From Clostridium sp. DSM 17811 (lineage in GTDB: Bacteria > Bacillota > Clostridia > Clostridiales > Clostridiaceae): 64,000 nt of DNA. The number at the start of each line of letters is the position of its first letter. Positions within the stretch are counted from its first letter, which is position 1. Below the pieces are notes generated by a model. It had not been told where the DNA came from. It did no database searches and saw nothing but the letters and a program-made list of their open reading frames with translations. Positions 1 through 64,000 of the stretch are shown here, one piece after another. The stretch covers positions 1 to 64,000 of the forward strand of contig NZ_JAHLDU010000005.1 of assembly GCF_018861905.1 (NCBI RefSeq), in the 5' to 3' direction. Position numbers and translations under genes: made by a program.

Positions 1-1
1 A

Positions 2-280
2 GTAGGAGCATCAAGAGCAGCAGTTGAAAATGGTTGGATAGATAAAGCAGTACAAGTAGGTCAAACAGGAAAAACTGTAAGACCAACTGTATATATAGCT
101 TGCGGTATTTCAGGAGCAATTCAGCATTTAGCTGGTATGCAAGATTCTGATTTCATAATAGCTATAAATAAAGATGCAACTGCACCTATCATGAAAGCTG
201 CCGATGTAGCAATAGCTGGAGATTTCCTTAAAGTAATCCCAGAAATGATAGCTCAAATTAATACATTAAAAAATAAATAG
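2..280 (+). CDS. etfA: electron transfer flavoprotein alpha subunit, C-terminal part
   Basis: The open frame enters from the left edge and stops at 278-280, giving the last 92 residues. The motif [18 protein letters not shown], followed by [17 protein letters not shown] and ending [11 protein letters not shown], is the FAD-binding C-terminal domain of EtfA. EtfAB accepts electrons in the butyryl-CoA dehydrogenase/Etf complex, which couples crotonyl-CoA reduction to ferredoxin reduction in the cytoplasm. hbd follows 141 bases downstream, as in the crt-bcd-etfB-etfA-hbd operon of clostridia, which supports the call. The 5' part lies outside the window. Confidence 0.95.
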
Positions 281-305
281 GTTTATTTTATAATAGTAAT
301 TTAAG

Positions 306-348
306 AAAACTTGCTTTAATGCTAAAAAGTAGTATTAAAGTAAGTTTT
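306..348 (+). other. intercistronic hairpin between etfA and hbd
   Basis: An 18-bp stem (306-323 with 331-348, several G-U pairs) has a 7-base loop. It is followed by A-rich rather than T-rich sequence, so it is not a normal intrinsic terminator. An RNA-processing or stability element that sets the etfA/hbd ratio within one transcript is plausible (inference). Confidence 0.5.
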
Positions 349-421
349 AAAAAAGTATACTACGTCTTGTTGTAACTAAAATAAGATTTTTAAAATAATA
401 AAATTTAAGGGGTGTGTTTTT

Positions 422-1270
422 ATGAAAAAGATTTTTGTACTTGGCGCTGGAACTATGGGAGCAGGTATTGTTCAAACATTTGCAGCTAATGGATGCGAAG
501 TAATAATGAGAGATATTAAAGATGAATTCGTTGATAGAGGACTTGCTACAATTAAAAAGAACTTAGAAAGATCAGTTAAAAAAGAAAAAATAACTGAAGC
601 ACAAATGGAAGAAATACTTTCAAGAGTTACAGGAACTACTGATATGAAATTAGCAGCAGACTGTGATTTAGTAGTTGAAGCAGCTGTAGAAATTATGAAA
701 ATAAAGAAAGAAATTTTTGCAGAACTTGATTCAATCTGTAAACCAGAAACTATTTTAGCATCAAACACATCATCACTTTCTATAACTGAAGTAGGAGCTG
801 CTACAAAGAGACCTGATAAAGTTATAGGAATGCATTTCTTTAATCCAGCTCCAATGATGAAACTTGTAGAGATAATCAAAGGAATGGCTACATCAACTGA
901 AACTTTTGATGCAGTTAAAGAAATTGCAATTGCTATAGGTAAGGATCCAGTAGAAGTTGCTGAAGCTCCTGGTTTTGTTGTAAATAGAATATTAATTCCA
1001 ATGATCAACGAAGCTGTAGGAATTATGGCAGAAGGTATAGCATCTGCAGAAGACATAGATAAAGCAATGAAACTTGGCGCTAATCATCCAATGGGACCTC
1101 TTGCACTCGGAGATCTTATAGGCCTTGATGTATGTCTTGCTATCATGGATGTTTTATATACTGAGACTGGAGATACTAAGTACAGAGCTCATAGCCTTTT
1201 AAGAAAATATGTTAGAGGCGGATTACTTGGAAGAAAAACTAAAAAAGGTATCTTTGATTATTCAAAATAA
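422..1270 (+). CDS. hbd: 3-hydroxybutyryl-CoA dehydrogenase
   Basis: 282 residues, the usual length. It reduces acetoacetyl-CoA to 3-hydroxybutyryl-CoA with NAD(P)H in the butyrate/butanol pathway. The N-terminal Rossmann motif GAGTMGAGI is at residues 8-16. The family segment [15 protein letters not shown] lies in the middle, preceded by SNTSSLSI. The C-terminal dimerisation domain includes [17 protein letters not shown] and [19 protein letters not shown]. The start at 422 has a GGGGTG ribosome site just upstream. As the last gene of the bcs-type operon it follows etfA and ends in a terminator hairpin. Confidence 0.97.
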
Positions 1271-1292
1271 GATATTAATTTTAAACAAATAG

Positions 1293-1338
1293 AAAGAAGA
1301 CATTATAACCTTAATATGGTTATGATGCCTTCTTTATT
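1293..1338 (+). terminator. terminator after hbd
   Basis: An 18-bp stem (1293-1310 with 1318-1335) with a 7-base loop, followed by a T-rich stretch, closes the etf-hbd transcript. Confidence 0.8.
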
Positions 1339-1403
1339 ATTTATATATAATATAGACGAATATAAACAATATGTAAATAATTTCTAAAGTTAACTATTAG
1401 TAT

Positions 1404-1433
1404 GTTGACTTTATACTGTAAGTGATATATTAT
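1404..1433 (+). promoter_or_regulatory. probable sigma-A promoter for the alcohol dehydrogenase
   Basis: TTGACT at 1404-1409 is followed by TATATT (1426-1431) or TATTAT (1428-1433) at 16-18 bp spacing. It lies about 100 bp upstream of the gene start and after the hbd terminator. Confidence 0.5.
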
Positions 1434-1530
1434 TAACAATATAACGTATAAATAGGAAACAGTGGGACAAGCATTGCTAAATATAATGTGTAAAAATACA
1501 TTACTACATTTAAAAATGGAGGGATACATA

Positions 1531-2697
1531 ATGAATAGATTTACTTTACCAAGGGATATTTATTTTGGAGAAAATTCTTTAGAAGTGTTAAAAACCATAA
1601 AAGGTAAAAAAGCGGTAATAGTTACTGGTGGAAGTTCTATGAAAAAATTTGGTTTTTTAGATAAGGTTGAAGCTTATTTAAATGAAGCCGGAATTGAAGT
1701 TAAACATATTACTGGAGTGGAACCAGATCCTTCAGTAGATACAGTTATGAGTGGCGCAGCAGTTATGAGAGAATTTGAGCCAGACTTAATAATTTCAATC
1801 GGTGGGGGTTCACCAATTGATGCAGCAAAAGCTATGTGGATTTTCTATGAATATCCAGAATTCACTTTTGAGCAAGCTGTTATACCATTTGGTATTCCAG
1901 ACTTAAGACAAAAGGCTAAATTTATAGCTATACCATCAACTAGTGGAACAGCATCAGAAGTTACAGCATTTTCAGTAATTACTGACTATAAAGCAAAAAT
2001 AAAATATCCTTTAGCGGATTTCAACTTAACTCCTGATGTAGCTATAATTGATCCATCACTAGCTCAAACAATGCCACCAAAATTAACAGCGCACACAGGT
2101 ATGGATGCATTAACTCATGCACTTGAGGCTTATGTTGCAGGACTTCATTCTTACTTCTCAGACCCACTTGCAATGCAAGCTATAACTATGATTAAGGAGA
2201 ATTTAGTAAAATCATTTGAAGGTAATGTAGAAGCAAGAAATGAGATGCATATGGCACAATGCCTTGCTGGTATGGCATTTTCAAATGCATTACTAGGAAT
2301 ATCTCATAGTATGGCGCATAAAATAGGTGGTGTATTCCACGTTGCACATGGTCTTGCAAATGCAATATTACTTCCACATGTTATAGATTTTAATAAGAAA
2401 TCTTGTGGAGATAGATATGCTACGATCGCTAGAACATTAAAACTTGCTGGGAATACAGATGATGAATTAATAAATTCATTAACTGATATGATAAAAGATT
2501 TAAATAAGACTTTAAATATACCATTATCTTTCTCTGAAAATGGTATGACTAAAGAAGAGTTTGATGCTAATTTAGACTTTATAGCTGAGAATGCCTTAAA
2601 AGATGCATGTACAGGATCAAATCCAAGATCAATAAATTTAGATGAGATGAAAAAAGTATTAACATGCTCATTTACTGGTGAAAAAGTTAATTTCTAA
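1531..2697 (+). CDS. iron-containing alcohol dehydrogenase
   Basis: 388 residues from ATG 1531, chosen over an in-frame ATG at 1462 because GGAGGG lies at 1518-1523 and family members begin near MNRFTLPRDIYFG. It is a group III (Fe-dependent) NAD(P)H alcohol dehydrogenase. The nucleotide-binding loop IISIGGGSPIDAAKAMW, the motif STSGTASEVTAFSVI, and the metal ligands in GMDALTHALEAYVA and SHSMAHKIGGVFHVAHGLAN are all present. Beside hbd it probably reduces an aldehyde such as butyraldehyde or acetaldehyde during solvent or redox metabolism. The substrate cannot be told from sequence. It has its own promoter and a terminator, so it is likely monocistronic. Confidence 0.9.
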   Translation: MNRFTLPRDIYFGENSLEVLKTIKGKKAVIVTGGSSMKKFGFLDKVEAYLNEAGIEVKHITGVEPDPSVDTVMSGAAVMREFEPDLIISIGGGSPIDAAKAMWIFYEYPEFTFEQAVIPFGIPDLRQKAKFIAIPSTSGTASEVTAFSVITDYKAKIKYPLADFNLTPDVAIIDPSLAQTMPPKLTAHTGMDALTHALEAYVAGLHSYFSDPLAMQAITMIKENLVKSFEGNVEARNEMHMAQCLAGMAFSNALLGISHSMAHKIGGVFHVAHGLANAILLPHVIDFNKKSCGDRYATIARTLKLAGNTDDELINSLTDMIKDLNKTLNIPLSFSENGMTKEEFDANLDFIAENALKDACTGSNPRSINLDEMKKVLTCSFTGEKVNF

Positions 2698-2754
2698 TAT
2701 GAAATTAAATAATTATTGAAAAAGTTTTGTAATGTATAGTAGATAATAATTAAT

Positions 2755-2811
2755 AATAGACAGGTAGTACTAGCATTGGTAAGTTATGCTATTTGCTATC
2801 TGTCTATTTTA
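2755..2811 (+). terminator. terminator after alcohol dehydrogenase
   Basis: A 13-bp stem (2755-2767 with 2796-2808, one G-U pair) carries an extended loop and a T run after it. Confidence 0.7.
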
Positions 2812-2964
2812 ATATAAGATTTTATTTGAAATTAATTTTAACGTTTTAATATATTTTAGATTTTTGTGGTAGAATAAAGATAGTATAAATATATTAGAAT
2901 AATGAAAATTTTAATGTGGGTACATAAGTAGGCTAAAATAATAGAAAGATGTGGGGGTAAATAA

Positions 2965-3834
2965 ATGTATAAAATAGTTGGAAAGAAAGCATTAGCACCA
3001 CAAATATTTTTAATGGATATAGCGGCGCCAAGAGTCGCTAAATCAGCACAACCTGGTCAGTTTATAATAATAAAAATGGATGAAAAAGGCGAGAGGATAC
3101 CGTTAACAATAAGTGACTTTGATGCGCAAAGAGGTACAGTTACTATAGTAGTTCAAACTATAGGCTGCTCAACAAAAGAAATGGAAAACTATGAAATTGG
3201 GGATTCATTTTCAGATTTCGTAGGACCGCTTGGACAAGCATCGGAATTAATGAGTGAAAGTATTGAAGAGTTAAAGAAAAAGAAAATTGTATTTGTAGCA
3301 GGAGGTCTTGGAACCGCCCCAGTTTATCCTCAGGTTAAATGGCTTAACTCTCAAGGCGTAAAAGCAGATGTAATAATAGGAGCTAAAGCTAAAGAATATG
3401 TAATTATGGAAGAAGAAATGAAGAAAGTAGCGGGAAACGTATATCCATGTACAGATGACGGTTCTTATGGATATAAGGGACTTGTTACAAATAAATTAAA
3501 AGAATTAGTCCAAAATGAAGGTAAAAAATATGATTTAGTTGTTGCTATTGGACCAATGATAATGATGAAATTTGTTTGCAAATTAACTGAAGAGCTTGGT
3601 ATATCAACTATTGTAAGTATGAATCCTATTATGGTAGATGGAACAGGAATGTGTGGAGCCTGCAGGATTACTGTAGACGGCAAAACTAAGTTCGCCTGCG
3701 TTGATGGACCAGAATTTGATGGTCATAAGGTTAATTTTGAGGAAGCGATGAGAAGACAAGCAATGTACAAAACACAAGAAATTTCTAAAAATGAGGGCAT
3801 TAAAGCCGGATGTGGTTTAGGAGGTACTAAGTAA
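2965..3834 (+). CDS. nfnA: NADH-dependent ferredoxin:NADP+ oxidoreductase, subunit A
   Basis: 289 residues. This is the FAD/NAD-binding subunit of the electron-bifurcating transhydrogenase NfnAB (known from Clostridium kluyveri), related to dihydroorotate dehydrogenase electron-transfer subunits. An N-terminal FAD-binding beta barrel (PGQFIIIKMDEKGERIPLTI) is followed by an NAD-binding domain with FVAGGLGTAPVYPQV. A C-terminal [2Fe-2S] cysteine cluster is visible in DGTGMCGACRITVDG with FACVDGPEFDGH. It starts after a GGGGG site. Its stop TAA overlaps the next ATG by one base (TAATG), indicating translational coupling with nfnB. Together they connect NADH, NADPH and reduced ferredoxin pools. 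Confidence 0.92.
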   Translation: MYKIVGKKALAPQIFLMDIAAPRVAKSAQPGQFIIIKMDEKGERIPLTISDFDAQRGTVTIVVQTIGCSTKEMENYEIGDSFSDFVGPLGQASELMSESIEELKKKKIVFVAGGLGTAPVYPQVKWLNSQGVKADVIIGAKAKEYVIMEEEMKKVAGNVYPCTDDGSYGYKGLVTNKLKELVQNEGKKYDLVVAIGPMIMMKFVCKLTEELGISTIVSMNPIMVDGTGMCGACRITVDGKTKFACVDGPEFDGHKVNFEEAMRRQAMYKTQEISKNEGIKAGCGLGGTK

Positions 3835-5216
3835 TGGATAAGATGAAGAGAGTCGCAATAGAAGAGCAAGATCCAAAAATAAGAGCAACTAATTTTGCAG
3901 AGGTATGTTTAGGATATACAGAGGATGAAGCAGTTAAGGAAGCTACAAGATGTTTAAACTGTAAAAAACCAATGTGTGTTAGCAAATGTCCTGTTGCAAT
4001 AGATATTCCGGGTTTTATTAAACATGTTAAGGATAAAGAATTTGTAGAGGCAGTTAAGGTGATAGCTAAATATAGTTCACTTCCTGCGGTTTGTGGTAGG
4101 GTTTGTCCACAAGAAACTCAATGTGAAAGCAAGTGTATCCTAGGAATAAAAGGAGACGCAATAGCTATAGGTAAACTTGAAAGATTCGTAGGGGACTACT
4201 CAAGGGTACATAATGTCGATCTTTCAGAGACTAAACCTAAAAATGGTATTAAGGTTGCAGTGGTAGGAAGTGGTCCATCAGGACTTACTTGCGCAGGAGA
4301 TTTAGCAAAAGCTGGATATGATGTAACAATTTTCGAAGCACTTCATGAAGCTGGTGGAGTTTTGGTATATGGTATACCGGAATTTAGGCTTCCAAAAGAA
4401 ACAGTAGTAAAACATGAAGTTGAAAATGTTAAAAAATTAGGTGTCAAATTAGAAACAAATGTTATTGTGGGACGAACTGTAACAATAGATCAATTAATGG
4501 AAGATGAAGATTTTAAAGCTGTATTTATTGGTTCAGGTGCAGGACTTCCAATGTTTATGGGAATACCAGGAGAAAATTTAAACGGAGTATTTTCTGCTAA
4601 TGAGTATTTAACTAGAAATAATTTAATGAAAGCATATAAAGAAGGATATCAGACACCTATAAGAACAGGCGAAAAGGTTGCTGTTGTAGGTGGAGGAAAT
4701 GTAGCTATGGACTCTGTGCGTACAGCAGTGAGACTTGGAGCAGAAGGGCACATAGTATACAGAAGATCAGAATCAGAACTTCCTGCAAGAGTTGAGGAAG
4801 TGCACCATGCAAAAGAAGAAGGGGTTATAATGGATCTACTTGTTAACCCAATTGAAATCTTAGGTGATGAAAAAGGTAATGTTATAGGAATGAAGTGCAT
4901 AAGAATGCAGCTAGGTGAGCCTGATGCATCAGGAAGAAGAAGACCTATAGCTATTGAAGGTTCGGAATTTATAATGGATGTTAATACAGTTATAATGTCT
5001 CTAGGGACATCACCAAATCCATTAATACCTTTGACAACAGAAGGTTTAGATATTAATAAACGTAAGTGTATAATCGCTGAAGATGAAACTGGATTAACAT
5101 CTAAAAAGAATGTATATGCTGGTGGAGATGCAGTTTCAGGAGCAGCTACAGTTATACTAGCTATGGAAGCAGGTAAAAAAGCAGCTAAAGCTATAGACGA
5201 AATGTTAACAAACTAA
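3834..5216 (+). CDS. nfnB: NADH-dependent ferredoxin:NADP+ oxidoreductase, subunit B
   Basis: 460 residues, homologous to the small subunit of glutamate synthase and often annotated gltA. Two N-terminal [4Fe-4S] sites are visible as CLNCKKPMCVSKCP and CGRVCPQETQCESKC. The FAD motif GSGPSGLTCAGDLAKAG and a second dinucleotide motif VVGGGNVAMDSVRTA for NADPH follow. The C-terminal YAGGDAVSGAATVILAMEAG closes the FAD site. There is no glutamate synthase large subunit nearby and nfnA precedes it, so the transhydrogenase role is much more likely than glutamate synthesis. The start is set by the one-base overlap with nfnA. Confidence 0.93.
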   Translation: MDKMKRVAIEEQDPKIRATNFAEVCLGYTEDEAVKEATRCLNCKKPMCVSKCPVAIDIPGFIKHVKDKEFVEAVKVIAKYSSLPAVCGRVCPQETQCESKCILGIKGDAIAIGKLERFVGDYSRVHNVDLSETKPKNGIKVAVVGSGPSGLTCAGDLAKAGYDVTIFEALHEAGGVLVYGIPEFRLPKETVVKHEVENVKKLGVKLETNVIVGRTVTIDQLMEDEDFKAVFIGSGAGLPMFMGIPGENLNGVFSANEYLTRNNLMKAYKEGYQTPIRTGEKVAVVGGGNVAMDSVRTAVRLGAEGHIVYRRSESELPARVEEVHHAKEEGVIMDLLVNPIEILGDEKGNVIGMKCIRMQLGEPDASGRRRPIAIEGSEFIMDVNTVIMSLGTSPNPLIPLTTEGLDINKRKCIIAEDETGLTSKKNVYAGGDAVSGAATVILAMEAGKKAAKAIDEMLTN

Positions 5217-5232
5217 TAAATACAATTTAAAT

Positions 5233-5268
5233 AACTCCATAAACAAAGGTTTATGGAGTTGCTTTTTT
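5233..5268 (+). terminator. terminator after nfnAB
   Basis: A perfect 12-bp stem (5233-5244 with 5249-5260) with a 4-base loop is followed by GCTTTTTT. Confidence 0.88.
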
Positions 5269-5332
5269 AAATAATGAATTTTATTATCATTTATTGGGAT
5301 ATTATAATAAGGCTTAAGGAAAGGAAAAAACT

Positions 5333-6214
5333 ATGGATTATAAAAAGGTTGAATCATTTGATAAGGGTATTATCATAAAAGGCGTAGATAACTTCGAATT
5401 AGCTCATATATTCGAATGTGGGCAATGTTTTAGATGGAACAAACAAGAAAGCGGTAACTATATAGGAGTGGCATATGGAAAGGTAATAGAAGTAGAAAAA
5501 AATGAGATGGAAGTAAAAATATACAATATAAATGAAGAAGAATTTCAAAAAATTTGGTGTAATTACTTTGATCTTAAAAGAGAGTATACGGTTATCAAAG
5601 AAAAATTTCGAAAAGATCCACTTCTTGAAAGATCAGTAAATTTTGGTTATGGGATTAGACTACTTCAGCAGGAACCGTTTGAACTTACAATATCATTTAT
5701 AATTTCTTCAAATAATAGAATACCTATGATAAAAAGAGCTATAAACAGGTTAAGCGAAAAATGGGGAAAAGCAATAGAGTATAAAGGTGAAACTTACTAT
5801 ACATTTCCAACAGCAGAGGAATTAGATAAAGCATCTATTGAGGAAATTCAAAGTTGTGGTTTGGGATTTAGATCTAAGTATGTAAAGGATGCAGTTCAGA
5901 GAATATATGCAGGTGAAATAAGCTTGGAATTTATTAAATCATGTGATGATGATATTTGTCATCAAGAGTTACAAAAACTAAGTGGTATTGGACCAAAGGT
6001 TTCCGATTGCATCATGTTGTTTTCCATGCAAAAATATTCTGCTTTTCCAGTGGATGTTTGGGTTAAGAGAGCAATGCAATTTTTTTATTTAGCGCCAGAT
6101 GTGTCACTACCTAAAATAAGAATTTTTGCTAGAGATAAGTTTGAAAGCTTAGCAGGTTTTGCACAACAGTATTTATTTTATTATGCGAGAGAAAATAATA
6201 TTAAAATAGAATAA
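5333..6214 (+). CDS. ogg: 8-oxoguanine DNA glycosylase / AP lyase
   Basis: 293 residues, HhH-GPD superfamily, OGG1-like. It removes oxidised guanine from DNA in base excision repair. The N-terminal OGG domain has ECGQCFRWNKQESGNY. The middle carries QEPFELTISFIISSNNRIP. The helix-hairpin-helix reads LSGIGPKVSDCIMLFS, giving the expected catalytic lysine, and the catalytic aspartate lies in AFPVDVWVKRAM. The position between nfnAB and a membrane protein carries no extra functional hint. The start at 5333 follows AAGGAAAGG. Confidence 0.9.
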   Translation: MDYKKVESFDKGIIIKGVDNFELAHIFECGQCFRWNKQESGNYIGVAYGKVIEVEKNEMEVKIYNINEEEFQKIWCNYFDLKREYTVIKEKFRKDPLLERSVNFGYGIRLLQQEPFELTISFIISSNNRIPMIKRAINRLSEKWGKAIEYKGETYYTFPTAEELDKASIEEIQSCGLGFRSKYVKDAVQRIYAGEISLEFIKSCDDDICHQELQKLSGIGPKVSDCIMLFSMQKYSAFPVDVWVKRAMQFFYLAPDVSLPKIRIFARDKFESLAGFAQQYLFYYARENNIKIE

Positions 6215-6301
6215 ATTATTGAAAATTAAGCAAAATAGCAAATGAAATATAAAGGTACGGACTACGGTAAAAGCTTATAAAAATGAAGAGGATGGAGAAC
6301 T

Positions 6302-7015
6302 ATGAAAAAAGTGTGGGATTATATAAGGATAAAGCTGTTAGAACATAAACAACATATAGTAATAATAGCAATTTTGTTGGTTTTCTTATATATAGGATAT
6401 GAGTATTCTTTCAAGTATTCGTATATAATAAAAAATCCTAATATGATGAAAGAAATTGTTCTTTCTTACGGTAATTTCAGTGTTTTAGTTTTCATACTTA
6501 TGCAGATTTTACAAGTAGTAGTTTTTTTTATTCCGGGAGAATTTATACAAATTGCTGGGGGATATATTTTTGGCGTTTTTTGGGGTGGAGTGATATCTTT
6601 AATTGGGATTACTTTAGGAAGTGTAATAGTATATCTTGTTGCTAAGGACTATTGCAAACCACTAGTGGAAAAACTTATGTTAAAAAAGGAAATAAAATTC
6701 TTTAAAAAGATATTAGATGTGGGAAGTAAAAGGATTGTTGTATTCATGTTTTATTTAATTCCGGGAATACCTAAGGATGCGCTAGCGTATATATGTGGAG
6801 TATCAAATATTTCTTTTAAAGATTTCTGCATATACTCAACACTAGGCAGAGTTCCGGGAATTTTTATATCATCTTATTTTGGGGAGAAAATATATTCAAA
6901 AGATGTTACAAGTTTAATGATAATAGGAGCAATAATGAGCTTTTTATTCATAATAGGAATTTTAAAAGGTAATATTATAATTAAAAATATGATTAAAAAC
7001 AAAAAAATATATTAA
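6302..7015 (+). CDS. TVP38/TMEM64 (VTT domain) family membrane protein
   Basis: 237 residues, integral membrane, DedA-like superfamily. A hydrophobic segment sits at about 20-38. The VTT core begins with FIPGEFIQIAGGYIFGVFWGG and has the re-entrant-type segments typical of the family. The second conserved part has FYLIPGIPKDALAYICGV followed by STLGRVPGIFISSYFG. Related proteins are implicated in lipid scrambling or transport in the cytoplasmic membrane, but the substrate here is unknown. The start follows GGATGGAG. Confidence 0.85.
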   Translation: MKKVWDYIRIKLLEHKQHIVIIAILLVFLYIGYEYSFKYSYIIKNPNMMKEIVLSYGNFSVLVFILMQILQVVVFFIPGEFIQIAGGYIFGVFWGGVISLIGITLGSVIVYLVAKDYCKPLVEKLMLKKEIKFFKKILDVGSKRIVVFMFYLIPGIPKDALAYICGVSNISFKDFCIYSTLGRVPGIFISSYFGEKIYSKDVTSLMIIGAIMSFLFIIGILKGNIIIKNMIKNKKIY

Positions 7016-7056
7016 AATCACATCCATTATAAACATTATAAAGAATGTGATTTTTT
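7014..7056. terminator. bidirectional terminator between convergent membrane-protein genes
   Basis: AAAATCACAT at 7014-7023 pairs with 7045-7054 and is followed by a T run. The same stem serves the minus-strand gene, whose 3' end overlaps one arm. Confidence 0.65.
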
Positions 7057-7743
7057 AGTTGTTTTATATATAAAACTTAACGTTATGCTACACATGGTTA
7101 TTAAAAAAATAATTAATATAGCACAGTGAAAGAAAAAGCTCTGCGGTAGGATTGTTATTATCGGGTCTGATTTAATATCAAAGAGCCAATAATCATTGTT
7201 AAAGAAAATGTGATGAAAAGTTGTGAAGCTTTTGTCGAAATTAACCAGAAAAGGTATAAGTAATAGTAGCGGTATGACAATAAGTGAAATGGAACTAGTT
7301 AATAGATATCTTATTGTTTTCCGTTTTTTGTTTACAAGTATCCCTATAGTGCTTATTAATAATGAGGAAAATAGCATTATTTTGAGTTTATCAAATATTA
7401 CTTTAACTTCTTTAAAATGGATTTTGCCATGAATAGATGATGGTAGTGTTGGGAGATTAAACTCTTCGTTTGTATTTTGAGTTATATATGTGATAACATA
7501 ATCATAATTGGATTTTAGTTCGCTTTTATTTAAGCCCGAAGAATTTTCAATATGTAATATTCCGATATCCATATAATACAAGGGTTTAAAAAGTAAAGTA
7601 AAATATACACTCGAAATTAGAAAAGAAAATATAAAACTTGAAATAAAAACCGCCTTAGATAAAAATTTAATAAAACCCTTTATATTCCTAATAATAAAGG
7701 TTACAGAAAAGCAGTTAATAATCGATCTGTTTAAAACATTCAC
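7036..7743 (-). CDS. TIGR01906/DUF1461 family integral membrane protein
   Basis: 235 residues if started at GTG 7743 with AGAGGTGA just upstream. A longer frame to 8043 is open but would run through the groESL promoter and CIRCE, so the short start is preferred. One N-terminal membrane helix (FISSFIFSFLISSVYF), a ~100-residue outer segment containing the HFKEVK motif, and three further helices match the TIGR01906 family of Firmicute membrane proteins. Function unknown. It is convergent with the VTT-domain gene and divergent from groES. Confidence 0.75.
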   Translation of the reverse strand: MNVLNRSIINCFSVTFIIRNIKGFIKFLSKAVFISSFIFSFLISSVYFTLLFKPLYYMDIGILHIENSSGLNKSELKSNYDYVITYITQNTNEEFNLPTLPSSIHGKIHFKEVKVIFDKLKIMLFSSLLISTIGILVNKKRKTIRYLLTSSISLIVIPLLLLIPFLVNFDKSFTTFHHIFFNNDYWLFDIKSDPIITILPQSFFFHCAILIIFLITMCSITLSFIYKTTKKSHSL

Positions 7744-7927
7744 AAAATCACCTCTATTAGTAAGTATAACTGATATACATAAATGTATACAGAAATAAAT
7801 AAATTCATAAAAATTGCATAAATTGGAATGGATAAAGCAAATGAGAGAATAACTATGAAATGCGGTGGTTATAAAGCGTAATTTGTTTTTATGATTATAA
7901 ATGGAATAATATGTTGAGTAGTTGAAC

Positions 7928-7956
7928 TTGCTATTATACTGATTATTAATTATTAT
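7928..7956 (+). promoter_or_regulatory. probable groESL promoter
   Basis: TTGCTA (7928-7933) and TATTAT (7951-7956) are 17 bp apart, just upstream of CIRCE. An alternative is TTGAAC at 7922 with TATTAA at 7944. Confidence 0.5.
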
Positions 7957-7973
7957 ATAAGTTATAGAACATA

Positions 7974-8000
7974 TTAGCACTCGGATGCGCTGAGTGCTAA
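7974..8000 (+). promoter_or_regulatory. CIRCE operator (HrcA binding site)
   Basis: TTAGCACTC at 7974-7982, nine bases, then GAGTGCTAA at 7992-8000 is a perfect CIRCE inverted repeat. It lies between the promoter and groES. It predicts HrcA repression released by heat or protein-folding stress. Confidence 0.97.
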
Positions 8001-8020
8001 CAAAAGGAATAAAAATATAA

Positions 8021-8323
<303 letters not shown>

Positions 8324-8400
8324 TATTTAATTAATCGCAAAAATGATTAAATATTATTATTAATTATATTTAATCATTAACGCACAAGGAGGGTTTTTAA

Positions 8401-10029
<1,629 letters not shown>

Positions 10030-10078
10030 GAAAAAATAATATTCTAATTAATTAGGATAAAATACATTAGAATAGGAA

Positions 10079-10110
10079 AATTAACTAGATTATATCTAGT
10101 TGATTTTTTT
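10079..10110 (+). terminator. terminator after groEL
   Basis: A 9-bp stem (10082-10090 with 10094-10102) with a 3-base loop and a run of T. Confidence 0.75.
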
Positions 10111-10170
10111 ATTTTATTAGATCATAAAAATATGTTTTTAATATGTAAACGAGCAAGCACAAGATAGTTA

Positions 10171-10199
10171 TTGACAAATCTTTAAACATTAACTATCAT
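10171..10199 (+). promoter_or_regulatory. promoter of the guaB leader
   Basis: A perfect TTGACA (10171-10176) lies 17 bp from TATCAT (10194-10199). Transcription would begin about 20 bases before the riboswitch. Confidence 0.75.
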
Positions 10200-10225
10200 G
10201 GTTATAATAGCTACAAAAACAACTC

Positions 10226-10292
10226 TACTCATATATCCCTTGAATACGGCAAGGAGCATCTACGGTCAGCCTTAAATTGACCACTATGGGTA
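10226..10292 (+). ncRNA. guanine-type purine riboswitch upstream of guaB
   Basis: The three-way junction of the purine riboswitch can be read. P1 is 10226-10230 with 10288-10292 and is followed at its top by ATATA. P2 is CCTTG/CAAGG around loop AATACGG. J2/3 reads AGCATCTAC. P3 is GGTCA/TGACC around loop GCCTTAAAT, and CACTATGGG closes the junction. The base equivalent to position 74 is C, which specifies guanine over adenine. J2/3 has C where most members have U at position 47. Together with the downstream terminator it should switch guaB off when guanine is plentiful. Confidence 0.9.
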
Positions 10293-10315
10293 ATTTTAGT
10301 ATGAACTTATTTTAG

Positions 10316-10359
10316 GTATGCTAATTTTACTTTGGTTAAAGTAGGATTAGTATGCTTTT
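10316..10359 (+). terminator. riboswitch-controlled terminator before guaB
   Basis: An 18-bp fully paired stem (10316-10333 with 10338-10355, including G-U pairs) has loop GGTT and is followed by TTTTC and a T-rich stretch. It sits 24 bases after the aptamer and 160 bases before guaB, which fits a transcription-attenuation platform. Confidence 0.85.
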
Positions 10360-10518
10360 CTATATTTTATACCTTATTTTTCAATATTGTATATATATGT
10401 GGGTTTATACCAATTATAAAAATTAATATAAGGAACATTTAATTAAATATAATATCATTTTTGATATGATATTTGTTTTTATGTACCTAAAATAGAAGTA
10501 CGAAGGGGTGTTGATTAA

Positions 10519-12050
<1,532 letters not shown>

Positions 12051-12111
12051 TTAATAGATAATATAGATAACAATAGATAAATTAAGCCTTAAATGTACAG
12101 GAGGAAAAACA

Positions 12112-13644
12112 TTGATTAATAGAGAATTAGTTTTAGTAGTTGATTTTGGTGGTCAATATAATCAACTTATTGCAAGAAGAGTTAGAGAAAATAGTGTTTA
12201 TTGTGAAATAATACCATATACATATTCTGTTGAAAAAATAAAAAACATGAATCCGATAGGTATAATATTCACGGGAGGACCTAATAGTGTATATGCTGAT
12301 GGTGCTCCACAAATTGAAAAAGAAATATTTGAGCTTGGTATTCCTATTTTAGGGATATGTTATGGTGCTCAATTAATGGCACAAGCATTTGGTGGAGAAG
12401 TTAAAACATCAGAAGTTCGTGAATATGGTAAAGTAGAAGTTGATCTAAATAAAGATGCTACTATTTTCAAAGGAATAGATGAAAATCAATGTTGGATGAG
12501 TCATACAGATCATATATCTAAAGTACCAAAAGGATTTGAGATTATTGCGACTTCTAAACATTGTCCAGTAGCTGCTATGGCAAATGTTTCTAAAAAACTT
12601 TATGGAGTTCAATTTCATCCAGAAGTAAAACATACTCTCTTTGGTGAAGAAATGATTAGAAAGTTCTTATATGATGTATGTCAGGTTAACGGGGATTGGT
12701 CAATGTCTTCTTTTGCACAGGAGAAAATTAAGGCTATTAGAGAACAAGTTGGAGATAAAAAAGTACTTTGTGCTCTCTCGGGTGGAGTTGATTCTTCAGT
12801 TGCTGCAGTACTTGTTTACAAAGCAATTGGTGATCAGTTAACTTGTGTGTTTGTAGATCATGGTTTACTTAGAAAAGATGAAGGCGACCAAGTTGAAACC
12901 ATATTTAACGGTGAATTCGATATGAAGATAATAAGAGTTAACGCTAAAGATAGATTCCTTGGTAAGCTTAAGGGTGTAAGTGACCCAGAGAAAAAGAGAA
13001 AGATAATTGGAGAAGAATTTATAAGAGTTTTTGAAGAAGAGTCAAATAAACTTGGTCAATTAGATTTCCTTGTTCAAGGAACAATATACCCAGATGTAGT
13101 GGAGAGTGGTACTGCTACTTCAGCTACTATAAAAAGTCATCACAATGTTGGAGGACTTCCAAAAGATATGCACTTTAAACTAATTGAGCCTTTAAGAGAG
13201 TTGTTTAAAGATGAGGTTAGAGCTGTTGGAGAAGAAATTGGAATACCACATCACTTAGTGTGGAGACAACCGTTCCCAGGACCAGGACTTGCTATAAGAG
13301 TACTTGGAGAAATAACTGAGGAAAAATTATTTATAACTAGCGAGGCAGATGCAATTTTTAGAGATGAAATAGCTAAAGCTGGACTTGAAGGGGACATATG
13401 GCAGTATTTTGCATGTCTTCCTAACATTAAGTCCGTTGGAGTTATGGGTGACGAGCGAACATATTGTCACACAGTAGCTTTAAGAGCTGTTACAAGTTCC
13501 GATGCAATGACTTCAGATTGGGCTAGAATACCTTATGCGGTATTGGACGTTGTATCTCGTAGAATCGTTAATGAAGTTAAAGGAGTAAACAGAATTGTGT
13601 ACGATATAACTAGTAAGCCGCCTTCTACTATTGAGTGGGAATAG
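12112..13644 (+). CDS. guaA: GMP synthase (glutamine-hydrolysing)
   Basis: 510 residues. It converts XMP to GMP with ATP and glutamine. Start codon TTG at 12112 is preceded by AGGAGG at 12099-12104. The N-terminal class I glutamine amidotransferase has the nucleophile in [11 protein letters not shown] and the His/Glu pair in [10 protein letters not shown]. The PP-loop ATP pyrophosphatase motif is [14 protein letters not shown]. The C-terminal dimerisation domain ends [13 protein letters not shown] as in the family. It is probably co-transcribed with guaB, under the riboswitch. Confidence 0.98.
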
Positions 13645-13695
13645 GTCATTTAGGAAACGAATCATTGAAAACCCTAGATATATTAATAGAATTAA

Positions 13696-13747
13696 AAGTG
13701 GTTATGATGTATGCTATTAAAAAGGCACATCATAACCACTTTTTTTA
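13696..13747. terminator. bidirectional terminator between guaA and the DUF475 gene
   Basis: A perfect 15-bp stem (13696-13710 with 13727-13741) is followed by T7 on the plus strand. It serves convergent genes. Confidence 0.88.
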
Positions 13748-13761
13748 TAAATAATATTCTC

Positions 13762-14694
13762 CTATTCAGATGCCAGATTGTTTTTAGCATAAATTTTTGA
13801 TTTAAAGAAAAAGAATAATATTATTAGTATTGTGACTAAAGGTGTAATATATTCTGGTATTTCTATTTTAAATCCTTCAAGTATCATCACTACACCAAGA
13901 CATAGTATTGAATACATTGCTCCATTCTTAAGAAAAATATACTTTTTAATGTTTTCTATATTCCCCATGGTTAGTTGCCTTACAACAATAGCTCCGAGGC
14001 CATTTCCCAAAATTATTAGTGGTACTGAGGTTGTAAATGCAAAAGCGCCTAATACCCCATCAATGGAAAAGGTCATATCAATTATTTCTAAATATAATAT
14101 CTTACTAATGTCAGACATCCCACTTGTATTACTCAATAATTGTTGTTCGTTTGATTCTGCGTTCTTCTTAAATCCATCAGTAATAAAAAATGCAGAAGAT
14201 CCGATTACAGCAGAGAGTGCCAATACTGAATTATGTTTCAAAGCTAATGCAACAATTACAACTAAAATCACAGAAACTATTGCATAAAACCATGCGCCGT
14301 GTTTAACAAAGAATTCTTCACCTGGAAGTCCAAAGTGCTTATCTTCAATAAATAACCAATGAAGAAATAGGAATAATAAAAATACTCCTCCTCCAAGCAT
14401 CAGAATAGGTGTGGAAAGTTCAAATGATTCTTTTATGTGTGGATCATTTGAAAATGTGGCAGTAAGAGCTCCTATGGGACCGAGTCCTGGATTAGTTACC
14501 CAGACTATAATCCATGGCAACATGCCTCTTACAATAAATACTGCAAACAATATACCGTAGAACAGAAACCATTTCTTTGCTTTTTCAGACATGGTTCCAA
14601 GAACTTCTGCGTTTATTACAGCATTATCGATGCTGGACACTATTTCGAATACACATAGACCTATTATGATAAATAGTATGGACATAAATCCCAT
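13762..14694 (-). CDS. DUF475 (TerC superfamily) membrane protein
   Basis: 310 residues, about nine hydrophobic segments. TerC-type acidic membrane motifs are present: GLCVFEIVSSIDNAVINAEV near the N-terminus and LEIIDMTFSIDGVLGAFAF in the second half. These are the paired D/E-bearing helices that bind metal in TerC proteins. Family members are linked to metal (Mn2+/Ca2+) export or tellurite resistance. The exact ion here is unknown. The start follows GGAAGGAG on the minus strand. It is monocistronic and convergent with guaA. Confidence 0.85.
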   Translation of the reverse strand: MGFMSILFIIIGLCVFEIVSSIDNAVINAEVLGTMSEKAKKWFLFYGILFAVFIVRGMLPWIIVWVTNPGLGPIGALTATFSNDPHIKESFELSTPILMLGGGVFLLFLFLHWLFIEDKHFGLPGEEFFVKHGAWFYAIVSVILVVIVALALKHNSVLALSAVIGSSAFFITDGFKKNAESNEQQLLSNTSGMSDISKILYLEIIDMTFSIDGVLGAFAFTTSVPLIILGNGLGAIVVRQLTMGNIENIKKYIFLKNGAMYSILCLGVVMILEGFKIEIPEYITPLVTILIILFFFFKSKIYAKNNLASE

Positions 14695-14843
14695 TTAGAC
14701 AAAACTCCTTCCAAAATTAAATAGTTGTTTATACTTATGTATTATAAGCTATGGATACTTGTACTTTCAACATGTTTATTTATTTAGGGTAGGATAACAG
14801 TGACATTAAATATGTACTGACTAAATTCTTGTATTAAATACAG

Positions 14844-14872
14844 TTGAGTTAATATAAAATATATGATATAGT
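14844..14872 (+). promoter_or_regulatory. promoter of first DUF1646 gene
   Basis: TTGAGT (14844-14849), 17 bp, TATAGT (14867-14872), placed to start transcription just before the conserved leader element. Confidence 0.7.
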
Positions 14873-14886
14873 TTAATTATAATATA

Positions 14887-14979
14887 GTTAGCGGTTGGAC
14901 AAACTAACGTTTGATTCCGAGAAAAATTTGTTTCTAGGGTGGGAAACTCTTATTTGAGTATCCCACTCTATTATTTTTT
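14887..14979 (+). ncRNA. DUF1646-type (Na+-I class) riboswitch with terminator
   Basis: The conserved core 14894-14917 contains GTTGGACAA and GTTTGATTC around a hairpin CAAAC-TAAC-GTTTG (14900-14913). GTTAG/CTAAC offers an alternative pairing. It is followed by a 14-bp intrinsic terminator stem (14936-14949 with 14956-14969) and a T run. The same core precedes the neighbouring DUF1646 paralogue with a pairing-preserving change (CAAGC-TAAT-GTTTG). From memory the DUF1646 RNA motif is the Na+-I riboswitch class. I assign it by gene context and core conservation, not by a full consensus match. Confidence 0.65.
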
Positions 14980-15100
14980 GTCTTCATAATGTTTAAAACA
15001 TAGTCCATTGCATATTACTAATTTTGGAATGGGATAATATAAAAATAGTAATTCGGATCTAATTCAATATAATTTACAATAACAAAAGGACGTGATAATT

Positions 15101-16123
15101 ATGATTTATATACTAATTTTTCTTTTAGCAATAACTTTTATATTACCAATTGTATCGAAAAAAGTAGAAGCAAATCTTGAAATTTTTCTTTTTACTATTG
15201 GGGTATTAGCAGCTGTTACTTCCGGTGTAATAAACAAAACATTTTTACTAAGTATTGCTCAAAATAAATTCATGTATTTTATAGCTTTTGCTGTATTAAT
15301 AGGTGGATTTTTGTTCAAAACACTAACTACCCATATAAACAAAGCATTAGAACATATTCTAAAACGTATTCCATTAAGAATTTTTATATTTTTATTAATA
15401 GTAATTATAGGGCTTTTGTCAAGCGTAATAACAGCAATTATAGCTGCCCTTCTATTAGTAGAAATAGTTAGTATACTCCCAATTAGCAGAAAAAATAAAA
15501 TAAATATTAATATAATTGCTTGTTTTTCAATTGGACTAGGTGCGATATTAACCCCAATAGGGGAGCCATTATCTACAATTGTAGTTTCTAGGCTTGGTTT
15601 GAATTTTTGGTCGCTTTTAGATCAACTTGGTATTTATATTATTCCTGGTATAATAATACTTGGAATTATGGGAGCAGCTTATGGATCAAAGGAAAAGGGT
15701 AAAGCAGATAACGATGAAGAAATTGTTATAGGCGAAACAAACAAATTGATCATTATAAGGGCAATTAAAATTTTCCTATTCATTATTGCATTGGAGCTAC
15801 TTGGAGAAGGATTTAAACCAATAATTGAGGCTTATATATTACCACTTGATACTCGTTATTTGTACTGGGTTAATATGTCCTCAGCAGTATTAGATAATGC
15901 AACACTTGCTGCAGCGGAAATAAGTGTTAAAATGTCACCAGAACAAATTAGGGCTGTGCTAATAGGATTGCTTGTCAGTGGAGGAATAATGATTCCAGGT
16001 AATATACCAAATATTATTTCTGCTGGTAAATTAAAAATTACAAGTAAAGAGTGGATTAAGGTAGGGGCTCCAATCGGAATTTCTATTATGTTAATATATT
16101 ATGTTATTTTATTTGTAGTTTAG
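15101..16123 (+). CDS. DUF1646 family predicted cation transporter (copy 1)
   Basis: 340 residues from ATG 15101, with AAAGGA at 15085-15090. An in-frame GTG at 15092 is too close to the site. About ten membrane helices, with the conserved polar segments SIGLGAILTPIGEPLSTIVV and SGGIMIPGNIPNIISAGKLK, plus NMSSAVLDNATLAAAEIS, resemble the ArsB/NhaD-like ion transporter superfamily. DUF1646 genes are commonly preceded by a Na+-sensing RNA, which suggests Na+ export or Na+-coupled transport. The substrate is not proven. A close paralogue lies immediately downstream. Confidence 0.85.
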   Translation: MIYILIFLLAITFILPIVSKKVEANLEIFLFTIGVLAAVTSGVINKTFLLSIAQNKFMYFIAFAVLIGGFLFKTLTTHINKALEHILKRIPLRIFIFLLIVIIGLLSSVITAIIAALLLVEIVSILPISRKNKININIIACFSIGLGAILTPIGEPLSTIVVSRLGLNFWSLLDQLGIYIIPGIIILGIMGAAYGSKEKGKADNDEEIVIGETNKLIIIRAIKIFLFIIALELLGEGFKPIIEAYILPLDTRYLYWVNMSSAVLDNATLAAAEISVKMSPEQIRAVLIGLLVSGGIMIPGNIPNIISAGKLKITSKEWIKVGAPIGISIMLIYYVILFVV

Positions 16124-16140
16124 TGATTTTTGTATTTAAA

Positions 16141-16208
16141 AAGACCATTCATTTGTGCTAATATATATATTAGTGTAAATGGAGGGTCTTAATTTATATT
16201 AAGACCCT
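16141..16208 (+). terminator. overlapping mutually exclusive hairpins between DUF1646 genes
   Basis: 16141-16146 and beyond can pair with 16185-16190 in a long imperfect stem. 16183-16193 can instead form a perfect 11-bp stem with 16198-16208. The T-run after either is weak. It probably ends the upstream transcript, but read-through control cannot be excluded. Confidence 0.5.
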
Positions 16209-16247
16209 AATCACAGGCTATTGCTCGACTAATTCTATGTGTGAAAA

Positions 16248-16276
16248 TTGAATTAATATAAATTTTATGGTATAAT
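16248..16276 (+). promoter_or_regulatory. promoter of second DUF1646 gene
   Basis: TTGAAT (16248-16253), exactly 17 bp, consensus TATAAT (16271-16276). It gives a leader of only about 70 nt. Confidence 0.75.
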
Positions 16277-16295
16277 TTTATATAATATTTTAACA

Positions 16296-16319
16296 GTTGG
16301 ACAAGCTAATGTTTGATTC
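16296..16319 (+). ncRNA. second copy of the DUF1646 leader element (short form)
   Basis: This 24-base core matches the first copy at all but two positions and keeps the small hairpin (CAAGC with GTTTG, one G-U pair). No terminator follows. AAAAGGA and the ATG come about 15-30 bases later, so any control would be at translation. It may also be a decayed copy. Confidence 0.55.
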
Positions 16320-16351
16320 ATTATAACTTTTTACAAAAGGACGTGATAATA

Positions 16352-17374
16352 ATGCTTTTTATATTAATTATTCTTTTAGTAGTAACCTTCGTGTTACCAC
16401 TTATATCAAAAAAAGTAGAAGGTAATCTAGAAGTTTTTTTATTTACTATTGGATTATTAGCTTCTATTACTTCGGGTGTATTAAACAAAACATTTTTACT
16501 TAGTATTGCGCAAAATAAATTCATGTATTTTATAGCCTTTGCTGTATTAATAGGTGGATTTTTATTCAAAGCATTTAATAACCCTATAAAAATAGGATTA
16601 GAGCATGTTTTAAATCGTATTCCATTAAGGATTTTTGTGTTTTTGTTAGTAGTAATTATAGGGCTTTTATCAAGTGTAATAACAGCAATTATAGCTGCCC
16701 TTCTATTAGTAGAGATAGTTAGTATACTTCCAGTTAGTAGAAAAAATAAAATAAATATTAACATAATTTCTTGTTTTTCAATTGGAATTGGGTCAATATT
16801 AACTCCAATAGGTGAGCCATTATCCACAATTGTAGTTGCTAAACTTGGTTTGGGTTTTTGGGACCTTTTACATAGGCTTGGTATTTATATTATCCCCGGT
16901 ATATTGATACTTGGTATTATTGGAGCGTTGTATGCTTCTCTAGACAAAACTAAAACAGTAAATGATGATGAAGAACTTGAAGATGAAACAAATAAATTGA
17001 TTTTTATAAGAGCAATTAAAATTTTCTTATTCATAATAGCATTAGAGTTACTTGGAGAAGGATTTAGACCAATAATTGATAAATATATAATAACTCTAGA
17101 TTATCATTATTTATATTGGGTTAATATGTCTTCAGCAGTATTAGATAATGCAACACTTGCAGCTGCAGAAATAAGTGTTAAAATGTCACAAGTACAAGTT
17201 GAAGCTGTGCTTCTTGGATTGCTTATTAGTGGAGGAATGATGATTCCAGGTAATATACCTAATATTATTTCTGCTGGTAAATTAAAAATTACAAGTAGCG
17301 AATGGATTAAATTGGGGGTTCCGTTAGGACTTATTATGATGGCTATATACTACGTTGTTTTGTTTGTAATATAA
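16352..17374 (+). CDS. DUF1646 family predicted cation transporter (copy 2)
   Basis: 340 residues from ATG 16352, set by AAAAGGA upstream. An in-frame codon at 16313 lies within the leader element and is rejected. It has the same length and helix pattern as copy 1 and strong identity along the whole protein. Shared segments include NKTFLLSIAQNKFMYFIAFA, CFSIG and GNIPNIISAGKLKITS. The 18 bases ACAAAAGGACGTGATAAT before the start are identical in both genes, so the duplication included the leader. Differences cluster in the central charged loop (about residues 195-215). Cation export is inferred. Confidence 0.85.
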   Translation: MLFILIILLVVTFVLPLISKKVEGNLEVFLFTIGLLASITSGVLNKTFLLSIAQNKFMYFIAFAVLIGGFLFKAFNNPIKIGLEHVLNRIPLRIFVFLLVVIIGLLSSVITAIIAALLLVEIVSILPVSRKNKININIISCFSIGIGSILTPIGEPLSTIVVAKLGLGFWDLLHRLGIYIIPGILILGIIGALYASLDKTKTVNDDEELEDETNKLIFIRAIKIFLFIIALELLGEGFRPIIDKYIITLDYHYLYWVNMSSAVLDNATLAAAEISVKMSQVQVEAVLLGLLISGGMMIPGNIPNIISAGKLKITSSEWIKLGVPLGLIMMAIYYVVLFVI

Positions 17375-17394
17375 ATTATTTAACAATTTCTAAT

Positions 17395-17430
17395 AAAACA
17401 GATGAGAATAAATTATTCTCATCTGTTTTT
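17395..17430 (+). terminator. terminator after DUF1646 pair
   Basis: Near-perfect stem 17395-17410 with 17414-17429 around CAGATGAGAATA, followed by T. Confidence 0.85.
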
Positions 17431-17531
17431 ATATTAAACTTAACTTAACTATATTAATATAAATGAGTATATACTAATTTTTTTGAATAATGTCGAATAT
17501 ATAAATAAAATTTAAAAAAATGTCAAATAAT

Positions 17532-17560
17532 TTGTCGTTTGATGTAATTTAGTGTATAAT
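17532..17560 (+). promoter_or_regulatory. promoter of small ORF
   Basis: TTGTCG (17532-17537), 17 bp, TATAAT (17555-17560). Confidence 0.6.
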
Positions 17561-17613
17561 AAGTGTATAAGATAGATTTCATGTAAGAATTATTTTTTCG
17601 GAGGATGGTATAT

Positions 17614-17796
17614 ATGAATAATATAAAAAGTGTTAAGTTAAGTATGGCTATATATAAATATATAAATCAAAGTAAAGTTTTAGAAAAAATTAAATATTAT
17701 AAAAAAGAAGATATAATTAATATAGATGATAATTTTAAGATGAATTTAAAACAACGTTTTAGAGATTTAGATTTGTTAGCTGAAAAAGTTATTTAA
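17614..17796 (+). CDS. small basic protein, unknown function
   Basis: 60 residues from ATG 17614, with GGAGG at 17600-17604 at ideal spacing (an ATG at 17605 is too close). Good promoter, ribosome site and terminator all support expression. The protein is rich in Lys and Ile, predicted mostly helical, and ends KQRFRDLDLLAEKVI. I considered a Spo0E-like phosphatase from its size but do not see that family's signature. No membrane segment. Monocistronic. Confidence 0.65.
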   Translation: MNNIKSVKLSMAIYKYINQSKVLEKIKYYKKEDIINIDDNFKMNLKQRFRDLDLLAEKVI

Positions 17797-17810
17797 AATA
17801 ATTTTTACAT

Positions 17811-17849
17811 AAAAAGGTATGATAAATTGATAATTTATCATACCTTTTT
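17811..17849. terminator. bidirectional terminator
   Basis: An 18-bp perfect stem (17811-17828 with 17832-17849), A-run at one end and T-run at the other, between convergent genes. Confidence 0.9.
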
Positions 17850-17855
17850 ATGTTG

Positions 17856-19136
17856 TTAGAGTAATTTCTTAATGTTGAACAGTGAGTTTTGAACTAACCA
17901 CGCTTGAGGAAAATATTTTCCGATTGTCCAATAACTTACCCCACCTAGATTGTATTTCGCAGCGGTCTTAAGCTTAGCATTCATACTTCTGGCATCTTCA
18001 AACCAAACTACATGTTCTTTTTTGTTAGCGTCGTAGTAATTAAAAAATGGAGCCTGGGAAGTATAGTCATATTTAATAGATGCAAATACTTTCCTTGCAA
18101 GATCTACCGCTTCCACATTGCCAAGTGCAGTAGCTTTAGTGCCTTTTACATACGGTAGTGTCCAATCATAACCATAATTAGGTATTCCCATAAAAATCTT
18201 TTTACTTGGAATTACGGTTACAGCATAATCAAGAATTTTTTTTACTTCGTTAATTGGAGAAACTGCAAGTGGTGGACCGGCAGTGTATCCCCATTCGTAA
18301 GTCATCAGTATAACATGGTTTGCGAGAGCTCCATGAACAGGGTAATCGTGAGCTTCATACAGTAAGCCTTTTATATCACCAGATGGTTTAGGTGCTAGGG
18401 CTGTAGTAACCGGATAGCCTAAGGGCCTTAGGGTAGTTACAGCTCTTCGTAGAAAGGTGTTGTAGTTTTCTCTATCTTTTGGGAAGATGTATTCTAAATC
18501 TATATCTAATCCATAATAATTTTTATCCTTTAATGTAGCCATTATGTTATTAAACAATTCATTTTGTACGGTTTTATTTGTGAGTATGGTATGAGCAAGG
18601 TTACTATCAAATCCACCACCTTCTTTTAGATTTGTAATAACCATCATAGGAGCTACCTTAGCTTTTCTAGCAGCCTCAATTAAAGGAACGTCATTTATGC
18701 CTTTTAGCGTTCCGTTAGGTTGTACTTGGTAACTAAATATACTTAGGTATGTTAGGTTTGGAAGAGTTTTTTCAAGAACATCCATATCTGTACCGGGAAG
18801 AGCATAAGCATTAACTTCGATAGAACCTAATTTTTGTGTTGATGGTGGTATATTAATAATCTGACCAGGGTAAATTATAATAGAACTATTAAGGATAGGA
18901 TTTGAAGCATATAAATCTGCAATAGTTGTGCCATAGGCTTTAGCTATGCTATAAAGAGATTGACCAGGAAGAATTCTGTGTTTACGAGTACCTTGTAATA
19001 TTACAAGTGTTTGTCCTACCACAAGTTCATTTGGGTTTGTAAGTTCATTATCATCAGCAATTTTATTGTATGGAACTCCATATAATTTCGAAATACCATA
19101 TAAGCTTTCTCCATTTTTAACAACATGAATAATCAA
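17856..19136 (-). CDS. LysM-GH18 spore cortex-lytic type enzyme (SleL/YaaH-like)
   Basis: 426 residues from a TTG start at 19136 with GAGGTG upstream. Two LysM domains occupy about residues 1-45 and 48-95 (VVKNGESLYGISKLYG and RILPGQSLYSIAKAYG). A family 18 glycosidase domain fills the rest. The DxDxE catalytic motif is in YGLDIDLEYIF. No signal peptide is present, as in SleL/YaaH, which are deposited on the spore from the mother cell. It probably degrades peptidoglycan fragments during germination. The organism is therefore likely a spore former. Its specificity (N-acetylglucosaminidase) is by family. Confidence 0.85.
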   Translation of the reverse strand: MIIHVVKNGESLYGISKLYGVPYNKIADDNELTNPNELVVGQTLVILQGTRKHRILPGQSLYSIAKAYGTTIADLYASNPILNSSIIIYPGQIINIPPSTQKLGSIEVNAYALPGTDMDVLEKTLPNLTYLSIFSYQVQPNGTLKGINDVPLIEAARKAKVAPMMVITNLKEGGGFDSNLAHTILTNKTVQNELFNNIMATLKDKNYYGLDIDLEYIFPKDRENYNTFLRRAVTTLRPLGYPVTTALAPKPSGDIKGLLYEAHDYPVHGALANHVILMTYEWGYTAGPPLAVSPINEVKKILDYAVTVIPSKKIFMGIPNYGYDWTLPYVKGTKATALGNVEAVDLARKVFASIKYDYTSQAPFFNYYDANKKEHVVWFEDARSMNAKLKTAAKYNLGGVSYWTIGKYFPQAWLVQNSLFNIKKLL

Positions 19137-19411
19137 AAAATCACACCTCATATATTAATATAATTCAATATATGCGGCCTAACACAAGTAGGTACTTAAT
19201 ATATTTAATTTTATAAAACATATTTTGTTAAAAATACTAAATTTTATTTAAAAACTTGATTTATATCCTTGAATAAACTAAAATTATTTTATGTTGTTTT
19301 ACAAAATGATATAATGAAAGATAGCTTGTATTTATATCTAAAATAGGTAAATGCGAGGAGTAAATCAATTAATAATTATTTTGCATCAGATATAAATAAG
19401 GAGGAATATTA

Positions 19412-20761
19412 ATGGAAAAAGTTTTATCTTTAGATCTAAGCAAAACAGTTCCATATTTAAATGAACATGAAATATCTTATCTTCAACCAATGGTGTCTAC
19501 TGCACACAAAATGTTAACAGAAAAAACAGGTGCAGGAAGTGATTTTTTAGGATGGATAGACCTTCCTGTAAATTATGACAAAGCTGAATTTGCAAGAATA
19601 AAAAAAGCAGCAGAAAAAATAAAAGGTAATTCTGAAATTCTAATAGTAATTGGAATAGGTGGATCATATCTAGGAGCTAGAGCAGCTATAGAAACATTAT
19701 GCCATAGCTTTCATAATAGTTTATCAAGTGATAAAAGAAAATCTCCTGCAATATATTTTGCTGGAAATAATATAAGTTCTACATATATGGCAGATTTAAT
19801 TGATGTTATAGAAGGAAAAGATTTTTCTGTAAATATAATATCAAAATCTGGAACTACAACAGAGCCAGCTATTGCTTTTAGAATATTCAAAGAGTTATTA
19901 GAGAAAAAATACGGAAAAGAAGGAGCAAAAGAAAGAATTTTTGCGACTACTGATAAGGCTCGTGGAGCCCTAAAAAAATCAGCAGATGTAGCAGGGTATG
20001 AAACTTTTGTAATTCCAGATGATATAGGAGGAAGATTCTCAGTACTAACAGCAGTAGGTCTTTTACCAATAGCAGCAGCAGGAATTAATATTGATGAGAT
20101 GATGAAGGGTGCAGCAGATGCAAGAGAAATATATAACGACGACGATATAAACAAAAATGATTGTTATAAATATGCAGCAGCTAGAAATGCATTATATAGA
20201 AAAGGCAAAGTTACAGAAATTTTAGTAAACTATGAGCCAGCACTTCAATACTTCGGTGAGTGGTGGAAACAACTTTGTGGTGAAAGTGAAGGAAAAGATC
20301 AAAAAGGAATATTCCCAGCATCCGTTAATTTTTCTACAGATCTACATTCTATGGGACAATATATTCAAGAAGGCGTAAGAAACATATTTGAAACAGTTAT
20401 AAATGTTGAAAAGCCAAGAAGAGAAGTTGTAGTAAATAAGGAAAGCGGAGATTTAGATGGATTAAACTTTCTAGCAGGTAAAACTATGGACTTTGTTAAT
20501 AAAAAAGCTTTTGAGGGAACAGTACTTGCTCATAATGATGGAGATGTACCTAATATTATTTTAAACGTGCCAGCGTTAAGTGCATATAATTTTGGACATA
20601 TGGTTTACTTTTTTGAAAAGGCTTTGGCGATAAGCGGATATTTATCAGGCGTGAATCCTTTTGATCAACCAGGAGTTGAAGCATACAAGAAAAATATGTT
20701 TGCTCTTCTTGGAAAAGCAGGATATGAAGATATTAAAGCAGAACTTGAAAAAAGACTTTAA
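19412..20761 (+). CDS. pgi: glucose-6-phosphate isomerase
   Basis: 449 residues, the short bacterial form. It interconverts glucose-6-P and fructose-6-P in glycolysis. The SIS domains carry [17 protein letters not shown] and [16 protein letters not shown]. The PGI signatures [17 protein letters not shown] and [16 protein letters not shown] are both present. AAGGAGG precedes the ATG. The DUF188 gene follows 17 bp after the stop and is probably co-transcribed. Confidence 0.97.
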
Positions 20762-20778
20762 AAAATGAGACAAATTAT

Positions 20779-21219
20779 ATGAGAATTATTGTAGATGCAG
20801 ATGGATGCCCCGGTAAACAGTTAATAGAAAAGGCAGCTAAGGATAGCTCTATAGAGCTTATTATGTTTTGTGATATTAATCATGTACTTAGTAGTGATTA
20901 CGCCTCAATAAGATATGTAGATAGTGGGTTTCAAACTGTTGATATGAAAGTAGCTAATGAGGCAAAGTCAAAGGATATAGTAATTACTCAAGATTTTGGA
21001 GTAGCTGCTATGGTTTTAGCTAAAGGCTCATATGCTATTGGGCCTAAGGGACATATATATGATGATAACAATATTGATAAATTATTGTTTGAGAGGCACT
21101 TGTCTGGTAAATTAAGACGGAGTGGTGGTAAAACCTTCGGTCCTAAAAAACGAACAAGTGAAGATGATGATAAGCTTTATAACAATTTAATTAAACTTAT
21201 TTTGAAAGCTAATCAATAA
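20779..21219 (+). CDS. DUF188 (YaiI/YqxD) family protein
   Basis: 146 residues. It has the family N-terminus IIVDADGCPGKQLIEKAAK, the central SKDIVITQDFGVAAMVLAKG and the basic GPKKRTSEDD near the end. The fold is PIN-like by family annotation, and function is not established. The ribosome site is poor, so translation may be coupled to pgi upstream. A terminator follows. Confidence 0.88.
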   Translation: MRIIVDADGCPGKQLIEKAAKDSSIELIMFCDINHVLSSDYASIRYVDSGFQTVDMKVANEAKSKDIVITQDFGVAAMVLAKGSYAIGPKGHIYDDNNIDKLLFERHLSGKLRRSGGKTFGPKKRTSEDDDKLYNNLIKLILKANQ

Positions 21220-21255
21220 CATTAGGTAATTTGTTCGTGAAATTTAAAATATAGG

Positions 21256-21290
21256 AAATAGCTAGTAGCGGAAGTTACTGGCTATTTTTT
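21256..21290 (+). terminator. terminator after pgi-DUF188
   Basis: A 12-bp stem (21256-21267 with 21275-21286, one G-U) plus a T run. The rest of 21291-21503 shows no gene. Confidence 0.8.
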
Positions 21291-21503
21291 TGTCACTTTT
21301 AAAATGACAAATATTAACAATAAAAACTATGAAAATTATAAAACATCAATTATTAATTGATGTTTATGTCTATAAATAAGAGAAAAAAAATGGAATACGC
21401 TATGTTACAAATAATGGAAATATAGTATAATATTTATTATAGAGATTAATTTTAGAAGAATAACTTGTAGTAAATGCATATTTATAAAGGTGGGTAAATT
21501 TAA

Positions 21504-23237
21504 ATGAATGAAATGAATATATTGTTTAGTTTAGATGATGCCAAGCAAGAATATAAAGGGATTGAAATCAGTGTTGAAAATGAATTAGAGAATAATTTAG
21601 ACTATAAATTTCTTGTAGGCCTTAATGGAACCTGGAATACTTTAAAGAAATCAAGTGGGACAAGTGTTGCTATTTGGAAGCCAGAGGTGGATGGGAAGTA
21701 CTCTATAATGGTACAAGCTAAAAGAAAAGAAAGTAATAAACCCTTTGATTTTATGTCAAGGACAGACTACCTAGTTGGAGAGGTATATGAGAAGCTAATT
21801 AAGGATATTTACATAGACAAGATGGAAATAATGGTAGGAGAAAAAATCACCTTAACAGTAGATACAATTAATGTACCTATTATGTATAGATACTGGGTAC
21901 ATGAAAGGGATGATTGGCAACTTCTAGCGGATTATTCACCAGAAAATATAATGACATGGACTTCCAAATACTCTGGAGAAAAAGAGTTCTTGGTAGAATG
22001 CAAGAATATAAATTCTAAGAATATGTTTGATGATTCAATGAAGATACGATTTAATGTACAAGCTATACAAGCTTTAGAAATTATGAACTTTAAATGTTTA
22101 ACTGAGAGCATATTAGAAGGAACGGAAATAGTTTTTGAGGTGGAGGCAAAGTATGAGGATAATAGGAGGGTTTTATATAAATTTGTAAAAATCGATCTTA
22201 AGGGAAATAGAAGTTGTATACAAGATTATTCAACTAAGAAATTAGTTAGATATGTTGAAACTAATAGGGGCAATTATAAGTTATTATGTATGGCTAAGGA
22301 TATGTTTTCTCTTAAGGAATTTGATGATAGAGCATTAATTTTTTATAATGTAGATCCATATGAAGAAATAGGGAAAGAAGCTGTGAAGATCGATGATATA
22401 ATAATAAACAAGAACGATACTGTACTAATTGGTGAGCGAATTCATTTAACAGTTAAAGCAACAGGAGGGGACTCTTTAAGATACAGTTTTGTAGTTTTTA
22501 AGGATGAGAAAGAGACAGAAAAGATAGAATTTGGTATAAATGATTTTGTAGATTTTACTCCAGAGGAAAGTGGAAATTTTAAACTCGAGGTAAGGGTAAA
22601 AGATAAATATTCAAAGAGTGAATTTGATACAAGCAAAAGTGTATATATTAAAGCATTAGAATGTATTCCAGCTAAAATAGATTATGTTCTAATGGATAAA
22701 AATAAATATTATATGTCTTGCGATATTATTCCTGTGCAAGTAATATGTGAAAATACAAGTGATACACTTATAAATTATGTTTTAAAAATAGATGATAAAG
22801 TAGTTGAACAAACAAGTTTTATAAAATATAAAAATTATGAACTTAAACCAAAATGTAGTGGAAGTTATGCAATAGAAATACTTGTAAAAAATAAATTGAG
22901 TACAAGAGCGTATGATAGTAGAAAAGAGGTTAAAATAGAAGTGCATAAGACTTTGCCTATAACAGATACAAAGATTTTATATGATAATGAAAATTTAACG
23001 GTTAATGAGACCATAACATTTAAATCTCAAAGTATGGGTGGCAAGGATGTTGTATATGAGTTTTATCTTATGAAAAAAGGAAACTGGTGCTTAGTACAAA
23101 AATTTAGCAAAAAAGATGACTATAGCTTTATACCTTTCCATAAGGGGATATACAAAATGTTAGTATTGTCAAAAAGCTTCTATAAGAGTATTTCGTATGA
23201 AGATTATGATATAATAGAGATTGAAGTTAAAGAATAA
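21504..23237 (+). CDS. triple-tyrosine (Y_Y_Y) repeat protein
   Basis: 577 residues, no signal peptide or membrane helix. It is built from about six imperfect Ig/fibronectin-like modules of ~95 residues. Each has an aromatic-rich centre (such as KFLVGLNGTWNTLKK) and ends with a K-x-x-S-x-x-x-F/Y-D turn: KESNKPFDF, NINSKNMFDD, DMFSLKEFDD, KYSKSEFDTS, KLSTRAYDSR, SFYKSISYED. The Y_Y_Y fold is known from sensor proteins as a beta-sandwich, but cytoplasmic stand-alone repeats like this have no assigned role. Start follows AAAGGTGGG. Monocistronic, with a terminator. Confidence 0.75.
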   Translation: MNEMNILFSLDDAKQEYKGIEISVENELENNLDYKFLVGLNGTWNTLKKSSGTSVAIWKPEVDGKYSIMVQAKRKESNKPFDFMSRTDYLVGEVYEKLIKDIYIDKMEIMVGEKITLTVDTINVPIMYRYWVHERDDWQLLADYSPENIMTWTSKYSGEKEFLVECKNINSKNMFDDSMKIRFNVQAIQALEIMNFKCLTESILEGTEIVFEVEAKYEDNRRVLYKFVKIDLKGNRSCIQDYSTKKLVRYVETNRGNYKLLCMAKDMFSLKEFDDRALIFYNVDPYEEIGKEAVKIDDIIINKNDTVLIGERIHLTVKATGGDSLRYSFVVFKDEKETEKIEFGINDFVDFTPEESGNFKLEVRVKDKYSKSEFDTSKSVYIKALECIPAKIDYVLMDKNKYYMSCDIIPVQVICENTSDTLINYVLKIDDKVVEQTSFIKYKNYELKPKCSGSYAIEILVKNKLSTRAYDSRKEVKIEVHKTLPITDTKILYDNENLTVNETITFKSQSMGGKDVVYEFYLMKKGNWCLVQKFSKKDDYSFIPFHKGIYKMLVLSKSFYKSISYEDYDIIEIEVKE

Positions 23238-23241
23238 ATTT

Positions 23242-23268
23242 AAAACAGCTTTTAAAGCTGTTTTTTTA
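23242..23268 (+). terminator. terminator after triple-tyrosine gene
   Basis: AAAACAGCTTT/AAAGCTGTTTT palindrome followed by more T. Confidence 0.85.
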
Positions 23269-23377
23269 TAATTAAAATACTTTATACTAATTATACAGCT
23301 CCACAGGAGATGATTAACAGCGACCTAGGAGATGGTTTAACTAAAATATAAAGAACTAGTTGAGGAGATGAATGATA

Positions 23378-24094
23378 ATGGACAGAATAGATAAGATATT
23401 GTCAAACTTAGGTCATGGAACAAGAAAGGAAGTAAAGGCATTACTTAAGAAAAAAAAGGTGGAGGTTGATGGAGTAATAGCAACTGACAGTGCTATGAAA
23501 GTAGATCCAGAGAAGGCTGTAATAAAGGTATCAGGTGATGAAATTAACTATAGAAAATACATATATTTAGTTATGAATAAACCATCAGGGGTGGTTTCAG
23601 CAACTGTAGATAGAAATGACGAGACTGTAATTGATTTAATTGATGAGCAGTACCGTGCGTTTAAACCATTTCCTATAGGAAGACTTGATAAAGATACAGT
23701 AGGATTACTTCTAATTACTAATGATGGTGAATTAAATCATAAATTAATTGCACCTAAAAACCATGTAGATAAAGTATATTATGCAGAAATAAATAAATTT
23801 ATAGATGCAAGTGACATAAATACCTTTAAGAAAGGCGTTGTAATAGACGACGGATATAAATGTATGCCAGCAGAACTAGAGGTGTTAACTGCAAATGAAA
23901 ATGGATCAGAGGTAATGGTTACTATTCAAGAAGGTAAATTTCATCAGGTGAAAAGAATGTTTGAGAGTGTAAATAAAAATGTTATGTTTTTAAGAAGAGT
24001 TAGTTTTGGACCGTTAAAATTAGATGAAGATTTAGTTGAAGGTCAATGTAGAGAATTGTCGGAAGATGAGATAAATCTATTAAAACAGATATAA
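23378..24094 (+). CDS. RsuA/RluB-family rRNA pseudouridine synthase
   Basis: 238 residues from ATG 23378, 10 bases after GAGGAG (an ATG at 23372 is too close). N-terminal S4 RNA-binding domain: RIDKILSNLGHGTRKEVKAL. Catalytic motif with the essential Asp: FPIGRLDKDTVGLLLITND. C-terminal EGKFHQVKRMFESV is typical of the family. The small size and lack of a basic tail favour the RsuA type (16S rRNA position 516) over RluB, but the target base is inferred. Confidence 0.9.
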   Translation: MDRIDKILSNLGHGTRKEVKALLKKKKVEVDGVIATDSAMKVDPEKAVIKVSGDEINYRKYIYLVMNKPSGVVSATVDRNDETVIDLIDEQYRAFKPFPIGRLDKDTVGLLLITNDGELNHKLIAPKNHVDKVYYAEINKFIDASDINTFKKGVVIDDGYKCMPAELEVLTANENGSEVMVTIQEGKFHQVKRMFESVNKNVMFLRRVSFGPLKLDEDLVEGQCRELSEDEINLLKQI

Positions 24095-24193
24095 CTTAAT
24101 TGGAAATAGTATAACATATGACAAAAATGAACAAATTATGAATTGAATTTATATGTTTTACAAATTATTTATAATGAAATTTGTGGAAAACAC

Positions 24194-24306
24194 TTGCAAA
24201 CATTGGCGAAATTTAATATAATTAAGAAGTAAAGATAAATAGAAAGATAAATAGCCCCCTTTTTATTTGTTATAAAACAGCCCAACCCCAAGGGCTGTTT
24301 TATTTT
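24194..24306 (+). ncRNA. candidate small RNA transcription unit
   Basis: TTGCAA (24194-24199), exactly 17 bp, TATAAT (24217-24222) is a near-consensus promoter with no gene after it. A transcript from about 24229 would run ~75 nt to a strong terminator, 10-bp stem 24274-24283 with 24292-24301 and a T-rich tail. It contains a CCCCC tract in an otherwise A-rich 5' part. No ORF with a ribosome site lies in it. This explains part of the 544-bp gap 24095-24638. Confidence 0.5.
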
Positions 24307-24361
24307 ATGAAAAAAAGTCAATTTTGTGAAGAAATTTTAATATAATATGTTTAAGCAAAAC

Positions 24362-24400
24362 ACCCGCATTAAATATAACTATTTAATGGGGGCATTTTTT
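24362..24400 (+). terminator. second strong terminator in the rsuA-rnr gap
   Basis: A 13-14-bp stem (24362-24375 with 24380-24393) with a 4-base loop, then T6. It lies 60 bases after the first terminator and 238 bases before rnr. A TATAAT is at 24341 but lacks a spaced -35. It could end a second short RNA or be a leader terminator. The remaining 24401-24638 shows nothing definite. Confidence 0.65.
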
Positions 24401-24638
24401 ATGAAGATTAGGGAAGTATATAACCACATAGTATATACTAGATGTGTTTTTTAGATTATAATAAAGTGAGCAATTATAGAAATATATGAATAAATTAGCA
24501 CTATAACATTAAAAACCGGAACGATAATAATAATTTTTAGAATGATTTGTAAATACATTAGTATAAAAATTATGTTGATATAAAAATTAAGTCGGTATAA
24601 AAATCAAAACATGCAGAAATTAAATAGGAGGAAACCTA

Positions 24639-26840
24639 ATGGATATAAAAGAAACTTTAATAAGTCTTATGACAGAGCAAGCATACAAACCTATGAATAC
24701 AGCAGAACTATCTAGAATATTTGATATAAAAAAGAAAGATATTAAAGGCTTTGCAGCTTTATTATCTGAAATGGAGAAGGCTGGTGATGTAGTTAGATCA
24801 AAAGCTGAATATTATGGAATACCAGAGAAGATGGGTCTTGTAGTTGGTAAATTTCAAGGTCATCAAAGAGGGTTTGGATTTGTAATACCAGAAACAGAAA
24901 GACCAGATGTATTTATTCCAGCAGATAATGTAAACGGAGCAATGAATGGCGACAAGGTTCTTGCAAAAGTTTTAAAAGAGGAAAATAATGGGAAGAAATG
25001 CGAAGGCGAAATTGCAAAAGTAATAGAAAGATCTAATAAGACGATAATAGGAACTTATCAGGATAGTAGCAATTTTGGTTTTGTAGTAGCTGATGATAAG
25101 AGAATTGCTCAAGATATATTTATTCCTAAATCGGAAAGACTTGGTGCAAAAACAGGTCAAATAGTAATAGCTGAAATAACTCAGTGGCCAGAACAAAAAA
25201 GAAACCCTGAGGGGAAAATTATCGAAATCCTTGGTAACAAAGGTGACGCAGGTATTGATATATTATCTATAATTAAGAAACATAAACTACCAGAGGAATT
25301 TCCAGAAGCTGTTGAAGCTTATACAGAAAACATATCTGATGAAATTCCAAAAGAAGAATATACAAGAAGAAAAGATTTAAGGGACCTACGTATGGTAACT
25401 ATAGATGGTGAGGATGCTAAAGACCTAGATGACGCTGTATCTATTGAGCTACTAGAAAATGGTAACTATCGTTTAGGAGTTCATATAGCGGATGTTTCGA
25501 ACTTTGTTAAGGACAAAAATCCTTTAGACAAAGAAGCTTTGAAAAGAGCAACTTCAGTATACTTAATTGATAGGGTTATACCAATGCTTCCTAAAAAATT
25601 ATCAAATGGAGTTTGTAGTTTAAACCCTAAAGTTGATAGGTTAGCACTTACTTGTTTTATGGAGATAGATAAAAACGGAAAACATGTAGATCATGAAATA
25701 GTTGAAAGTATTATAAAAACTAATGAGAGAATGACTTATACTGACGTTACGAAAATACTTACTGATAAGGACGAAGAAGTAATTAAAAGATATGACTATT
25801 TATATGAAGACTTTAAACATATGGAAGAGTTATGTGCCATTCTTAACAAAAACAGAATGAATAGGGGCGCTATAGATTTTGATTTTACTGAGTGTAAAAT
25901 AATATTAAATGAAAATGGAAAACCTATAGATATCGTACCTTATGAAAGAGGTATTGCAAATAGAGTAATAGAAGAATTTATGTTAGCGGCTAATGAAACT
26001 ATAGCTGAACATTTTTTCTGGCTAAACGTACCATTTGTATATAGAATTCATGAGGATCCAGATGAAGAAAAACTAATGCGTTTTAGTGAATTTGCACATA
26101 ATTTAGGATACGCTGTAAAGTGGGGTAAGGAAGTTCATCCTAGAATGCTTCAGGATATATTAGGAAAGGTTAAAGGGCAGAAAGAAGAAATGGTAGTAAG
26201 CACACTTCTTCTCCGTTCTATGATGAAAGCAAAATATTCATCAGAATGTAGTGGTCATTTTGGTTTAGCTGCTAAGTATTATTGTCACTTCACATCACCA
26301 ATTAGAAGATATCCAGATTTAATGATCCATAGGATAATTAAAGAGGTTCTAAATGGAGGGTTGAGTGATGCAAGAATAGAAAGATTAAAAAAGGAAGTCG
26401 AAATTGCTGCTAAACAATCATCAGATATGGAAAGAGTAGCCATGGAAGCTGAGAGAGACGTTGATGACTTAAAGAAAGCAGAATACATGAATGAGAGAGT
26501 TGGTCAAGAATTTGATGGTATTATTTCATCAGTAACTAATTTTGGATTATTTGTTGAACTCCCTAATACTGTAGAAGGTTTAGTTCATATGACTACCTTA
26601 GATGATGATTATTATGTCTTTGATGAAAGACACTTAACCCTTATTGGAGAGAGAACTAAGAAAATGTACAAATTAGGAGAAGAGGTAAGAATCATAGTTA
26701 GTAAAGTTGATCTAACTTCTCATGAGGTTTATTTCGATATAATTAAAGACGAGGATGAGCATGAAGAAGGCTCAGATGATTATTCAGTTAGTCAATTAAA
26801 TGAACTTATAAAGGATGATTCAACAAAGGAAGAAGAGTAG
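24639..26840 (+). CDS. rnr: ribonuclease R
   Basis: 733 residues. A 3'-5' exoribonuclease able to unwind structured RNA. An N-terminal helix-turn-helix-like region, then two cold-shock domains (GFGFVIPETERPDVFIPADN). The RNB catalytic core carries the metal-binding aspartates in DGEDAKDLDDAVSIELLEN and GVHIADVSNFV. The C-terminal S1 domain includes GIISSVTNFGLFVELPNTVE. An acidic tail ends the protein. Start after AGGAGG. In tmRNA-mediated ribosome rescue RNase R degrades the faulty mRNA, which fits its position before smpB and ssrA. Confidence 0.97.
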   Translation: MDIKETLISLMTEQAYKPMNTAELSRIFDIKKKDIKGFAALLSEMEKAGDVVRSKAEYYGIPEKMGLVVGKFQGHQRGFGFVIPETERPDVFIPADNVNGAMNGDKVLAKVLKEENNGKKCEGEIAKVIERSNKTIIGTYQDSSNFGFVVADDKRIAQDIFIPKSERLGAKTGQIVIAEITQWPEQKRNPEGKIIEILGNKGDAGIDILSIIKKHKLPEEFPEAVEAYTENISDEIPKEEYTRRKDLRDLRMVTIDGEDAKDLDDAVSIELLENGNYRLGVHIADVSNFVKDKNPLDKEALKRATSVYLIDRVIPMLPKKLSNGVCSLNPKVDRLALTCFMEIDKNGKHVDHEIVESIIKTNERMTYTDVTKILTDKDEEVIKRYDYLYEDFKHMEELCAILNKNRMNRGAIDFDFTECKIILNENGKPIDIVPYERGIANRVIEEFMLAANETIAEHFFWLNVPFVYRIHEDPDEEKLMRFSEFAHNLGYAVKWGKEVHPRMLQDILGKVKGQKEEMVVSTLLLRSMMKAKYSSECSGHFGLAAKYYCHFTSPIRRYPDLMIHRIIKEVLNGGLSDARIERLKKEVEIAAKQSSDMERVAMEAERDVDDLKKAEYMNERVGQEFDGIISSVTNFGLFVELPNTVEGLVHMTTLDDDYYVFDERHLTLIGERTKKMYKLGEEVRIIVSKVDLTSHEVYFDIIKDEDEHEEGSDDYSVSQLNELIKDDSTKEEE

Positions 26841-26875
26841 ATTATTAAAATAATCTCGATAGAAGAATAAAAAAT

Positions 26876-26903
26876 ATAAGAGAGGAAAAATTTTCTCTCT
26901 TAT
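26876..26903 (+). terminator. hairpin after rnr
   Basis: ATAAGAGAG-AAAA pairs with 26891-26903 in a 13-bp stem. No strong T run follows, so it is a weak terminator or processing site. Confidence 0.5.
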
Positions 26904-26945
26904 AGATTATATATGGATTATTTTGTTAAAACACTCTGCATATTC

Positions 26946-26974
26946 TTGAAATAAGACACAATATATAGTATAAT
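26946..26974 (+). promoter_or_regulatory. promoter of smpB
   Basis: TTGAAA (26946-26951), 17 bp, TATAAT (26969-26974). Confidence 0.7.
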
Positions 26975-27043
26975 GATACTTATTAAACATAATAATATAA
27001 AAAATTCTTACGCTATATTAATAAGAATAAAGTAGGTGAAGTT

Positions 27044-27511
27044 ATGATAAAGAAGACAGAAAACAAGACGCTCGCACAAAATAAAAAAGCAAGACATGAT
27101 TATTTTGTAGAGGAAGCAATGGAAGCTGGTATAGAGCTTGTTGGTACAGAAGTGAAATCCATTAGAGCTGGTAAAGCAAACTTAAAAGATAGTTTTGCAG
27201 ATGTTATAAATGGAGAAGTATTCGTTAAAAACATGCATATAGGCCATTATGAGAATGGAAATCAGTTTAATGTTGATCCATTGAGACCCAGAAGGTTATT
27301 GCTTCATAAAGAACAAATACTTAAACTAGGGTTATTCACGGCTCAAAAAGGTTATACACTAGTTCCATTATCTCTTTATCTTAAAGATACTAAGGTAAAA
27401 GTTAATCTTGGTGTTGTTCGTGGTAAGAAGGATTATGATAAGAGAGATGCAATGCTAGAAAAAGATGCTAAGAGAGATATGGATAGACAGATAAAAGAAA
27501 GAATGAGATAA
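27044..27511 (+). CDS. smpB: SsrA-binding protein SmpB
   Basis: 155 residues, normal length. It binds tmRNA and delivers it to stalled ribosomes. Conserved core: [39 protein letters not shown] and [12 protein letters not shown]. The C-terminal basic tail ([16 protein letters not shown]) that enters the mRNA channel is intact. TAGGTGAAG precedes the start. ssrA follows 225 bp downstream. The gap 27512-27736 holds AT-rich sequence with the presumed ssrA promoter but no clear hexamers. Confidence 0.98.
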
Positions 27512-27736
27512 ATTCTAATAATGTACTTAGATTCCATGATATTAGCACTTGATAAAGAATATAATATGGTGTATTATTAGGACTATAGTCAGTAACATAG
27601 TAAAGAACTTAAGGTTACTATCTAATTGATATATGAGTTACAAATAATTAGAAAATATAGATTTGCGTTATATATGTAATAATGATTTTATATTATTACA
27701 GTGCAAAAGATTTAAATTTAATCTTTTCACATCTTT

Positions 27737-28089
27737 GGGGGCGTACTTGGTTTCGACGGGGGTACGTTGTGTCGAGGAAGCGAGCTGAGGGAACCTATGG
27801 ACCCGCATTAAAAAACTATTGGAACAATTTAAACGCAAACGATAATTTACAACTAGCAGCTTAGACTGCTACGTCTTACCTTAGATGACCGCGACTTAGG
27901 ATAGGGCGACGACAGCGGTGAACCGAGTCTGGGAAAGCTTTGACCTGGAAACGGAAAATATGAAGCTACTAAAACTTAAACCTGGTCAGTAGGGGTTAGG
28001 TAGAGGGAATGTTAAATTATTGACTACGCTCGTAGATGCCTAGGTGTTGCTGCCTTCGGACAGGGGTTCGACACCCCTCGCCTCCACCA
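27737..28089 (+). ncRNA. ssrA: transfer-messenger RNA
   Basis: 353 nt, complete. The 5' GGGGGCG pairs with the 3' CGCCTCC, giving a 7-bp acceptor stem with the G-U pair at position 3 that alanyl-tRNA synthetase recognises. CCA is encoded. The T-arm CAGGGGTTCGACACCCCT is present, and TGGTTTCGACGGGG is the conserved 5' sequence. The tag frame begins at GCA 27835 and reads ANDNLQLAA, stop TAG at 27862-27864. The alanine-terminated LAA end marks tagged proteins for proteolysis. The 3' end is a classic integration site: two more copies of TCGCCTCCAYCA and one internal partial copy of the gene lie downstream. Confidence 0.98.
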
Positions 28090-28092
28090 GTG

Positions 28093-28129
28093 AAACCCTC
28101 GACTAATTAATTTTAGTTGAGGGTTTTTT
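28093..28129 (+). terminator. terminator of ssrA
   Basis: A 14-bp stem (28093-28106 with 28113-28126) followed by T and a C. It begins three bases after the mature 3' end. The following gap to 28372 shows no gene. Confidence 0.88.
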
Positions 28130-28372
28130 CACGTCCTAATTTATTTGTATTGGAATAATGAGAGGTGAACCGTATCATAAGTTAAAGGTAATTGTTGTAT
28201 AATTTTTTAAAAGGCTCTGTTTTAAATAAATATTGATTTTAGAATCCTTATTTATTAAGGAACTAAAGTTTATCCGAAATTAGAAATAATAGTTTAATTT
28301 GTAAATTTATTTTTTATGAAAATGATGATATAATAGCGGAGTATGTAATAAAATAAAGGCAGGCGGTAAAAA

Positions 28373-29281
28373 ATGATGTTTGGTATAATTTTAACTTTAT
28401 TTATAGCTTGGAAAATCTATGAATATGCTTATTATAAGGGGGAAAGTTTTGACAAATTAAAAAGAAGTTTGAATAATTATATCGTAAGTTGTAATGAGTT
28501 AAATGAGCATATTGAGGAACTCAAAGAAACTTATTCAGAGGTTAGAAAAATTAACTATGGGACTGCACAATTAAATGATGCGAGTAGGTATAATTTTAAA
28601 AGAAAAGAACAATTAAAAGCAAAAAAATCAGAATATATTCATGAATGTTCTGCATCCGTATGTAAAAATGCTGAAATACAACCTTTTAAATATTTATGCA
28701 AGTATTTTAATATAAAATCAGATGAAGAATCACTGGAAAATTTTGAAAATGTCTTAAATAATTTTGCTGCTGCCGAAGAGGGAAAACAATTACTTAGTAA
28801 TGAACTTGAAAAGATTAAAGAATCTATTAAAAATGATGTTCCATTTCTTATTAGAACGATTAACATGAAGAAGTTTATGCTAAAGTTAGGCTTTAAAGTA
28901 ATTGATTTTAGTACATTATATTTTCCAGTTTACACATTCAGATATGTAAGTCCTGGTGGAAATAAATCCACTAATTGTGATATTAAATTAGATATAAATA
29001 ATCTAAATAATTTTGTAGAATATTTTTCAGGGATTGTTAAATTTAAAAAAAGTGCAGCAGGACAAAGAGCATTAATGACTTCAAAGTTAAGAGAAAAGAT
29101 AAAACAAAGGGATAATTACACTTGTCAAAAATGTGAGTTATCTACAAATGATGAAAGAAATCTATTGCTAGAGATTGACCATATAATGCCAATTTCCAAA
29201 GGCGGTATGTCTACAGAAGAAAATTTGCAAACACTTTGTTGGAAATGTAACCGTACAAAGGGTGCAAAAGTAAATAGCTAA
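28373..29281 (+). CDS. membrane-anchored HNH endonuclease
   Basis: 302 residues. N-terminal membrane helix (MMFGIILTLFIAWKIYEYAY), then ~140 residues of charged coiled coil (HIEELKETYSEVRKI and similar). A C-terminal HNH nuclease spans about 235-300: RDNYTCQKCELSTNDE, then LLLEIDHIMPISKGG, then LCWKCNRTKGAK. Two CxxC pairs and the H-N-H residues are intact. A membrane anchor on an HNH nuclease suggests action on DNA entering the cell, which fits a defence island, but this is inference. It is the first gene downstream of ssrA, with its own terminator. Confidence 0.85.
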   Translation: MMFGIILTLFIAWKIYEYAYYKGESFDKLKRSLNNYIVSCNELNEHIEELKETYSEVRKINYGTAQLNDASRYNFKRKEQLKAKKSEYIHECSASVCKNAEIQPFKYLCKYFNIKSDEESLENFENVLNNFAAAEEGKQLLSNELEKIKESIKNDVPFLIRTINMKKFMLKLGFKVIDFSTLYFPVYTFRYVSPGGNKSTNCDIKLDINNLNNFVEYFSGIVKFKKSAAGQRALMTSKLREKIKQRDNYTCQKCELSTNDERNLLLEIDHIMPISKGGMSTEENLQTLCWKCNRTKGAKVNS

Positions 29282-29286
29282 GTCTT

Positions 29287-29313
29287 AAGGGACTGGTAAT
29301 TCAGTCCTTTTTT
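29287..29313 (+). terminator. terminator after HNH gene
   Basis: 9-bp stem around GTAATT (AAGGGACTG with CAGTCCTT) followed by T. Confidence 0.8.
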
Positions 29314-29514
29314 AATTACTAGGTTTATGGTTATAAAAACATACCTGTATTGACTAGGAAAAGTGTAAATATTATATAAGTTACGTTAAATATGTATAGT
29401 GCAATTAATTTTTGCCTTACTGAATCCAAGTTTTGCTTAAAATTCTTAATCTTAGGATTATAGCTACTTGTAATACAAAAGGATATTATTTGAAATATAT
29501 TAGGGGTGTAATAA

Positions 29515-30207
29515 ATGGAAATAGATTTTTGTAATAAGGAGTGCTGCTTAGAGTTAGAAAAAGCAATTAAAAAAATAGATGTTGAACAAACAGTAAATCT
29601 ATTGGATGAGCTTAAAAGAAGGGTAGAAATAACTTATAGAACTAGAATAATTGCTACTAATAGACTAAGGGACAAAAATACTGAATATAAAAGGTTAAAT
29701 ATATATTATTCTGTATTAGTAACGGGAGGATCGATACTTACTATTGGAATGCAGACGAAAAACTCCCAAATACCTGCATCAAATATAGTACTTATGTTTT
29801 CAATAGTATTAACTTACTTTATGTTTTATACATCTGAACAGAATCTTCAAGAAAGAGCATATAAAATGGAAGAAACATTTAAAGGTTTAGATAAGTTAAG
29901 AAATAAAATAAGTATAATGTTAGAGTATAATAAATTAGATATAACAGAAGAAATGTGTAAAAAATTATATAAAGAGTATGAAGCAATTTTAGCAAGCATA
30001 GAAAATCATGAAGAAATAGACTATTATATGTATAAATTAGATTGTCTAAAAAAAGAACATATTAGTGACGATAAAAAGGAAGAATATTCGGAAACTAAAG
30101 GCAAGGTTAAAAAATATACACAATGGAAAAGTAGAAAGATATTCTTAAAATACTTTATTCCAACTGTAGTGATGATAATGTTAATATTACCATCTATAGG
30201 ACTATAG
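29515..30207 (+). CDS. SLATT-domain two-transmembrane protein, candidate defence effector
   Basis: 230 residues. Helix rich in basic residues (RRVEITYRTRIIATNRLRD), then two adjacent membrane helices at about 63-83 and 88-106, then a long cytoplasmic helix starting SEQNLQERAYKMEETFKGLD. This arrangement matches the SLATT families, predicted pore-forming effectors of nucleotide-dependent anti-phage systems. A third hydrophobic segment ends the protein (FLKYFIPTVVMIMLILP). No cyclase or SLOG sensor gene is adjacent, so the partner is missing or not needed. Start follows AGGGGTG. Confidence 0.7.
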   Translation: MEIDFCNKECCLELEKAIKKIDVEQTVNLLDELKRRVEITYRTRIIATNRLRDKNTEYKRLNIYYSVLVTGGSILTIGMQTKNSQIPASNIVLMFSIVLTYFMFYTSEQNLQERAYKMEETFKGLDKLRNKISIMLEYNKLDITEEMCKKLYKEYEAILASIENHEEIDYYMYKLDCLKKEHISDDKKEEYSETKGKVKKYTQWKSRKIFLKYFIPTVVMIMLILPSIGL

Positions 30208-30470
30208 TATTACGTAGTTTATAATAAATTACCATCTAATATACATATAGAAATGGAAACCAATATTTAAGTTAAGCTATAATGGGTTGAATTTTAAAAT
30301 TGTTCTATTATAGTGGATGATCCGTCTGTTTTGCGTTAAGGAGAGTTGGAGTGCTTGTGCCTACAATGTTGTTGAGTCAAAGTAAATGATGTTATTATTT
30401 TTAAGGATAATTCGGAATTCAACAGAGTCACAGATTTTTAAGCACAATTTAAATAATGAAATAAGCCTGT

Positions 30471-30511
30471 AAAAAGCCTAAGATAGAGTAAAATCTGTTT
30501 TAGGCTTTTTT
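30471..30511 (+). terminator. terminator, accessory region
   Basis: An 11-bp outer stem (30471-30481 with 30500-30510) enclosing AGAT/ATCT, ending in T6. No intact gene precedes it directly except the SLATT gene 260 bp upstream. Confidence 0.75.
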
Positions 30512-30558
30512 ATGGTAACATATCAGAATAGATGTGTGCACTTTTTAGCAGAAATCCT

Positions 30559-30615
30559 ATACAATTTAGCGATATTAAAATCACCACCTTCAATGAAAAA
30601 GTCGCTAAATTGTAT
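30559..30615. repeat. 14-bp perfect inverted repeat
   Basis: ATACAATTTAGCGA (30559-30572) and its exact complement (30602-30615) flank 29 bp. No T-run follows, so it is not a terminator. It could be the ends of a decayed small element or a protein-binding site. Confidence 0.6.
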
Positions 30616-30635
30616 CAAAATCATAGTTATTAGAT

Positions 30636-30677
30636 AGAAAACCCACAACTAATTAATTAGTTGTGGGTTTTCTTATG
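30636..30677 (+). terminator. strong terminator hairpin, repeated at 54.9 kb
   Basis: A perfect 17-bp stem (30636-30652 with 30657-30673) around CCCACAACTAA. Nearly the same hairpin follows the hydrogenase gene, and the ssrA terminator shares its CTAATTAATT centre. Confidence 0.8.
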
Positions 30678-30923
30678 CTTAAATTTAGTTAGAATTGAGA
30701 GACGAGAGCCAAAATATGACCTAAAGAGCGTAATTATTATACATTTATCCACCTGACTCGAACAAGTAATTACCCTATATAATGGAGTTTGAGTAGAAAA
30801 TACGAAACTTAATAAATTGATGAAGCTAAAGTAAGAGTCGATGAGATTTTAGATAATAATAAGTATTACAAATATGCAATTATAACGTGCGAAACAAGCA
30901 TGAATGTAAAAGTGGGTGTTAAA

Positions 30924-31517
30924 ATGAATTATATTGAAAAGCTAAATACTTTAATTAATGAACATAATGGAATTATTCTAACTAAGCATGTGACCGAGGC
31001 GAGAATTCCAAGAGTGTATATTACACAGCTTATAAAAAATGGTATATTAGAACGATTAGAACGAGGTGTATATATTAAAAAAGATAGCTTTGATGATGAA
31101 ATGTATCGCTTGCAAGCAAAATATGCTTCTACAGTTTTTTCTCATGATACTGCATTGTTTCTGTACGACCTTACAGACAGGGATCCTATTCACTATTCAG
31201 TAACTGTCCCAGCTGGGTATAACTCTCGCAATATTCAGGCTATTGGTATAAAAGTATATTCCATTAAAAAAGAACTCTATGAGTTGGGACTAACATCATG
31301 TAGAACTGTTTTTGGAAGAACAATTAAATGCTATAATATGGAAAGGACTATTTGTGATATTATTAGAAATCGTAATGGGCTGGATATTGAAATTGTAACG
31401 AATGCAATCAAAAGATACACTAAACGAAGAGATAAAAACTTACCTCAGCTTATGAGATATGCTGAGATTTTCAGAGCATCAAAAATTTTAAGAAGTTACA
31501 TGGAGGTGCTACTGTGA
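30924..31517 (+). CDS. AbiEi-family antitoxin (type IV toxin-antitoxin)
   Basis: 197 residues from ATG 30924 (an ATG at 30900 is also in frame). N-terminal winged helix-turn-helix: GIILTKHVTEARIPRVYITQ, then GILERLERGVYIKKDSFDDE. The antitoxin C-terminal domain contains CYNMERTICDIIRNRNGLD. By family it binds its own promoter and antagonises the AbiEii nucleotidyltransferase toxin without direct contact. Its stop overlaps the GTG start of the toxin gene (GTGA). The toxin gene is destroyed, so this is now an orphan antitoxin. Confidence 0.9.
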   Translation: MNYIEKLNTLINEHNGIILTKHVTEARIPRVYITQLIKNGILERLERGVYIKKDSFDDEMYRLQAKYASTVFSHDTALFLYDLTDRDPIHYSVTVPAGYNSRNIQAIGIKVYSIKKELYELGLTSCRTVFGRTIKCYNMERTICDIIRNRNGLDIEIVTNAIKRYTKRRDKNLPQLMRYAEIFRASKILRSYMEVLL

Positions 31518-32141
31518 ATACAGCTACACAATTAAAGGTGTTCCTGTTTCAAAAGAAACCATAAAGATAATGTTTAATGAGATATTAGACGTTAATATTA
31601 ATGACAGCGTTACAATGATAATAAAAAAATAGATGAGATACGGGATGAAGCAGATTATGCAGGATTTAGAGTTAGTCTTGATACTAATTTTGATGAGGTT
31701 AAACAAAATCTCAAGATAGATATTACTACAGGTGACACTATGACTCCTCGTGAAGTTGAATACAAATTTGATTTAATGTTTGAAGAGAGAACAATTCAAA
31801 TTTTGGCATATAATCTTGAGACGGTGCTTGCTGAAAAGCTTGAAACAATAATCTCTAGAGGAACGACGAATACTAGAATGAGAGATTTTTATGATGTTTA
31901 TATTTTGACAAAACTACAGGCGGATAATATTAATTATAAGTTACTAGCAGAAGCTTTAAATGCTACAGCTATAAAACGTGGGACATTGCCTTTATTTCAA
32001 AACAAAAGTCTTATTATCACTGAAATTGAGACGGCTAGTGTTATGCAAGGATTGTGGAAAAGGTATAAGAAAAATTATGATTATGCAGAGTCCATTTCAG
32101 GGGGAGATGTTAAAAGTGTGATAAACGCACTAGCAGCTTAG
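31514..32141 (+). pseudogene. AbiEii nucleotidyltransferase toxin, disrupted
   Basis: The gene starts GTG 31514 with the family N-terminus VNTATQLK, then jumps to GVPVSKETIKIMFNEILDV in another frame. The ~70-residue segment with the GS and DxD catalytic residues is missing. A one-base shift in the A-run near 31621-31628 breaks it again (VTMIIKK then IDEIRDEADYAGFRVSL). The last part is open from 31740: TPREVEYKFDLMFEER, NLETVLAEKLETIISRG, MRDFYDVYILTKL. The final codons, CTA GCA GCT TAG, come from an ssrA copy, so the product would end ALAA. A catalytically dead fragment. Confidence 0.88.
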
Positions 32142-32300
32142 TATGCTACGTCTTATATTTGATGACCATGACTTAGGATAGGGCGACGACAGCGGTGAAC
32201 CGAGTTTGGGAAAGCTTTGACCTGGAAACGGAAAATATGAAGCTACTAAAACTTAAACCTGGTCAGTAGGGGTTAAGTAGAGGGAATGTTAATTTATTTG
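32130..32300 (+). pseudogene. partial second copy of ssrA (tag end through pseudoknot region)
   Basis: About 165 bases match the intact tmRNA from CTAGCAGCTTAG (intact 27853) to about 28020 at roughly 94% identity by eye. Long identical blocks such as GGATAGGGCGACGACAGCGG and GGAAACGGAAAATATGAAGC are shared. The 5' acceptor/tag start and the 3' acceptor stem are missing, so it cannot make a tmRNA. AAACGCA just before it resembles the resume codon region, as if 15 tag bases were deleted. It marks an earlier ssrA-targeted insertion or recombination. Confidence 0.92.
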
Positions 32301-32332
32301 GATTACTGTGATGAGAGCCTAAAAGTTAAGTT

Positions 32333-32428
32333 AGAGAGGGTGGCAATTCTATATTTATATTCAGCTGACTTGAAAACAGACGAACGTATTATAGCCTTTC
32401 TAGGGTTCCAATCCAAATCTATCAGCCA
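32333..32428 (+). pseudogene. decayed tRNA-Ser(UGA)-like sequence
   Basis: A CTTGAAA anticodon loop (32369-32375), a long variable-arm region, a T-loop-like GGGTTCCAATCC and a terminal GCCA suggest a class II serine tRNA. The 5' GAGAGGGTGGC also resembles one. The anticodon stem has only three of five pairs and the acceptor stem hardly pairs, so it is not functional. tRNA genes are common integration partners. The identification is tentative. Confidence 0.4.
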
Positions 32429-32433
32429 ATATT

Positions 32434-32465
32434 AAAGGCTCTAGCTATTTTGCTGAAGCCTTTTT
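32434..32465 (+). terminator. terminator after the tRNA-like remnant
   Basis: AAAGGCT (32434-32440) pairs with AGCCTTT (32457-32463) with an inner AGC/GCT pair and T run. Confidence 0.7.
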
Positions 32466-32589
32466 AGTAGTTTTTTGTTAGAAATAGATTTGTGATGCCA
32501 GTATGTACATCTTGTACTAGAATTTAAAAAGCAAATATGGTCATAGGTTTAAAGAAAATATATTAGAATAAAGCAAGGCTATAAAAATT

Positions 32590-33048
32590 TTACTTTTTAT
32601 TAATCGAACCACTACCTGACCTTAACGCTATTGAATAAGTTCCCATATCCCATTGAATATCTAGTATGATTACTTTACCACTTTCAGAAGAATTTTTTCC
32701 GAGTTGTAATGTACCAGATGGAGTATTTAAATCGAAGTCTGTCATAGCTAAAAATCCATTATTTTGTGTCAAATATTTTATGTATTTTACTAAATCTCCA
32801 TTAACATCTTGTATCTTTGAATATGTATAAACTTTTTTAGTAATGTTATTAGATGTTTCAGTCGATACTCCATTAACCGACCTCTTGCCAAGTACAGCTT
32901 TAATAGATGGGATGGTGTTATTCCCAATTTTATATTCACTAGAATTTGATGCGGAATTCATTGCAGTAATAGTAATTGTAGCTCCTACTATTCCTAATAT
33001 TAATAGAACACCTACAACAATTAATATTATTTTAAGTGGTTTTTTCAT
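32590..33048 (-). CDS. membrane-anchored extracytoplasmic protein, unknown
   Basis: 152 residues. One N-terminal membrane helix (LKIILIVVGVLLILGIVGATITI) with no lipobox cysteine. It is followed by a ~120-residue outer domain rich in Ser/Asn/Thr and ending SGSGSINKK. I do not recognise the domain. Start after GGGGG on the minus strand. It is divergent from the LXG operon, so may belong to the same cassette. Confidence 0.7.
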   Translation of the reverse strand: MKKPLKIILIVVGVLLILGIVGATITITAMNSASNSSEYKIGNNTIPSIKAVLGKRSVNGVSTETSNNITKKVYTYSKIQDVNGDLVKYIKYLTQNNGFLAMTDFDLNTPSGTLQLGKNSSESGKVIILDIQWDMGTYSIALRSGSGSINKK

Positions 33049-33226
33049 GTAATAGTACCCCCTTTTGTATAAATGCCATTAAAAAAAATTTTATATTTTT
33101 TGTTTAGCTATTTTGATTATACAAGTATGTATTTAAATTTACAATATTATTAAAAAAAATTGGACTATATTAATACATTAATCTACTAATATCTGTTTAT
33201 TATGTTTACAATATGTAGAAATGATG

Positions 33227-33235
33227 TGGTATAAT
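33227..33235 (+). promoter_or_regulatory. extended -10 promoter of the LXG operon
   Basis: TGGTATAAT (33227-33235) with TTTACA at 33205-33210 (19-bp spacing). It lies 55 bp before the first gene. Confidence 0.55.
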
Positions 33236-33289
33236 GTTAAGAAAGATGAGTAAAATTGTAAAAAAAGCACGAATTTAGAGTTTCTTATT

Positions 33290-34486
33290 ATGAATTGCAA
33301 ACAGTCATTAAGAAAAGGTTTTAATATTGCTTCTGTGGAAGGATGTGAAAATGTGAAGTCGAATATAATAAATAAATTGACAATTCAATTTAATCAACAT
33401 TTATATGAAGAAGATGAAATTTATTTTACAATTGGAATAAAATTTGGATTTTCTACAAATGAAGTATTAGTATTGCCACAAAATGAAATAAAAAAAATTA
33501 ATCAGGCTAGTGGGGAAGTGTTTATTAATTATATAGATATAATTATGAAAGATAAGTATAAAATTTACATTAGAGGTAATGTAAAAACTGGTATTATATA
33601 CATTTCTATGAAGACTAGAAAGAATAGGATGGATGATGATGCAATAGATCTTCTGAAAACTTTATATGAAGATGAGGTTAATGAAGGAGTATTTAATAGA
33701 GCCAAAGAAATAGCTAAAGACAAATTTTCTTATAATTATAAAAATATTAACTTTAGAGCCTATTACAATATGATGGAGTTTTCGAATATTAATAAAAATT
33801 TTATTTTAAGAAAGTTAACAAAGAATTTTTTAGATATAAATGTACAGGAATTAAAAGAATTCATTGAAAATATTGTAGTTGTTCAAAATAGCATTCTTTT
33901 TATTAATGGTGATTTGAGTGAGTTGAATAAGAGTAAAATTTTTAAATTTATAGAAAACATTAAAATAAAGGATATTTATGTTAGGCCTGCAGCAGAAGCT
34001 GTAAATAAATATTTGCAAACTGATGTTCATATATTTGATACTGCCAGAGAAAATGTATCAATAGGAGGAATAAATTTTAATTTCTTTAATGACGATGTAA
34101 CAATATTAGAAAAGCAGCTCTTATTATCTATATTAAGTGAAATCATGTTTAAAGATAAAGGAAAGTTGTTATTAGACGAGTTTGATAATAGTTTACTTTA
34201 TTTTAATTCAAAGTTAGAGGAGTATAGCACAAAGATTTTTGACTATCTTAATGAAGAAAGTGTAATAAAAGCTAAGGATATATTAGTGTACAAGCTATCA
34301 TATATGTTGGATAGAAATCCTTACTTATTTAATAAGTATTGTATTGATTTGTATTCCAAAGGAATTGATTTTTCAGAATACATTGAGGTTTTGAAGAAAT
34401 GTGACAGCAGATTGTTGAAAAACATATATATTAAAGGAAATCTAAAAATAACCGAAGGACATTTATTATATGTAAAGGAGAGATAG
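33290..34486 (+). CDS. unknown protein, possible inactive M16 (insulinase)-fold
   Basis: 398 residues, no signal peptide. The central order (EVNEGVFNRAKEIAKDKFSY, then a helix-rich run ending in LDINVQELKEFIENIVVVQN, then SILFINGDLSELNKSKI) resembles the C-terminal half of M16 peptidases. The HxxEH zinc motif is absent. This is a structural guess only. It heads the LXG operon and ends 4 bp before the next start, so it probably serves effector export or folding. Start is uncertain because the upstream ribosome site is weak. Confidence 0.55.
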   Translation: MNCKQSLRKGFNIASVEGCENVKSNIINKLTIQFNQHLYEEDEIYFTIGIKFGFSTNEVLVLPQNEIKKINQASGEVFINYIDIIMKDKYKIYIRGNVKTGIIYISMKTRKNRMDDDAIDLLKTLYEDEVNEGVFNRAKEIAKDKFSYNYKNINFRAYYNMMEFSNINKNFILRKLTKNFLDINVQELKEFIENIVVVQNSILFINGDLSELNKSKIFKFIENIKIKDIYVRPAAEAVNKYLQTDVHIFDTARENVSIGGINFNFFNDDVTILEKQLLLSILSEIMFKDKGKLLLDEFDNSLLYFNSKLEEYSTKIFDYLNEESVIKAKDILVYKLSYMLDRNPYLFNKYCIDLYSKGIDFSEYIEVLKKCDSRLLKNIYIKGNLKITEGHLLYVKER

Positions 34487-34490
34487 GATT

Positions 34491-34796
34491 GTGGCAGAGG
34501 GTAGCATTATTATTAAACCAGAAGATTTGCAGAAAGAGATAGATAATAGCAGAAAAACAAATGGAGAAGTTAAAGCTTTAAAATATGATATTGATAAAGG
34601 AAATATACATCTTCAAAGTATGGATATGTTTTTAGAATGTTTAGGTGCATTAAATGCAGCTATAGTAAAGTTTGCAGAAATTACAGAAGTCGATTTACAT
34701 AGTTTAGAGATAGTTAAAGCTACGTGGATGAAACTTGATGAGGAGCTGGCATCTAAAACAACTCTTGATAGGGTAACGGACGCATTTGGTAAATAA
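34491..34796 (+). CDS. small helical LXG-associated protein (TIGR04197/DUF3130-like)
   Basis: 101 residues from GTG 34491 with AGGAGA upstream. It has two helices with a short turn, starting GSIIIKPEDLQKEID and containing LNAAIVKFAEITEVDLHSLE. Size, position directly before an LXG gene and helical-hairpin pattern match the Lap1-type targeting partners of type VII LXG effectors. These partners bind the LXG helix bundle and carry the export signal (family knowledge). Confidence 0.6.
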   Translation: MAEGSIIIKPEDLQKEIDNSRKTNGEVKALKYDIDKGNIHLQSMDMFLECLGALNAAIVKFAEITEVDLHSLEIVKATWMKLDEELASKTTLDRVTDAFGK

Positions 34797-34841
34797 GATA
34801 ACATATTAATAGTATTTTTAAAGCTTAAAGGTGGGATTTGA

Positions 34842-36284
34842 ATGAGAAGATTGATAAATAGTAATGTTACTGAAATGTTAAATGAAGTTAATCAATATAA
34901 GAAAACCATGCAAGATGCTTTTTATCAACATTATAAGAATATATATGAACTTACACAAACTAATAATTTTAGAGGTGAAAGTGCTAATGCGTATAAAGAA
35001 TATTTGACAGGAGTTACTATAAATTATATTAATGCTTTTATCAATATAGTAGAAGAAGTTTCAACAACTCTTGGAAAAATGAAAAGTAATTATATTTCCT
35101 TAGAGGCTTCTCAGCAAGGCATTGTAGACACAGATGTGTTAGAGGATGTAGGGGGAAATTTAACTAGTAGAAATAAAAGCTTTCAATCATTGGCAACAGA
35201 AATTGCTTCATTAAATAATGAAGCTTCTAGTTATGTTTATGTTAAAAATTTAAATACAGCTGATATAATAGGAACATACAGCAGTATAGATAGTGAACTA
35301 TGTAAGATTTACGATGAACTTACAACGATTGATACAACTTCTTTATCAGAAGCTAATAATTTAATGGGTAGGATTAAACAACTAACAAATCAATTAACAA
35401 ATATATCTAATGATTATCATGAAGGTAATAAAATATCAGCAGATAAGGTAAAGAAAATATCAAATGAAAAGTGGTATAAGGAAGAGCGTAATGATAAATT
35501 GAGTGTTATGAAAAAAGAAGATCCATATTTTTATCATTCAAATGCAAAATATAATTCAGAAGGTCAATTGGCTGCAGGACTGGCAACAGATGCCTATATT
35601 TCTGCAGGATATTCAAGTTTGGGTGGAGAATCTAATAGGAGTAGAAATAATGGAGTAATTTCAGGAGATTTAACTGCTTCTGTATTGAATGGATATGAAA
35701 ATGCGCAATTTACTAAATATGCAAAAGAGAATGCAAGCCTATCTTTATTGTCTTTATCCTTAGCAGGAAAAGCAGGATTATCTAAAAATTATGCGGGTAT
35801 TGGGGCAAAGGGATCAGTGGCTGCAGTAGATGCAAATGGTTCAATTGTGTTAGGAACAGATAAATTTAATGGTTATGCTAAAGTTAATGCAACAGCTCTT
35901 TCTGCTGGGGGTTATGCTAATGCTAATTATAAAGCTAGTAATGGAGACTTTGATATTGGTCTTGGCGGTAAAGCTGCAGTTGCAGGAGCTTCTGGTAGTT
36001 TAGGATTTTCAATTTTAGATGTTCCAGGCACTGAGGATAGTAAAGAATATGCTGGAGGAAAGGTGAAAGTTACTAACAAAACATCTTTACTGGGATTAGG
36101 TGTTACAGGTAAAGCAGGGATAAGTGCTTCTGCAGATATTGATGTATCAAATACAAAAGTTTTAGATTTTGGAGAAATAAATGTAAATGCAGTACATTTT
36201 AAATTAGGCGGTTCATTTGGAGTGGGAGTAGATGTGGATCTTACAATTCCAATACCAACAATAGATATGCCTTGGGAAGATTAA
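34842..36284 (+). CDS. LXG-domain type VII secretion effector
   Basis: 480 residues. N-terminal LXG helix bundle, about 1-215: KKTMQDAFYQHYKNIYEL, then NNFRGESANAYKEYLTGV (the W/F-x-G-type turn), then several long helices. Residues ~260-480 form a Gly/Ala/Ser-rich beta-like domain with repeated G-x-A-x-A strands (AGIGAKGSVAAVDANGSIVL, GLGGKAAVAGASGSLGF). It ends in IPIPTIDMPWED. No nuclease or NADase motif is seen, so a membrane-active toxin is possible. Two membrane proteins follow as candidate immunity genes. Start after AAAGGTGGG. Confidence 0.75.
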   Translation: MRRLINSNVTEMLNEVNQYKKTMQDAFYQHYKNIYELTQTNNFRGESANAYKEYLTGVTINYINAFINIVEEVSTTLGKMKSNYISLEASQQGIVDTDVLEDVGGNLTSRNKSFQSLATEIASLNNEASSYVYVKNLNTADIIGTYSSIDSELCKIYDELTTIDTTSLSEANNLMGRIKQLTNQLTNISNDYHEGNKISADKVKKISNEKWYKEERNDKLSVMKKEDPYFYHSNAKYNSEGQLAAGLATDAYISAGYSSLGGESNRSRNNGVISGDLTASVLNGYENAQFTKYAKENASLSLLSLSLAGKAGLSKNYAGIGAKGSVAAVDANGSIVLGTDKFNGYAKVNATALSAGGYANANYKASNGDFDIGLGGKAAVAGASGSLGFSILDVPGTEDSKEYAGGKVKVTNKTSLLGLGVTGKAGISASADIDVSNTKVLDFGEINVNAVHFKLGGSFGVGVDVDLTIPIPTIDMPWED

Positions 36285-36305
36285 AAATAATGGAGAGTGA
36301 TTAAA

Positions 36306-36749
36306 ATGGAAAAACTTAGTAAGCTATTGTGGATATTTGCTATAATAGAAGTTAGTGCAACATTATTGAATCCTTATGTTGGTTTTTTTGGATTCTTTAA
36401 TGTAATAGAGCTATTTTTTATGTTATTCTTATTCTTTTATATTAATAGTTTAGTTAAAGTAAATAAATCCAATAAAGATAGTGAAAACAAAGTGTTTAAA
36501 GCAACAATTAAACCATTAGGTATCGTAGCATACATTTTACCTGTTATATTTTTCTTGTTAAAAATATTTGTAGGTTTAGGCTCATTTATATTAGCATATT
36601 CTGATCATCAAGTAATGGCACCTTATCAAGTTTGGAGTAATCCAAATCAAATGAGTGTAGTGTGTTTAATAGTAGAAATGATTTTTAATGTATTATTATT
36701 GATATCATTTATAGGCAAAGGGAAAATTATAAGAAGGATGGCGAAATGA
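36306..36749 (+). CDS. four-helix membrane protein, candidate immunity protein
   Basis: 147 residues from ATG 36306 with GGAG ten bases before (an in-frame GTG at 36297 is too close). Four hydrophobic segments: LWIFAIIEVSATLLNPYVG, IELFFMLFLFFYI, VAYILPVIFFLLKIFVGLG and VCLIVEMIFNVLLLISF. No known domain. Placement right after an LXG effector is where immunity genes occur. Overlaps the next gene by four bases. Confidence 0.6.
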   Translation: MEKLSKLLWIFAIIEVSATLLNPYVGFFGFFNVIELFFMLFLFFYINSLVKVNKSNKDSENKVFKATIKPLGIVAYILPVIFFLLKIFVGLGSFILAYSDHQVMAPYQVWSNPNQMSVVCLIVEMIFNVLLLISFIGKGKIIRRMAK

Positions 36750-37234
36750 ATACAAATAAAGGGAGATATACTAAATTAAATATACAATGTTTTATAACTA
36801 TATTAATTTCTATAATAATTGGATTTTTAAATCCTTATGAATATAATATGACTATCATCTATAACTTTTGGTATGCTTTACCTATGTTTATTTACTTCAT
36901 ACTTATAAAAATAGCAAGAAAAATTCCAGAAAACACTGGTTTAAATGGTGGAGTGAAAAATTATTTTAATTGGTGTATCAATATTTTGGAAAGTAAGAAA
37001 CTAAAAATATTTATGATAGGAGCACTATGTTTTTTAAAAATTATATGCTTTGCTATTCAGTACACGATGTATTCAGGTAAAGTAAAATCAGAAATAAATT
37101 TTTTGCAAAATACATTTCTGCTCGATAATGCATTATTAATGTTTATATTATCTACAATAGCGGAAATAGCTGTTGTAATTGTATTTAGTAAAAGAATTTG
37201 GAAAGAAATTGGACAGGGAGATGAAACTGTTTGA
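36746..37234 (+). CDS. membrane protein, second candidate immunity protein
   Basis: 162 residues, ATG overlapping the previous stop (ATGA). Four hydrophobic segments, beginning with CFITILISIIIGFLNPYEY. It shares the LNPY/FLNPYEY motif and length with its neighbour, so the two may be diverged duplicates. No catalytic motif. Immunity or effector insertion is inferred from context. Confidence 0.6.
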   Translation: MNTNKGRYTKLNIQCFITILISIIIGFLNPYEYNMTIIYNFWYALPMFIYFILIKIARKIPENTGLNGGVKNYFNWCINILESKKLKIFMIGALCFLKIICFAIQYTMYSGKVKSEINFLQNTFLLDNALLMFILSTIAEIAVVIVFSKRIWKEIGQGDETV

Positions 37235-37653
37235 AGTTGTTAGAAGATTTGAAAATGGATGTAGAGGCATATAAAAAAAATCTTAGTGAAGAAGCCTCTA
37301 TGATGGAAGCAAATCAAAAAAAAGCGGATGCTCTAGATAGTTTATATAAAAAAATGAAAGAAAAGAAAGAAGATATGGAATCTTTACAAAAGTCATTAAG
37401 TACTTTTGCAAATGAAACATATGAATGTTGGCTAGGAAATGTATTTAATACTAGATATGAGAAGAATGTAACAGAGGAATTACTTGTAAATGGTTATGGC
37501 AAGATGTTGACTATAATTGATGATAATTTAGATGAAATAAATAATAAAAGAACACATTATGAAAATTTAATTTATGAATCTAAAGGAATAATAGGTAATG
37601 TAGAGTCATGTATAAATTCTGTTACAACGCATATTGAAAATTGGGTAAACTAG
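37231..37653 (+). CDS. WXG100-like helical protein, LXG partner
   Basis: 140 residues from TTG 37231, overlapping the previous stop (TTGA). GGGAG lies ten bases upstream. An ATG at 37258 is an alternative start. Coiled-coil helix (SEEASMMEANQKKADALDSL), then a W-x-G turn in ECWLGNVFNTRYEKN, then a second helix, as in WXG100/DUF5082 proteins. It likely acts as an export partner in the type VII pathway. No T7SS core (EssC) gene is in the window. Confidence 0.65.
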   Translation: MKLLEDLKMDVEAYKKNLSEEASMMEANQKKADALDSLYKKMKEKKEDMESLQKSLSTFANETYECWLGNVFNTRYEKNVTEELLVNGYGKMLTIIDDNLDEINNKRTHYENLIYESKGIIGNVESCINSVTTHIENWVN

Positions 37654-37665
37654 GAAGTGATTAAA

Positions 37666-38112
37666 GTGGCAGTTAAAATAAAAATAGCTAAAGAACAGGA
37701 AAGACAGTTAAAAGATAATGATATTAAAAAGGAAGTTGAAGAAGTACAAAAATTCTTTAACACAGCTGATTTTGAATATTCTGAAGGAACAATCAATTTT
37801 GTAATGTTAAAAGGTATATATTCTCATATAAAAAGATCAATGCTTATAATTGGAGTATTTGTAAATAAAACAGATAGTTGTGTTAATGGAATAAAGAGTG
37901 AATTAGATTTAAAATTTAAAGATATTGATGCAAAAATAATGTCTACTAATATAGAGTTCCCTAAAGAGTTTATAGGAAAACTTGATGTAGATGAAGGATT
38001 GCTTATTCATATAGATATTCCGGTAATTGGGCTAAAGAAAGATGATGAATTTGATATAAGAGATATAAGTGGTGAATTAAATAATGTTAAGCTTATTAAT
38101 GATAAAAGGTAG
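37666..38112 (+). CDS. unknown protein, last gene of the LXG operon
   Basis: About 148 residues from GTG 37666, chosen because AGGAAGTGA at 37652-37660 suits it better than the GTG at 37657. Mixed alpha/beta, soluble, charged. KRSMLIIGVFVNKTD and IHIDIPVIGLKKDDEFD are the most regular stretches. I recognise no domain. By spacing it belongs to the same transcript as the LXG effector. Confidence 0.6.
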   Translation: MAVKIKIAKEQERQLKDNDIKKEVEEVQKFFNTADFEYSEGTINFVMLKGIYSHIKRSMLIIGVFVNKTDSCVNGIKSELDLKFKDIDAKIMSTNIEFPKEFIGKLDVDEGLLIHIDIPVIGLKKDDEFDIRDISGELNNVKLINDKR

Positions 38113-38264
38113 TTTCTTATTATAGGGGAACCCTTGGAGTACAGAAGATCTAATTATAAATTGTTTTTTAGGATTTTTCCTCATCAGTTGTTTAGAGGGA
38201 TGTTTATATAGAATTTGAAAATTACACAATTATACTCAATATTAAATGCATTTATACAATTCCA

Positions 38265-38389
38265 TTCTTTCAATGGACAGTGATATAGGTAGGTACGGTT
38301 CGCCTCCACCAGACAAAACAACAATATTGATACAATGGAAAACCCTTGAATTCAAGGGTTTTTGTTGTTTTTTGGAGATTTTTGAGTAG
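38265..38389 (+). repeat. direct repeat copy 1 with ssrA 3' end (att-like remnant)
   Basis: About 85% identical by eye to 51631-51755. It contains TCGCCTCCACCAG (38300-38312), which is identical to the last 12 bases of ssrA plus the next base. It is followed by an intrinsic terminator (AACCCTTGAATTCAAGGGTT then T-rich). The layout is that of an attachment site left by elements integrating into the tmRNA 3' end. Confidence 0.8.
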
Positions 38390-38511
38390 AATTATTTATT
38401 GATGCAAGTAATGATTTTGGAAAGGCTAAGAATCAAAATAACTTAAATGATCAAAACATAGATAAAATCATCAATACATTTAAAGAACGTAAAAATTTAG
38501 ATTTTTGGTAG
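38386..38511 (+). pseudogene. C-terminal fragment of type I restriction methyltransferase HsdM
   Basis: The frame reads LFIDASNDFGKAKNQNNL, then NDQNIDKIINTFKERK and a stop. This is the conserved 3' end of HsdM (FIDAS..F.KGKNQN.L...I.KI...). Nothing of the rest of the gene, nor hsdS/hsdR, is present. It abuts the att-like repeat. Confidence 0.75.
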
Positions 38512-38621
38512 TGGGAAGGTGAGATTTTCACTTTCTCACATTTGATTTGTTCGTGGATAACATGTTTTGACATATTTAGAGTTGTGACAGTCACCAGTGC
38601 GAACGGAGTGAGTACTTTTTA

Positions 38622-38649
38622 TTGACATTAGCGAATTATGTTATATAAT
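38622..38649 (+). promoter_or_regulatory. strong promoter of the chemosensory operon
   Basis: Consensus TTGACA (38622-38627), 16 bp, consensus TATAAT (38644-38649). No other strong promoter is obvious before the first gene 260 bp later, and spacing inside the operon is short. Confidence 0.75.
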
Positions 38650-38912
38650 TTACTATAATGTGACATTTAAGTAGCTGATAGCATATATTAACAGGATGTT
38701 GACACTAGGTTCTACATAAAGAGCGAAGGTAGTGTATTACTAAAACTATTTTATAATTACATACGTTTTTGAATTTTATTAAATATAACCAAATTTGGTA
38801 CAAGTATGTAGATCTATCTCGTGAATGCAGTTTGAAAGTATTAAGCATATTGTAGAAGCATAGTAAAAATAAGAGTTTGAGTAGATTTGTGTAACATGGA
38901 AGGGGAATACAT

Positions 38913-39272
38913 ATGACTAAAGTATTAATTGTAGATGATGCTGCATTTATAAGGGCGCAACTCAAGCAATTGCTTCAAAGTAATGATTTTGAGGTCGTAG
39001 GTGAGGCTGAAAATGGAAAGGTAGCACTAAGAAAGATTCAAGAACTGAGACCGGATATAGTTACACTTGACATAACAATGCCTATAATGGACGGACTTGA
39101 ATGTATGATGGAGATAAAAAAAATGGACTATGTTCCTGTGGTTATAATGATTTCAGCACTGGGACAGGAAGCTTTTGTACAGAAGGCCATTTTAAATGGA
39201 GCAAAAGGATTTTTGGTTAAGCCATACAAAAGTGAAGTGGTGATAAAGAATCTGAATAAGTTTAAAAAGTAA
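38913..39272 (+). CDS. cheY: CheY-type response regulator
   Basis: 119 residues, a receiver domain only. Acidic pair D8-D9, phosphoacceptor D53 in TLDITMPIMDG, Ser in VVIMISALG and the conserved Lys in GFLVKPY are all present, so it should be phosphorylated by CheA. AAGGGG precedes the start. First gene of the operon. With no flagellar gene near, its output target may be flagella elsewhere or something else. Confidence 0.92.
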   Translation: MTKVLIVDDAAFIRAQLKQLLQSNDFEVVGEAENGKVALRKIQELRPDIVTLDITMPIMDGLECMMEIKKMDYVPVVIMISALGQEAFVQKAILNGAKGFLVKPYKSEVVIKNLNKFKK

Positions 39273-39385
39273 ATAATGAAGAGAGCCTATCATAGATGGC
39301 GTGAATATGATTGTATAATTTATTATCCAGAGCATGAAAAAGACATTAAATAAAACGATTTAAAATTTTAGGGGGCAAAATTATT

Positions 39386-41332
39386 ATGGAAAAAAAACTT
39401 GCAAAACCTTCAAATAGTAGAATAGAAAAGGTAACAGCACGTGTGTTGACACCTGCAACGGATGAAATGGAGAGAAAGAGAGAAATTGCGAGAAGACAGG
39501 CACAGGACAAGGTGAGGGCAAGAACTATGGCAAAACAACAGCAATTAGCAGAAAGAATTGCTGTAGCAACAGAGCAAATGGCGTCAGGGATAGAAGAGGC
39601 AAGCAGTGCAGCGGAAGAACTAGGATCTACAATGCAACAGATTGCTAGCGGAGCCACTGAAACTGCTTCTGCAGCCGAGCAATCAAGAGCAGCAATTAAT
39701 CAAGTGGATAAAGCATCAGTTATTGCTGATAAGAATGCAAAGGATTCCCTTGAAAGAGCGGAAATAGCAAAAGATCTAATACAAAACACATCAAAGGACA
39801 TAGAACTTATGATTAAGGGTATCAAAGAATCTGCCGAGACGAATATGGAATCAGTAAAACTTATTGGTGAACTGGAAAAACAGTCGAATGAAGTTGGTGA
39901 AATTGTACAAGCTGTTGTGAGAATTGCTGACCAGACCAATCTTTTAGCATTAAATGCAGCTATAGAAGCAGCAAGAGCTGGTGAACATGGTAAAGGCTTT
40001 GCAGTAGTAGCAGATGAAGTTAGAAATCTTGCAGAGACATCAGAGAAGTCAGCTAGAAACATTAAAGAATTAGTAAATGAGATTCAAAGCAATGTGAAGG
40101 TTGTAGTAGTTGATATAGAGAACGCAGGTAAGGTAGCAAATGATGAGGTTGAAAATGCAAAGAAGACTACAGCAGACCTTGTTAAGATTAATGAAGAAGT
40201 TGTCTTAGTCATGAAAGGAATAGTAGAAGTATCCCAGAATGCAGTAGATGCAAACAAGGGAGCAGTGGATTTTTTGGATATTGCTGAACAAATTGCAGTA
40301 GCTGCAGAGCAACAGGGCAGTGCTGCAGAAGAAGTTGAAAGGTCAATTCAAATGCAGAACAAGGCATTTAATGAACTGAATGCTGGTGCAGAAGACTTGA
40401 CTCAAATGGCAGAGGATTTGAAGGCTTCTACGGATGCTCAGAAGTCTTCTGAATCTATGGCAGCAGCTTCTGAAGAGTTATCAGCCAATGTTGAGGAAGG
40501 GAACTCTACTTCAGCAGAGATATTAAAGGCTATGGAGCAAATATCCTCAGGAGCGCAGGAGCAGGGCGACCTTACGGATAAAGCTGCTGTGCTTGCTGAA
40601 AAGCTTGCTGTAGCTTCAAAGCAAATGAGTGAAAGATCAGGTTTCTCTGCAGATAAGATATCTGAGCTGCAAAAACTGTTAGAAACCAATAAAATTGCAC
40701 TTGATAATATGACCACGGGTATATCTAGCTCAGCACAGATTTCAATGGTTGCAGCCAAAAATATCAAAAGTCTTGAAGAAACCACTAGAAGAATTGATAA
40801 AATTGTGGATGCAATAGTAAATGTTACTATACAGACAAATATGCTAGCAGTAAATGGTTCTATTGAAGCAGCAAGGGCAGGAGAATTCGGAAGAGGCTTC
40901 TCTGTAGTTGCAGTTGACATAAGAGCTCTTGCTAATGAATCAGCAGAAAATACAGACAAGATAAAAGACCTTGTAAGAGGTATCCAAAACCAAATTCAAA
41001 GGGTTTCAGCGGATACGGACCTCTCTAGTAAAAATTCCTTCGCAGAAGTGGAGGAAGCAAAAAAAACCACACATAATCTTAATATTATTGAAGATAATAT
41101 GATAAAAATGCTTACAGGAGCAAATGAAATTCAGAGGAGTTCAGATGAGTCTCTTATAGCTCTAGAGCAGGCAAAAAAAGGTGTAGATCAGATCGCAGCT
41201 GCAGCACAGGAAGCAAGTAGTGCAGCACAACAGGCATCAAATGCAGCTTCTGAACAGTCAAAAGGAATGCAGGAATTGGCTGAGGCTATTGAAGAGATAT
41301 CTGGTTTAGCTGATGAACTGCAAAATATGTAA
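39386..41332 (+). CDS. soluble chemoreceptor with two tandem signalling domains (DosM-like)
   Basis: 648 residues, no membrane helix, no ligand-binding domain and no HAMP. After a highly charged basic N-terminus (1-60, [20 protein letters not shown]) come two full MCP hairpins. The first tip is at about 178-215 ([20 protein letters not shown]), the second at about 475-515 ([20 protein letters not shown]), ~300 residues apart. Ala/Ser/Glu-rich adaptation helices surround both, so methylation by the neighbouring CheR/CheB is likely. Such a double receptor (Vibrio cholerae DosM) is known to stabilise cytoplasmic arrays. AGGGGG precedes the ATG. Confidence 0.92.
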
Positions 41333-41350
41333 AGAAGGGAGGGAATAGTT

Positions 41351-42826
41351 ATGGCTACTGGTATAAACAATGCTATCGTTACAGAGCGCCAGCTAGTTAC
41401 CTTCCTACTTGGAGAGGATGAGTTTGGCGCTGATATAATGGATGTTAAAGAAATTATAAGGGTTCCTGATATCACCAAGGTACCCAATGCACCAAACTAT
41501 CTGGAAGGTGCTTGCAACTTGAGAGGTAATGTATTACCTATTATAGATGGAAGAACCAGGTTTAACTTAGAAAGAAAATCGAAAGATGAAACCAGCAGGA
41601 TCCTTGTCATTGATGTGGAGGGTAAAGCTACAGGAATGCTTGTCGATAAGGTATCTGAGGTAATTAGAGTAGCTACTGACAATATAGAAGAACCACCCCA
41701 TATTGTTAAAAATGTGGATTCTGACTATTTAAATGGTGTTTTGAAGCTTAATAATGGAACGCGGCTTGTAATGATTTTAGATGTTGTAAGAGCTTTAAAT
41801 GTCAATGGTACCGTTAAACAGCTGAAAAAAAATCAGGCCCAAAGTTCTCAGAATAACAGTACCTTAGTAAAGAACGTTAGTGCTGACTCTATAGATGTGG
41901 AGCAACTAGTTTCATTTCTCTTAGATAAAGAGGAATATGCTATTGGAATCATGAAAGTAAAAGAAATTATACGTGTACCTCAAGTTGTAAAGATTCCAAA
42001 TTGTGAGGCCTATATAGAAGGAGTAGTTTCATTGCGAGATAATTTGCTTCCAATTATAAATTTAAGGACTTATTTTGGAATGGAACAAATGGAAATCGAT
42101 GACCATACCAGAATACTTGTAATAGATATGGGTAGTTTCAGTGCTGGAATTATGGTGGACAAGATCTCAGAAGTTTTGAAGGTACCAACAAATATTATTC
42201 AGCCACCTCCGAAATTCTCATCCCAAAGTGGGGAACAGCTTAAAGGAATTGCAAAGCTAAATAATGGTAAACGAATGATACTAATTCTTGAACCTTCAAA
42301 ATTAGTATCAGAGGACGAATTAAGTGCAATTAGTGGTGTAAATGGAACTCATAAACAAGGTAATGAGGAGAGAGGTATTACTACACAGTTGATTGAGGAA
42401 GAGCAATTGGTTACCTTCAAAATAGATGTGGAAGAGTATGGAGTTAAGATAGCTAATGTTCAGGAAATCAATAGGATGCCAGAAGTTACTAAGGTACCTA
42501 GGGCTCCATATTTTATAGAAGGGATTGTAAATCTAAGAGGCAATGTTATCCCTGCTCTGGATTTAAGAAAGCTCTTTAGTTTTCCACAAAAACCGGTAAC
42601 GGATGCTACAAGGATTATCATAGTTGATTTTAATGGGAAAAGAACAGGAATTGTGGTAGATTCAGTATTGGAAGTTCTCAGGTTTGAAAAAAACCTTATA
42701 GAGTCTCCGCCAGATATATTGAGCAGTGGAATAGACAGCGACTATGTAGAGGGTGTTGGTAAGCTGGAAGGTGGAAAAAGAATAATTTTAATTCTTGATA
42801 TTAGTAAGGTGCTGAGTTTTAGCTGA
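41351..42826 (+). CDS. triple-domain CheW coupling protein (first)
   Basis: 491 residues, three CheW domains in series: about 12-150, 178-320 and 350-488. Each begins with a phrase such as LVTFLLGEDEFGADIMDVKE and has the hallmark NAPNYLEGACNLRGNVLPII or EAYIEGVVSLRDNLLPII, with EGIVNLRGNVIPALDLRK in the third. CheW bridges receptor tips and CheA. Three linked copies could tie neighbouring units. Starts 18 bp after the receptor with GGGAGG. Confidence 0.95.
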   Translation: MATGINNAIVTERQLVTFLLGEDEFGADIMDVKEIIRVPDITKVPNAPNYLEGACNLRGNVLPIIDGRTRFNLERKSKDETSRILVIDVEGKATGMLVDKVSEVIRVATDNIEEPPHIVKNVDSDYLNGVLKLNNGTRLVMILDVVRALNVNGTVKQLKKNQAQSSQNNSTLVKNVSADSIDVEQLVSFLLDKEEYAIGIMKVKEIIRVPQVVKIPNCEAYIEGVVSLRDNLLPIINLRTYFGMEQMEIDDHTRILVIDMGSFSAGIMVDKISEVLKVPTNIIQPPPKFSSQSGEQLKGIAKLNNGKRMILILEPSKLVSEDELSAISGVNGTHKQGNEERGITTQLIEEEQLVTFKIDVEEYGVKIANVQEINRMPEVTKVPRAPYFIEGIVNLRGNVIPALDLRKLFSFPQKPVTDATRIIIVDFNGKRTGIVVDSVLEVLRFEKNLIESPPDILSSGIDSDYVEGVGKLEGGKRIILILDISKVLSFS

Positions 42827-42935
42827 ATTTATGCGTCTATATAGGTGATGATTAATGAGGGTGTACACAAAGTATTAATAAAATTTATGCTTTGTGTATG
42901 CCTAATTTATATAATAATTACAAGAGGTGATGGGC

Positions 42936-44015
42936 GTGAACGACAAAATAAAAGTATTGATAGTAGATGACTCAGCTCTTATGAGAAGGGCACTGAAAGA
43001 GATAATCATGACTGACCCAAGTCTTGACGTGGTGGGAACTGCAAGAGACGGTCAGGATGCAATTGAAAAGGTCCATGAATTGAATCCGGATGTGGTTACC
43101 ATGGATATCAATATGCCGGTTATGGATGGGTTGACCTCCATGCAATATATACTCAGTGATTACCCACAAATGCCTATTTTAATGGTGAGCTCTCTTACAG
43201 AAGAAGGTGCAATGACTACTTTTGAGGCGTTAGAACTTGGTGCTTTTGATTATGTTGCAAAACCTTCAGGAACTGTATCTTCTAATATTCATATAGTTGG
43301 TAGGGAGATAATACAAAAAATAAAGCTAGCTTATAAAAATGTAAATAAGAAAAGTATAAGAGATAGAATACAAAGGCGTAGTAGCAGTGTTTCTTCAAGG
43401 AGACTTGGAGCCGTAAAGAAACCAGACATCTCAGAAACTATGGGACTGTCAAAAGTGGTTGTGATAGGCATTTCTACAGGCGGGCCTGGAACTCTCATGG
43501 AGGTATTGCCGTTGCTTCCAGAGGATCTGAAAGCCGCTGTAATTATAATACAACACATGCCTCCATCTTTTACCGCTTCTTTTGCAAAAAGATTAGATGG
43601 TGCTTGCCGTATTCCAATCAAGGAAGCAGATGCAGGTGACGTTCTCCAAAATGGTAGAGGATTTCTTGCTCGTGGAGGATATCAGTTGGTGGTAAGGGGA
43701 GAGAAAGGTACCTTAAGACTTCCAAGTAATCCTAAAACAATGTTTATGCCCTCAGTAAATGTAACTATGGAATCTGTGCTTGAAGCTTATGGTGGGAAAA
43801 ATGTAATCGGTGTTTTAATGACAGGAATGGGGGACGATGGAGCTGATGCTATGGTAAAGATACGACGCGCAGGAGGCATTACCATCGCTGAGGATGAATC
43901 TACGGCAGTGGTTTTCGGTATGCCAAGGGAAGCAATAGAAAGAGGCGGTGCAGAAATAGTGCTACCCTCTTATAAGGTAGCAGATGCAATAATAAAAGCA
44001 GTGAAAAGAACTTAA
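42936..44015 (+). CDS. cheB: chemoreceptor glutamate methylesterase CheB
   Basis: 359 residues from GTG 42936 (AAGAGGTGAT just upstream; GTG 42927 and ATG 42930 are too close). Receiver domain: KVLIVDDSALMRRALKEI, with MDINMPVMDGL. Methylesterase domain: the catalytic Ser in IGISTGGPGTLMEVLP, His in IIQHMPPSFTASFAKRLD and Asp in GVLMTGMGDDGADAM. It removes receptor methyl groups when phosphorylated. Confidence 0.97.
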   Translation: MNDKIKVLIVDDSALMRRALKEIIMTDPSLDVVGTARDGQDAIEKVHELNPDVVTMDINMPVMDGLTSMQYILSDYPQMPILMVSSLTEEGAMTTFEALELGAFDYVAKPSGTVSSNIHIVGREIIQKIKLAYKNVNKKSIRDRIQRRSSSVSSRRLGAVKKPDISETMGLSKVVVIGISTGGPGTLMEVLPLLPEDLKAAVIIIQHMPPSFTASFAKRLDGACRIPIKEADAGDVLQNGRGFLARGGYQLVVRGEKGTLRLPSNPKTMFMPSVNVTMESVLEAYGGKNVIGVLMTGMGDDGADAMVKIRRAGGITIAEDESTAVVFGMPREAIERGGAEIVLPSYKVADAIIKAVKRT

Positions 44016-44051
44016 GGTATAAGATTTCTATTTATTGTAGGGAGGATTCTA

Positions 44052-44462
44052 ATGAAGTATAAATATAAGATTCTAATAGTTGATGAACAAGACGAAGTAT
44101 TAGTCACACTTAAAAAACAGCTAGAGCAGGAAGGTTATAAAGTTGAAACTACCCAAAGTGACGCTGAGGCATTTGAAAAAATAAAGGGTGACAAGTACCA
44201 TATTGTATTAATAGATATTGCGATGCCAGAGATAGATGGACTTCAACTTTTAAGGGAAATAAAAAAATATGATCCAATGACACAGGTTATAATGATGACA
44301 GAGCATTCAACTATGGATAAAATACTAAGCTCTTTAGAGTATGGAGCTAATGATTATATAAATGAGCCTTTAAAAAGTACAGAGTATGTCATAAGTGTCA
44401 TTGATTATTCAGTACAAAAGCTGGAAAGATGGAGAACGGCCATAATACAAATAGTTAAATAA
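44052..44462 (+). CDS. atypical response regulator receiver
   Basis: 136 residues. Acidic residues D11-E12 and phosphoacceptor D55 (VLIDIAMPEIDG), T83 present. The invariant Lys of the K-P motif is Glu (E105 in YINEPLK). Loss of this Lys usually weakens phosphorylation-driven switching, so it may act as a phosphate sink or a constitutive binder. GGGAGG precedes the start. Followed 18 bp later by the Hpt/STAS protein, its likely partner. Confidence 0.88.
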   Translation: MKYKYKILIVDEQDEVLVTLKKQLEQEGYKVETTQSDAEAFEKIKGDKYHIVLIDIAMPEIDGLQLLREIKKYDPMTQVIMMTEHSTMDKILSSLEYGANDYINEPLKSTEYVISVIDYSVQKLERWRTAIIQIVK

Positions 44463-44480
44463 TTTTAGGGGGTGAGTTTA

Positions 44481-45935
44481 GTGGATGAGATGATGCAGTT
44501 ATATATGGAAGAAACGGAAGATATGCTGCAAAGGGCAGAAGAATGTATAATACGACTCGAAATGGAATACTCTGATCTTGACGTTAATGAGTTGTTCAGA
44601 ATAGCACATACTATAAAAGGATCTTCTCATATGGTAGGGTATGAGAAGATTGGAAATCTTATGCATAAAGTTGAAGATATGCTGGATTGTGCAAGGAATG
44701 GCTCAATTATTTTTGATCAGAGTATTGTATCGCTATGTTTTGAAGGTTTGGATACCGTTAAAAAGATGCTTTTATATAAAAAAGATCAGGGATCTAAGGA
44801 AATTATGGAGAATCTTGTAAGTGATGCTATCAGAATTAAAGAAATGATTGAAGTTTTTATAAGAGTTAATAAGAAGGTAGAAGAAAAGACTATTATAAAG
44901 CAGTCTGAGCCTGGAATTATTTCTTCTTACTTAAGTAAAAAAGTTAAAGGAGAAAATAAGTATTATATAACCTTCTTTTTTGAAGAGGATATACCTATGG
45001 TATCCCCAGTAATACTAATGATATTAAATAGTGCTCAGGATATTGGATCTCTTGTATATTCAAGTATTGGTGACAATTATTTTTTGGAAAGTTCATGTGA
45101 TAATGATATAAAAACTTTTGAAATTATTATATCCACAGATATCGACGAGAATGAACTGTATACATATTTTGCTTTATTTTATATTGAAAAAATAAACATA
45201 GTGGATCTAAGTAGAAGTAAGGTGGCAGAAAAGGACTATAGTTTTATTGATGATGACAATAATTTGTATATAATTATTCTTAAGGCAGTTATGAAGTTAT
45301 ATAAAATAGCATTTAGTATGTCTAAAGAATTTAATATAAGCAAGGAAGATATTTACATAATAACACCTTTACACCATGAAGCTGTAAAAGCATTTAGTAG
45401 ATTGAAAAACAAAAATAAAATTGATAATTTTATTACAGATTTCAATGAAATATACAACGATGTCATTAGGCTATATGAGGATGGAGTAGAGCTAAATCAA
45501 AAAAAAAGCAACCATATCCAAACGCAGGTGATAAAGCTAATGGAAAGAGCTTATAACTATACAAAAGGCAAGTATATATTCAGTATTTTTAAATCTCAAA
45601 AGGAGAACTTTATCAGTGGACTTAAGGATTTCATTGGGCTATTAAACAAGTCTTCAACTTTAATACTTCTTATTGATTTAAGTAGACTTACAACATTGAA
45701 TGAAAATGAAGTGAAAGATTTGATAGAAATAAAAAAAGAGATAAAATTAGAGAATATAGAGTTAGGTATCATAGTAGTGGGACCTGAGGGTAGAAGAATA
45801 ATTAATATTTTTGATTCTATAAAACAGATTGAGGAATTTAATGTGTTTGGATCAGAGATTCATGGAATTTTAGGCATTTTTAATTCTGAGGATTCTTTCA
45901 ATAGAATTAGTGAAAGGGTAAAGGGGATAAAATGA
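44481..45935 (+). CDS. Hpt-domain protein with CheA P2-like and STAS-like domains, no kinase
   Basis: 484 residues from GTG 44481 (AGGGGGTGA upstream). Residues 1-110 form an Hpt domain with phospho-His 43 (FRIAHTIKGSSHMVG). About 145-240 resemble a CheA P2-type domain (YYITFFFEEDIPMVSPVILM). A long middle is unassigned. The last ~105 residues look STAS-like (SSTLILLIDLSRLTTLNENE, GIIVVGPEGRRIINIF). No ATP-binding domain. It would be a phosphate relay or sink between CheA and the receivers, with a STAS output. Overlaps cheR by four bases. Confidence 0.75.
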   Translation: MDEMMQLYMEETEDMLQRAEECIIRLEMEYSDLDVNELFRIAHTIKGSSHMVGYEKIGNLMHKVEDMLDCARNGSIIFDQSIVSLCFEGLDTVKKMLLYKKDQGSKEIMENLVSDAIRIKEMIEVFIRVNKKVEEKTIIKQSEPGIISSYLSKKVKGENKYYITFFFEEDIPMVSPVILMILNSAQDIGSLVYSSIGDNYFLESSCDNDIKTFEIIISTDIDENELYTYFALFYIEKINIVDLSRSKVAEKDYSFIDDDNNLYIIILKAVMKLYKIAFSMSKEFNISKEDIYIITPLHHEAVKAFSRLKNKNKIDNFITDFNEIYNDVIRLYEDGVELNQKKSNHIQTQVIKLMERAYNYTKGKYIFSIFKSQKENFISGLKDFIGLLNKSSTLILLIDLSRLTTLNENEVKDLIEIKKEIKLENIELGIIVVGPEGRRIINIFDSIKQIEEFNVFGSEIHGILGIFNSEDSFNRISERVKGIK

Positions 45936-46756
45936 TATTATCTGATGAAGTATTTGATAAATTTATAAAATTGATTTACAAAAGAACAGGATTATATTAT
46001 GAAAATAATAAAAAGTATTTTGTACAAAAGAGAATTGAGAAGCGTGCAGAATTAATGGAAATGGAAAATTTAAATGAGTACTTCAGGCTGGTGAAATTTG
46101 GAGTGGACTCCTTTGAGTTTTATAAATTAATCAACGACCTTACTGTAAATGAAACTTATTTTTTTCGGGATTTTCCTCAATTGCGTAATTTTGCAGAGGA
46201 TGTACTACCGATAGTTACAAAAGATAAAGGAAACAGCAAAAAAATAAAAATATGGTGTGCAGCTTGTGCTACAGGAGAAGAACCCTATACTTTGTTCATT
46301 ATTCTTCAGGAAATGCTTGATAAACCGGAAGAATGGGAAATTCAGATAATTGCTTCCGACATAAACACTGAAGTGCTACAAAGTGCAAAAAGGGGAATCT
46401 ATGAAAGTAGAGCTATAAAAGATGTTCCTCCTGAGTACCTAGAGAAATACTTCACAAAGCGTAAAGAGAAGTACCTTGTCAATCTGAATGTGAGAAAATC
46501 GGTAACTTTTAAACGAATTAATCTCATGGATGAATACGAGATGAATAATATTGATGGCTGTGATTTTATATTTTGCCGGAATTGTTTGATATATTTTGAT
46601 GATGAGTCAAGAAGAAATGTTTTGGCTAGTTTTTATGAGTCTTTGAATCCAGGTGGATTTATGTTCCTCGGACATTCAGAATCTGTGGGAAGGATTTCTT
46701 CTGCCTACAAAGTTAAAAGAATAGGGGACACAATAACATATTCAAGACCTAAATGA
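45932..46756 (+). CDS. cheR: chemoreceptor methyltransferase CheR
   Basis: 274 residues. N-terminal helical domain with VNETYFFRDFPQLRNFAEDV. SAM-binding domain has IWCAACATGEEPYTLFIIL and IIASDINTEVLQSAKRGIY. The C-terminal FCRNCLIYFDDESRRNVLAS completes the family pattern. It methylates receptor Glu residues opposite to CheB. Its start is at the ATGA overlap with the previous gene. Confidence 0.97.
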   Translation: MILSDEVFDKFIKLIYKRTGLYYENNKKYFVQKRIEKRAELMEMENLNEYFRLVKFGVDSFEFYKLINDLTVNETYFFRDFPQLRNFAEDVLPIVTKDKGNSKKIKIWCAACATGEEPYTLFIILQEMLDKPEEWEIQIIASDINTEVLQSAKRGIYESRAIKDVPPEYLEKYFTKRKEKYLVNLNVRKSVTFKRINLMDEYEMNNIDGCDFIFCRNCLIYFDDESRRNVLASFYESLNPGGFMFLGHSESVGRISSAYKVKRIGDTITYSRPK

Positions 46757-46772
46757 GAGGAGGAGAAATCTA

Positions 46773-49046
46773 GTGAAAAACCCTAAAAAGAAAATACTGG
46801 TAGTGGATATTATGTGCAGCAAAATTTATATAGAAGATCTTGATGTGCTAAAAATGTTTGTCGATAAGTGGGTGAAATATCTTAAGGGACTTGAGAAGGA
46901 AATACTGAAGCTGGAACTTCATTCAAAAGATAATGAATTACTCAATAATATTGTTGAATGTGCCCACAGTATAAAGGGAGGTTCATCTTTTGTAGGGTTA
47001 TGGAGCATTACAAGACTAAGTTATGAGATGGAAATTACACTTGAAGCTATAAGAAACTTAAAGTTGACAGTAAACACTGGGCTGATTGATAGTATGCTTT
47101 TGTATGTAGACTTTTTAAATGATTATATAAAAAATTTGTTAAAAGTATTAAAGAAACAAGATGTTAAGACTGAAAATGGGATTAGGTATCTGGAGCTTAA
47201 ATATGATCATAAGGAAGAATTGGTACTTAAAAGTTTAAAGATGTCATTTGAAAATTGTGAAGCAAAGGACACAGAGGGCAGCAATACTCAGCAAGAAACA
47301 TTGGAGGAAGAGAGAAGTTTAGATATCCTAGAGTCAGAGGAATTTAAGGTTGGTCTAGCTAATGGAATTAAAGAGCAGTTTATCATTGAAAGTACAGAAC
47401 ATATTGAGAGAATGGAAAATGATTTATTAATGCGACTCGATACTAATAGTGATGATAGGGAAGCCATAAATGAAATATTTAGATCTATCCACAGTGTTAA
47501 GGGTGGAACAGGAATATACCTTGCAGTTTTGACTACTCAGAGTAGCCTTTATATAGGTTTAACAGATTTTTTAGAAGTTGTGCATACTTTTGAAAGCTTA
47601 TTAACTTTGATAAGGGATAAAGAATGTAATTTTGAAAAAAATCTGCTGGATTTAGGTTTTATGGTAATGGATTATTTAAAGTCTTTCATAAATTCTGTTG
47701 ACTCAGAAGAATTTATGAATATTGATAATAATGTAATTATACAAAAAATTAAAGAAGAGATATTGAATATTGGGGAATTATCTAGTTCTTTAGTACAAAC
47801 TACTAAGACAACAACAGCGCAAGAAGTGAATAAAGTGGAGGAGTCGAGATCAAAAGGCAGCATAAACCAGAGCATTCGGGTTAATCAGGACAAACTGGAT
47901 AAAATGATGAATACTATTTCAGAGCTTATAATTGCAAAAAACTCTTTTATGCACATATCTGCAAAACTCAATGTGGAGTATAACCTGTCCGAAATGTCCA
48001 AGGAAGTAAAGCAGGTAGGAACTTATGTAAATAGAATTTCTGAAGAACTTCAGAATGAAATTATGTCTATAAGAATGGTAGAAATTAAAACGGTGTTTCA
48101 AAAGATGCCTAGGGTAATAAGGGATATTGCTCAGAGTACTGGTAAGAAGATGGAATTATTTATGGAGGGTGGGAATACTGAAATTGATAAAACAATTATC
48201 GAGCAGATCAGTGACCCTTTAGTACATTTAATACGAAATTCAGCAGATCATGGTGTTGAGGATACTGAGGAGCGTCTATCTAAAGGAAAACCTGAAACCG
48301 GAAGTATCATACTTAGAGCCTATAACAAAAACAAACATGTATTTATTGAGATAGAAGATGATGGGAAGGGAATTGATAAAGATAATATAAAGAAAAAAGC
48401 AATAGAAAAAGGCATTGTTTCTGAAGAAGAAGCGGTCAAAATGAATGAGGCGCAACTAATAAACCTTATTTTCCTTCCGGGTTTCAGTATGGCAAAAAAG
48501 ATTACAGAAATATCAGGTCGAGGGGTTGGGATGGATATTGTTAAAAGTAACATATCCAAAATCAATGGGAAAATTATTATTGAGAGTGAAGTGGGTAAAG
48601 GAACAAAAACTACTATTCAATTACCTCTTACACTGGCAGTTTCACGAGGCTTGACTGTAGAGGTAGATGGCGAAACCTACATTTTTCCTCTGGAGTATAT
48701 AGTTGAAACAGTAAAAATTAGTAGAAACGATATTCATAAATTTAATGGAAAGTTTTTTACCTATTTAAGGGGAGAGGCCATTGGAATTGAATGGCTCAGT
48801 AAGATTTTCCTTATGGGGGATAGAGATACTGAAAGTGAAGAAGTAAGTGCTGTAATTTTATCTAGGGGTGCAGAAAATTACGCAATTGCTGTAGATAAAC
48901 TTAAAAATGAACAGGAATTTGTAGTAAAGACATTAGAGGGGCATCTAGCGGATATTCCTGGAATATCCGGTTCAACGTTACTTGGAAATGGACAAGTAGT
49001 CTTGATAGTTAATCCTGTTGATATATTGCAACTTGTGGAAAAATAA
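46773..49046 (+). CDS. cheA: chemotaxis histidine kinase CheA with two Hpt domains
   Basis: 757 residues from GTG 46773 (GAGGAGGAG upstream). First Hpt at about 10-125 with His in AHSIKGGSSFVG near residue 64. Second Hpt at about 195-310 with SIHSVKGGTGIY near residue 239. P3 dimerisation follows (LDKMMNTISELIIAKNSF). P4 kinase includes DPLVHLIRNSADHGVED, then ADDGKG-like EDDGKGID, then SGRGVGMDIVKSN. P5 is a CheW-like end (GLTVEVDGETYIFPLEYIVE). No P2 domain lies between Hpt and P3, but the preceding Hpt protein carries a P2-like one. All kinase boxes are intact. Confidence 0.95.
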   Translation: MKNPKKKILVVDIMCSKIYIEDLDVLKMFVDKWVKYLKGLEKEILKLELHSKDNELLNNIVECAHSIKGGSSFVGLWSITRLSYEMEITLEAIRNLKLTVNTGLIDSMLLYVDFLNDYIKNLLKVLKKQDVKTENGIRYLELKYDHKEELVLKSLKMSFENCEAKDTEGSNTQQETLEEERSLDILESEEFKVGLANGIKEQFIIESTEHIERMENDLLMRLDTNSDDREAINEIFRSIHSVKGGTGIYLAVLTTQSSLYIGLTDFLEVVHTFESLLTLIRDKECNFEKNLLDLGFMVMDYLKSFINSVDSEEFMNIDNNVIIQKIKEEILNIGELSSSLVQTTKTTTAQEVNKVEESRSKGSINQSIRVNQDKLDKMMNTISELIIAKNSFMHISAKLNVEYNLSEMSKEVKQVGTYVNRISEELQNEIMSIRMVEIKTVFQKMPRVIRDIAQSTGKKMELFMEGGNTEIDKTIIEQISDPLVHLIRNSADHGVEDTEERLSKGKPETGSIILRAYNKNKHVFIEIEDDGKGIDKDNIKKKAIEKGIVSEEEAVKMNEAQLINLIFLPGFSMAKKITEISGRGVGMDIVKSNISKINGKIIIESEVGKGTKTTIQLPLTLAVSRGLTVEVDGETYIFPLEYIVETVKISRNDIHKFNGKFFTYLRGEAIGIEWLSKIFLMGDRDTESEEVSAVILSRGAENYAIAVDKLKNEQEFVVKTLEGHLADIPGISGSTLLGNGQVVLIVNPVDILQLVEK

Positions 49047-49078
49047 GATTTTTACTGGTTTTAGAAGGAGGTATAAGC

Positions 49079-49855
49079 ATGGAGAAAAAGCTTGAGAAAT
49101 ATGCTGTATTAAATAACAAGGGAGGTGTGGGTAAAAGCACTATTGCCGTGAATATTGCACATGGTCTTGCTATAGCAGGTAAAAAAGTATTACTTATAGA
49201 TATGGATGGACAAAATGATGCAAGCCTCTTCCTTGGGTTTAATCAAGAAGATTATAAAAACAGCTTATATGATATTATAGTTAAACATGAAGATACCTGT
49301 ATTAGTGATTGCATAATCAAGGCAAGAGATAATTTGGATTTACTACCTTCAAGATATGTTGACCGAATCAATGAAGAACTTTATAAAGAACCTAGTATAA
49401 GATCGTTTTTTAATGATAAATTCAAGGGATTAGAGAAGCTTAATTATGACTATGTGATTGTAGACTGTGGACCCCAGCGATGCAAGATCAATGATGCGGT
49501 TTTGTATTTTGTAGATGGTATTATAGTGCCAGTTCAGGTAGAAGCTGCATCTGTAAGAGCTATAGGAAATATTTATGAGTACCTTTTTGACTTGCACTTG
49601 GATCAAAGTATGATTTCTCTTGTGGTACCCAATATGTTTGATAAGAGAACCAGTGATGGTAAGGAAAATATGGAGTTTATGAAAGAATTTTTTTCTGATA
49701 CGGATATATTAACAGCACCTATTCATCGAAGAATTAAAATTACCGAAAGCGGTAAGATGGGGAAAACAGTTTTTGAATGTGATGAAGAGTCTTCAAAGCA
49801 ATTTGAGCATATAGTTGAAAGGCTGGTGAGTATCCATGGCAGTAAAGGTTGTTAA
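49079..49855 (+). CDS. ParA-family ATPase of the chemosensory cluster
   Basis: 258 residues. Deviant Walker A NNKGGVGKSTIAVNIA, switch I region LIDMDGQNDASLFLGF and Walker B VIVDCGPQRCKINDA. AAGGAGG precedes the ATG. The position between cheA and a CheW gene, far from the replication origin genes and without parB, matches ParC/PpfA-type ATPases that position chemosensory arrays before division. Its 3' end overlaps the next gene by 20 bases, so the two are translated together. Confidence 0.88.
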   Translation: MEKKLEKYAVLNNKGGVGKSTIAVNIAHGLAIAGKKVLLIDMDGQNDASLFLGFNQEDYKNSLYDIIVKHEDTCISDCIIKARDNLDLLPSRYVDRINEELYKEPSIRSFFNDKFKGLEKLNYDYVIVDCGPQRCKINDAVLYFVDGIIVPVQVEAASVRAIGNIYEYLFDLHLDQSMISLVVPNMFDKRTSDGKENMEFMKEFFSDTDILTAPIHRRIKITESGKMGKTVFECDEESSKQFEHIVERLVSIHGSKGC

Positions 49856-51440
49856 AAAAAGCTCGGATAACTTTGAAAAGATGAAAAGAGAAATGACTGC
49901 AAAAAAACAGAAGGCTAAGATGAAGCAAGAGCAAGTTACTTCGCAGATAGACATAGAAAACAAGGATTGCTTAATGCAGAAACAGGACCAATGCATAAAG
50001 ACAGGGATAGAAACTATTACAGCTGTAAAGAAAATTGAAGTTATAGTATTTAAGGTGGATGAGGAAGAATTTGCATTAAGAATATCTTATATAAAAGAAA
50101 TTATTAGAGTTCCAATACTTCAGAAAATTCCAAATGCACCACAATATATAACTGGCTTATGCTGCCTAAGAGGTGATTTGCTTCCTGTTATTGATAGTAG
50201 AAAATTGTTCAATATGCCTCATAAGGAATTTGATGACTGCAGTAGAATTATTGTTACAGATATCCACGACAAAAGGATCGGACTTATATGTGATAAGGTT
50301 TCGGAAGTAATAACTGTTGAAGAGTCAGCTATTAAAGAGCCACCCAGTAGCATTAAGGGGATTGATGGTGGAGTTATAAATTCTATTCTCATACTCAATA
50401 ATGGGAAAAGAGTGGTGATGCTTCTTGATGCTGAGAAAATCACAAAAGCTTACGACCTTTCTGATGTAGCAAAAGAGCAACATAGGTCTGCGGACAATTT
50501 AGAAGGCAAAGAAAAAGAAGAAGAAGAGCAAATTATCATATTTAATATTGGCGTAGGAGAGTATGGATTCAACATTAATTATGTAAAGGAAATAATAAGG
50601 TTGCCAGCAATAATGAAGGTGCCTAATACACCTAGTTTCATTGAAGGGGTATTTTCTATCAGAAATCAGCTTATAGCAGTTGTTAATCTAGGCAAACTTC
50701 TTGGTATGGATTTCAAACAGCCTGACGAGTATAGTCGTGTGGTAATTATAAACAATGGTAGCTTTTCATTTGGAATAATAGTTGATAAAGTATCACATGT
50801 TATGGTGGTTGCTAAGAGATTATTTAAAAAGAGCAATGAGATTACCAATAGTTTCTATGTCCAAGGAATTTACAATCTGAATAAGGGCAAAAGATTGATA
50901 ATAATGCTGGAGCCGCTTAAACTTATTAGTTCTGAGGAGACTAGAGGTGTTGTAGGTATTGATCTCAAAGAAGGTGTAAAGGACAAATCATTAAATGTAA
51001 GTGATGAAGATAATAATTTTGAACATATCGTGATTTTTAAACTGGACGAAGAAGAATACGGAATAAAAATTAGCAATGTACAAGAAATCAATAGAATGAG
51101 CGAAATAACTCATATTCCTGGTGCTCCTGTTTTTATTAACGGTATGGTTAATTTGCGAGGAGATATAATACCAATATTAAATCTTAGAAAACTGTTCACA
51201 GCTCATGATTCAGGTTCTTATTGTGAATCCAAGTTTTTAGTTGTAGAGTTCAAGAAAATGAAAATAGGTATCATGATAGACTCAGCTTCTGAGGTTTTAA
51301 AGGTTTCAAAAAATTATCTTGAAGAAGCATCGGAAGTATTTGATAGAAATAATAGCTATATAGACAAAATAGCAAAACTAAATAATGGAAAGAGAGTTGT
51401 TTTAATTTTGAATCTTAGAGCTGTGCTAAGTTTTATGTGA
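49836..51440 (+). CDS. triple-domain CheW coupling protein (second)
   Basis: 534 residues. A basic N-terminal tail of ~65 residues (KMKREMTAKKQKAKMKQEQV) precedes three CheW domains at about 68-205, 228-365 and 395-532. Hallmarks: NAPQYITGLCCLRGDLLPVI, TPSFIEGVFSIRNQLIAVV and GAPVFINGMVNLRGDIIPIL. The first CheW triple lacks such a tail. The start overlaps parA. Last gene of the operon. The tail is a candidate ParA-contact region because many ParA partners use short basic N-termini. Confidence 0.93.
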   Translation: MAVKVVKKSSDNFEKMKREMTAKKQKAKMKQEQVTSQIDIENKDCLMQKQDQCIKTGIETITAVKKIEVIVFKVDEEEFALRISYIKEIIRVPILQKIPNAPQYITGLCCLRGDLLPVIDSRKLFNMPHKEFDDCSRIIVTDIHDKRIGLICDKVSEVITVEESAIKEPPSSIKGIDGGVINSILILNNGKRVVMLLDAEKITKAYDLSDVAKEQHRSADNLEGKEKEEEEQIIIFNIGVGEYGFNINYVKEIIRLPAIMKVPNTPSFIEGVFSIRNQLIAVVNLGKLLGMDFKQPDEYSRVVIINNGSFSFGIIVDKVSHVMVVAKRLFKKSNEITNSFYVQGIYNLNKGKRLIIMLEPLKLISSEETRGVVGIDLKEGVKDKSLNVSDEDNNFEHIVIFKLDEEEYGIKISNVQEINRMSEITHIPGAPVFINGMVNLRGDIIPILNLRKLFTAHDSGSYCESKFLVVEFKKMKIGIMIDSASEVLKVSKNYLEEASEVFDRNNSYIDKIAKLNNGKRVVLILNLRAVLSFM

Positions 51441-51463
51441 AAGTAAGTGCATACTTTAGTAAT

Positions 51464-51500
51464 CAGTAAATGAAGACCACCTTTTTCTATTCATTTACTG
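51464..51500 (+). terminator. hairpin closing the chemosensory operon
   Basis: CAGTAAATGAA pairs exactly with TTCATTTACTG over a 15-base loop holding five T. There is no T-run after it, so it is a moderate candidate. Confidence 0.45.
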
Positions 51501-51630
51501 GAATTGGGTTAAGATAGATCCATATTTAAACTAAAATCTCTTTCAGACATAGCAAAAACATCTAAACTATAATTTGTACGCCCCATAACGTATTAAAAAA
51601 TGCCTGTAGTTTTAGTATTGTATAACATGT

Positions 51631-51755
51631 TTCTTTCAATGGACAGTGATAAATTAGATACGGTTCGCCTCCATCATACAAGAATAACAATTTTGATACA
51701 ATGGAAAACCTTTGAAATTCAAGGGTTTTGTTGTTTTTTGGATTTAATAGAGTAG
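51631..51755 (+). repeat. direct repeat copy 2 with ssrA 3' end (att-like remnant)
   Basis: Shares TTCTTTCAATGGACAGTGAT, TACGGTTCGCCTCCA and TTGATACAATGGAAAACC with copy 1. It holds TCGCCTCCATCA (51665-51676, one mismatch to the ssrA end) and a similar terminator. The two copies are 13.4 kb apart and bracket the chemosensory operon. Confidence 0.8.
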
Positions 51756-51940
51756 GATTTTCAGAGTTTTAAGTTTGGAGTTATGTACTTTTATATTTTA
51801 TTGAACTATTTAATTTAGATAATTAATTTATAAGTTAATATATTTAATATTTAAACGAATAAAAGTAAAAATATTTAATATTAATATTGATTTTATTAAA
51901 AAACAGTAATATAATAAAATTATGGAGAGTGATGATTAGT

Positions 51941-52303
51941 ATGGCATACAAAATAATAACTCAGTGCCCAGTATGTTCTTCAAAACTTACTGTTACAAAA
52001 CTAAAATGTAAAAAGTGCGACACTGTTATTGAAAATGACTTTGAATTATCTAAGTTCTCTTATTTAACCATGGAACAGCTAAATTTTGTTGAGGTCTTTA
52101 TAAAATGCCGAGGTAATATTAAAGATGTTGAAAAGGAACTAGGAATATCTTATCCTACAGTTCGAGGTAAGCTGGAGGATCTAATTGCATCCTTAGGATA
52201 TACACAAATCAAAGAAAAAGAGGATAACAGTGCTGATGTGATTGATAAGCTTGAAAAGGGAGAAATTACAGCCGAGCAAGCATTAAATTTATTAAGAAAA
52301 TAG
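51941..52303 (+). CDS. DUF2089 family protein
   Basis: 120 residues from ATG 51941. An in-frame ATG at 51932 is possible but only four bases from GGAG. N-terminal zinc-ribbon with CPVCSSKLTVTKLKCKKCDT. A helix-turn-helix-like part follows (VEKELGISYPTVRGKLEDLI), and the C-terminus KLEKGEITAEQALNLL resembles SHOCT-type helices. It is probably a transcriptional regulator of its own small operon. Confidence 0.85.
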   Translation: MAYKIITQCPVCSSKLTVTKLKCKKCDTVIENDFELSKFSYLTMEQLNFVEVFIKCRGNIKDVEKELGISYPTVRGKLEDLIASLGYTQIKEKEDNSADVIDKLEKGEITAEQALNLLRK

Positions 52304-52325
52304 TAGTTAAAGGAGTTGTATTATA

Positions 52326-52697
52326 ATGAATGAAGAGGTAATGAGAGTATTAAAAATGCTAGAAGAGGGAAAAATTGATTCGCAAAAAGCCGGGCAGTTA
52401 ATAGAAGCTTTAAATGAAACAAAAAAAATTATTCCAGTTACTGCGAACAATGCAGATAAAATACTTAAAATTAAGGTTAATTCATCAACTGGAGATAACG
52501 TAAATGTAAATATACCTGTAAAGTTTATAAAAACTTTAGGAAGTGCTATTAAGAGAATACCTAAGGTAGAAGGAGTAGAAGGCATTGAGGACATAGATAT
52601 ACAGGCTATTCTTCAAGCTGTAGGCGAGGGATTAGATGGAAAAATTGTAGATGTGAAAAGTGAAAAGGGAGACATTGTAGAAATTATAGTTGAGTAG
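52326..52697 (+). CDS. SHOCT-like / YvlB-type small protein
   Basis: 123 residues. N-terminus MNEEVMRVLKMLEEGKIDSQ and KAGQLIEALNETKK forms the same helix-turn-helix-like motif as the end of the DUF2089 protein. The rest is beta-rich (VNVNIPVKFIKTLGSAI, DGKIVDVKSEKGDIVEIIV). Proteins of this kind occur with LiaF/YvlB-type envelope-stress genes. Function unknown. Same operon as the preceding gene. Confidence 0.7.
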   Translation: MNEEVMRVLKMLEEGKIDSQKAGQLIEALNETKKIIPVTANNADKILKIKVNSSTGDNVNVNIPVKFIKTLGSAIKRIPKVEGVEGIEDIDIQAILQAVGEGLDGKIVDVKSEKGDIVEIIVE

Positions 52698-52721
52698 CAG
52701 CACTGGAGGTGACTATTATCT

Positions 52722-52982
52722 ATGAGAATTTATATAAGAGAAAAAACAGGCAGGAAGTTTTTTATTCCTGTGCCATTAGGTATTGCAGGTGCTGCTTGCA
52801 AAATAGCTGATTTTGTATTTAAGAGGATAGATAAGCATATTGATGCTCAGACAAAAGAAATACTAGATTGTATAGATTTTAATGAACTTGCAAAAAGCTT
52901 GAAGTATTTGAAAGGCTACAAGGGACTGAAAATGGTGGAAGTAAAATCACAGGAAGGCGATGAAGTAACTATAATTTTGTAA
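52722..52982 (+). CDS. small protein of the DUF2089 operon
   Basis: 86 residues. Segment GRKFFIPVPLGIAGAACKI is followed by a helix KSLKYLKGYKGLKMVEVKS and ends EGDEVTIIL, much like the end of the previous protein (EKGDIVEIIVE). It is probably a related family member. GGAGGTG precedes the ATG. Confidence 0.65.
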   Translation: MRIYIREKTGRKFFIPVPLGIAGAACKIADFVFKRIDKHIDAQTKEILDCIDFNELAKSLKYLKGYKGLKMVEVKSQEGDEVTIIL

Positions 52983-53028
52983 TCTGATTTTCAATATACA
53001 TTTTTTAGGCTATACAGCTGACCCCGTT

Positions 53029-53060
53029 GTAAAAACCGGAACGAAGTGACTAGTTTTTAC
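53029..53060 (+). terminator. palindromic hairpin after the DUF2089 operon
   Basis: Perfect 8-bp stem GTAAAAAC/GTTTTTAC around a CGGAACGAAGTGAC loop. The loop motif AAAACCGGAACGA also occurs at 24513. It may be a dispersed repeat acting as a terminator. The rest of the 345-bp gap 52983-53327 shows no gene. Confidence 0.5.
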
Positions 53061-53327
53061 TTGGTAATGTAAGCAAAATAAATACACAAACTAAATTGAC
53101 TAAATTGTTACAAGAATTTATGCGTAAAGCCAACTCTCTTTATGGGTGGGATGGATAAATTAATAAAATATAACAATAGACATGGTTATTTTAGTACGAT
53201 ATAATATACTTGGGTTTTGAAACGACCCATATACTATCATTAATGTGTCAATTGTGATACTTGATAGTGAAATTCTTGAAGAATACATATAGTTTTTATA
53301 AATATTAAAGCAAAAAAAGGAGTTATA

Positions 53328-54842
53328 ATGAAATACGAATATAAAACACTTGCTAATATTAGACACAAAGTTTTTACGGCCGTAAGTAAGATGGCTTTTG
53401 AAGACAATTTAAAAGAAATGGGAAATATTCCATATGAGATTATTACTGGAGATGTGGGTAAGTATAGAGAAAGTACATTTCTTGAAAGAGCAATAGTTAG
53501 TGAGCGAATCCGTTTGGCAATGGGACTAAATTTAAGATTAAATGATAAATCAAGAGCAATTACAGAAGGGTTAGAGGAAGCAACAAAACCTTCAAAATAT
53601 TATGAACCGCCACTTGTAAATATTATAAAATTTGCTTGTAATTCTTGTCCAACAAATAGCTATGAAGTTACAAATATGTGCCGTGGCTGCCTAGCACACC
53701 CTTGTGTAGAGGTTTGTCCTAAAGGCGCAGTTAGTATAGTAAATGGGAAAAGTGTTATTGATCAGGAAAAATGTATAAAGTGTGGTTTATGTGCTAAAGT
53801 CTGTCCATATTCAGCAATAATAAAACATGAGCGACCATGTGCCAAGGCATGTGGGGTGGATGCAATATATACTGATGAATATGGCAGAGCATCAATAGAT
53901 TATGATAAATGTGTTAGCTGTGGAATGTGTTTGGTAAATTGTCCTTTTGGAGCAATATCTGATAAAAGCCAAATATTCCAACTAATTCAGGCAATTAATC
54001 AAAAGGAAGAAGTAATTGCAATTGTAGCTCCATCATATGTGGGTCAGTTTGGTAGAAATGTTGGGTTTAATGATTTTAAAACAGCGATGATTACAATTGG
54101 ATTTAAAGATGTTGTTGAAGTTGCGATTGGTGCAGATATTTGTACAATTGAGGAGGCAAATGATTTTATAGAGAATGTACCTGAAAACCTTTCATTTATG
54201 GGTACTTCATGTTGTCCTGCTTGGTCTGTTATGGCTAAAAAATTATATCCGGAGCATGCCGAAAATATTTCAATGACTTTGACTCCAATGGTTTTTGCTG
54301 CTCGATTTGTGAGAGAAAAACATAAAGATGCAAAGATTGTTTTTGTTGGGCCATGTAGCGCGAAAAAATTAGAAGCTTCCAGAAAAAGCGTAAAAAGTGA
54401 AGTAGATTTTGTAATTACATATGAGGAATTATCTGGAATGCTTGAAGCCAAAGAAGTAGCAATAATTGGTACAGATATGAGCTTGAGTAATGAAGCAACT
54501 GGTTCAGGAAGAGGATTTGCTGTTGCAGGCGGAGTCGCTAAGGCTGTAGCTGATTTGATAATAAAAGAACATCCAGGGCGAGAGGTGAAGATTAAAGCTG
54601 CAAATGGTCTGAGAGAATGTAGGGATATGTGTAATGATGCCGCAAAAGGAAAGTATGATGGATATCTCCTTGAAGGAATGGCATGTCCGGGTGGATGTGT
54701 GGCTGGAGCTGGGTGTATGGTCAAACCTAACATAGCTGGTGCTCAGGTTAAACAAGCGACTAAAAATTCTGAACTTAAGATTTCAGATGAGTCTAAATAT
54801 GCTGATAAAATTTACTTGTTAGATGAAAAAAATCTAGAGTAA
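53328..54842 (+). CDS. monomeric [FeFe] hydrogenase, group B type
   Basis: 504 residues. Cysteine-rich N-terminal ferredoxin-like part (CRGCLAHPCVEVCPKGA, CIKCGLCAKVCPYSAI, CVSCGMCLVNCPFGAI). H-cluster motifs follow: L1 as MGTSCCPAW, L2 as VGPCSAKKLEA and L3 as EGMACPGGCVAGAG. The TSCCP form of L1 and the GPC form of L2 indicate the group B-like enzymes, whose physiological role is not settled, rather than the main fermentative hydrogenase. Starts after AAAGGAG. It stands alone with no maturases nearby. Confidence 0.88.
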   Translation: MKYEYKTLANIRHKVFTAVSKMAFEDNLKEMGNIPYEIITGDVGKYRESTFLERAIVSERIRLAMGLNLRLNDKSRAITEGLEEATKPSKYYEPPLVNIIKFACNSCPTNSYEVTNMCRGCLAHPCVEVCPKGAVSIVNGKSVIDQEKCIKCGLCAKVCPYSAIIKHERPCAKACGVDAIYTDEYGRASIDYDKCVSCGMCLVNCPFGAISDKSQIFQLIQAINQKEEVIAIVAPSYVGQFGRNVGFNDFKTAMITIGFKDVVEVAIGADICTIEEANDFIENVPENLSFMGTSCCPAWSVMAKKLYPEHAENISMTLTPMVFAARFVREKHKDAKIVFVGPCSAKKLEASRKSVKSEVDFVITYEELSGMLEAKEVAIIGTDMSLSNEATGSGRGFAVAGGVAKAVADLIIKEHPGREVKIKAANGLRECRDMCNDAAKGKYDGYLLEGMACPGGCVAGAGCMVKPNIAGAQVKQATKNSELKISDESKYADKIYLLDEKNLE

Positions 54843-54860
54843 AATAGAAAATATTAGCAA

Positions 54861-54884
54861 GAAGAAACTGTTTCCAGTTTCTTC
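54861..54884 (+). terminator. hairpin after hydrogenase
   Basis: 10-bp stem GAAGAAACTG/CAGTTTCTTC with a 4-base loop, no T run. Confidence 0.5.
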
Positions 54885-54898
54885 TATGGAGTCGGATC

Positions 54899-54938
54899 AG
54901 AAACCCATAACTAATTAATTAGTTGTGGGTTTTCTTTA
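54899..54938 (+). terminator. terminator hairpin, copy of that at 30.6 kb
   Basis: AGAAACCCATAACTAA pairs with TTAGTTGTGGGTTTTCT, then TTT. Nearly identical to the hairpin at 30636-30677. Confidence 0.8.
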
Positions 54939-55107
54939 ATTAATATAGTATAAAGAAAAATAACAATCAATAAAAACCTTATAAGAAATTGTCTCATACT
55001 ATTAGAATATATCACCTTAGATTAGGTATATATTTTAATGAACAGGATCTCTACATTCTTCAACCTTAAGTTCTGCATTAAGTTGCTCACATAACTTTTT
55101 AAATCTT

Positions 55108-55398
55108 CTATTTTTTTACGCTCATACCAACCACTCTTTTTCTTATTGTAATTACATCATGTGTAAGAGAGCGGTGATTTATAAAATTTTTGCAAGTTTT
55201 ATAACTTCCTCTGGATGCTAAGGCCACTCCTGTCTCTGCATTATTATTGATATATTCTTTTAACCATTCATACTCATTTTGATCCATTTCGTATTGCTTC
55301 GTTTCTTTATTCACCATACTAGAAGATAATTCTATATCGTTAACGTCTCTAATTTTAAGATGATTAATTTTCATAGTTTCCTTGATAAGTATTTTCAT
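55108..55398 (-). CDS. small protein, unknown
   Basis: 96 residues from ATG 55398 with AGGAGGC upstream on the minus strand. Contains NEYEWLKEYINNNAETGVAL and RGSYKTCKNFINHRS. Soluble, charged, ends VVGMSVKK. No family recognised. The good ribosome site supports a real gene. Confidence 0.55.
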   Translation of the reverse strand: MKILIKETMKINHLKIRDVNDIELSSSMVNKETKQYEMDQNEYEWLKEYINNNAETGVALASRGSYKTCKNFINHRSLTHDVITIRKRVVGMSVKK

Positions 55399-55903
55399 TT
55401 TAAAGCCTCCTCTTAATATTTATACAATAAGTACACTATATATTTATATAATAATTACAAACAACAATTTTCGACAAAATAAAGATAATAGTATATTACC
55501 TTAATTTTATAAAAATAGCAACAACCCTTACTACTTTAAAAATAATAGGTAAAGTAAAAGGTTTAGATCTAATATTTTTAATAATGATTAGTCAGGCATA
55601 TTCATTATTTACCCAATAGATGGTTGATGAGTATAAGAAACATCTTAACAGTATTTCTAATATAATGTTATCTACTATAAACATAATAATATATATGATA
55701 CTAAGGATAACAGTCAATAATAGAGATAGAACTATGAGCGGAGTATATGGTTTGTCCTAATGAGCAAAAATGGATGCAAGAACATTTTAAGCGAGCTTTA
55801 TCAGAGCTGTAGTAAAATCTTAATAGGGATTATAATCTCTTTATGCGATATTGTAGTAAATAGAAAAAATTAAAAGAGTTAGTTTTATGAAGGGGGGATA
55901 AGT
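55399..55903 (+). other. 505-bp region upstream of kdp
   Basis: AT-rich. It carries a 21-codon frame (55747-55812, ending HFKRALSEL) with a poorly placed ribosome site, and no recognised c-di-AMP riboswitch. The kdp promoter and any KdpE site should be here, but I cannot pick them by eye. Confidence 0.5.
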
Positions 55904-56011
55904 ATGTTTGACATATTATTTTTAGGAATTATAGTTGCTTTTTATATAATATTTACTTTTTTTATTAAGTGGTGTGAAAGACAAGTTATTAATAATAATA
56001 ATAATAATTAG
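55904..56011 (+). CDS. kdp-leader small membrane peptide
   Basis: 35 residues from ATG 55904 with a GGGGGG site. One membrane helix (ILFLGIIVAFYIIFTFFIKW) and a tail of six Asn from an AAT repeat. Clostridium kdp operons are known to carry short ORFs before kdpA, which supports coding. Role unknown; it may assist pump assembly. Confidence 0.65.
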   Translation: MFDILFLGIIVAFYIIFTFFIKWCERQVINNNNNN

Positions 56012-56029
56012 ATATAAGGGGGATTTGGC

Positions 56030-56107
56030 ATGGTTGGACTAATAATAATTATAATATTGCTGTTTCTTTATTTATTTTATGCTCTTTTCAATCCTGAAAA
56101 ATTTTAA
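56030..56107 (+). CDS. kdpF: KdpF small subunit of the K+ pump
   Basis: 25 residues: MVGLIIIIILLFLYLFYALF then NPEKF. The single helix with a terminal NPEKF is the KdpF signature. It stabilises the KdpFABC complex in the membrane. GGGGGA precedes the ATG, and kdpA begins 27 bp later. Confidence 0.9.
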   Translation: MVGLIIIIILLFLYLFYALFNPEKF

Positions 56108-56133
56108 CGACGTTTCATAAGGAGGTCTATTAA

Positions 56134-57813
56134 ATGGATGTTATGCAAATTATTATACCGTTAATTATTTTCGTTTTAATTATTATTCCTTTAGGAAGAT
56201 ATGTTTATAATGTTCTAAGTGGAGAAAAAAGCTTTGTTGATCCGTTATTTAACAAAGTTGATAATTTAATTTATAAGATTACAGGGATTAAAAAGGATGA
56301 AATGACTTGGAAAACATATGTCTTAGCAATAATAATATCAAATGCAATAATGTGCTTATGTGCTTATATTATTTTAAGGATACAAAGTTTGCACATCTTC
56401 AATCCTAATAATATAACAGCAATGAAGCCAGATTTATCATTTAATACAGCTGTAAGCTTTATAACAAATACTAATCTACAAGGTTATGCTGGGGAATCAG
56501 GAGTATCTTATTTAAGTCAGATGGTAGTAATCACATTTTTAATGTTTACATCTGCATCTACTGGTTTTGCTGCTGCAAGTGCATTTATGAGAGGTATTAT
56601 TGGCAGAAAAAAGACACTTGGAAATTTTTTCGTAGATATGACAAGAATAATTACAAGAATTTTACTTCCATTATCAATATTTGTTACAGTGATTTTAGTA
56701 TCGCAAGGAGTACCTCAAACTCTTGCTCCCAATAAAACTATAACAACAATAGAAAGTAAATATCAAGATATTGCAATGGGGCCAGTTGCATCCCTTGAAT
56801 CAATAAAACATTTAGGAACAAATGGTGGAGGGTTCTTTAATGCAAACTCTGCGCATCCCTTTGAAAACCCAACTCCATTTTCAAATTTAGTTGAACTACT
56901 TTCAATGATGGCACTACCTGGAGCATTAGTTATTGCTTTTGGATTAATGCTAAAAAATAAAAAACAGAGTTGGATGATTTTTATAACAATGGCAGTATTA
57001 CTTGTAATGGTGATTCCAGTTATATACATGTCAGAAAAAGCAGGAAATCCAAACTTAGCTAAAGTAGGGTTGAGTCAAGTTATGGGTAATATGGAAGGCA
57101 AAGAAGTCCGGTTTGGTATAGCAGCATCAGCACTATTTACTACGATTACAACCGCATTTACTACTGGAACTGTAAATACTATGCATGATTCCTTGATGCC
57201 CCTGGGAGGACTTGTACCATTATGGAACATGATGCTCAATGTAGTATTCGGTGGTAAGGGTGTAGGGTTTATGAATATGATGATGTATGCAATAATCACA
57301 GTATTTATTGCAGGCTTAATGGTTGGACGGACACCTGAATTTTTAGGTAAAAAAATAGAAGGTAAAGAGATCAAATTGATCGCACTTGCAATACTCGTGC
57401 ATCCATTTATAATATTATTTCCATCAGCCGTGGCACTTACAACAAAAATGGGACTTAGTTCAATTTCAAACCCAGGCTTTCATGGACTAACTGAAACGAT
57501 TTATCAATTTACATCCTCAGCAGCCAATAACGGTTCAGCATTTGCGGGCTTTAATGGAAACACAATGTTTGCGAATACTACAACTGGTATTGTGATGATC
57601 CTTGGAAGATATTTATCAATAATAATATTGCTTGCTGTTGCAGGTTCTCTAGCATCTAAACATGCTGTTCCTGAAACTATGGCTACATTTAGAACAGATA
57701 ATAGCATATTTGTAGTGATTTTAATTAGTGTTGTAATAATAATAGGTGCTTTGACATTCTTGCCAGCACTTGCGCTTGGACCTATAGCAGAACATTTAAT
57801 GCTGGGTCATTAG
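56134..57813 (+). CDS. kdpA: potassium-transporting ATPase subunit KdpA
   Basis: 559 residues, about ten membrane helices. It forms the K+ channel-like subunit. The four pseudo-repeats of the selectivity filter can be seen around [54 protein letters not shown] and [20 protein letters not shown] precedes the start. Second subunit gene of the operon. Confidence 0.97.
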
Positions 57814-57832
57814 GAAGGGGTGTAGATATATT

Positions 57833-59884
57833 ATGAGTAAGAAAAAAATTATAACTGGAGATATACTTAAAGAGGCTACTAAAGGCGCTTTTATAAAGCT
57901 AAACCCCAAATACATGATGAAAAATCCTGTTATGTTTGTAGTTGAAATTGGGTTTGTGATAACTTTATTTCTAACCTTTTTCCCATATGTATTTGGTGAT
58001 AAAGGACAAAATATTAGAGCTTATAATGGACTTGTATCCTTTATATTACTTATTACAGTTCTGTTTGCAAATTTTGCTGAAGCAGTGGCTGAAGGAAGAG
58101 GAAAAGCTCAAGCTGAAAGTTTAAAGAAAGCTCGAACGGATTCAACGGCAAAATTATTAGATTCAAAAGGAAATTTCAAATTGATAAGTTCTGTAGAATT
58201 AAAAAAAGGAGATATGGTTCTAGTTGAGACTGGTGACTTTATTCCTAATGATGGAGAAGTAATTGAGGGGCTTGCATCAGTTGATGAATCTGCAATTACT
58301 GGAGAATCGGCACCTGTACTTAAGGAAGCCGGTGGTGATTTTGGTTCTGTAACAGGAGGAACAAAGGTTGTTAGTGATTGGCTTAAAGTTGAAATAACAG
58401 TAACTCCTGGAGAATCATTCTTAGATAAGATGATTAAACTTGTTGAAGGTGCTTCGAGGAAAAAGACACCAAATGAAATTGCATTAAGTACGCTACTTGT
58501 AGCTTTAACCCTAATATTTCTAATTGTTATAGTAACCTTATATCCAATGGCTAGTTACTCTAAAGTTACGTTGCAAGTATCTACGCTTATTGCATTGCTT
58601 GTGTGTTTGATTCCTACAACTATTGGAGGACTTCTCTCAGCAATTGGAATAGCAGGAATGGATAGAGTAACAAGATTTAATGTAATTGCAATGTCTGGTA
58701 AAGCAGTCGAGGCTTGCGGTGATGTAGATACAATGATTCTTGATAAAACTGGAACAATAACGTATGGTAACAGACTCGCAGCTGAATTTATACCTGTGGG
58801 AAGACATACTTTAGAAGATCTTAGAGTGCAATCTTTAATATCATCAATAAAAGATACAACTCCAGAAGGGAAATCAGTAATTCAGCTTGCAAAAAAACAA
58901 GGAGTTTCAATTAATGAAGAGGATTATAAAGATGCTGAATTTGTAGAGTTTACGGCGCAGACAAGAATGAGCGGTATGAACCTATCAAATGGAGTTCAAA
59001 TTCGAAAAGGTGCATCGGATTCTATAATTAAATATGTGGAGAAAATCAATGGAAAAGCTCCTACAGATTTAGAAGCTGCTGTAATAAGAGTTGCTAGTGC
59101 TGGTGGTACACCACTTACTGTTTGTGTAGGAAATGAGATATTCGGTGTTATTTACTTAAAAGATACCGTAAAACCGGGACTTACAGAAAGGTTTGCAAGA
59201 CTTCGCGAAATGGGAATTAAAACTATCATGTGTACTGGGGACAATCCTCTTACTGCAGCAACTATAGCTAGGGAAGCTGGCGTAGATGATTTTGTAGCAG
59301 AATGTAAGCCCGAAGATAAAATCGCCGTAATTAAAAAAGAACAGGATTTAGGTAAGCTTGTAGCCATGACTGGAGACGGAACAAATGATGCCCCAGCGCT
59401 AGCCATGGCAGATGTAGGAATTGCAATGAATAGTGGAACTACAGCAGCAAAAGAAGCTGCAAATATGGTTGATCTTGATTCAGATCCTACAAAAATATTA
59501 GAGGTTGTAGAAATTGGTAAACAACTACTTATAACAAGAGGTGCATTAACTACTTTTAGTATAGCAAATGATGTAGCAAAATACTTTGCAATTATTCCAG
59601 CTATGTTTGCAGCAGGTATACCAAGAATGAATGTACTAAATATTATGGGATTATCAACGCCTCATAGTGCCATACTCTCAGCTTTAATATTCAATGCTAT
59701 AATAATTCCAGCTTTAATTCCTATAGCAATGAAAGGTGTTAAATATACACCAATGAAATCAGAAGCTCTGCTTCGTAGAAATCTTTTGATTTATGGATTA
59801 GGTGGACTTATTGCTCCTTTTGTAGGAATTAAAATATTGGATTTAGCAGTTACACCATTGCTTAGAATTCTAAACCTAGGTTAA
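57833..59884 (+). CDS. kdpB: potassium-transporting ATPase ATP-binding subunit KdpB
   Basis: 683 residues, P-type ATPase. Phosphorylation motif [13 protein letters not shown] with the catalytic Asp, TGES motif in [13 protein letters not shown], the membrane motif [17 protein letters not shown], and hinge [19 protein letters not shown] are all intact. It drives K+ uptake in complex with KdpA, C and F when external K+ is low. GAAGGGG precedes the start. Confidence 0.98.
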
Positions 59885-59913
59885 TCTTAGGTTTTATATG
59901 AGGAGAGATAGAA

Positions 59914-60552
59914 ATGAAAGATATGTTAAAGAAATCAGTATTATTAAGTGTGGTACTCTTTGCTTTATGTGGTTTAATATATCCTCTAGCTATGACTGGA
60001 ATAAGTCAAGTGTTATTCAACAACAAGGCTAATGGAAGTATGGTTAGCCTTAATGGGAAAGAGGTTGGCTCAGGGCTTATAGGGCAAAGTTTTACTGATG
60101 AAAGATTTTTTCGCTCTAGAGTTTCAAATTCTAATTATAATATCTATACAAAAGCAGATTTGAAGCCTGATAGTAAAGGTAATATTGCGTATACAGGTGT
60201 AACTTCTGGGTCTTCTAATCTTGGCCCATCAAATCCTGTTTTAATGGATAGAGTAAAAAAAGATATGGATGATTTTTTGAAAAGTCATCCTGGTTTAAAA
60301 GCAGGAGATGTACCTACTGATTTACTAACAAGTTCTGCTTCAGGACTTGATCCTAATATTAGTCCAGAGTCTGCTAAGATACAGGTAGCAGCTGTTGCCA
60401 AGGCTACTAATATTAGTACAACTGATTTAAATAATATTATAACGAAAAATACAGAAGGAAGAACCCTAGGGATATTTGGAGAACCAAGGGTGAATGTATT
60501 AAAAGCTAATTTAGAGATAGCAAATATATTAAAGAGCAAAGGTAAGATATAA
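59914..60552 (+). CDS. kdpC: potassium-transporting ATPase subunit KdpC
   Basis: 212 residues. One N-terminal membrane helix ([20 protein letters not shown]) and an outer domain with [20 protein letters not shown] and [20 protein letters not shown], both family hallmarks. GAGGAGAG precedes the ATG. It is followed by a terminator, so kdpD may be partly separately expressed. Confidence 0.96.
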
Positions 60553-60598
60553 TAAAATAATTTTGTTATAGGCTATTATGCTGGTATTATGTTACTTT

Positions 60599-60636
60599 AA
60601 AAGCCAGGCTGCAGGGTTAAACAGTCTGGCTTTAAT
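60599..60636 (+). terminator. terminator between kdpC and kdpD
   Basis: A stem of about 12 bp (AAAGCCAG..CTG with CAGTCTGGCTTT) followed by AATT. Moderate strength. Confidence 0.6.
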
Positions 60637-60748
60637 TATTATAGTATTTAGCACATAAAACATATATTTATGCAATTATAGTACCTAAAGATTAATGGAA
60701 AGTATGAAAATTTAATTATTTAAAAATATATTTAGGATGTGATAGTAC

Positions 60749-61837
60749 ATGGCAGCTTATGAAACAAAAGGAAAGTTAAAAATATATATTGGAGCAGCTC
60801 CAGGTGTAGGTAAAAGTTATCAAATGCTCCATGATGCTAATGAAATGAAAAAAAGCAACAGAGATATTATTATAGGACTTATAGAAACCTATAGAAGAAA
60901 AGGAACAGAAGAACAAATAGGAAACTTAGAGATTCTTCCTTTAAAAGAAATAGATTATAAAGGAGTTAAATTAAAGGAACTAGATTTAGAGGGCGTTATA
61001 GCACGAAAACCAGAATTTGTTGTAATAGATGAATTAGCGCATACTAATGTACCTACTTCTAAAAATAAAAAGCGGTTTGAAGATGTTTTAGAAATATTAG
61101 ATAATGGTATAAATGTTATCACAGCAGTTAATATTCAACACTTAGAAAGCTTAAACGATATAGTTAGTAGAATGACCGGAATTAAGGTTAAAGAAACGGT
61201 ACCAGATAAAATTATTGACATTGCTGATGAAATTAAAGTTATAGATGTATCACCTGATTCACTTAGAGAGCGAATAGTTGATGGAAAGGTTTATTCAAAG
61301 GATAAAATTGACGACGCCTTACATCATTTTTTTAGAATAGGCAATTTAAATGCATTAAGAGAGCTTACTTTAAGAGAAGTTGCAAATGAAGTGGATGAAA
61401 AACTTGTAATATACAAGAATAAAAAGAAAGTAGCGGGATTAATAGGAGCACAGGAAAAAGTTTTAGTATGTGTTAATCTTAAGTTTAATGCAGAATATTT
61501 AATTAGACGGGGTTATAGAACGGCAAAGATGCTAAAAGCAGAATTTTATGTGCTACATGCAAATATATCCTATGCCCATGGGAAAGAGGAACCAAGGAAA
61601 ATAGAAGAATTAAAAAAGCTATGTGAGATGCTTGATGTACACCTTAAGGTTGATATATGTAAAGATCCTGTAAAGACTATTATTGAGTATGCAACAGATA
61701 AAAATATAACTCAGATAATAATGGGCCCCTCTGCGAGAACTAGATTACATGAAATTTTAAGAGGTTCCATTGTACGACGGATAATGAGAGATACAAAATA
61801 TATTGATGTTGTTGTGGTTGCAGATCCTTTAAGATAA
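60749..61837 (+). CDS. kdpD: KdpD sensor/USP protein lacking the kinase part
   Basis: 362 residues. KdpD N-terminal domain (1-~215) with Walker A IGAAPGVGKSYQM and DELAHTNVPTSKNKKRFEDV. A universal stress protein domain follows (about 230-362: VLVCVNLKFNAEYLIRRGYR, ITQIIMGPSARTRLHEIL). It stops there. The four-helix membrane part and kinase of full-length KdpD are missing from this protein. In other clostridia KdpD is also shortened, and USP-linked c-di-AMP binding is known for the family. It probably acts with the kinase encoded 18 bp downstream. Confidence 0.9.
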   Translation: MAAYETKGKLKIYIGAAPGVGKSYQMLHDANEMKKSNRDIIIGLIETYRRKGTEEQIGNLEILPLKEIDYKGVKLKELDLEGVIARKPEFVVIDELAHTNVPTSKNKKRFEDVLEILDNGINVITAVNIQHLESLNDIVSRMTGIKVKETVPDKIIDIADEIKVIDVSPDSLRERIVDGKVYSKDKIDDALHHFFRIGNLNALRELTLREVANEVDEKLVIYKNKKKVAGLIGAQEKVLVCVNLKFNAEYLIRRGYRTAKMLKAEFYVLHANISYAHGKEEPRKIEELKKLCEMLDVHLKVDICKDPVKTIIEYATDKNITQIIMGPSARTRLHEILRGSIVRRIMRDTKYIDVVVVADPLR

Positions 61838-61855
61838 ATTGTATGCCGATTTAAG

Positions 61856-63703
61856 GTGGTGTTATCTATTAAAACATTAAAAAACAAAATAGCAACTATT
61901 AATGTATTCCTGGTTTTAGTTATAGTAATGATTGGGCTTATATCAAGTTTTAATGTATATAGATTAAGTAAAGAAATAGATGGGTTAATAACAAATAACT
62001 ATAAAAGTATTGATGCCTCAAATAAAATGATTGAAATTATTGAAACACAGGATAAAGCAATTCTTCAGTACATAGCGTTTCAAAATAAGAGTTCAATTGA
62101 TACTATTTATAATAGTAATGATGAGCTTTATAAATGGCTCAATGTGGAGAGAAACAATATTACTGAAGTAGGAGAAGAGAATGTAACTAATAAGATAGGG
62201 GATGACTATCTTCTGTTTATTAAGTCTTTCTCAAAGCTTCAAGAATACCAAGAGGTACACTCAAGCAATGAAAATATAAGGTTTTATAATTCACGAGTTT
62301 CGCCTTTGGCAGTTAAAACTAAAGATGATTTAGTGGTTTTGTCTAATATAAATGAGAAGGCTATGTTTAACGGGAGAAATAACGCTAAAAGTAATGCATT
62401 AAATGCTTTGTATCTTATATTGTCAATTTCAACTATAGCTGCAATTATGGGACTAATAATATCTCTTATATACACAAACAGGTTCCTTAAGCCTATATTG
62501 TTATTGATGGAAACCATAAAATCAGTTAAAGAAGGAGAAGTTAATAAACAAGCGCCTATAATAAATGATGATGAAATTGGAATGTTAGCTCAAGAATTTA
62601 ACAATATGACATGTAGGCTTTATGAATTTGAGCAAAGTACGACTGGGAAGTTGCTTTCAGAGAGAAATAAATCCATTGCTATTGTGAAAAGTATTTTAGA
62701 TCCATTGATAGTTCTGGATGCTAGCTATAAAATTCAGTTATTAAATGATTCAGGTGAGAGCATTTTTGGTGTATTAGAACAAAATATAATCAATAGTCAT
62801 TTTTTGGAGACCATTGGAAATATGGAGATATATGATTATATCTTTTGTGTGGTAAACAATAAAAATGATAATGATAATGCTGAAAAGGTAATAAGTTTTA
62901 AAGTAAATGATAAAACATATTTTTTTAATTTAATAGTTACGGTAGTTAATAATAAAGATAATGAAACTAATGCTATAGTAGTACTTTTAAAAAATATAAC
63001 TGAATATAGGCAACTAGAAAAGGTGCGAACAGATTTTATAGCTACTATTTCTCATGAGTTTAAAACCCCACTTACATCTATTACGATGGGAGTAGGATTA
63101 ATACTTGAAAAGAATGTAGGAACTATAAATGAAAAACAAGAAGAACTTTTGGTTACTATAAAAGAAGAGACTGAAAAGCTTACAGATTTAGTTAGTGATT
63201 TGTTAAGACTATCTAAAATACAATCAGATAAAGCAGCATACAATATAAAGCCGCATTCTATAAATAAGATTATAGGTGAATGTGTTGAAAATTATTTAAT
63301 ACAGGCTAAAAGCAATGGAATTGTTTTAGAAAGTAGTATACGAGAAGAATTGCCAAATGTCATTGTTGATAAAGAAAAGATAACATGGGTATTGAATAAT
63401 TTGGTATCTAATGCATTAAAATATACAAACTCAGGTGGGAAAATTGTTATAGATGCTTTTATATTTGGAGATAAAATGAAAGTTTTTGTTAAAGATAACG
63501 GCACTGGGATTCCTAGAGAATATCATGAGAGAATATTTGAAAGGTTTGTTAAAATAAATGCCTACGATATAGAGTTTCTAAGCTCAGGGATAGGTCTTTC
63601 TATTGCAAAAGGAATTGTAGAGGCACATGGTGGAATAATCTATTGTGAAAGTGAAGTTAATAAGGGAAGTACCTTTATATTTACTTTGCCTGTGGAGAAG
63701 TAA
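61856..63703 (+). CDS. sensor histidine kinase adjoining truncated KdpD
   Basis: About 610 residues. Membrane helix near the N-terminus (INVFLVLVIVMIGLISSFNV), outer domain to ~182, second helix (ALYLILSISTIAAIMGLIIS), HAMP, PAS (~280-385), HisKA with phospho-His in TISHEFKTPLTSITMG, and HATPase with NNLVSNALKYTNSGG, DNGTGIPREYH and SSGIGLSIAKGIVEAHGG. The start is unclear: GTG 61856/61859 overlap the AAGGTGGTG site, and ATT 61868 is well spaced. Probably the kinase half of a split Kdp system. Confidence 0.88.
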   Translation: MVLSIKTLKNKIATINVFLVLVIVMIGLISSFNVYRLSKEIDGLITNNYKSIDASNKMIEIIETQDKAILQYIAFQNKSSIDTIYNSNDELYKWLNVERNNITEVGEENVTNKIGDDYLLFIKSFSKLQEYQEVHSSNENIRFYNSRVSPLAVKTKDDLVVLSNINEKAMFNGRNNAKSNALNALYLILSISTIAAIMGLIISLIYTNRFLKPILLLMETIKSVKEGEVNKQAPIINDDEIGMLAQEFNNMTCRLYEFEQSTTGKLLSERNKSIAIVKSILDPLIVLDASYKIQLLNDSGESIFGVLEQNIINSHFLETIGNMEIYDYIFCVVNNKNDNDNAEKVISFKVNDKTYFFNLIVTVVNNKDNETNAIVVLLKNITEYRQLEKVRTDFIATISHEFKTPLTSITMGVGLILEKNVGTINEKQEELLVTIKEETEKLTDLVSDLLRLSKIQSDKAAYNIKPHSINKIIGECVENYLIQAKSNGIVLESSIREELPNVIVDKEKITWVLNNLVSNALKYTNSGGKIVIDAFIFGDKMKVFVKDNGTGIPREYHERIFERFVKINAYDIEFLSSGIGLSIAKGIVEAHGGIIYCESEVNKGSTFIFTLPVEK

Positions 63704-63765
63704 ATTAATGAAACACATTACTTAAAGTTAAATCTAAATAAAATAAAATTAATGGGGTGAGAGCA

Positions 63766-64000
63766 TTGGATAATGAAATTAAAGCTATGCTAGTAAAATT
63801 ATTAGAAACACAGACCAAACTCGAACATGATATAACTGAAATAAAGATAGAATTAAAAAAGGGATCTATAGAGCTTGAGACTATATTGAAAAATGTAAAT
63901 ACAACTGTAGATGGACAAACTTCACATAAAGATCAATATGACATGGTAACTCAGAATGAGAATTCGATAATTTATGAAAGGACGGAATTAATAGAAGCTG
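63766..64000 (+). CDS. unknown coiled-coil protein, N-terminal part
   Basis: TTG start 63766 with GGGGTGAG upstream. Open to the window edge (78 codons). It begins MDNEIKAMLVKLLETQTKLE and continues ITEIKIELKKGSIELE, a charged helix with heptad spacing. Similar short coiled-coil hypothetical proteins are common in clostridia. It is not a kdpE response regulator. Confidence 0.65.
   Translation, partial: MDNEIKAMLVKLLETQTKLEHDITEIKIELKKGSIELETILKNVNTTVDGQTSHKDQYDMVTQNENSIIYERTELIEA

Follow-up and report, generated by a model that had tools for sequence, protein, structure and literature searches.

How did a complete chemosensory operon come to lie between two copies of the 3' end of the tmRNA gene, ssrA? 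The window analysed here comprises the first 64,000 nucleotides of a contig (C5) of Clostridium sp. DSM 17811. A first-pass annotation had proposed that a ten-gene che operon in this window, including its own ParA, moved as a cassette through tandem integration at ssrA. Our analysis indicates that the operon is probably cargo of an integration array at the ssrA 3' end, and we join this to a model of transfer and of array partition by ParA and a CheW3 protein, CheW3b. The features are collected in Table 1.

Table 1. Features of the ssrA region and the che block (all positions refer to the window)
Feature	Position	Strand	Basis or content
ssrA, intact tmRNA gene	27737..28089	+	ARAGORN, tag ANDNLQLAA; Rfam RF00023 above cut-off
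Block A, between ssrA and left att site	28090..38264	+	Pfam: HNH, SLATT, AbiEi/AbiEii, LXG protein and companions
Left att site (putative)	38265..38389	+	half1 arm 38265-38300, core 38301-38311, half2 (ssrA-flank type) up to 38389
HsdM relic (type I restriction methylase), 40 residues	38389..38508	+	PF02384, E 1.8e-6
CheY-like response regulator	38913..39272	+	ORF; named by reading/homology; 87% to C. bowmanii
DosM-type receptor, two MCP signalling domains	39386..41332	+	PF00015, 2 stretches
CheW3a, triple-CheW protein	41351..42826	+	PF01584, 3 stretches
CheB methylesterase	42927..44015	+	PF01339, PF00072
Response regulator	44052..44462	+	PF00072
Hpt protein	44472..45935	+	PF01627
CheR methyltransferase	45932..46756	+	Reading, operon position, homology: 91% to C. 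bowmanii, 76-80% to four distant loci
CheA kinase	46773..49046	+	Pfam Hpt, H-kinase_dim, HATPase, CheW
ParA-family ATPase	49079..49855	+	PF13614; related ParAs and their downstream genes compared
CheW3b, triple-CheW, basic N-terminal ParA-partner-like peptide	49836..51440	+	PF01584, 3 stretches; N-terminal alignment
Right att site (putative)	51631..51755	+	half1 arm 51631-51665, core 51666-51676, half2 running on into conserved chromosome

Putative attachment junctions at both ends of the operon

The integration site is the 3' end of ssrA. As first annotated, the gene itself is intact, and the che block follows it on the same strand, 10.2–23.6 kb downstream. The ten che ORFs of the ORF list all fall between two direct repeats, which align over ~125 bp with 84–87% identity; the higher figure comes from searching the whole genome (E 9e-34). 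Both repeats contain the last 12 bases of ssrA, TCGCCTCCAYCA, with one C/T mismatch in the right copy. Comparison with relatives shows them to be attachment (att) junctions, each composed of an element arm (half1), an 11-bp core and then an ssrA flank (half2), the half2 side probably being the native flank of ssrA. The half2 of the left site is 94% identical to a displaced ssrA flank in a related genome (G006), compared with 83% to the resident right site. The core, CGCCTCCAYCA, occurs ten times in the 5.19-Mb genome, several copies plainly being no att sites, against a single occurrence of the pattern read backwards. A third, half site (half1 and core) lies just past the window end at C5:64396-64442, and the site at 64432 has a flank of the GTRAAACCC terminator type.

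The half2 segment includes a hairpin-like inverted repeat, and core-less copies of it exist on contig C12 of this genome and in relatives. Both features would suit dispersed repeats of a terminator-like family that has no link to integration at ssrA. We reject this as the main reading and consider it very improbable: the core is the ssrA 3' end, half2 directly follows ssrA in several genomes, and on C12 as well as in G006 a displaced piece of the ssrA 3' end stands ahead of half2. In addition, recombinase genes adjoin such sites, beside ssrA or its fragments, in G003, G005, G006 and on C12.

The ssrA region and the operon in related genomes

The repeat is matched in 15 of 17 genus genomes, the present one counted, which agrees with the earlier view that it is linked to ssrA. 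Further half1/half2 sites downstream of ssrA were found in 10 of 14 ssrA regions, in line with the proposed tandem layout; these counts vary with the length of sequence compared, and G003, G009 and G011 offer little sequence downstream of ssrA. G016 and G002 show the arrangement ssrA-core-half2 at the ssrA gene proper, and two members of other genera (G018, G036) show it in a diverged form. In nine of the 14 regions, ssrA is directly trailed not by half2 but by a GTRAAACCC-type terminator. This flank type also occurs at 64432, and on both counts it is uncertain which flank is native in the genus. Not every site is near ssrA: some are distant from it or placed on different contigs (C12, contig C2 of G006, and G001). 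The G004 ssrA array and C12 have in common, at 95% identity, a 3.9-kb module that begins with half2.

Two very close relatives, G001 and G004 (RNase R 99%), are colinear with the part of the window to the right of 51676, whereas to the left of the right-site core the present genome (G000), G001 and G004 are mutually unrelated. Blast colinearity starts at 51680 with G004 and at 51789 with G001, the G001 alignment reaching the core. The breakpoint thus lies at the core in G001 and at half2 in G004, where the core is missing and unrelated sequence precedes half2. Different cargo with a clean junction, the sign that was to be checked in relatives, is thus seen, with this qualification for G004; the comparison covers the right junction, the left one not being comparable, and no truly empty site was seen among the relatives. 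Compared with G001, this genome also carries an inserted kdp block at 54861-64903.

Close relatives do not have the block at this position, and neither G001 nor G004 yielded a che operon. With the repeats tied to ssrA, neither of the two outcomes that the first annotation had named as refuting it has come about. At E 1e-30, the ParA query matched two of 17 genus genomes and gave no match in the other 15 (one only 51% complete), including G001, G003 and G004, whose RNase R is 98–99% identical. The CheW3 query likewise matched two of the 17. A search of the genus for che relics with 12.5 kb of DNA returned, among the matches listed beyond the operons of G000 and G005, only query bases 980-1190, which lie inside the receptor gene.

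Genome G005, Clostridium bowmanii, carries the operon away from ssrA. Homology is confined to 38900-51442, short of the att sites, and no half1/half2 site was found in 36 kb around the C. bowmanii operon. The two operons share 85% nucleotide identity over the largest block, compared with 83% for RNase R. This similar divergence would be compatible with inheritance from a common ancestor followed by many losses. The che operon could accordingly be old in the genus, situated near ssrA or rearranged there, lost from nearly all relatives and bracketed by att sites by chance, the more so as such sites are common downstream of ssrA and any gene there tends to be bracketed. We hold this to be distinctly unlikely, given the absence of ParA matches from the 15 genomes above, closest relatives included, and the different location in C. 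bowmanii. The GC content of the operon is also raised (34.8% against 28–33% in the other segments measured; 35.2% in C. bowmanii against 30.2% elsewhere in the stretch compared).

Homologues outside the family argue against an old operon as well. ParA proved a misleading marker of che operons outside the genus: in 8 of 11 ParA-matching family genomes (about 1.5 kb compared on each side), the next gene encodes a small protein without CheW similarity. CheW3 was therefore used for the family search, and the CheW3a query matched six of 206 family genomes at E 1e-60. CheW3a is 74–75% identical to proteins of Lutispora and of a Bacillota MAG, both outside the family, but 57–61% identical to those of four family members from other genera (G062, G117, G121, G137). 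RNase R shows the reverse order, with 56–58% for Lutispora and the MAG against 65% for G062, the one of these four compared. Searched against plasmid and phage collections, che DNA (41351-48500) gave one short match each, covering 1% and 3% of the query.

Proposed transfer of the che block

C. bowmanii provides an apparently intact ssrA element, judged from its sequence: ssrA, core and arm are followed by a serine recombinase (523-aa ORF) and, 65.6 kb away, by half1-core-half2. The 11-mer GGACAGTGATA and its reverse complement each occur once in 100 kb of C. bowmanii, at the two ends of this element. In our model, serine-recombinase elements would insert at the core CGCCTCCAYCA, and each insertion would keep ssrA intact and displace the native flank, half2, outward, so that the far end of an element reads half1-core-half2 (attR). 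The che block would most likely have arrived as an accreted, integrase-less module mobilised together with a neighbouring recombinase element, whose recombinase would have been lost later.

The earlier statement that the window lacks an integrase is borne out as far as these searches reach. At E 1e-5, the five PF07508 serine-recombinase matches of this genome all fall on C3 and C12, none on the contig that bears the window, and no tyrosine integrase (PF00589) appeared in the window among the matches listed, by ORF reading or by Pfam on 18 window ORFs. In and beside the che block, ORF reading, the PF07508 search and Pfam likewise revealed no integrase. That the block moved is inferred. Flanked on either side by putative att sites and yielding no integrase match, it has the combination of features tested for a cis-mobilisable element (CIME).

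The left end counts against the model. It consists of half2-type sequence and the HsdM relic rather than a recombinase arm, unlike the product of a single simple insertion. The relic was recognised by Pfam only and had no tblastn match in the other ssrA regions, including the HsdM-like genes of G004 and G016. Block A is likewise unmatched in the relatives: only its AbiE genes found counterparts (46–50%) in the ssrA-region stretches, of unequal length, of 13 other ssrA-bearing genomes. The inserted unit could therefore measure 13.4 kb or about 23.6 kb. The first interpretation is thus partly supported: its ssrA-linked att junctions and tandem array hold, whereas the che block may or may not have moved alone as one cassette, given this ambiguous unit, the lack of an integrase match in the block and the operon in C. 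bowmanii, which these sites do not flank.

Alternatively, the operon may have joined an existing ssrA array by IS-mediated or homologous recombination without ever moving via att sites. The limits of the C. bowmanii homology, the HsdM relic separating the left site from the operon, and transposase-like ORFs near the C. bowmanii operon (labelled by reading, as are recombinase-like ORFs there) would all fit such a route. Against it, no transposase or IS remnant was recognised in the translations read by eye between the att sites, and the half1 element arm begins only 190 bp past the last che stop codon. We regard this route as unlikely. Cargo of the ssrA array is still the reading we think probable, with confidence lowered slightly by the missing core in G004 and the uncertain native flank.

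Islands at ssrA are already known from Dehalococcoides (PMC3146451, as far as its available text goes). There, too, islands stand in tandem downstream of ssrA, repeats of the gene's 3' end mark their boundaries, and a serine recombinase on the reverse strand adjoins the ssrA junction. Fifteen of 31 ssrA islands lack integration genes, accretion has been proposed, and a metabolic operon is among the cargo (PMC3146451, same portion). The present case differs in phylum, in its 12-bp rather than 20-bp repeat, in its chemosensory cargo and in a crossover that we place in the last ssrA bases instead of the T-loop; the likeness of the recombinases is one of arrangement. Among the literature matches listed, none placed a che operon on an island at ssrA, and none dealt with ssrA arrays of this genus.

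An F9-like chemosensory operon

Pfam covered eight of the ten che ORFs; the first response regulator and CheR were named by sequence reading, position and blast. The identity range for distant loci is drawn from L094, L096, L098 and L099, four of nine loci from a wider scan; it leaves out C. bowmanii itself (L093), L095 (a 6.8-kb contig; CheA 71% over 448 residues, ParA 72%), L097 (ParA 60%, nearby matches lacking for most che proteins), and L100 and L101 (ParA 26%). Within the 10 kb upstream of ParA that these stretches span, a receptor is present only in L099, and high-identity CheW3a and CheB only in L096 and L099; in L099 the ParA frame is broken and no CheW3b follows. Relative to C. bowmanii, a CheY2 gene has been deleted here, and the first ~11 residues of CheA derive from it.

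With a DosM-type receptor bearing two signalling domains and two triple-CheW proteins, the operon appears F9-like, a class assignment based on domain content rather than phylogeny. Receptors of this kind, concatenated triple CheW, CheA, CheB and CheR, and the absence of membrane helices are shared with the F9 class, for example Vibrio cholerae cluster I, whereas two CheW3 proteins, ParA and a host related to Clostridium set the present operon apart (PMC7534058 and PMC9321776, in their available portions). In our receptor, no membrane helix is predicted (maximum Kyte-Doolittle 19-residue mean 1.09). From the DosM-like receptor and both CheW3 proteins, the cell would be expected to assemble a double-layered array of F9 type that is free of the membrane; its signal and output are likewise matters of prediction. 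F9 clusters are reported from 64 of 2781 species, scattered and with many inferred transfers, and the accessible part of the source names no vehicle for these (PMC9321776). An operon between att-type sites offers a concrete, testable one.

A ParA-partner-like tail on CheW3b

The ParA, whose presence in the operon Pfam supports, resembles solved ParA/Soj relatives and has KGGVGKST at its N-terminus, which we take to be the ParA-type Walker A motif. Unexpectedly, the N-terminus of the neighbouring CheW3b is the basic peptide that also opens the partners of related ParAs elsewhere. One of these is encoded near a Rep3 replication initiator; the array may thus be segregated like a plasmid. N-terminal alignment shows the tail in all seven CheW3b proteins examined. 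Its motif occurs in two of 798 ORFs, a check of specificity rather than an independent test since the pattern was written after viewing the sequences. In the small partner proteins, the motif starts at about residues 12–14, except in the longest ORFs of L088 and L089 (residue 33), which were the two of eight trimmed before alignment. The C-terminal domain of these partners may adopt a ribbon-helix-helix fold. It matched no Pfam family above cut-off (one weak sub-cut-off match, Phg_2220_C), gave one weak sub-cut-off match in NCBIfam (LexA-regulated protein), and, for the one protein tried, found nothing among PDB sequences.

TlpT belongs with the ParA-type positioning of chemosensory arrays. 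In PpfA and ParC/ParP systems, as the available text of PMC7534058 and PMC10241942 has it, a ParA-family ATPase is also encoded with chemosensory genes, and its partner has a positively charged N-terminus. Here, by contrast, a CheW3 scaffold carries the putative partner tail, which is similar to that of small proteins encoded beside related ParAs; the likeness to PpfA, ParC/ParP or TlpT is one of description. DosM together with a ParA-type ATPase was not found among the literature matches listed.

In the model favoured here, nucleoid-bound ParA would be stimulated by the basic tail of CheW3b and would spread the arrays to both daughters. Going further, we tentatively propose, at somewhat less than even confidence, that the F9 array is an organelle that can be transferred and that segregates itself. 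The genes for it would travel via the ssrA array, and a plasmid-type partition ATPase would have been recruited by domain swap: a ParB-like partner would have supplied its ParA-activating N-terminal peptide to a triple-CheW scaffold, which would replace the partner's C-terminal, probably DNA-binding domain. The array would then be partitioned as a plasmid is. ParA and the CheW3b tail offer an explanation, open to testing, for the inheritance of a membrane-free array, and they suggest that fusing a short peptide to a new cargo protein can yield a partition adaptor.

Repeats carrying the ssrA 3′ end

The first-pass annotation had set the che operon between two repeats that each hold the 3′ end of ssrA; both repeats are present, and their connection to the tmRNA gene is borne out by the shared core.

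Features on contig C5 of the 5.19-Mb, 98-contig draft genome (C5 bases 1-64000 form the window)
Feature	Position	Description
ssrA	27737-28089 (+)	tmRNA gene
Block A	28090-38264	
Internal ssrA piece	32129-32298	170-bp duplicate of ssrA positions 116-285, 94% identity, adjoining AbiEii gene
Left repeat	38265-38389	half1, core, half2
C. bowmanii homology	38900-51442	four blocks, 81-90% nucleotide identity
DosM-type receptor	39386-41332	
CheW3a	41351-42826	
CheY2 start fused to CheA	46773-46810	in frame
ParA	49079-49855	
CheW3b	49836-51440	
Right repeat	51631-51755	half1, core, half2
G004 alignment	51680-52991	94% identity
G001 alignment	51789-54860	96% identity
kdp block	54861-64000	continues to C5:64903
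Site near right end of kdp block	64396-64462	half1, core, piece of ssrA flank
half1		~36 bp, contains GGACAGTGATA; part of both repeats
core		CGCCTCCAYCA, identical to ssrA 3′ end
half2		~75 bp, hairpin-like inverted repeat inside

The repeat is matched in 15 of 17 genus genomes, with no match in G009 or G013, and in 18 of 40 genomes overall (the source genome is counted in both). Across the 14 genomes whose ssrA regions were compared, the gene is immediately followed by a GTRAAACCC-type terminator or near variant in nine, by half2 in two (G002, G016), by a CACTGTCC-bearing arm in two (G005, the congeneric Clostridium bowmanii DSM 14206, and G009) and by a flank of another type in G003. Outside the genus, G018 and G036, each of another genus, have a diverged half2 after ssrA. 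These flanks lead us to take half2 for the flank native to ssrA and half1 for the arm of an element, a reading held short of certainty by the GTRAAACCC flanks, which are the majority within the genus. The left-site half2 is 94% like a displaced flank in G006 versus 83% like the right site of its own genome, which weakly suggests that it originated elsewhere.

In C. bowmanii, the ssrA-side arm carries ATATCACTGTCC, the inverted partner of half1, and is followed by a reverse-strand serine recombinase; half1-core-half2 lies 65.6 kb from this arm. In G003, too, ssrA has a serine recombinase gene beside it; in G006 and on the source genome's contig C12, short or disrupted copies (open frames of ~330 residues at the longest) lie against displaced 3′ fragments of ssrA. 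Since different arms are combined with the same core and half2 in G001, G004 and G015, this site may serve two or more integrase families.

Gene content downstream of ssrA in close relatives

RNase R identities of 98-99% mark G001, G004 and G003 as much closer relatives than C. bowmanii. The proposal that the operon moved into the tmRNA 3′ end agrees with the region downstream of ssrA in G001 and G004, which hold other genes in place of the che block. The G001 alignment extends to the core, interrupted by an insertion in G001; G004 lacks the core at its junction, where other sequence precedes half2. Left of the right-hand junction, the sequences of the three genomes are mutually unrelated. In the window genome, the interval from ssrA to the junction comprises block A plus the che operon; G001 has ~10.5 kb of other genes there, some defence-like, and G004 ~33 kb including an apparent type I restriction system (labels assigned by reading the sequence), with tyrosine and serine recombinase matches as well. 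What was inserted may have been just the che block or block A together with it. A 3.9-kb module starting at half2 is common, at 95% identity, to the G004 ssrA array and C12, which points either to att-bounded blocks that do change place or to rearranged arrays. Islands of this type are already known from Dehalococcoides (PMC3146451).

Origin of the che operon

Homology with C. bowmanii is confined to the operon, the flanks being unrelated between the two genomes. Three C. bowmanii genes are missing here: a small one, one that is HEAT-repeat-like and a second CheY (CheY2), whose start survives fused to CheA. The window operon may therefore be a reduced version. Within the genus, ParA is found in 2 of 17 genomes and the CheW3a query matched 2 of 17; across the family this query matched 6 of 206. 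The entire operon or part of it occurs in Petroclostridium, Lutispora (ParA reading frame apparently broken) and two MAGs (L098, L099, L094, L096), with identities of 64-67% for CheA and 76-80% for CheR versus 56-58% for RNase R; CheW3a in family members outside the genus reaches 57-61%. Given these high che identities to distant loci and the lower CheW3a values within the family, horizontal transfer would account for the distribution better than descent.

The receptor has two signalling domains, without a strongly hydrophobic segment, and two operon proteins contain three CheW domains each. Such a receptor and a triple CheW are signatures of the F9 class in PMC7534058 and PMC9321776, which describe the Vibrio cholerae F9 array as a membrane-free, double-layered sheet held together by DosM, and the distribution of F9 as sporadic with numerous transfers. 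F9 transfer is already known; apparently new, within the literature searched, are the combination of a che operon with an ssrA island and the ParA-partner-like tail on CheW3b.

A ParA-partner-like tail on CheW3b

The ParA gene overlaps the downstream CheW3b gene. In eight family genomes, the gene after a ParA of 59-62% identity encodes a small protein that shows no similarity to CheW (L085-L092); as a Rep3 replication initiator lies near ParA in L086, at least one of these loci may be plasmid-borne. These small partners bear a basic NFExLKxQMxxK(K/R)xxAE near the N-terminus, a placement that in L088 and L089 requires a later start codon. The same kind of peptide opens CheW3b in all seven examined, as SDNFEKMKREMTAKKQKAK in the window and, at its loosest, as SIDKIKQEINKKKQKAI in G062; it is absent from the N-terminus of CheW3a. 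Among 798 ORFs checked, the pattern turned up in two, each a CheW3b. For partners of ParA-family ATPases, action via a disordered, positively charged N-terminus is reported or suggested (PMC10241942). From the shared peptide and this mode of action, we infer that CheW3b would be the ParA adaptor of the chemosensory array. Block movement, array formation and partition are all three steps that we infer.

Further arrays and inserts

Relative to G001, the kdp potassium-transport block forms a second insertion; at its position G004 holds different, metabolic-looking genes. C12 carries a second array of half1/half2 sites (~23-124 kb, L009-L015). It includes a displaced fragment of the ssrA 3′ end (123551-123727); two of its sites adjoin short serine recombinases, and a prophage-like region lies in between. 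A ~2.1-kb segment with AbiEi/AbiEii-like genes (G002:C10 506-2725, L077), flanked by a half2 that lacks the core on one side and a complete site on the other, suggests that very small cargo units exist.
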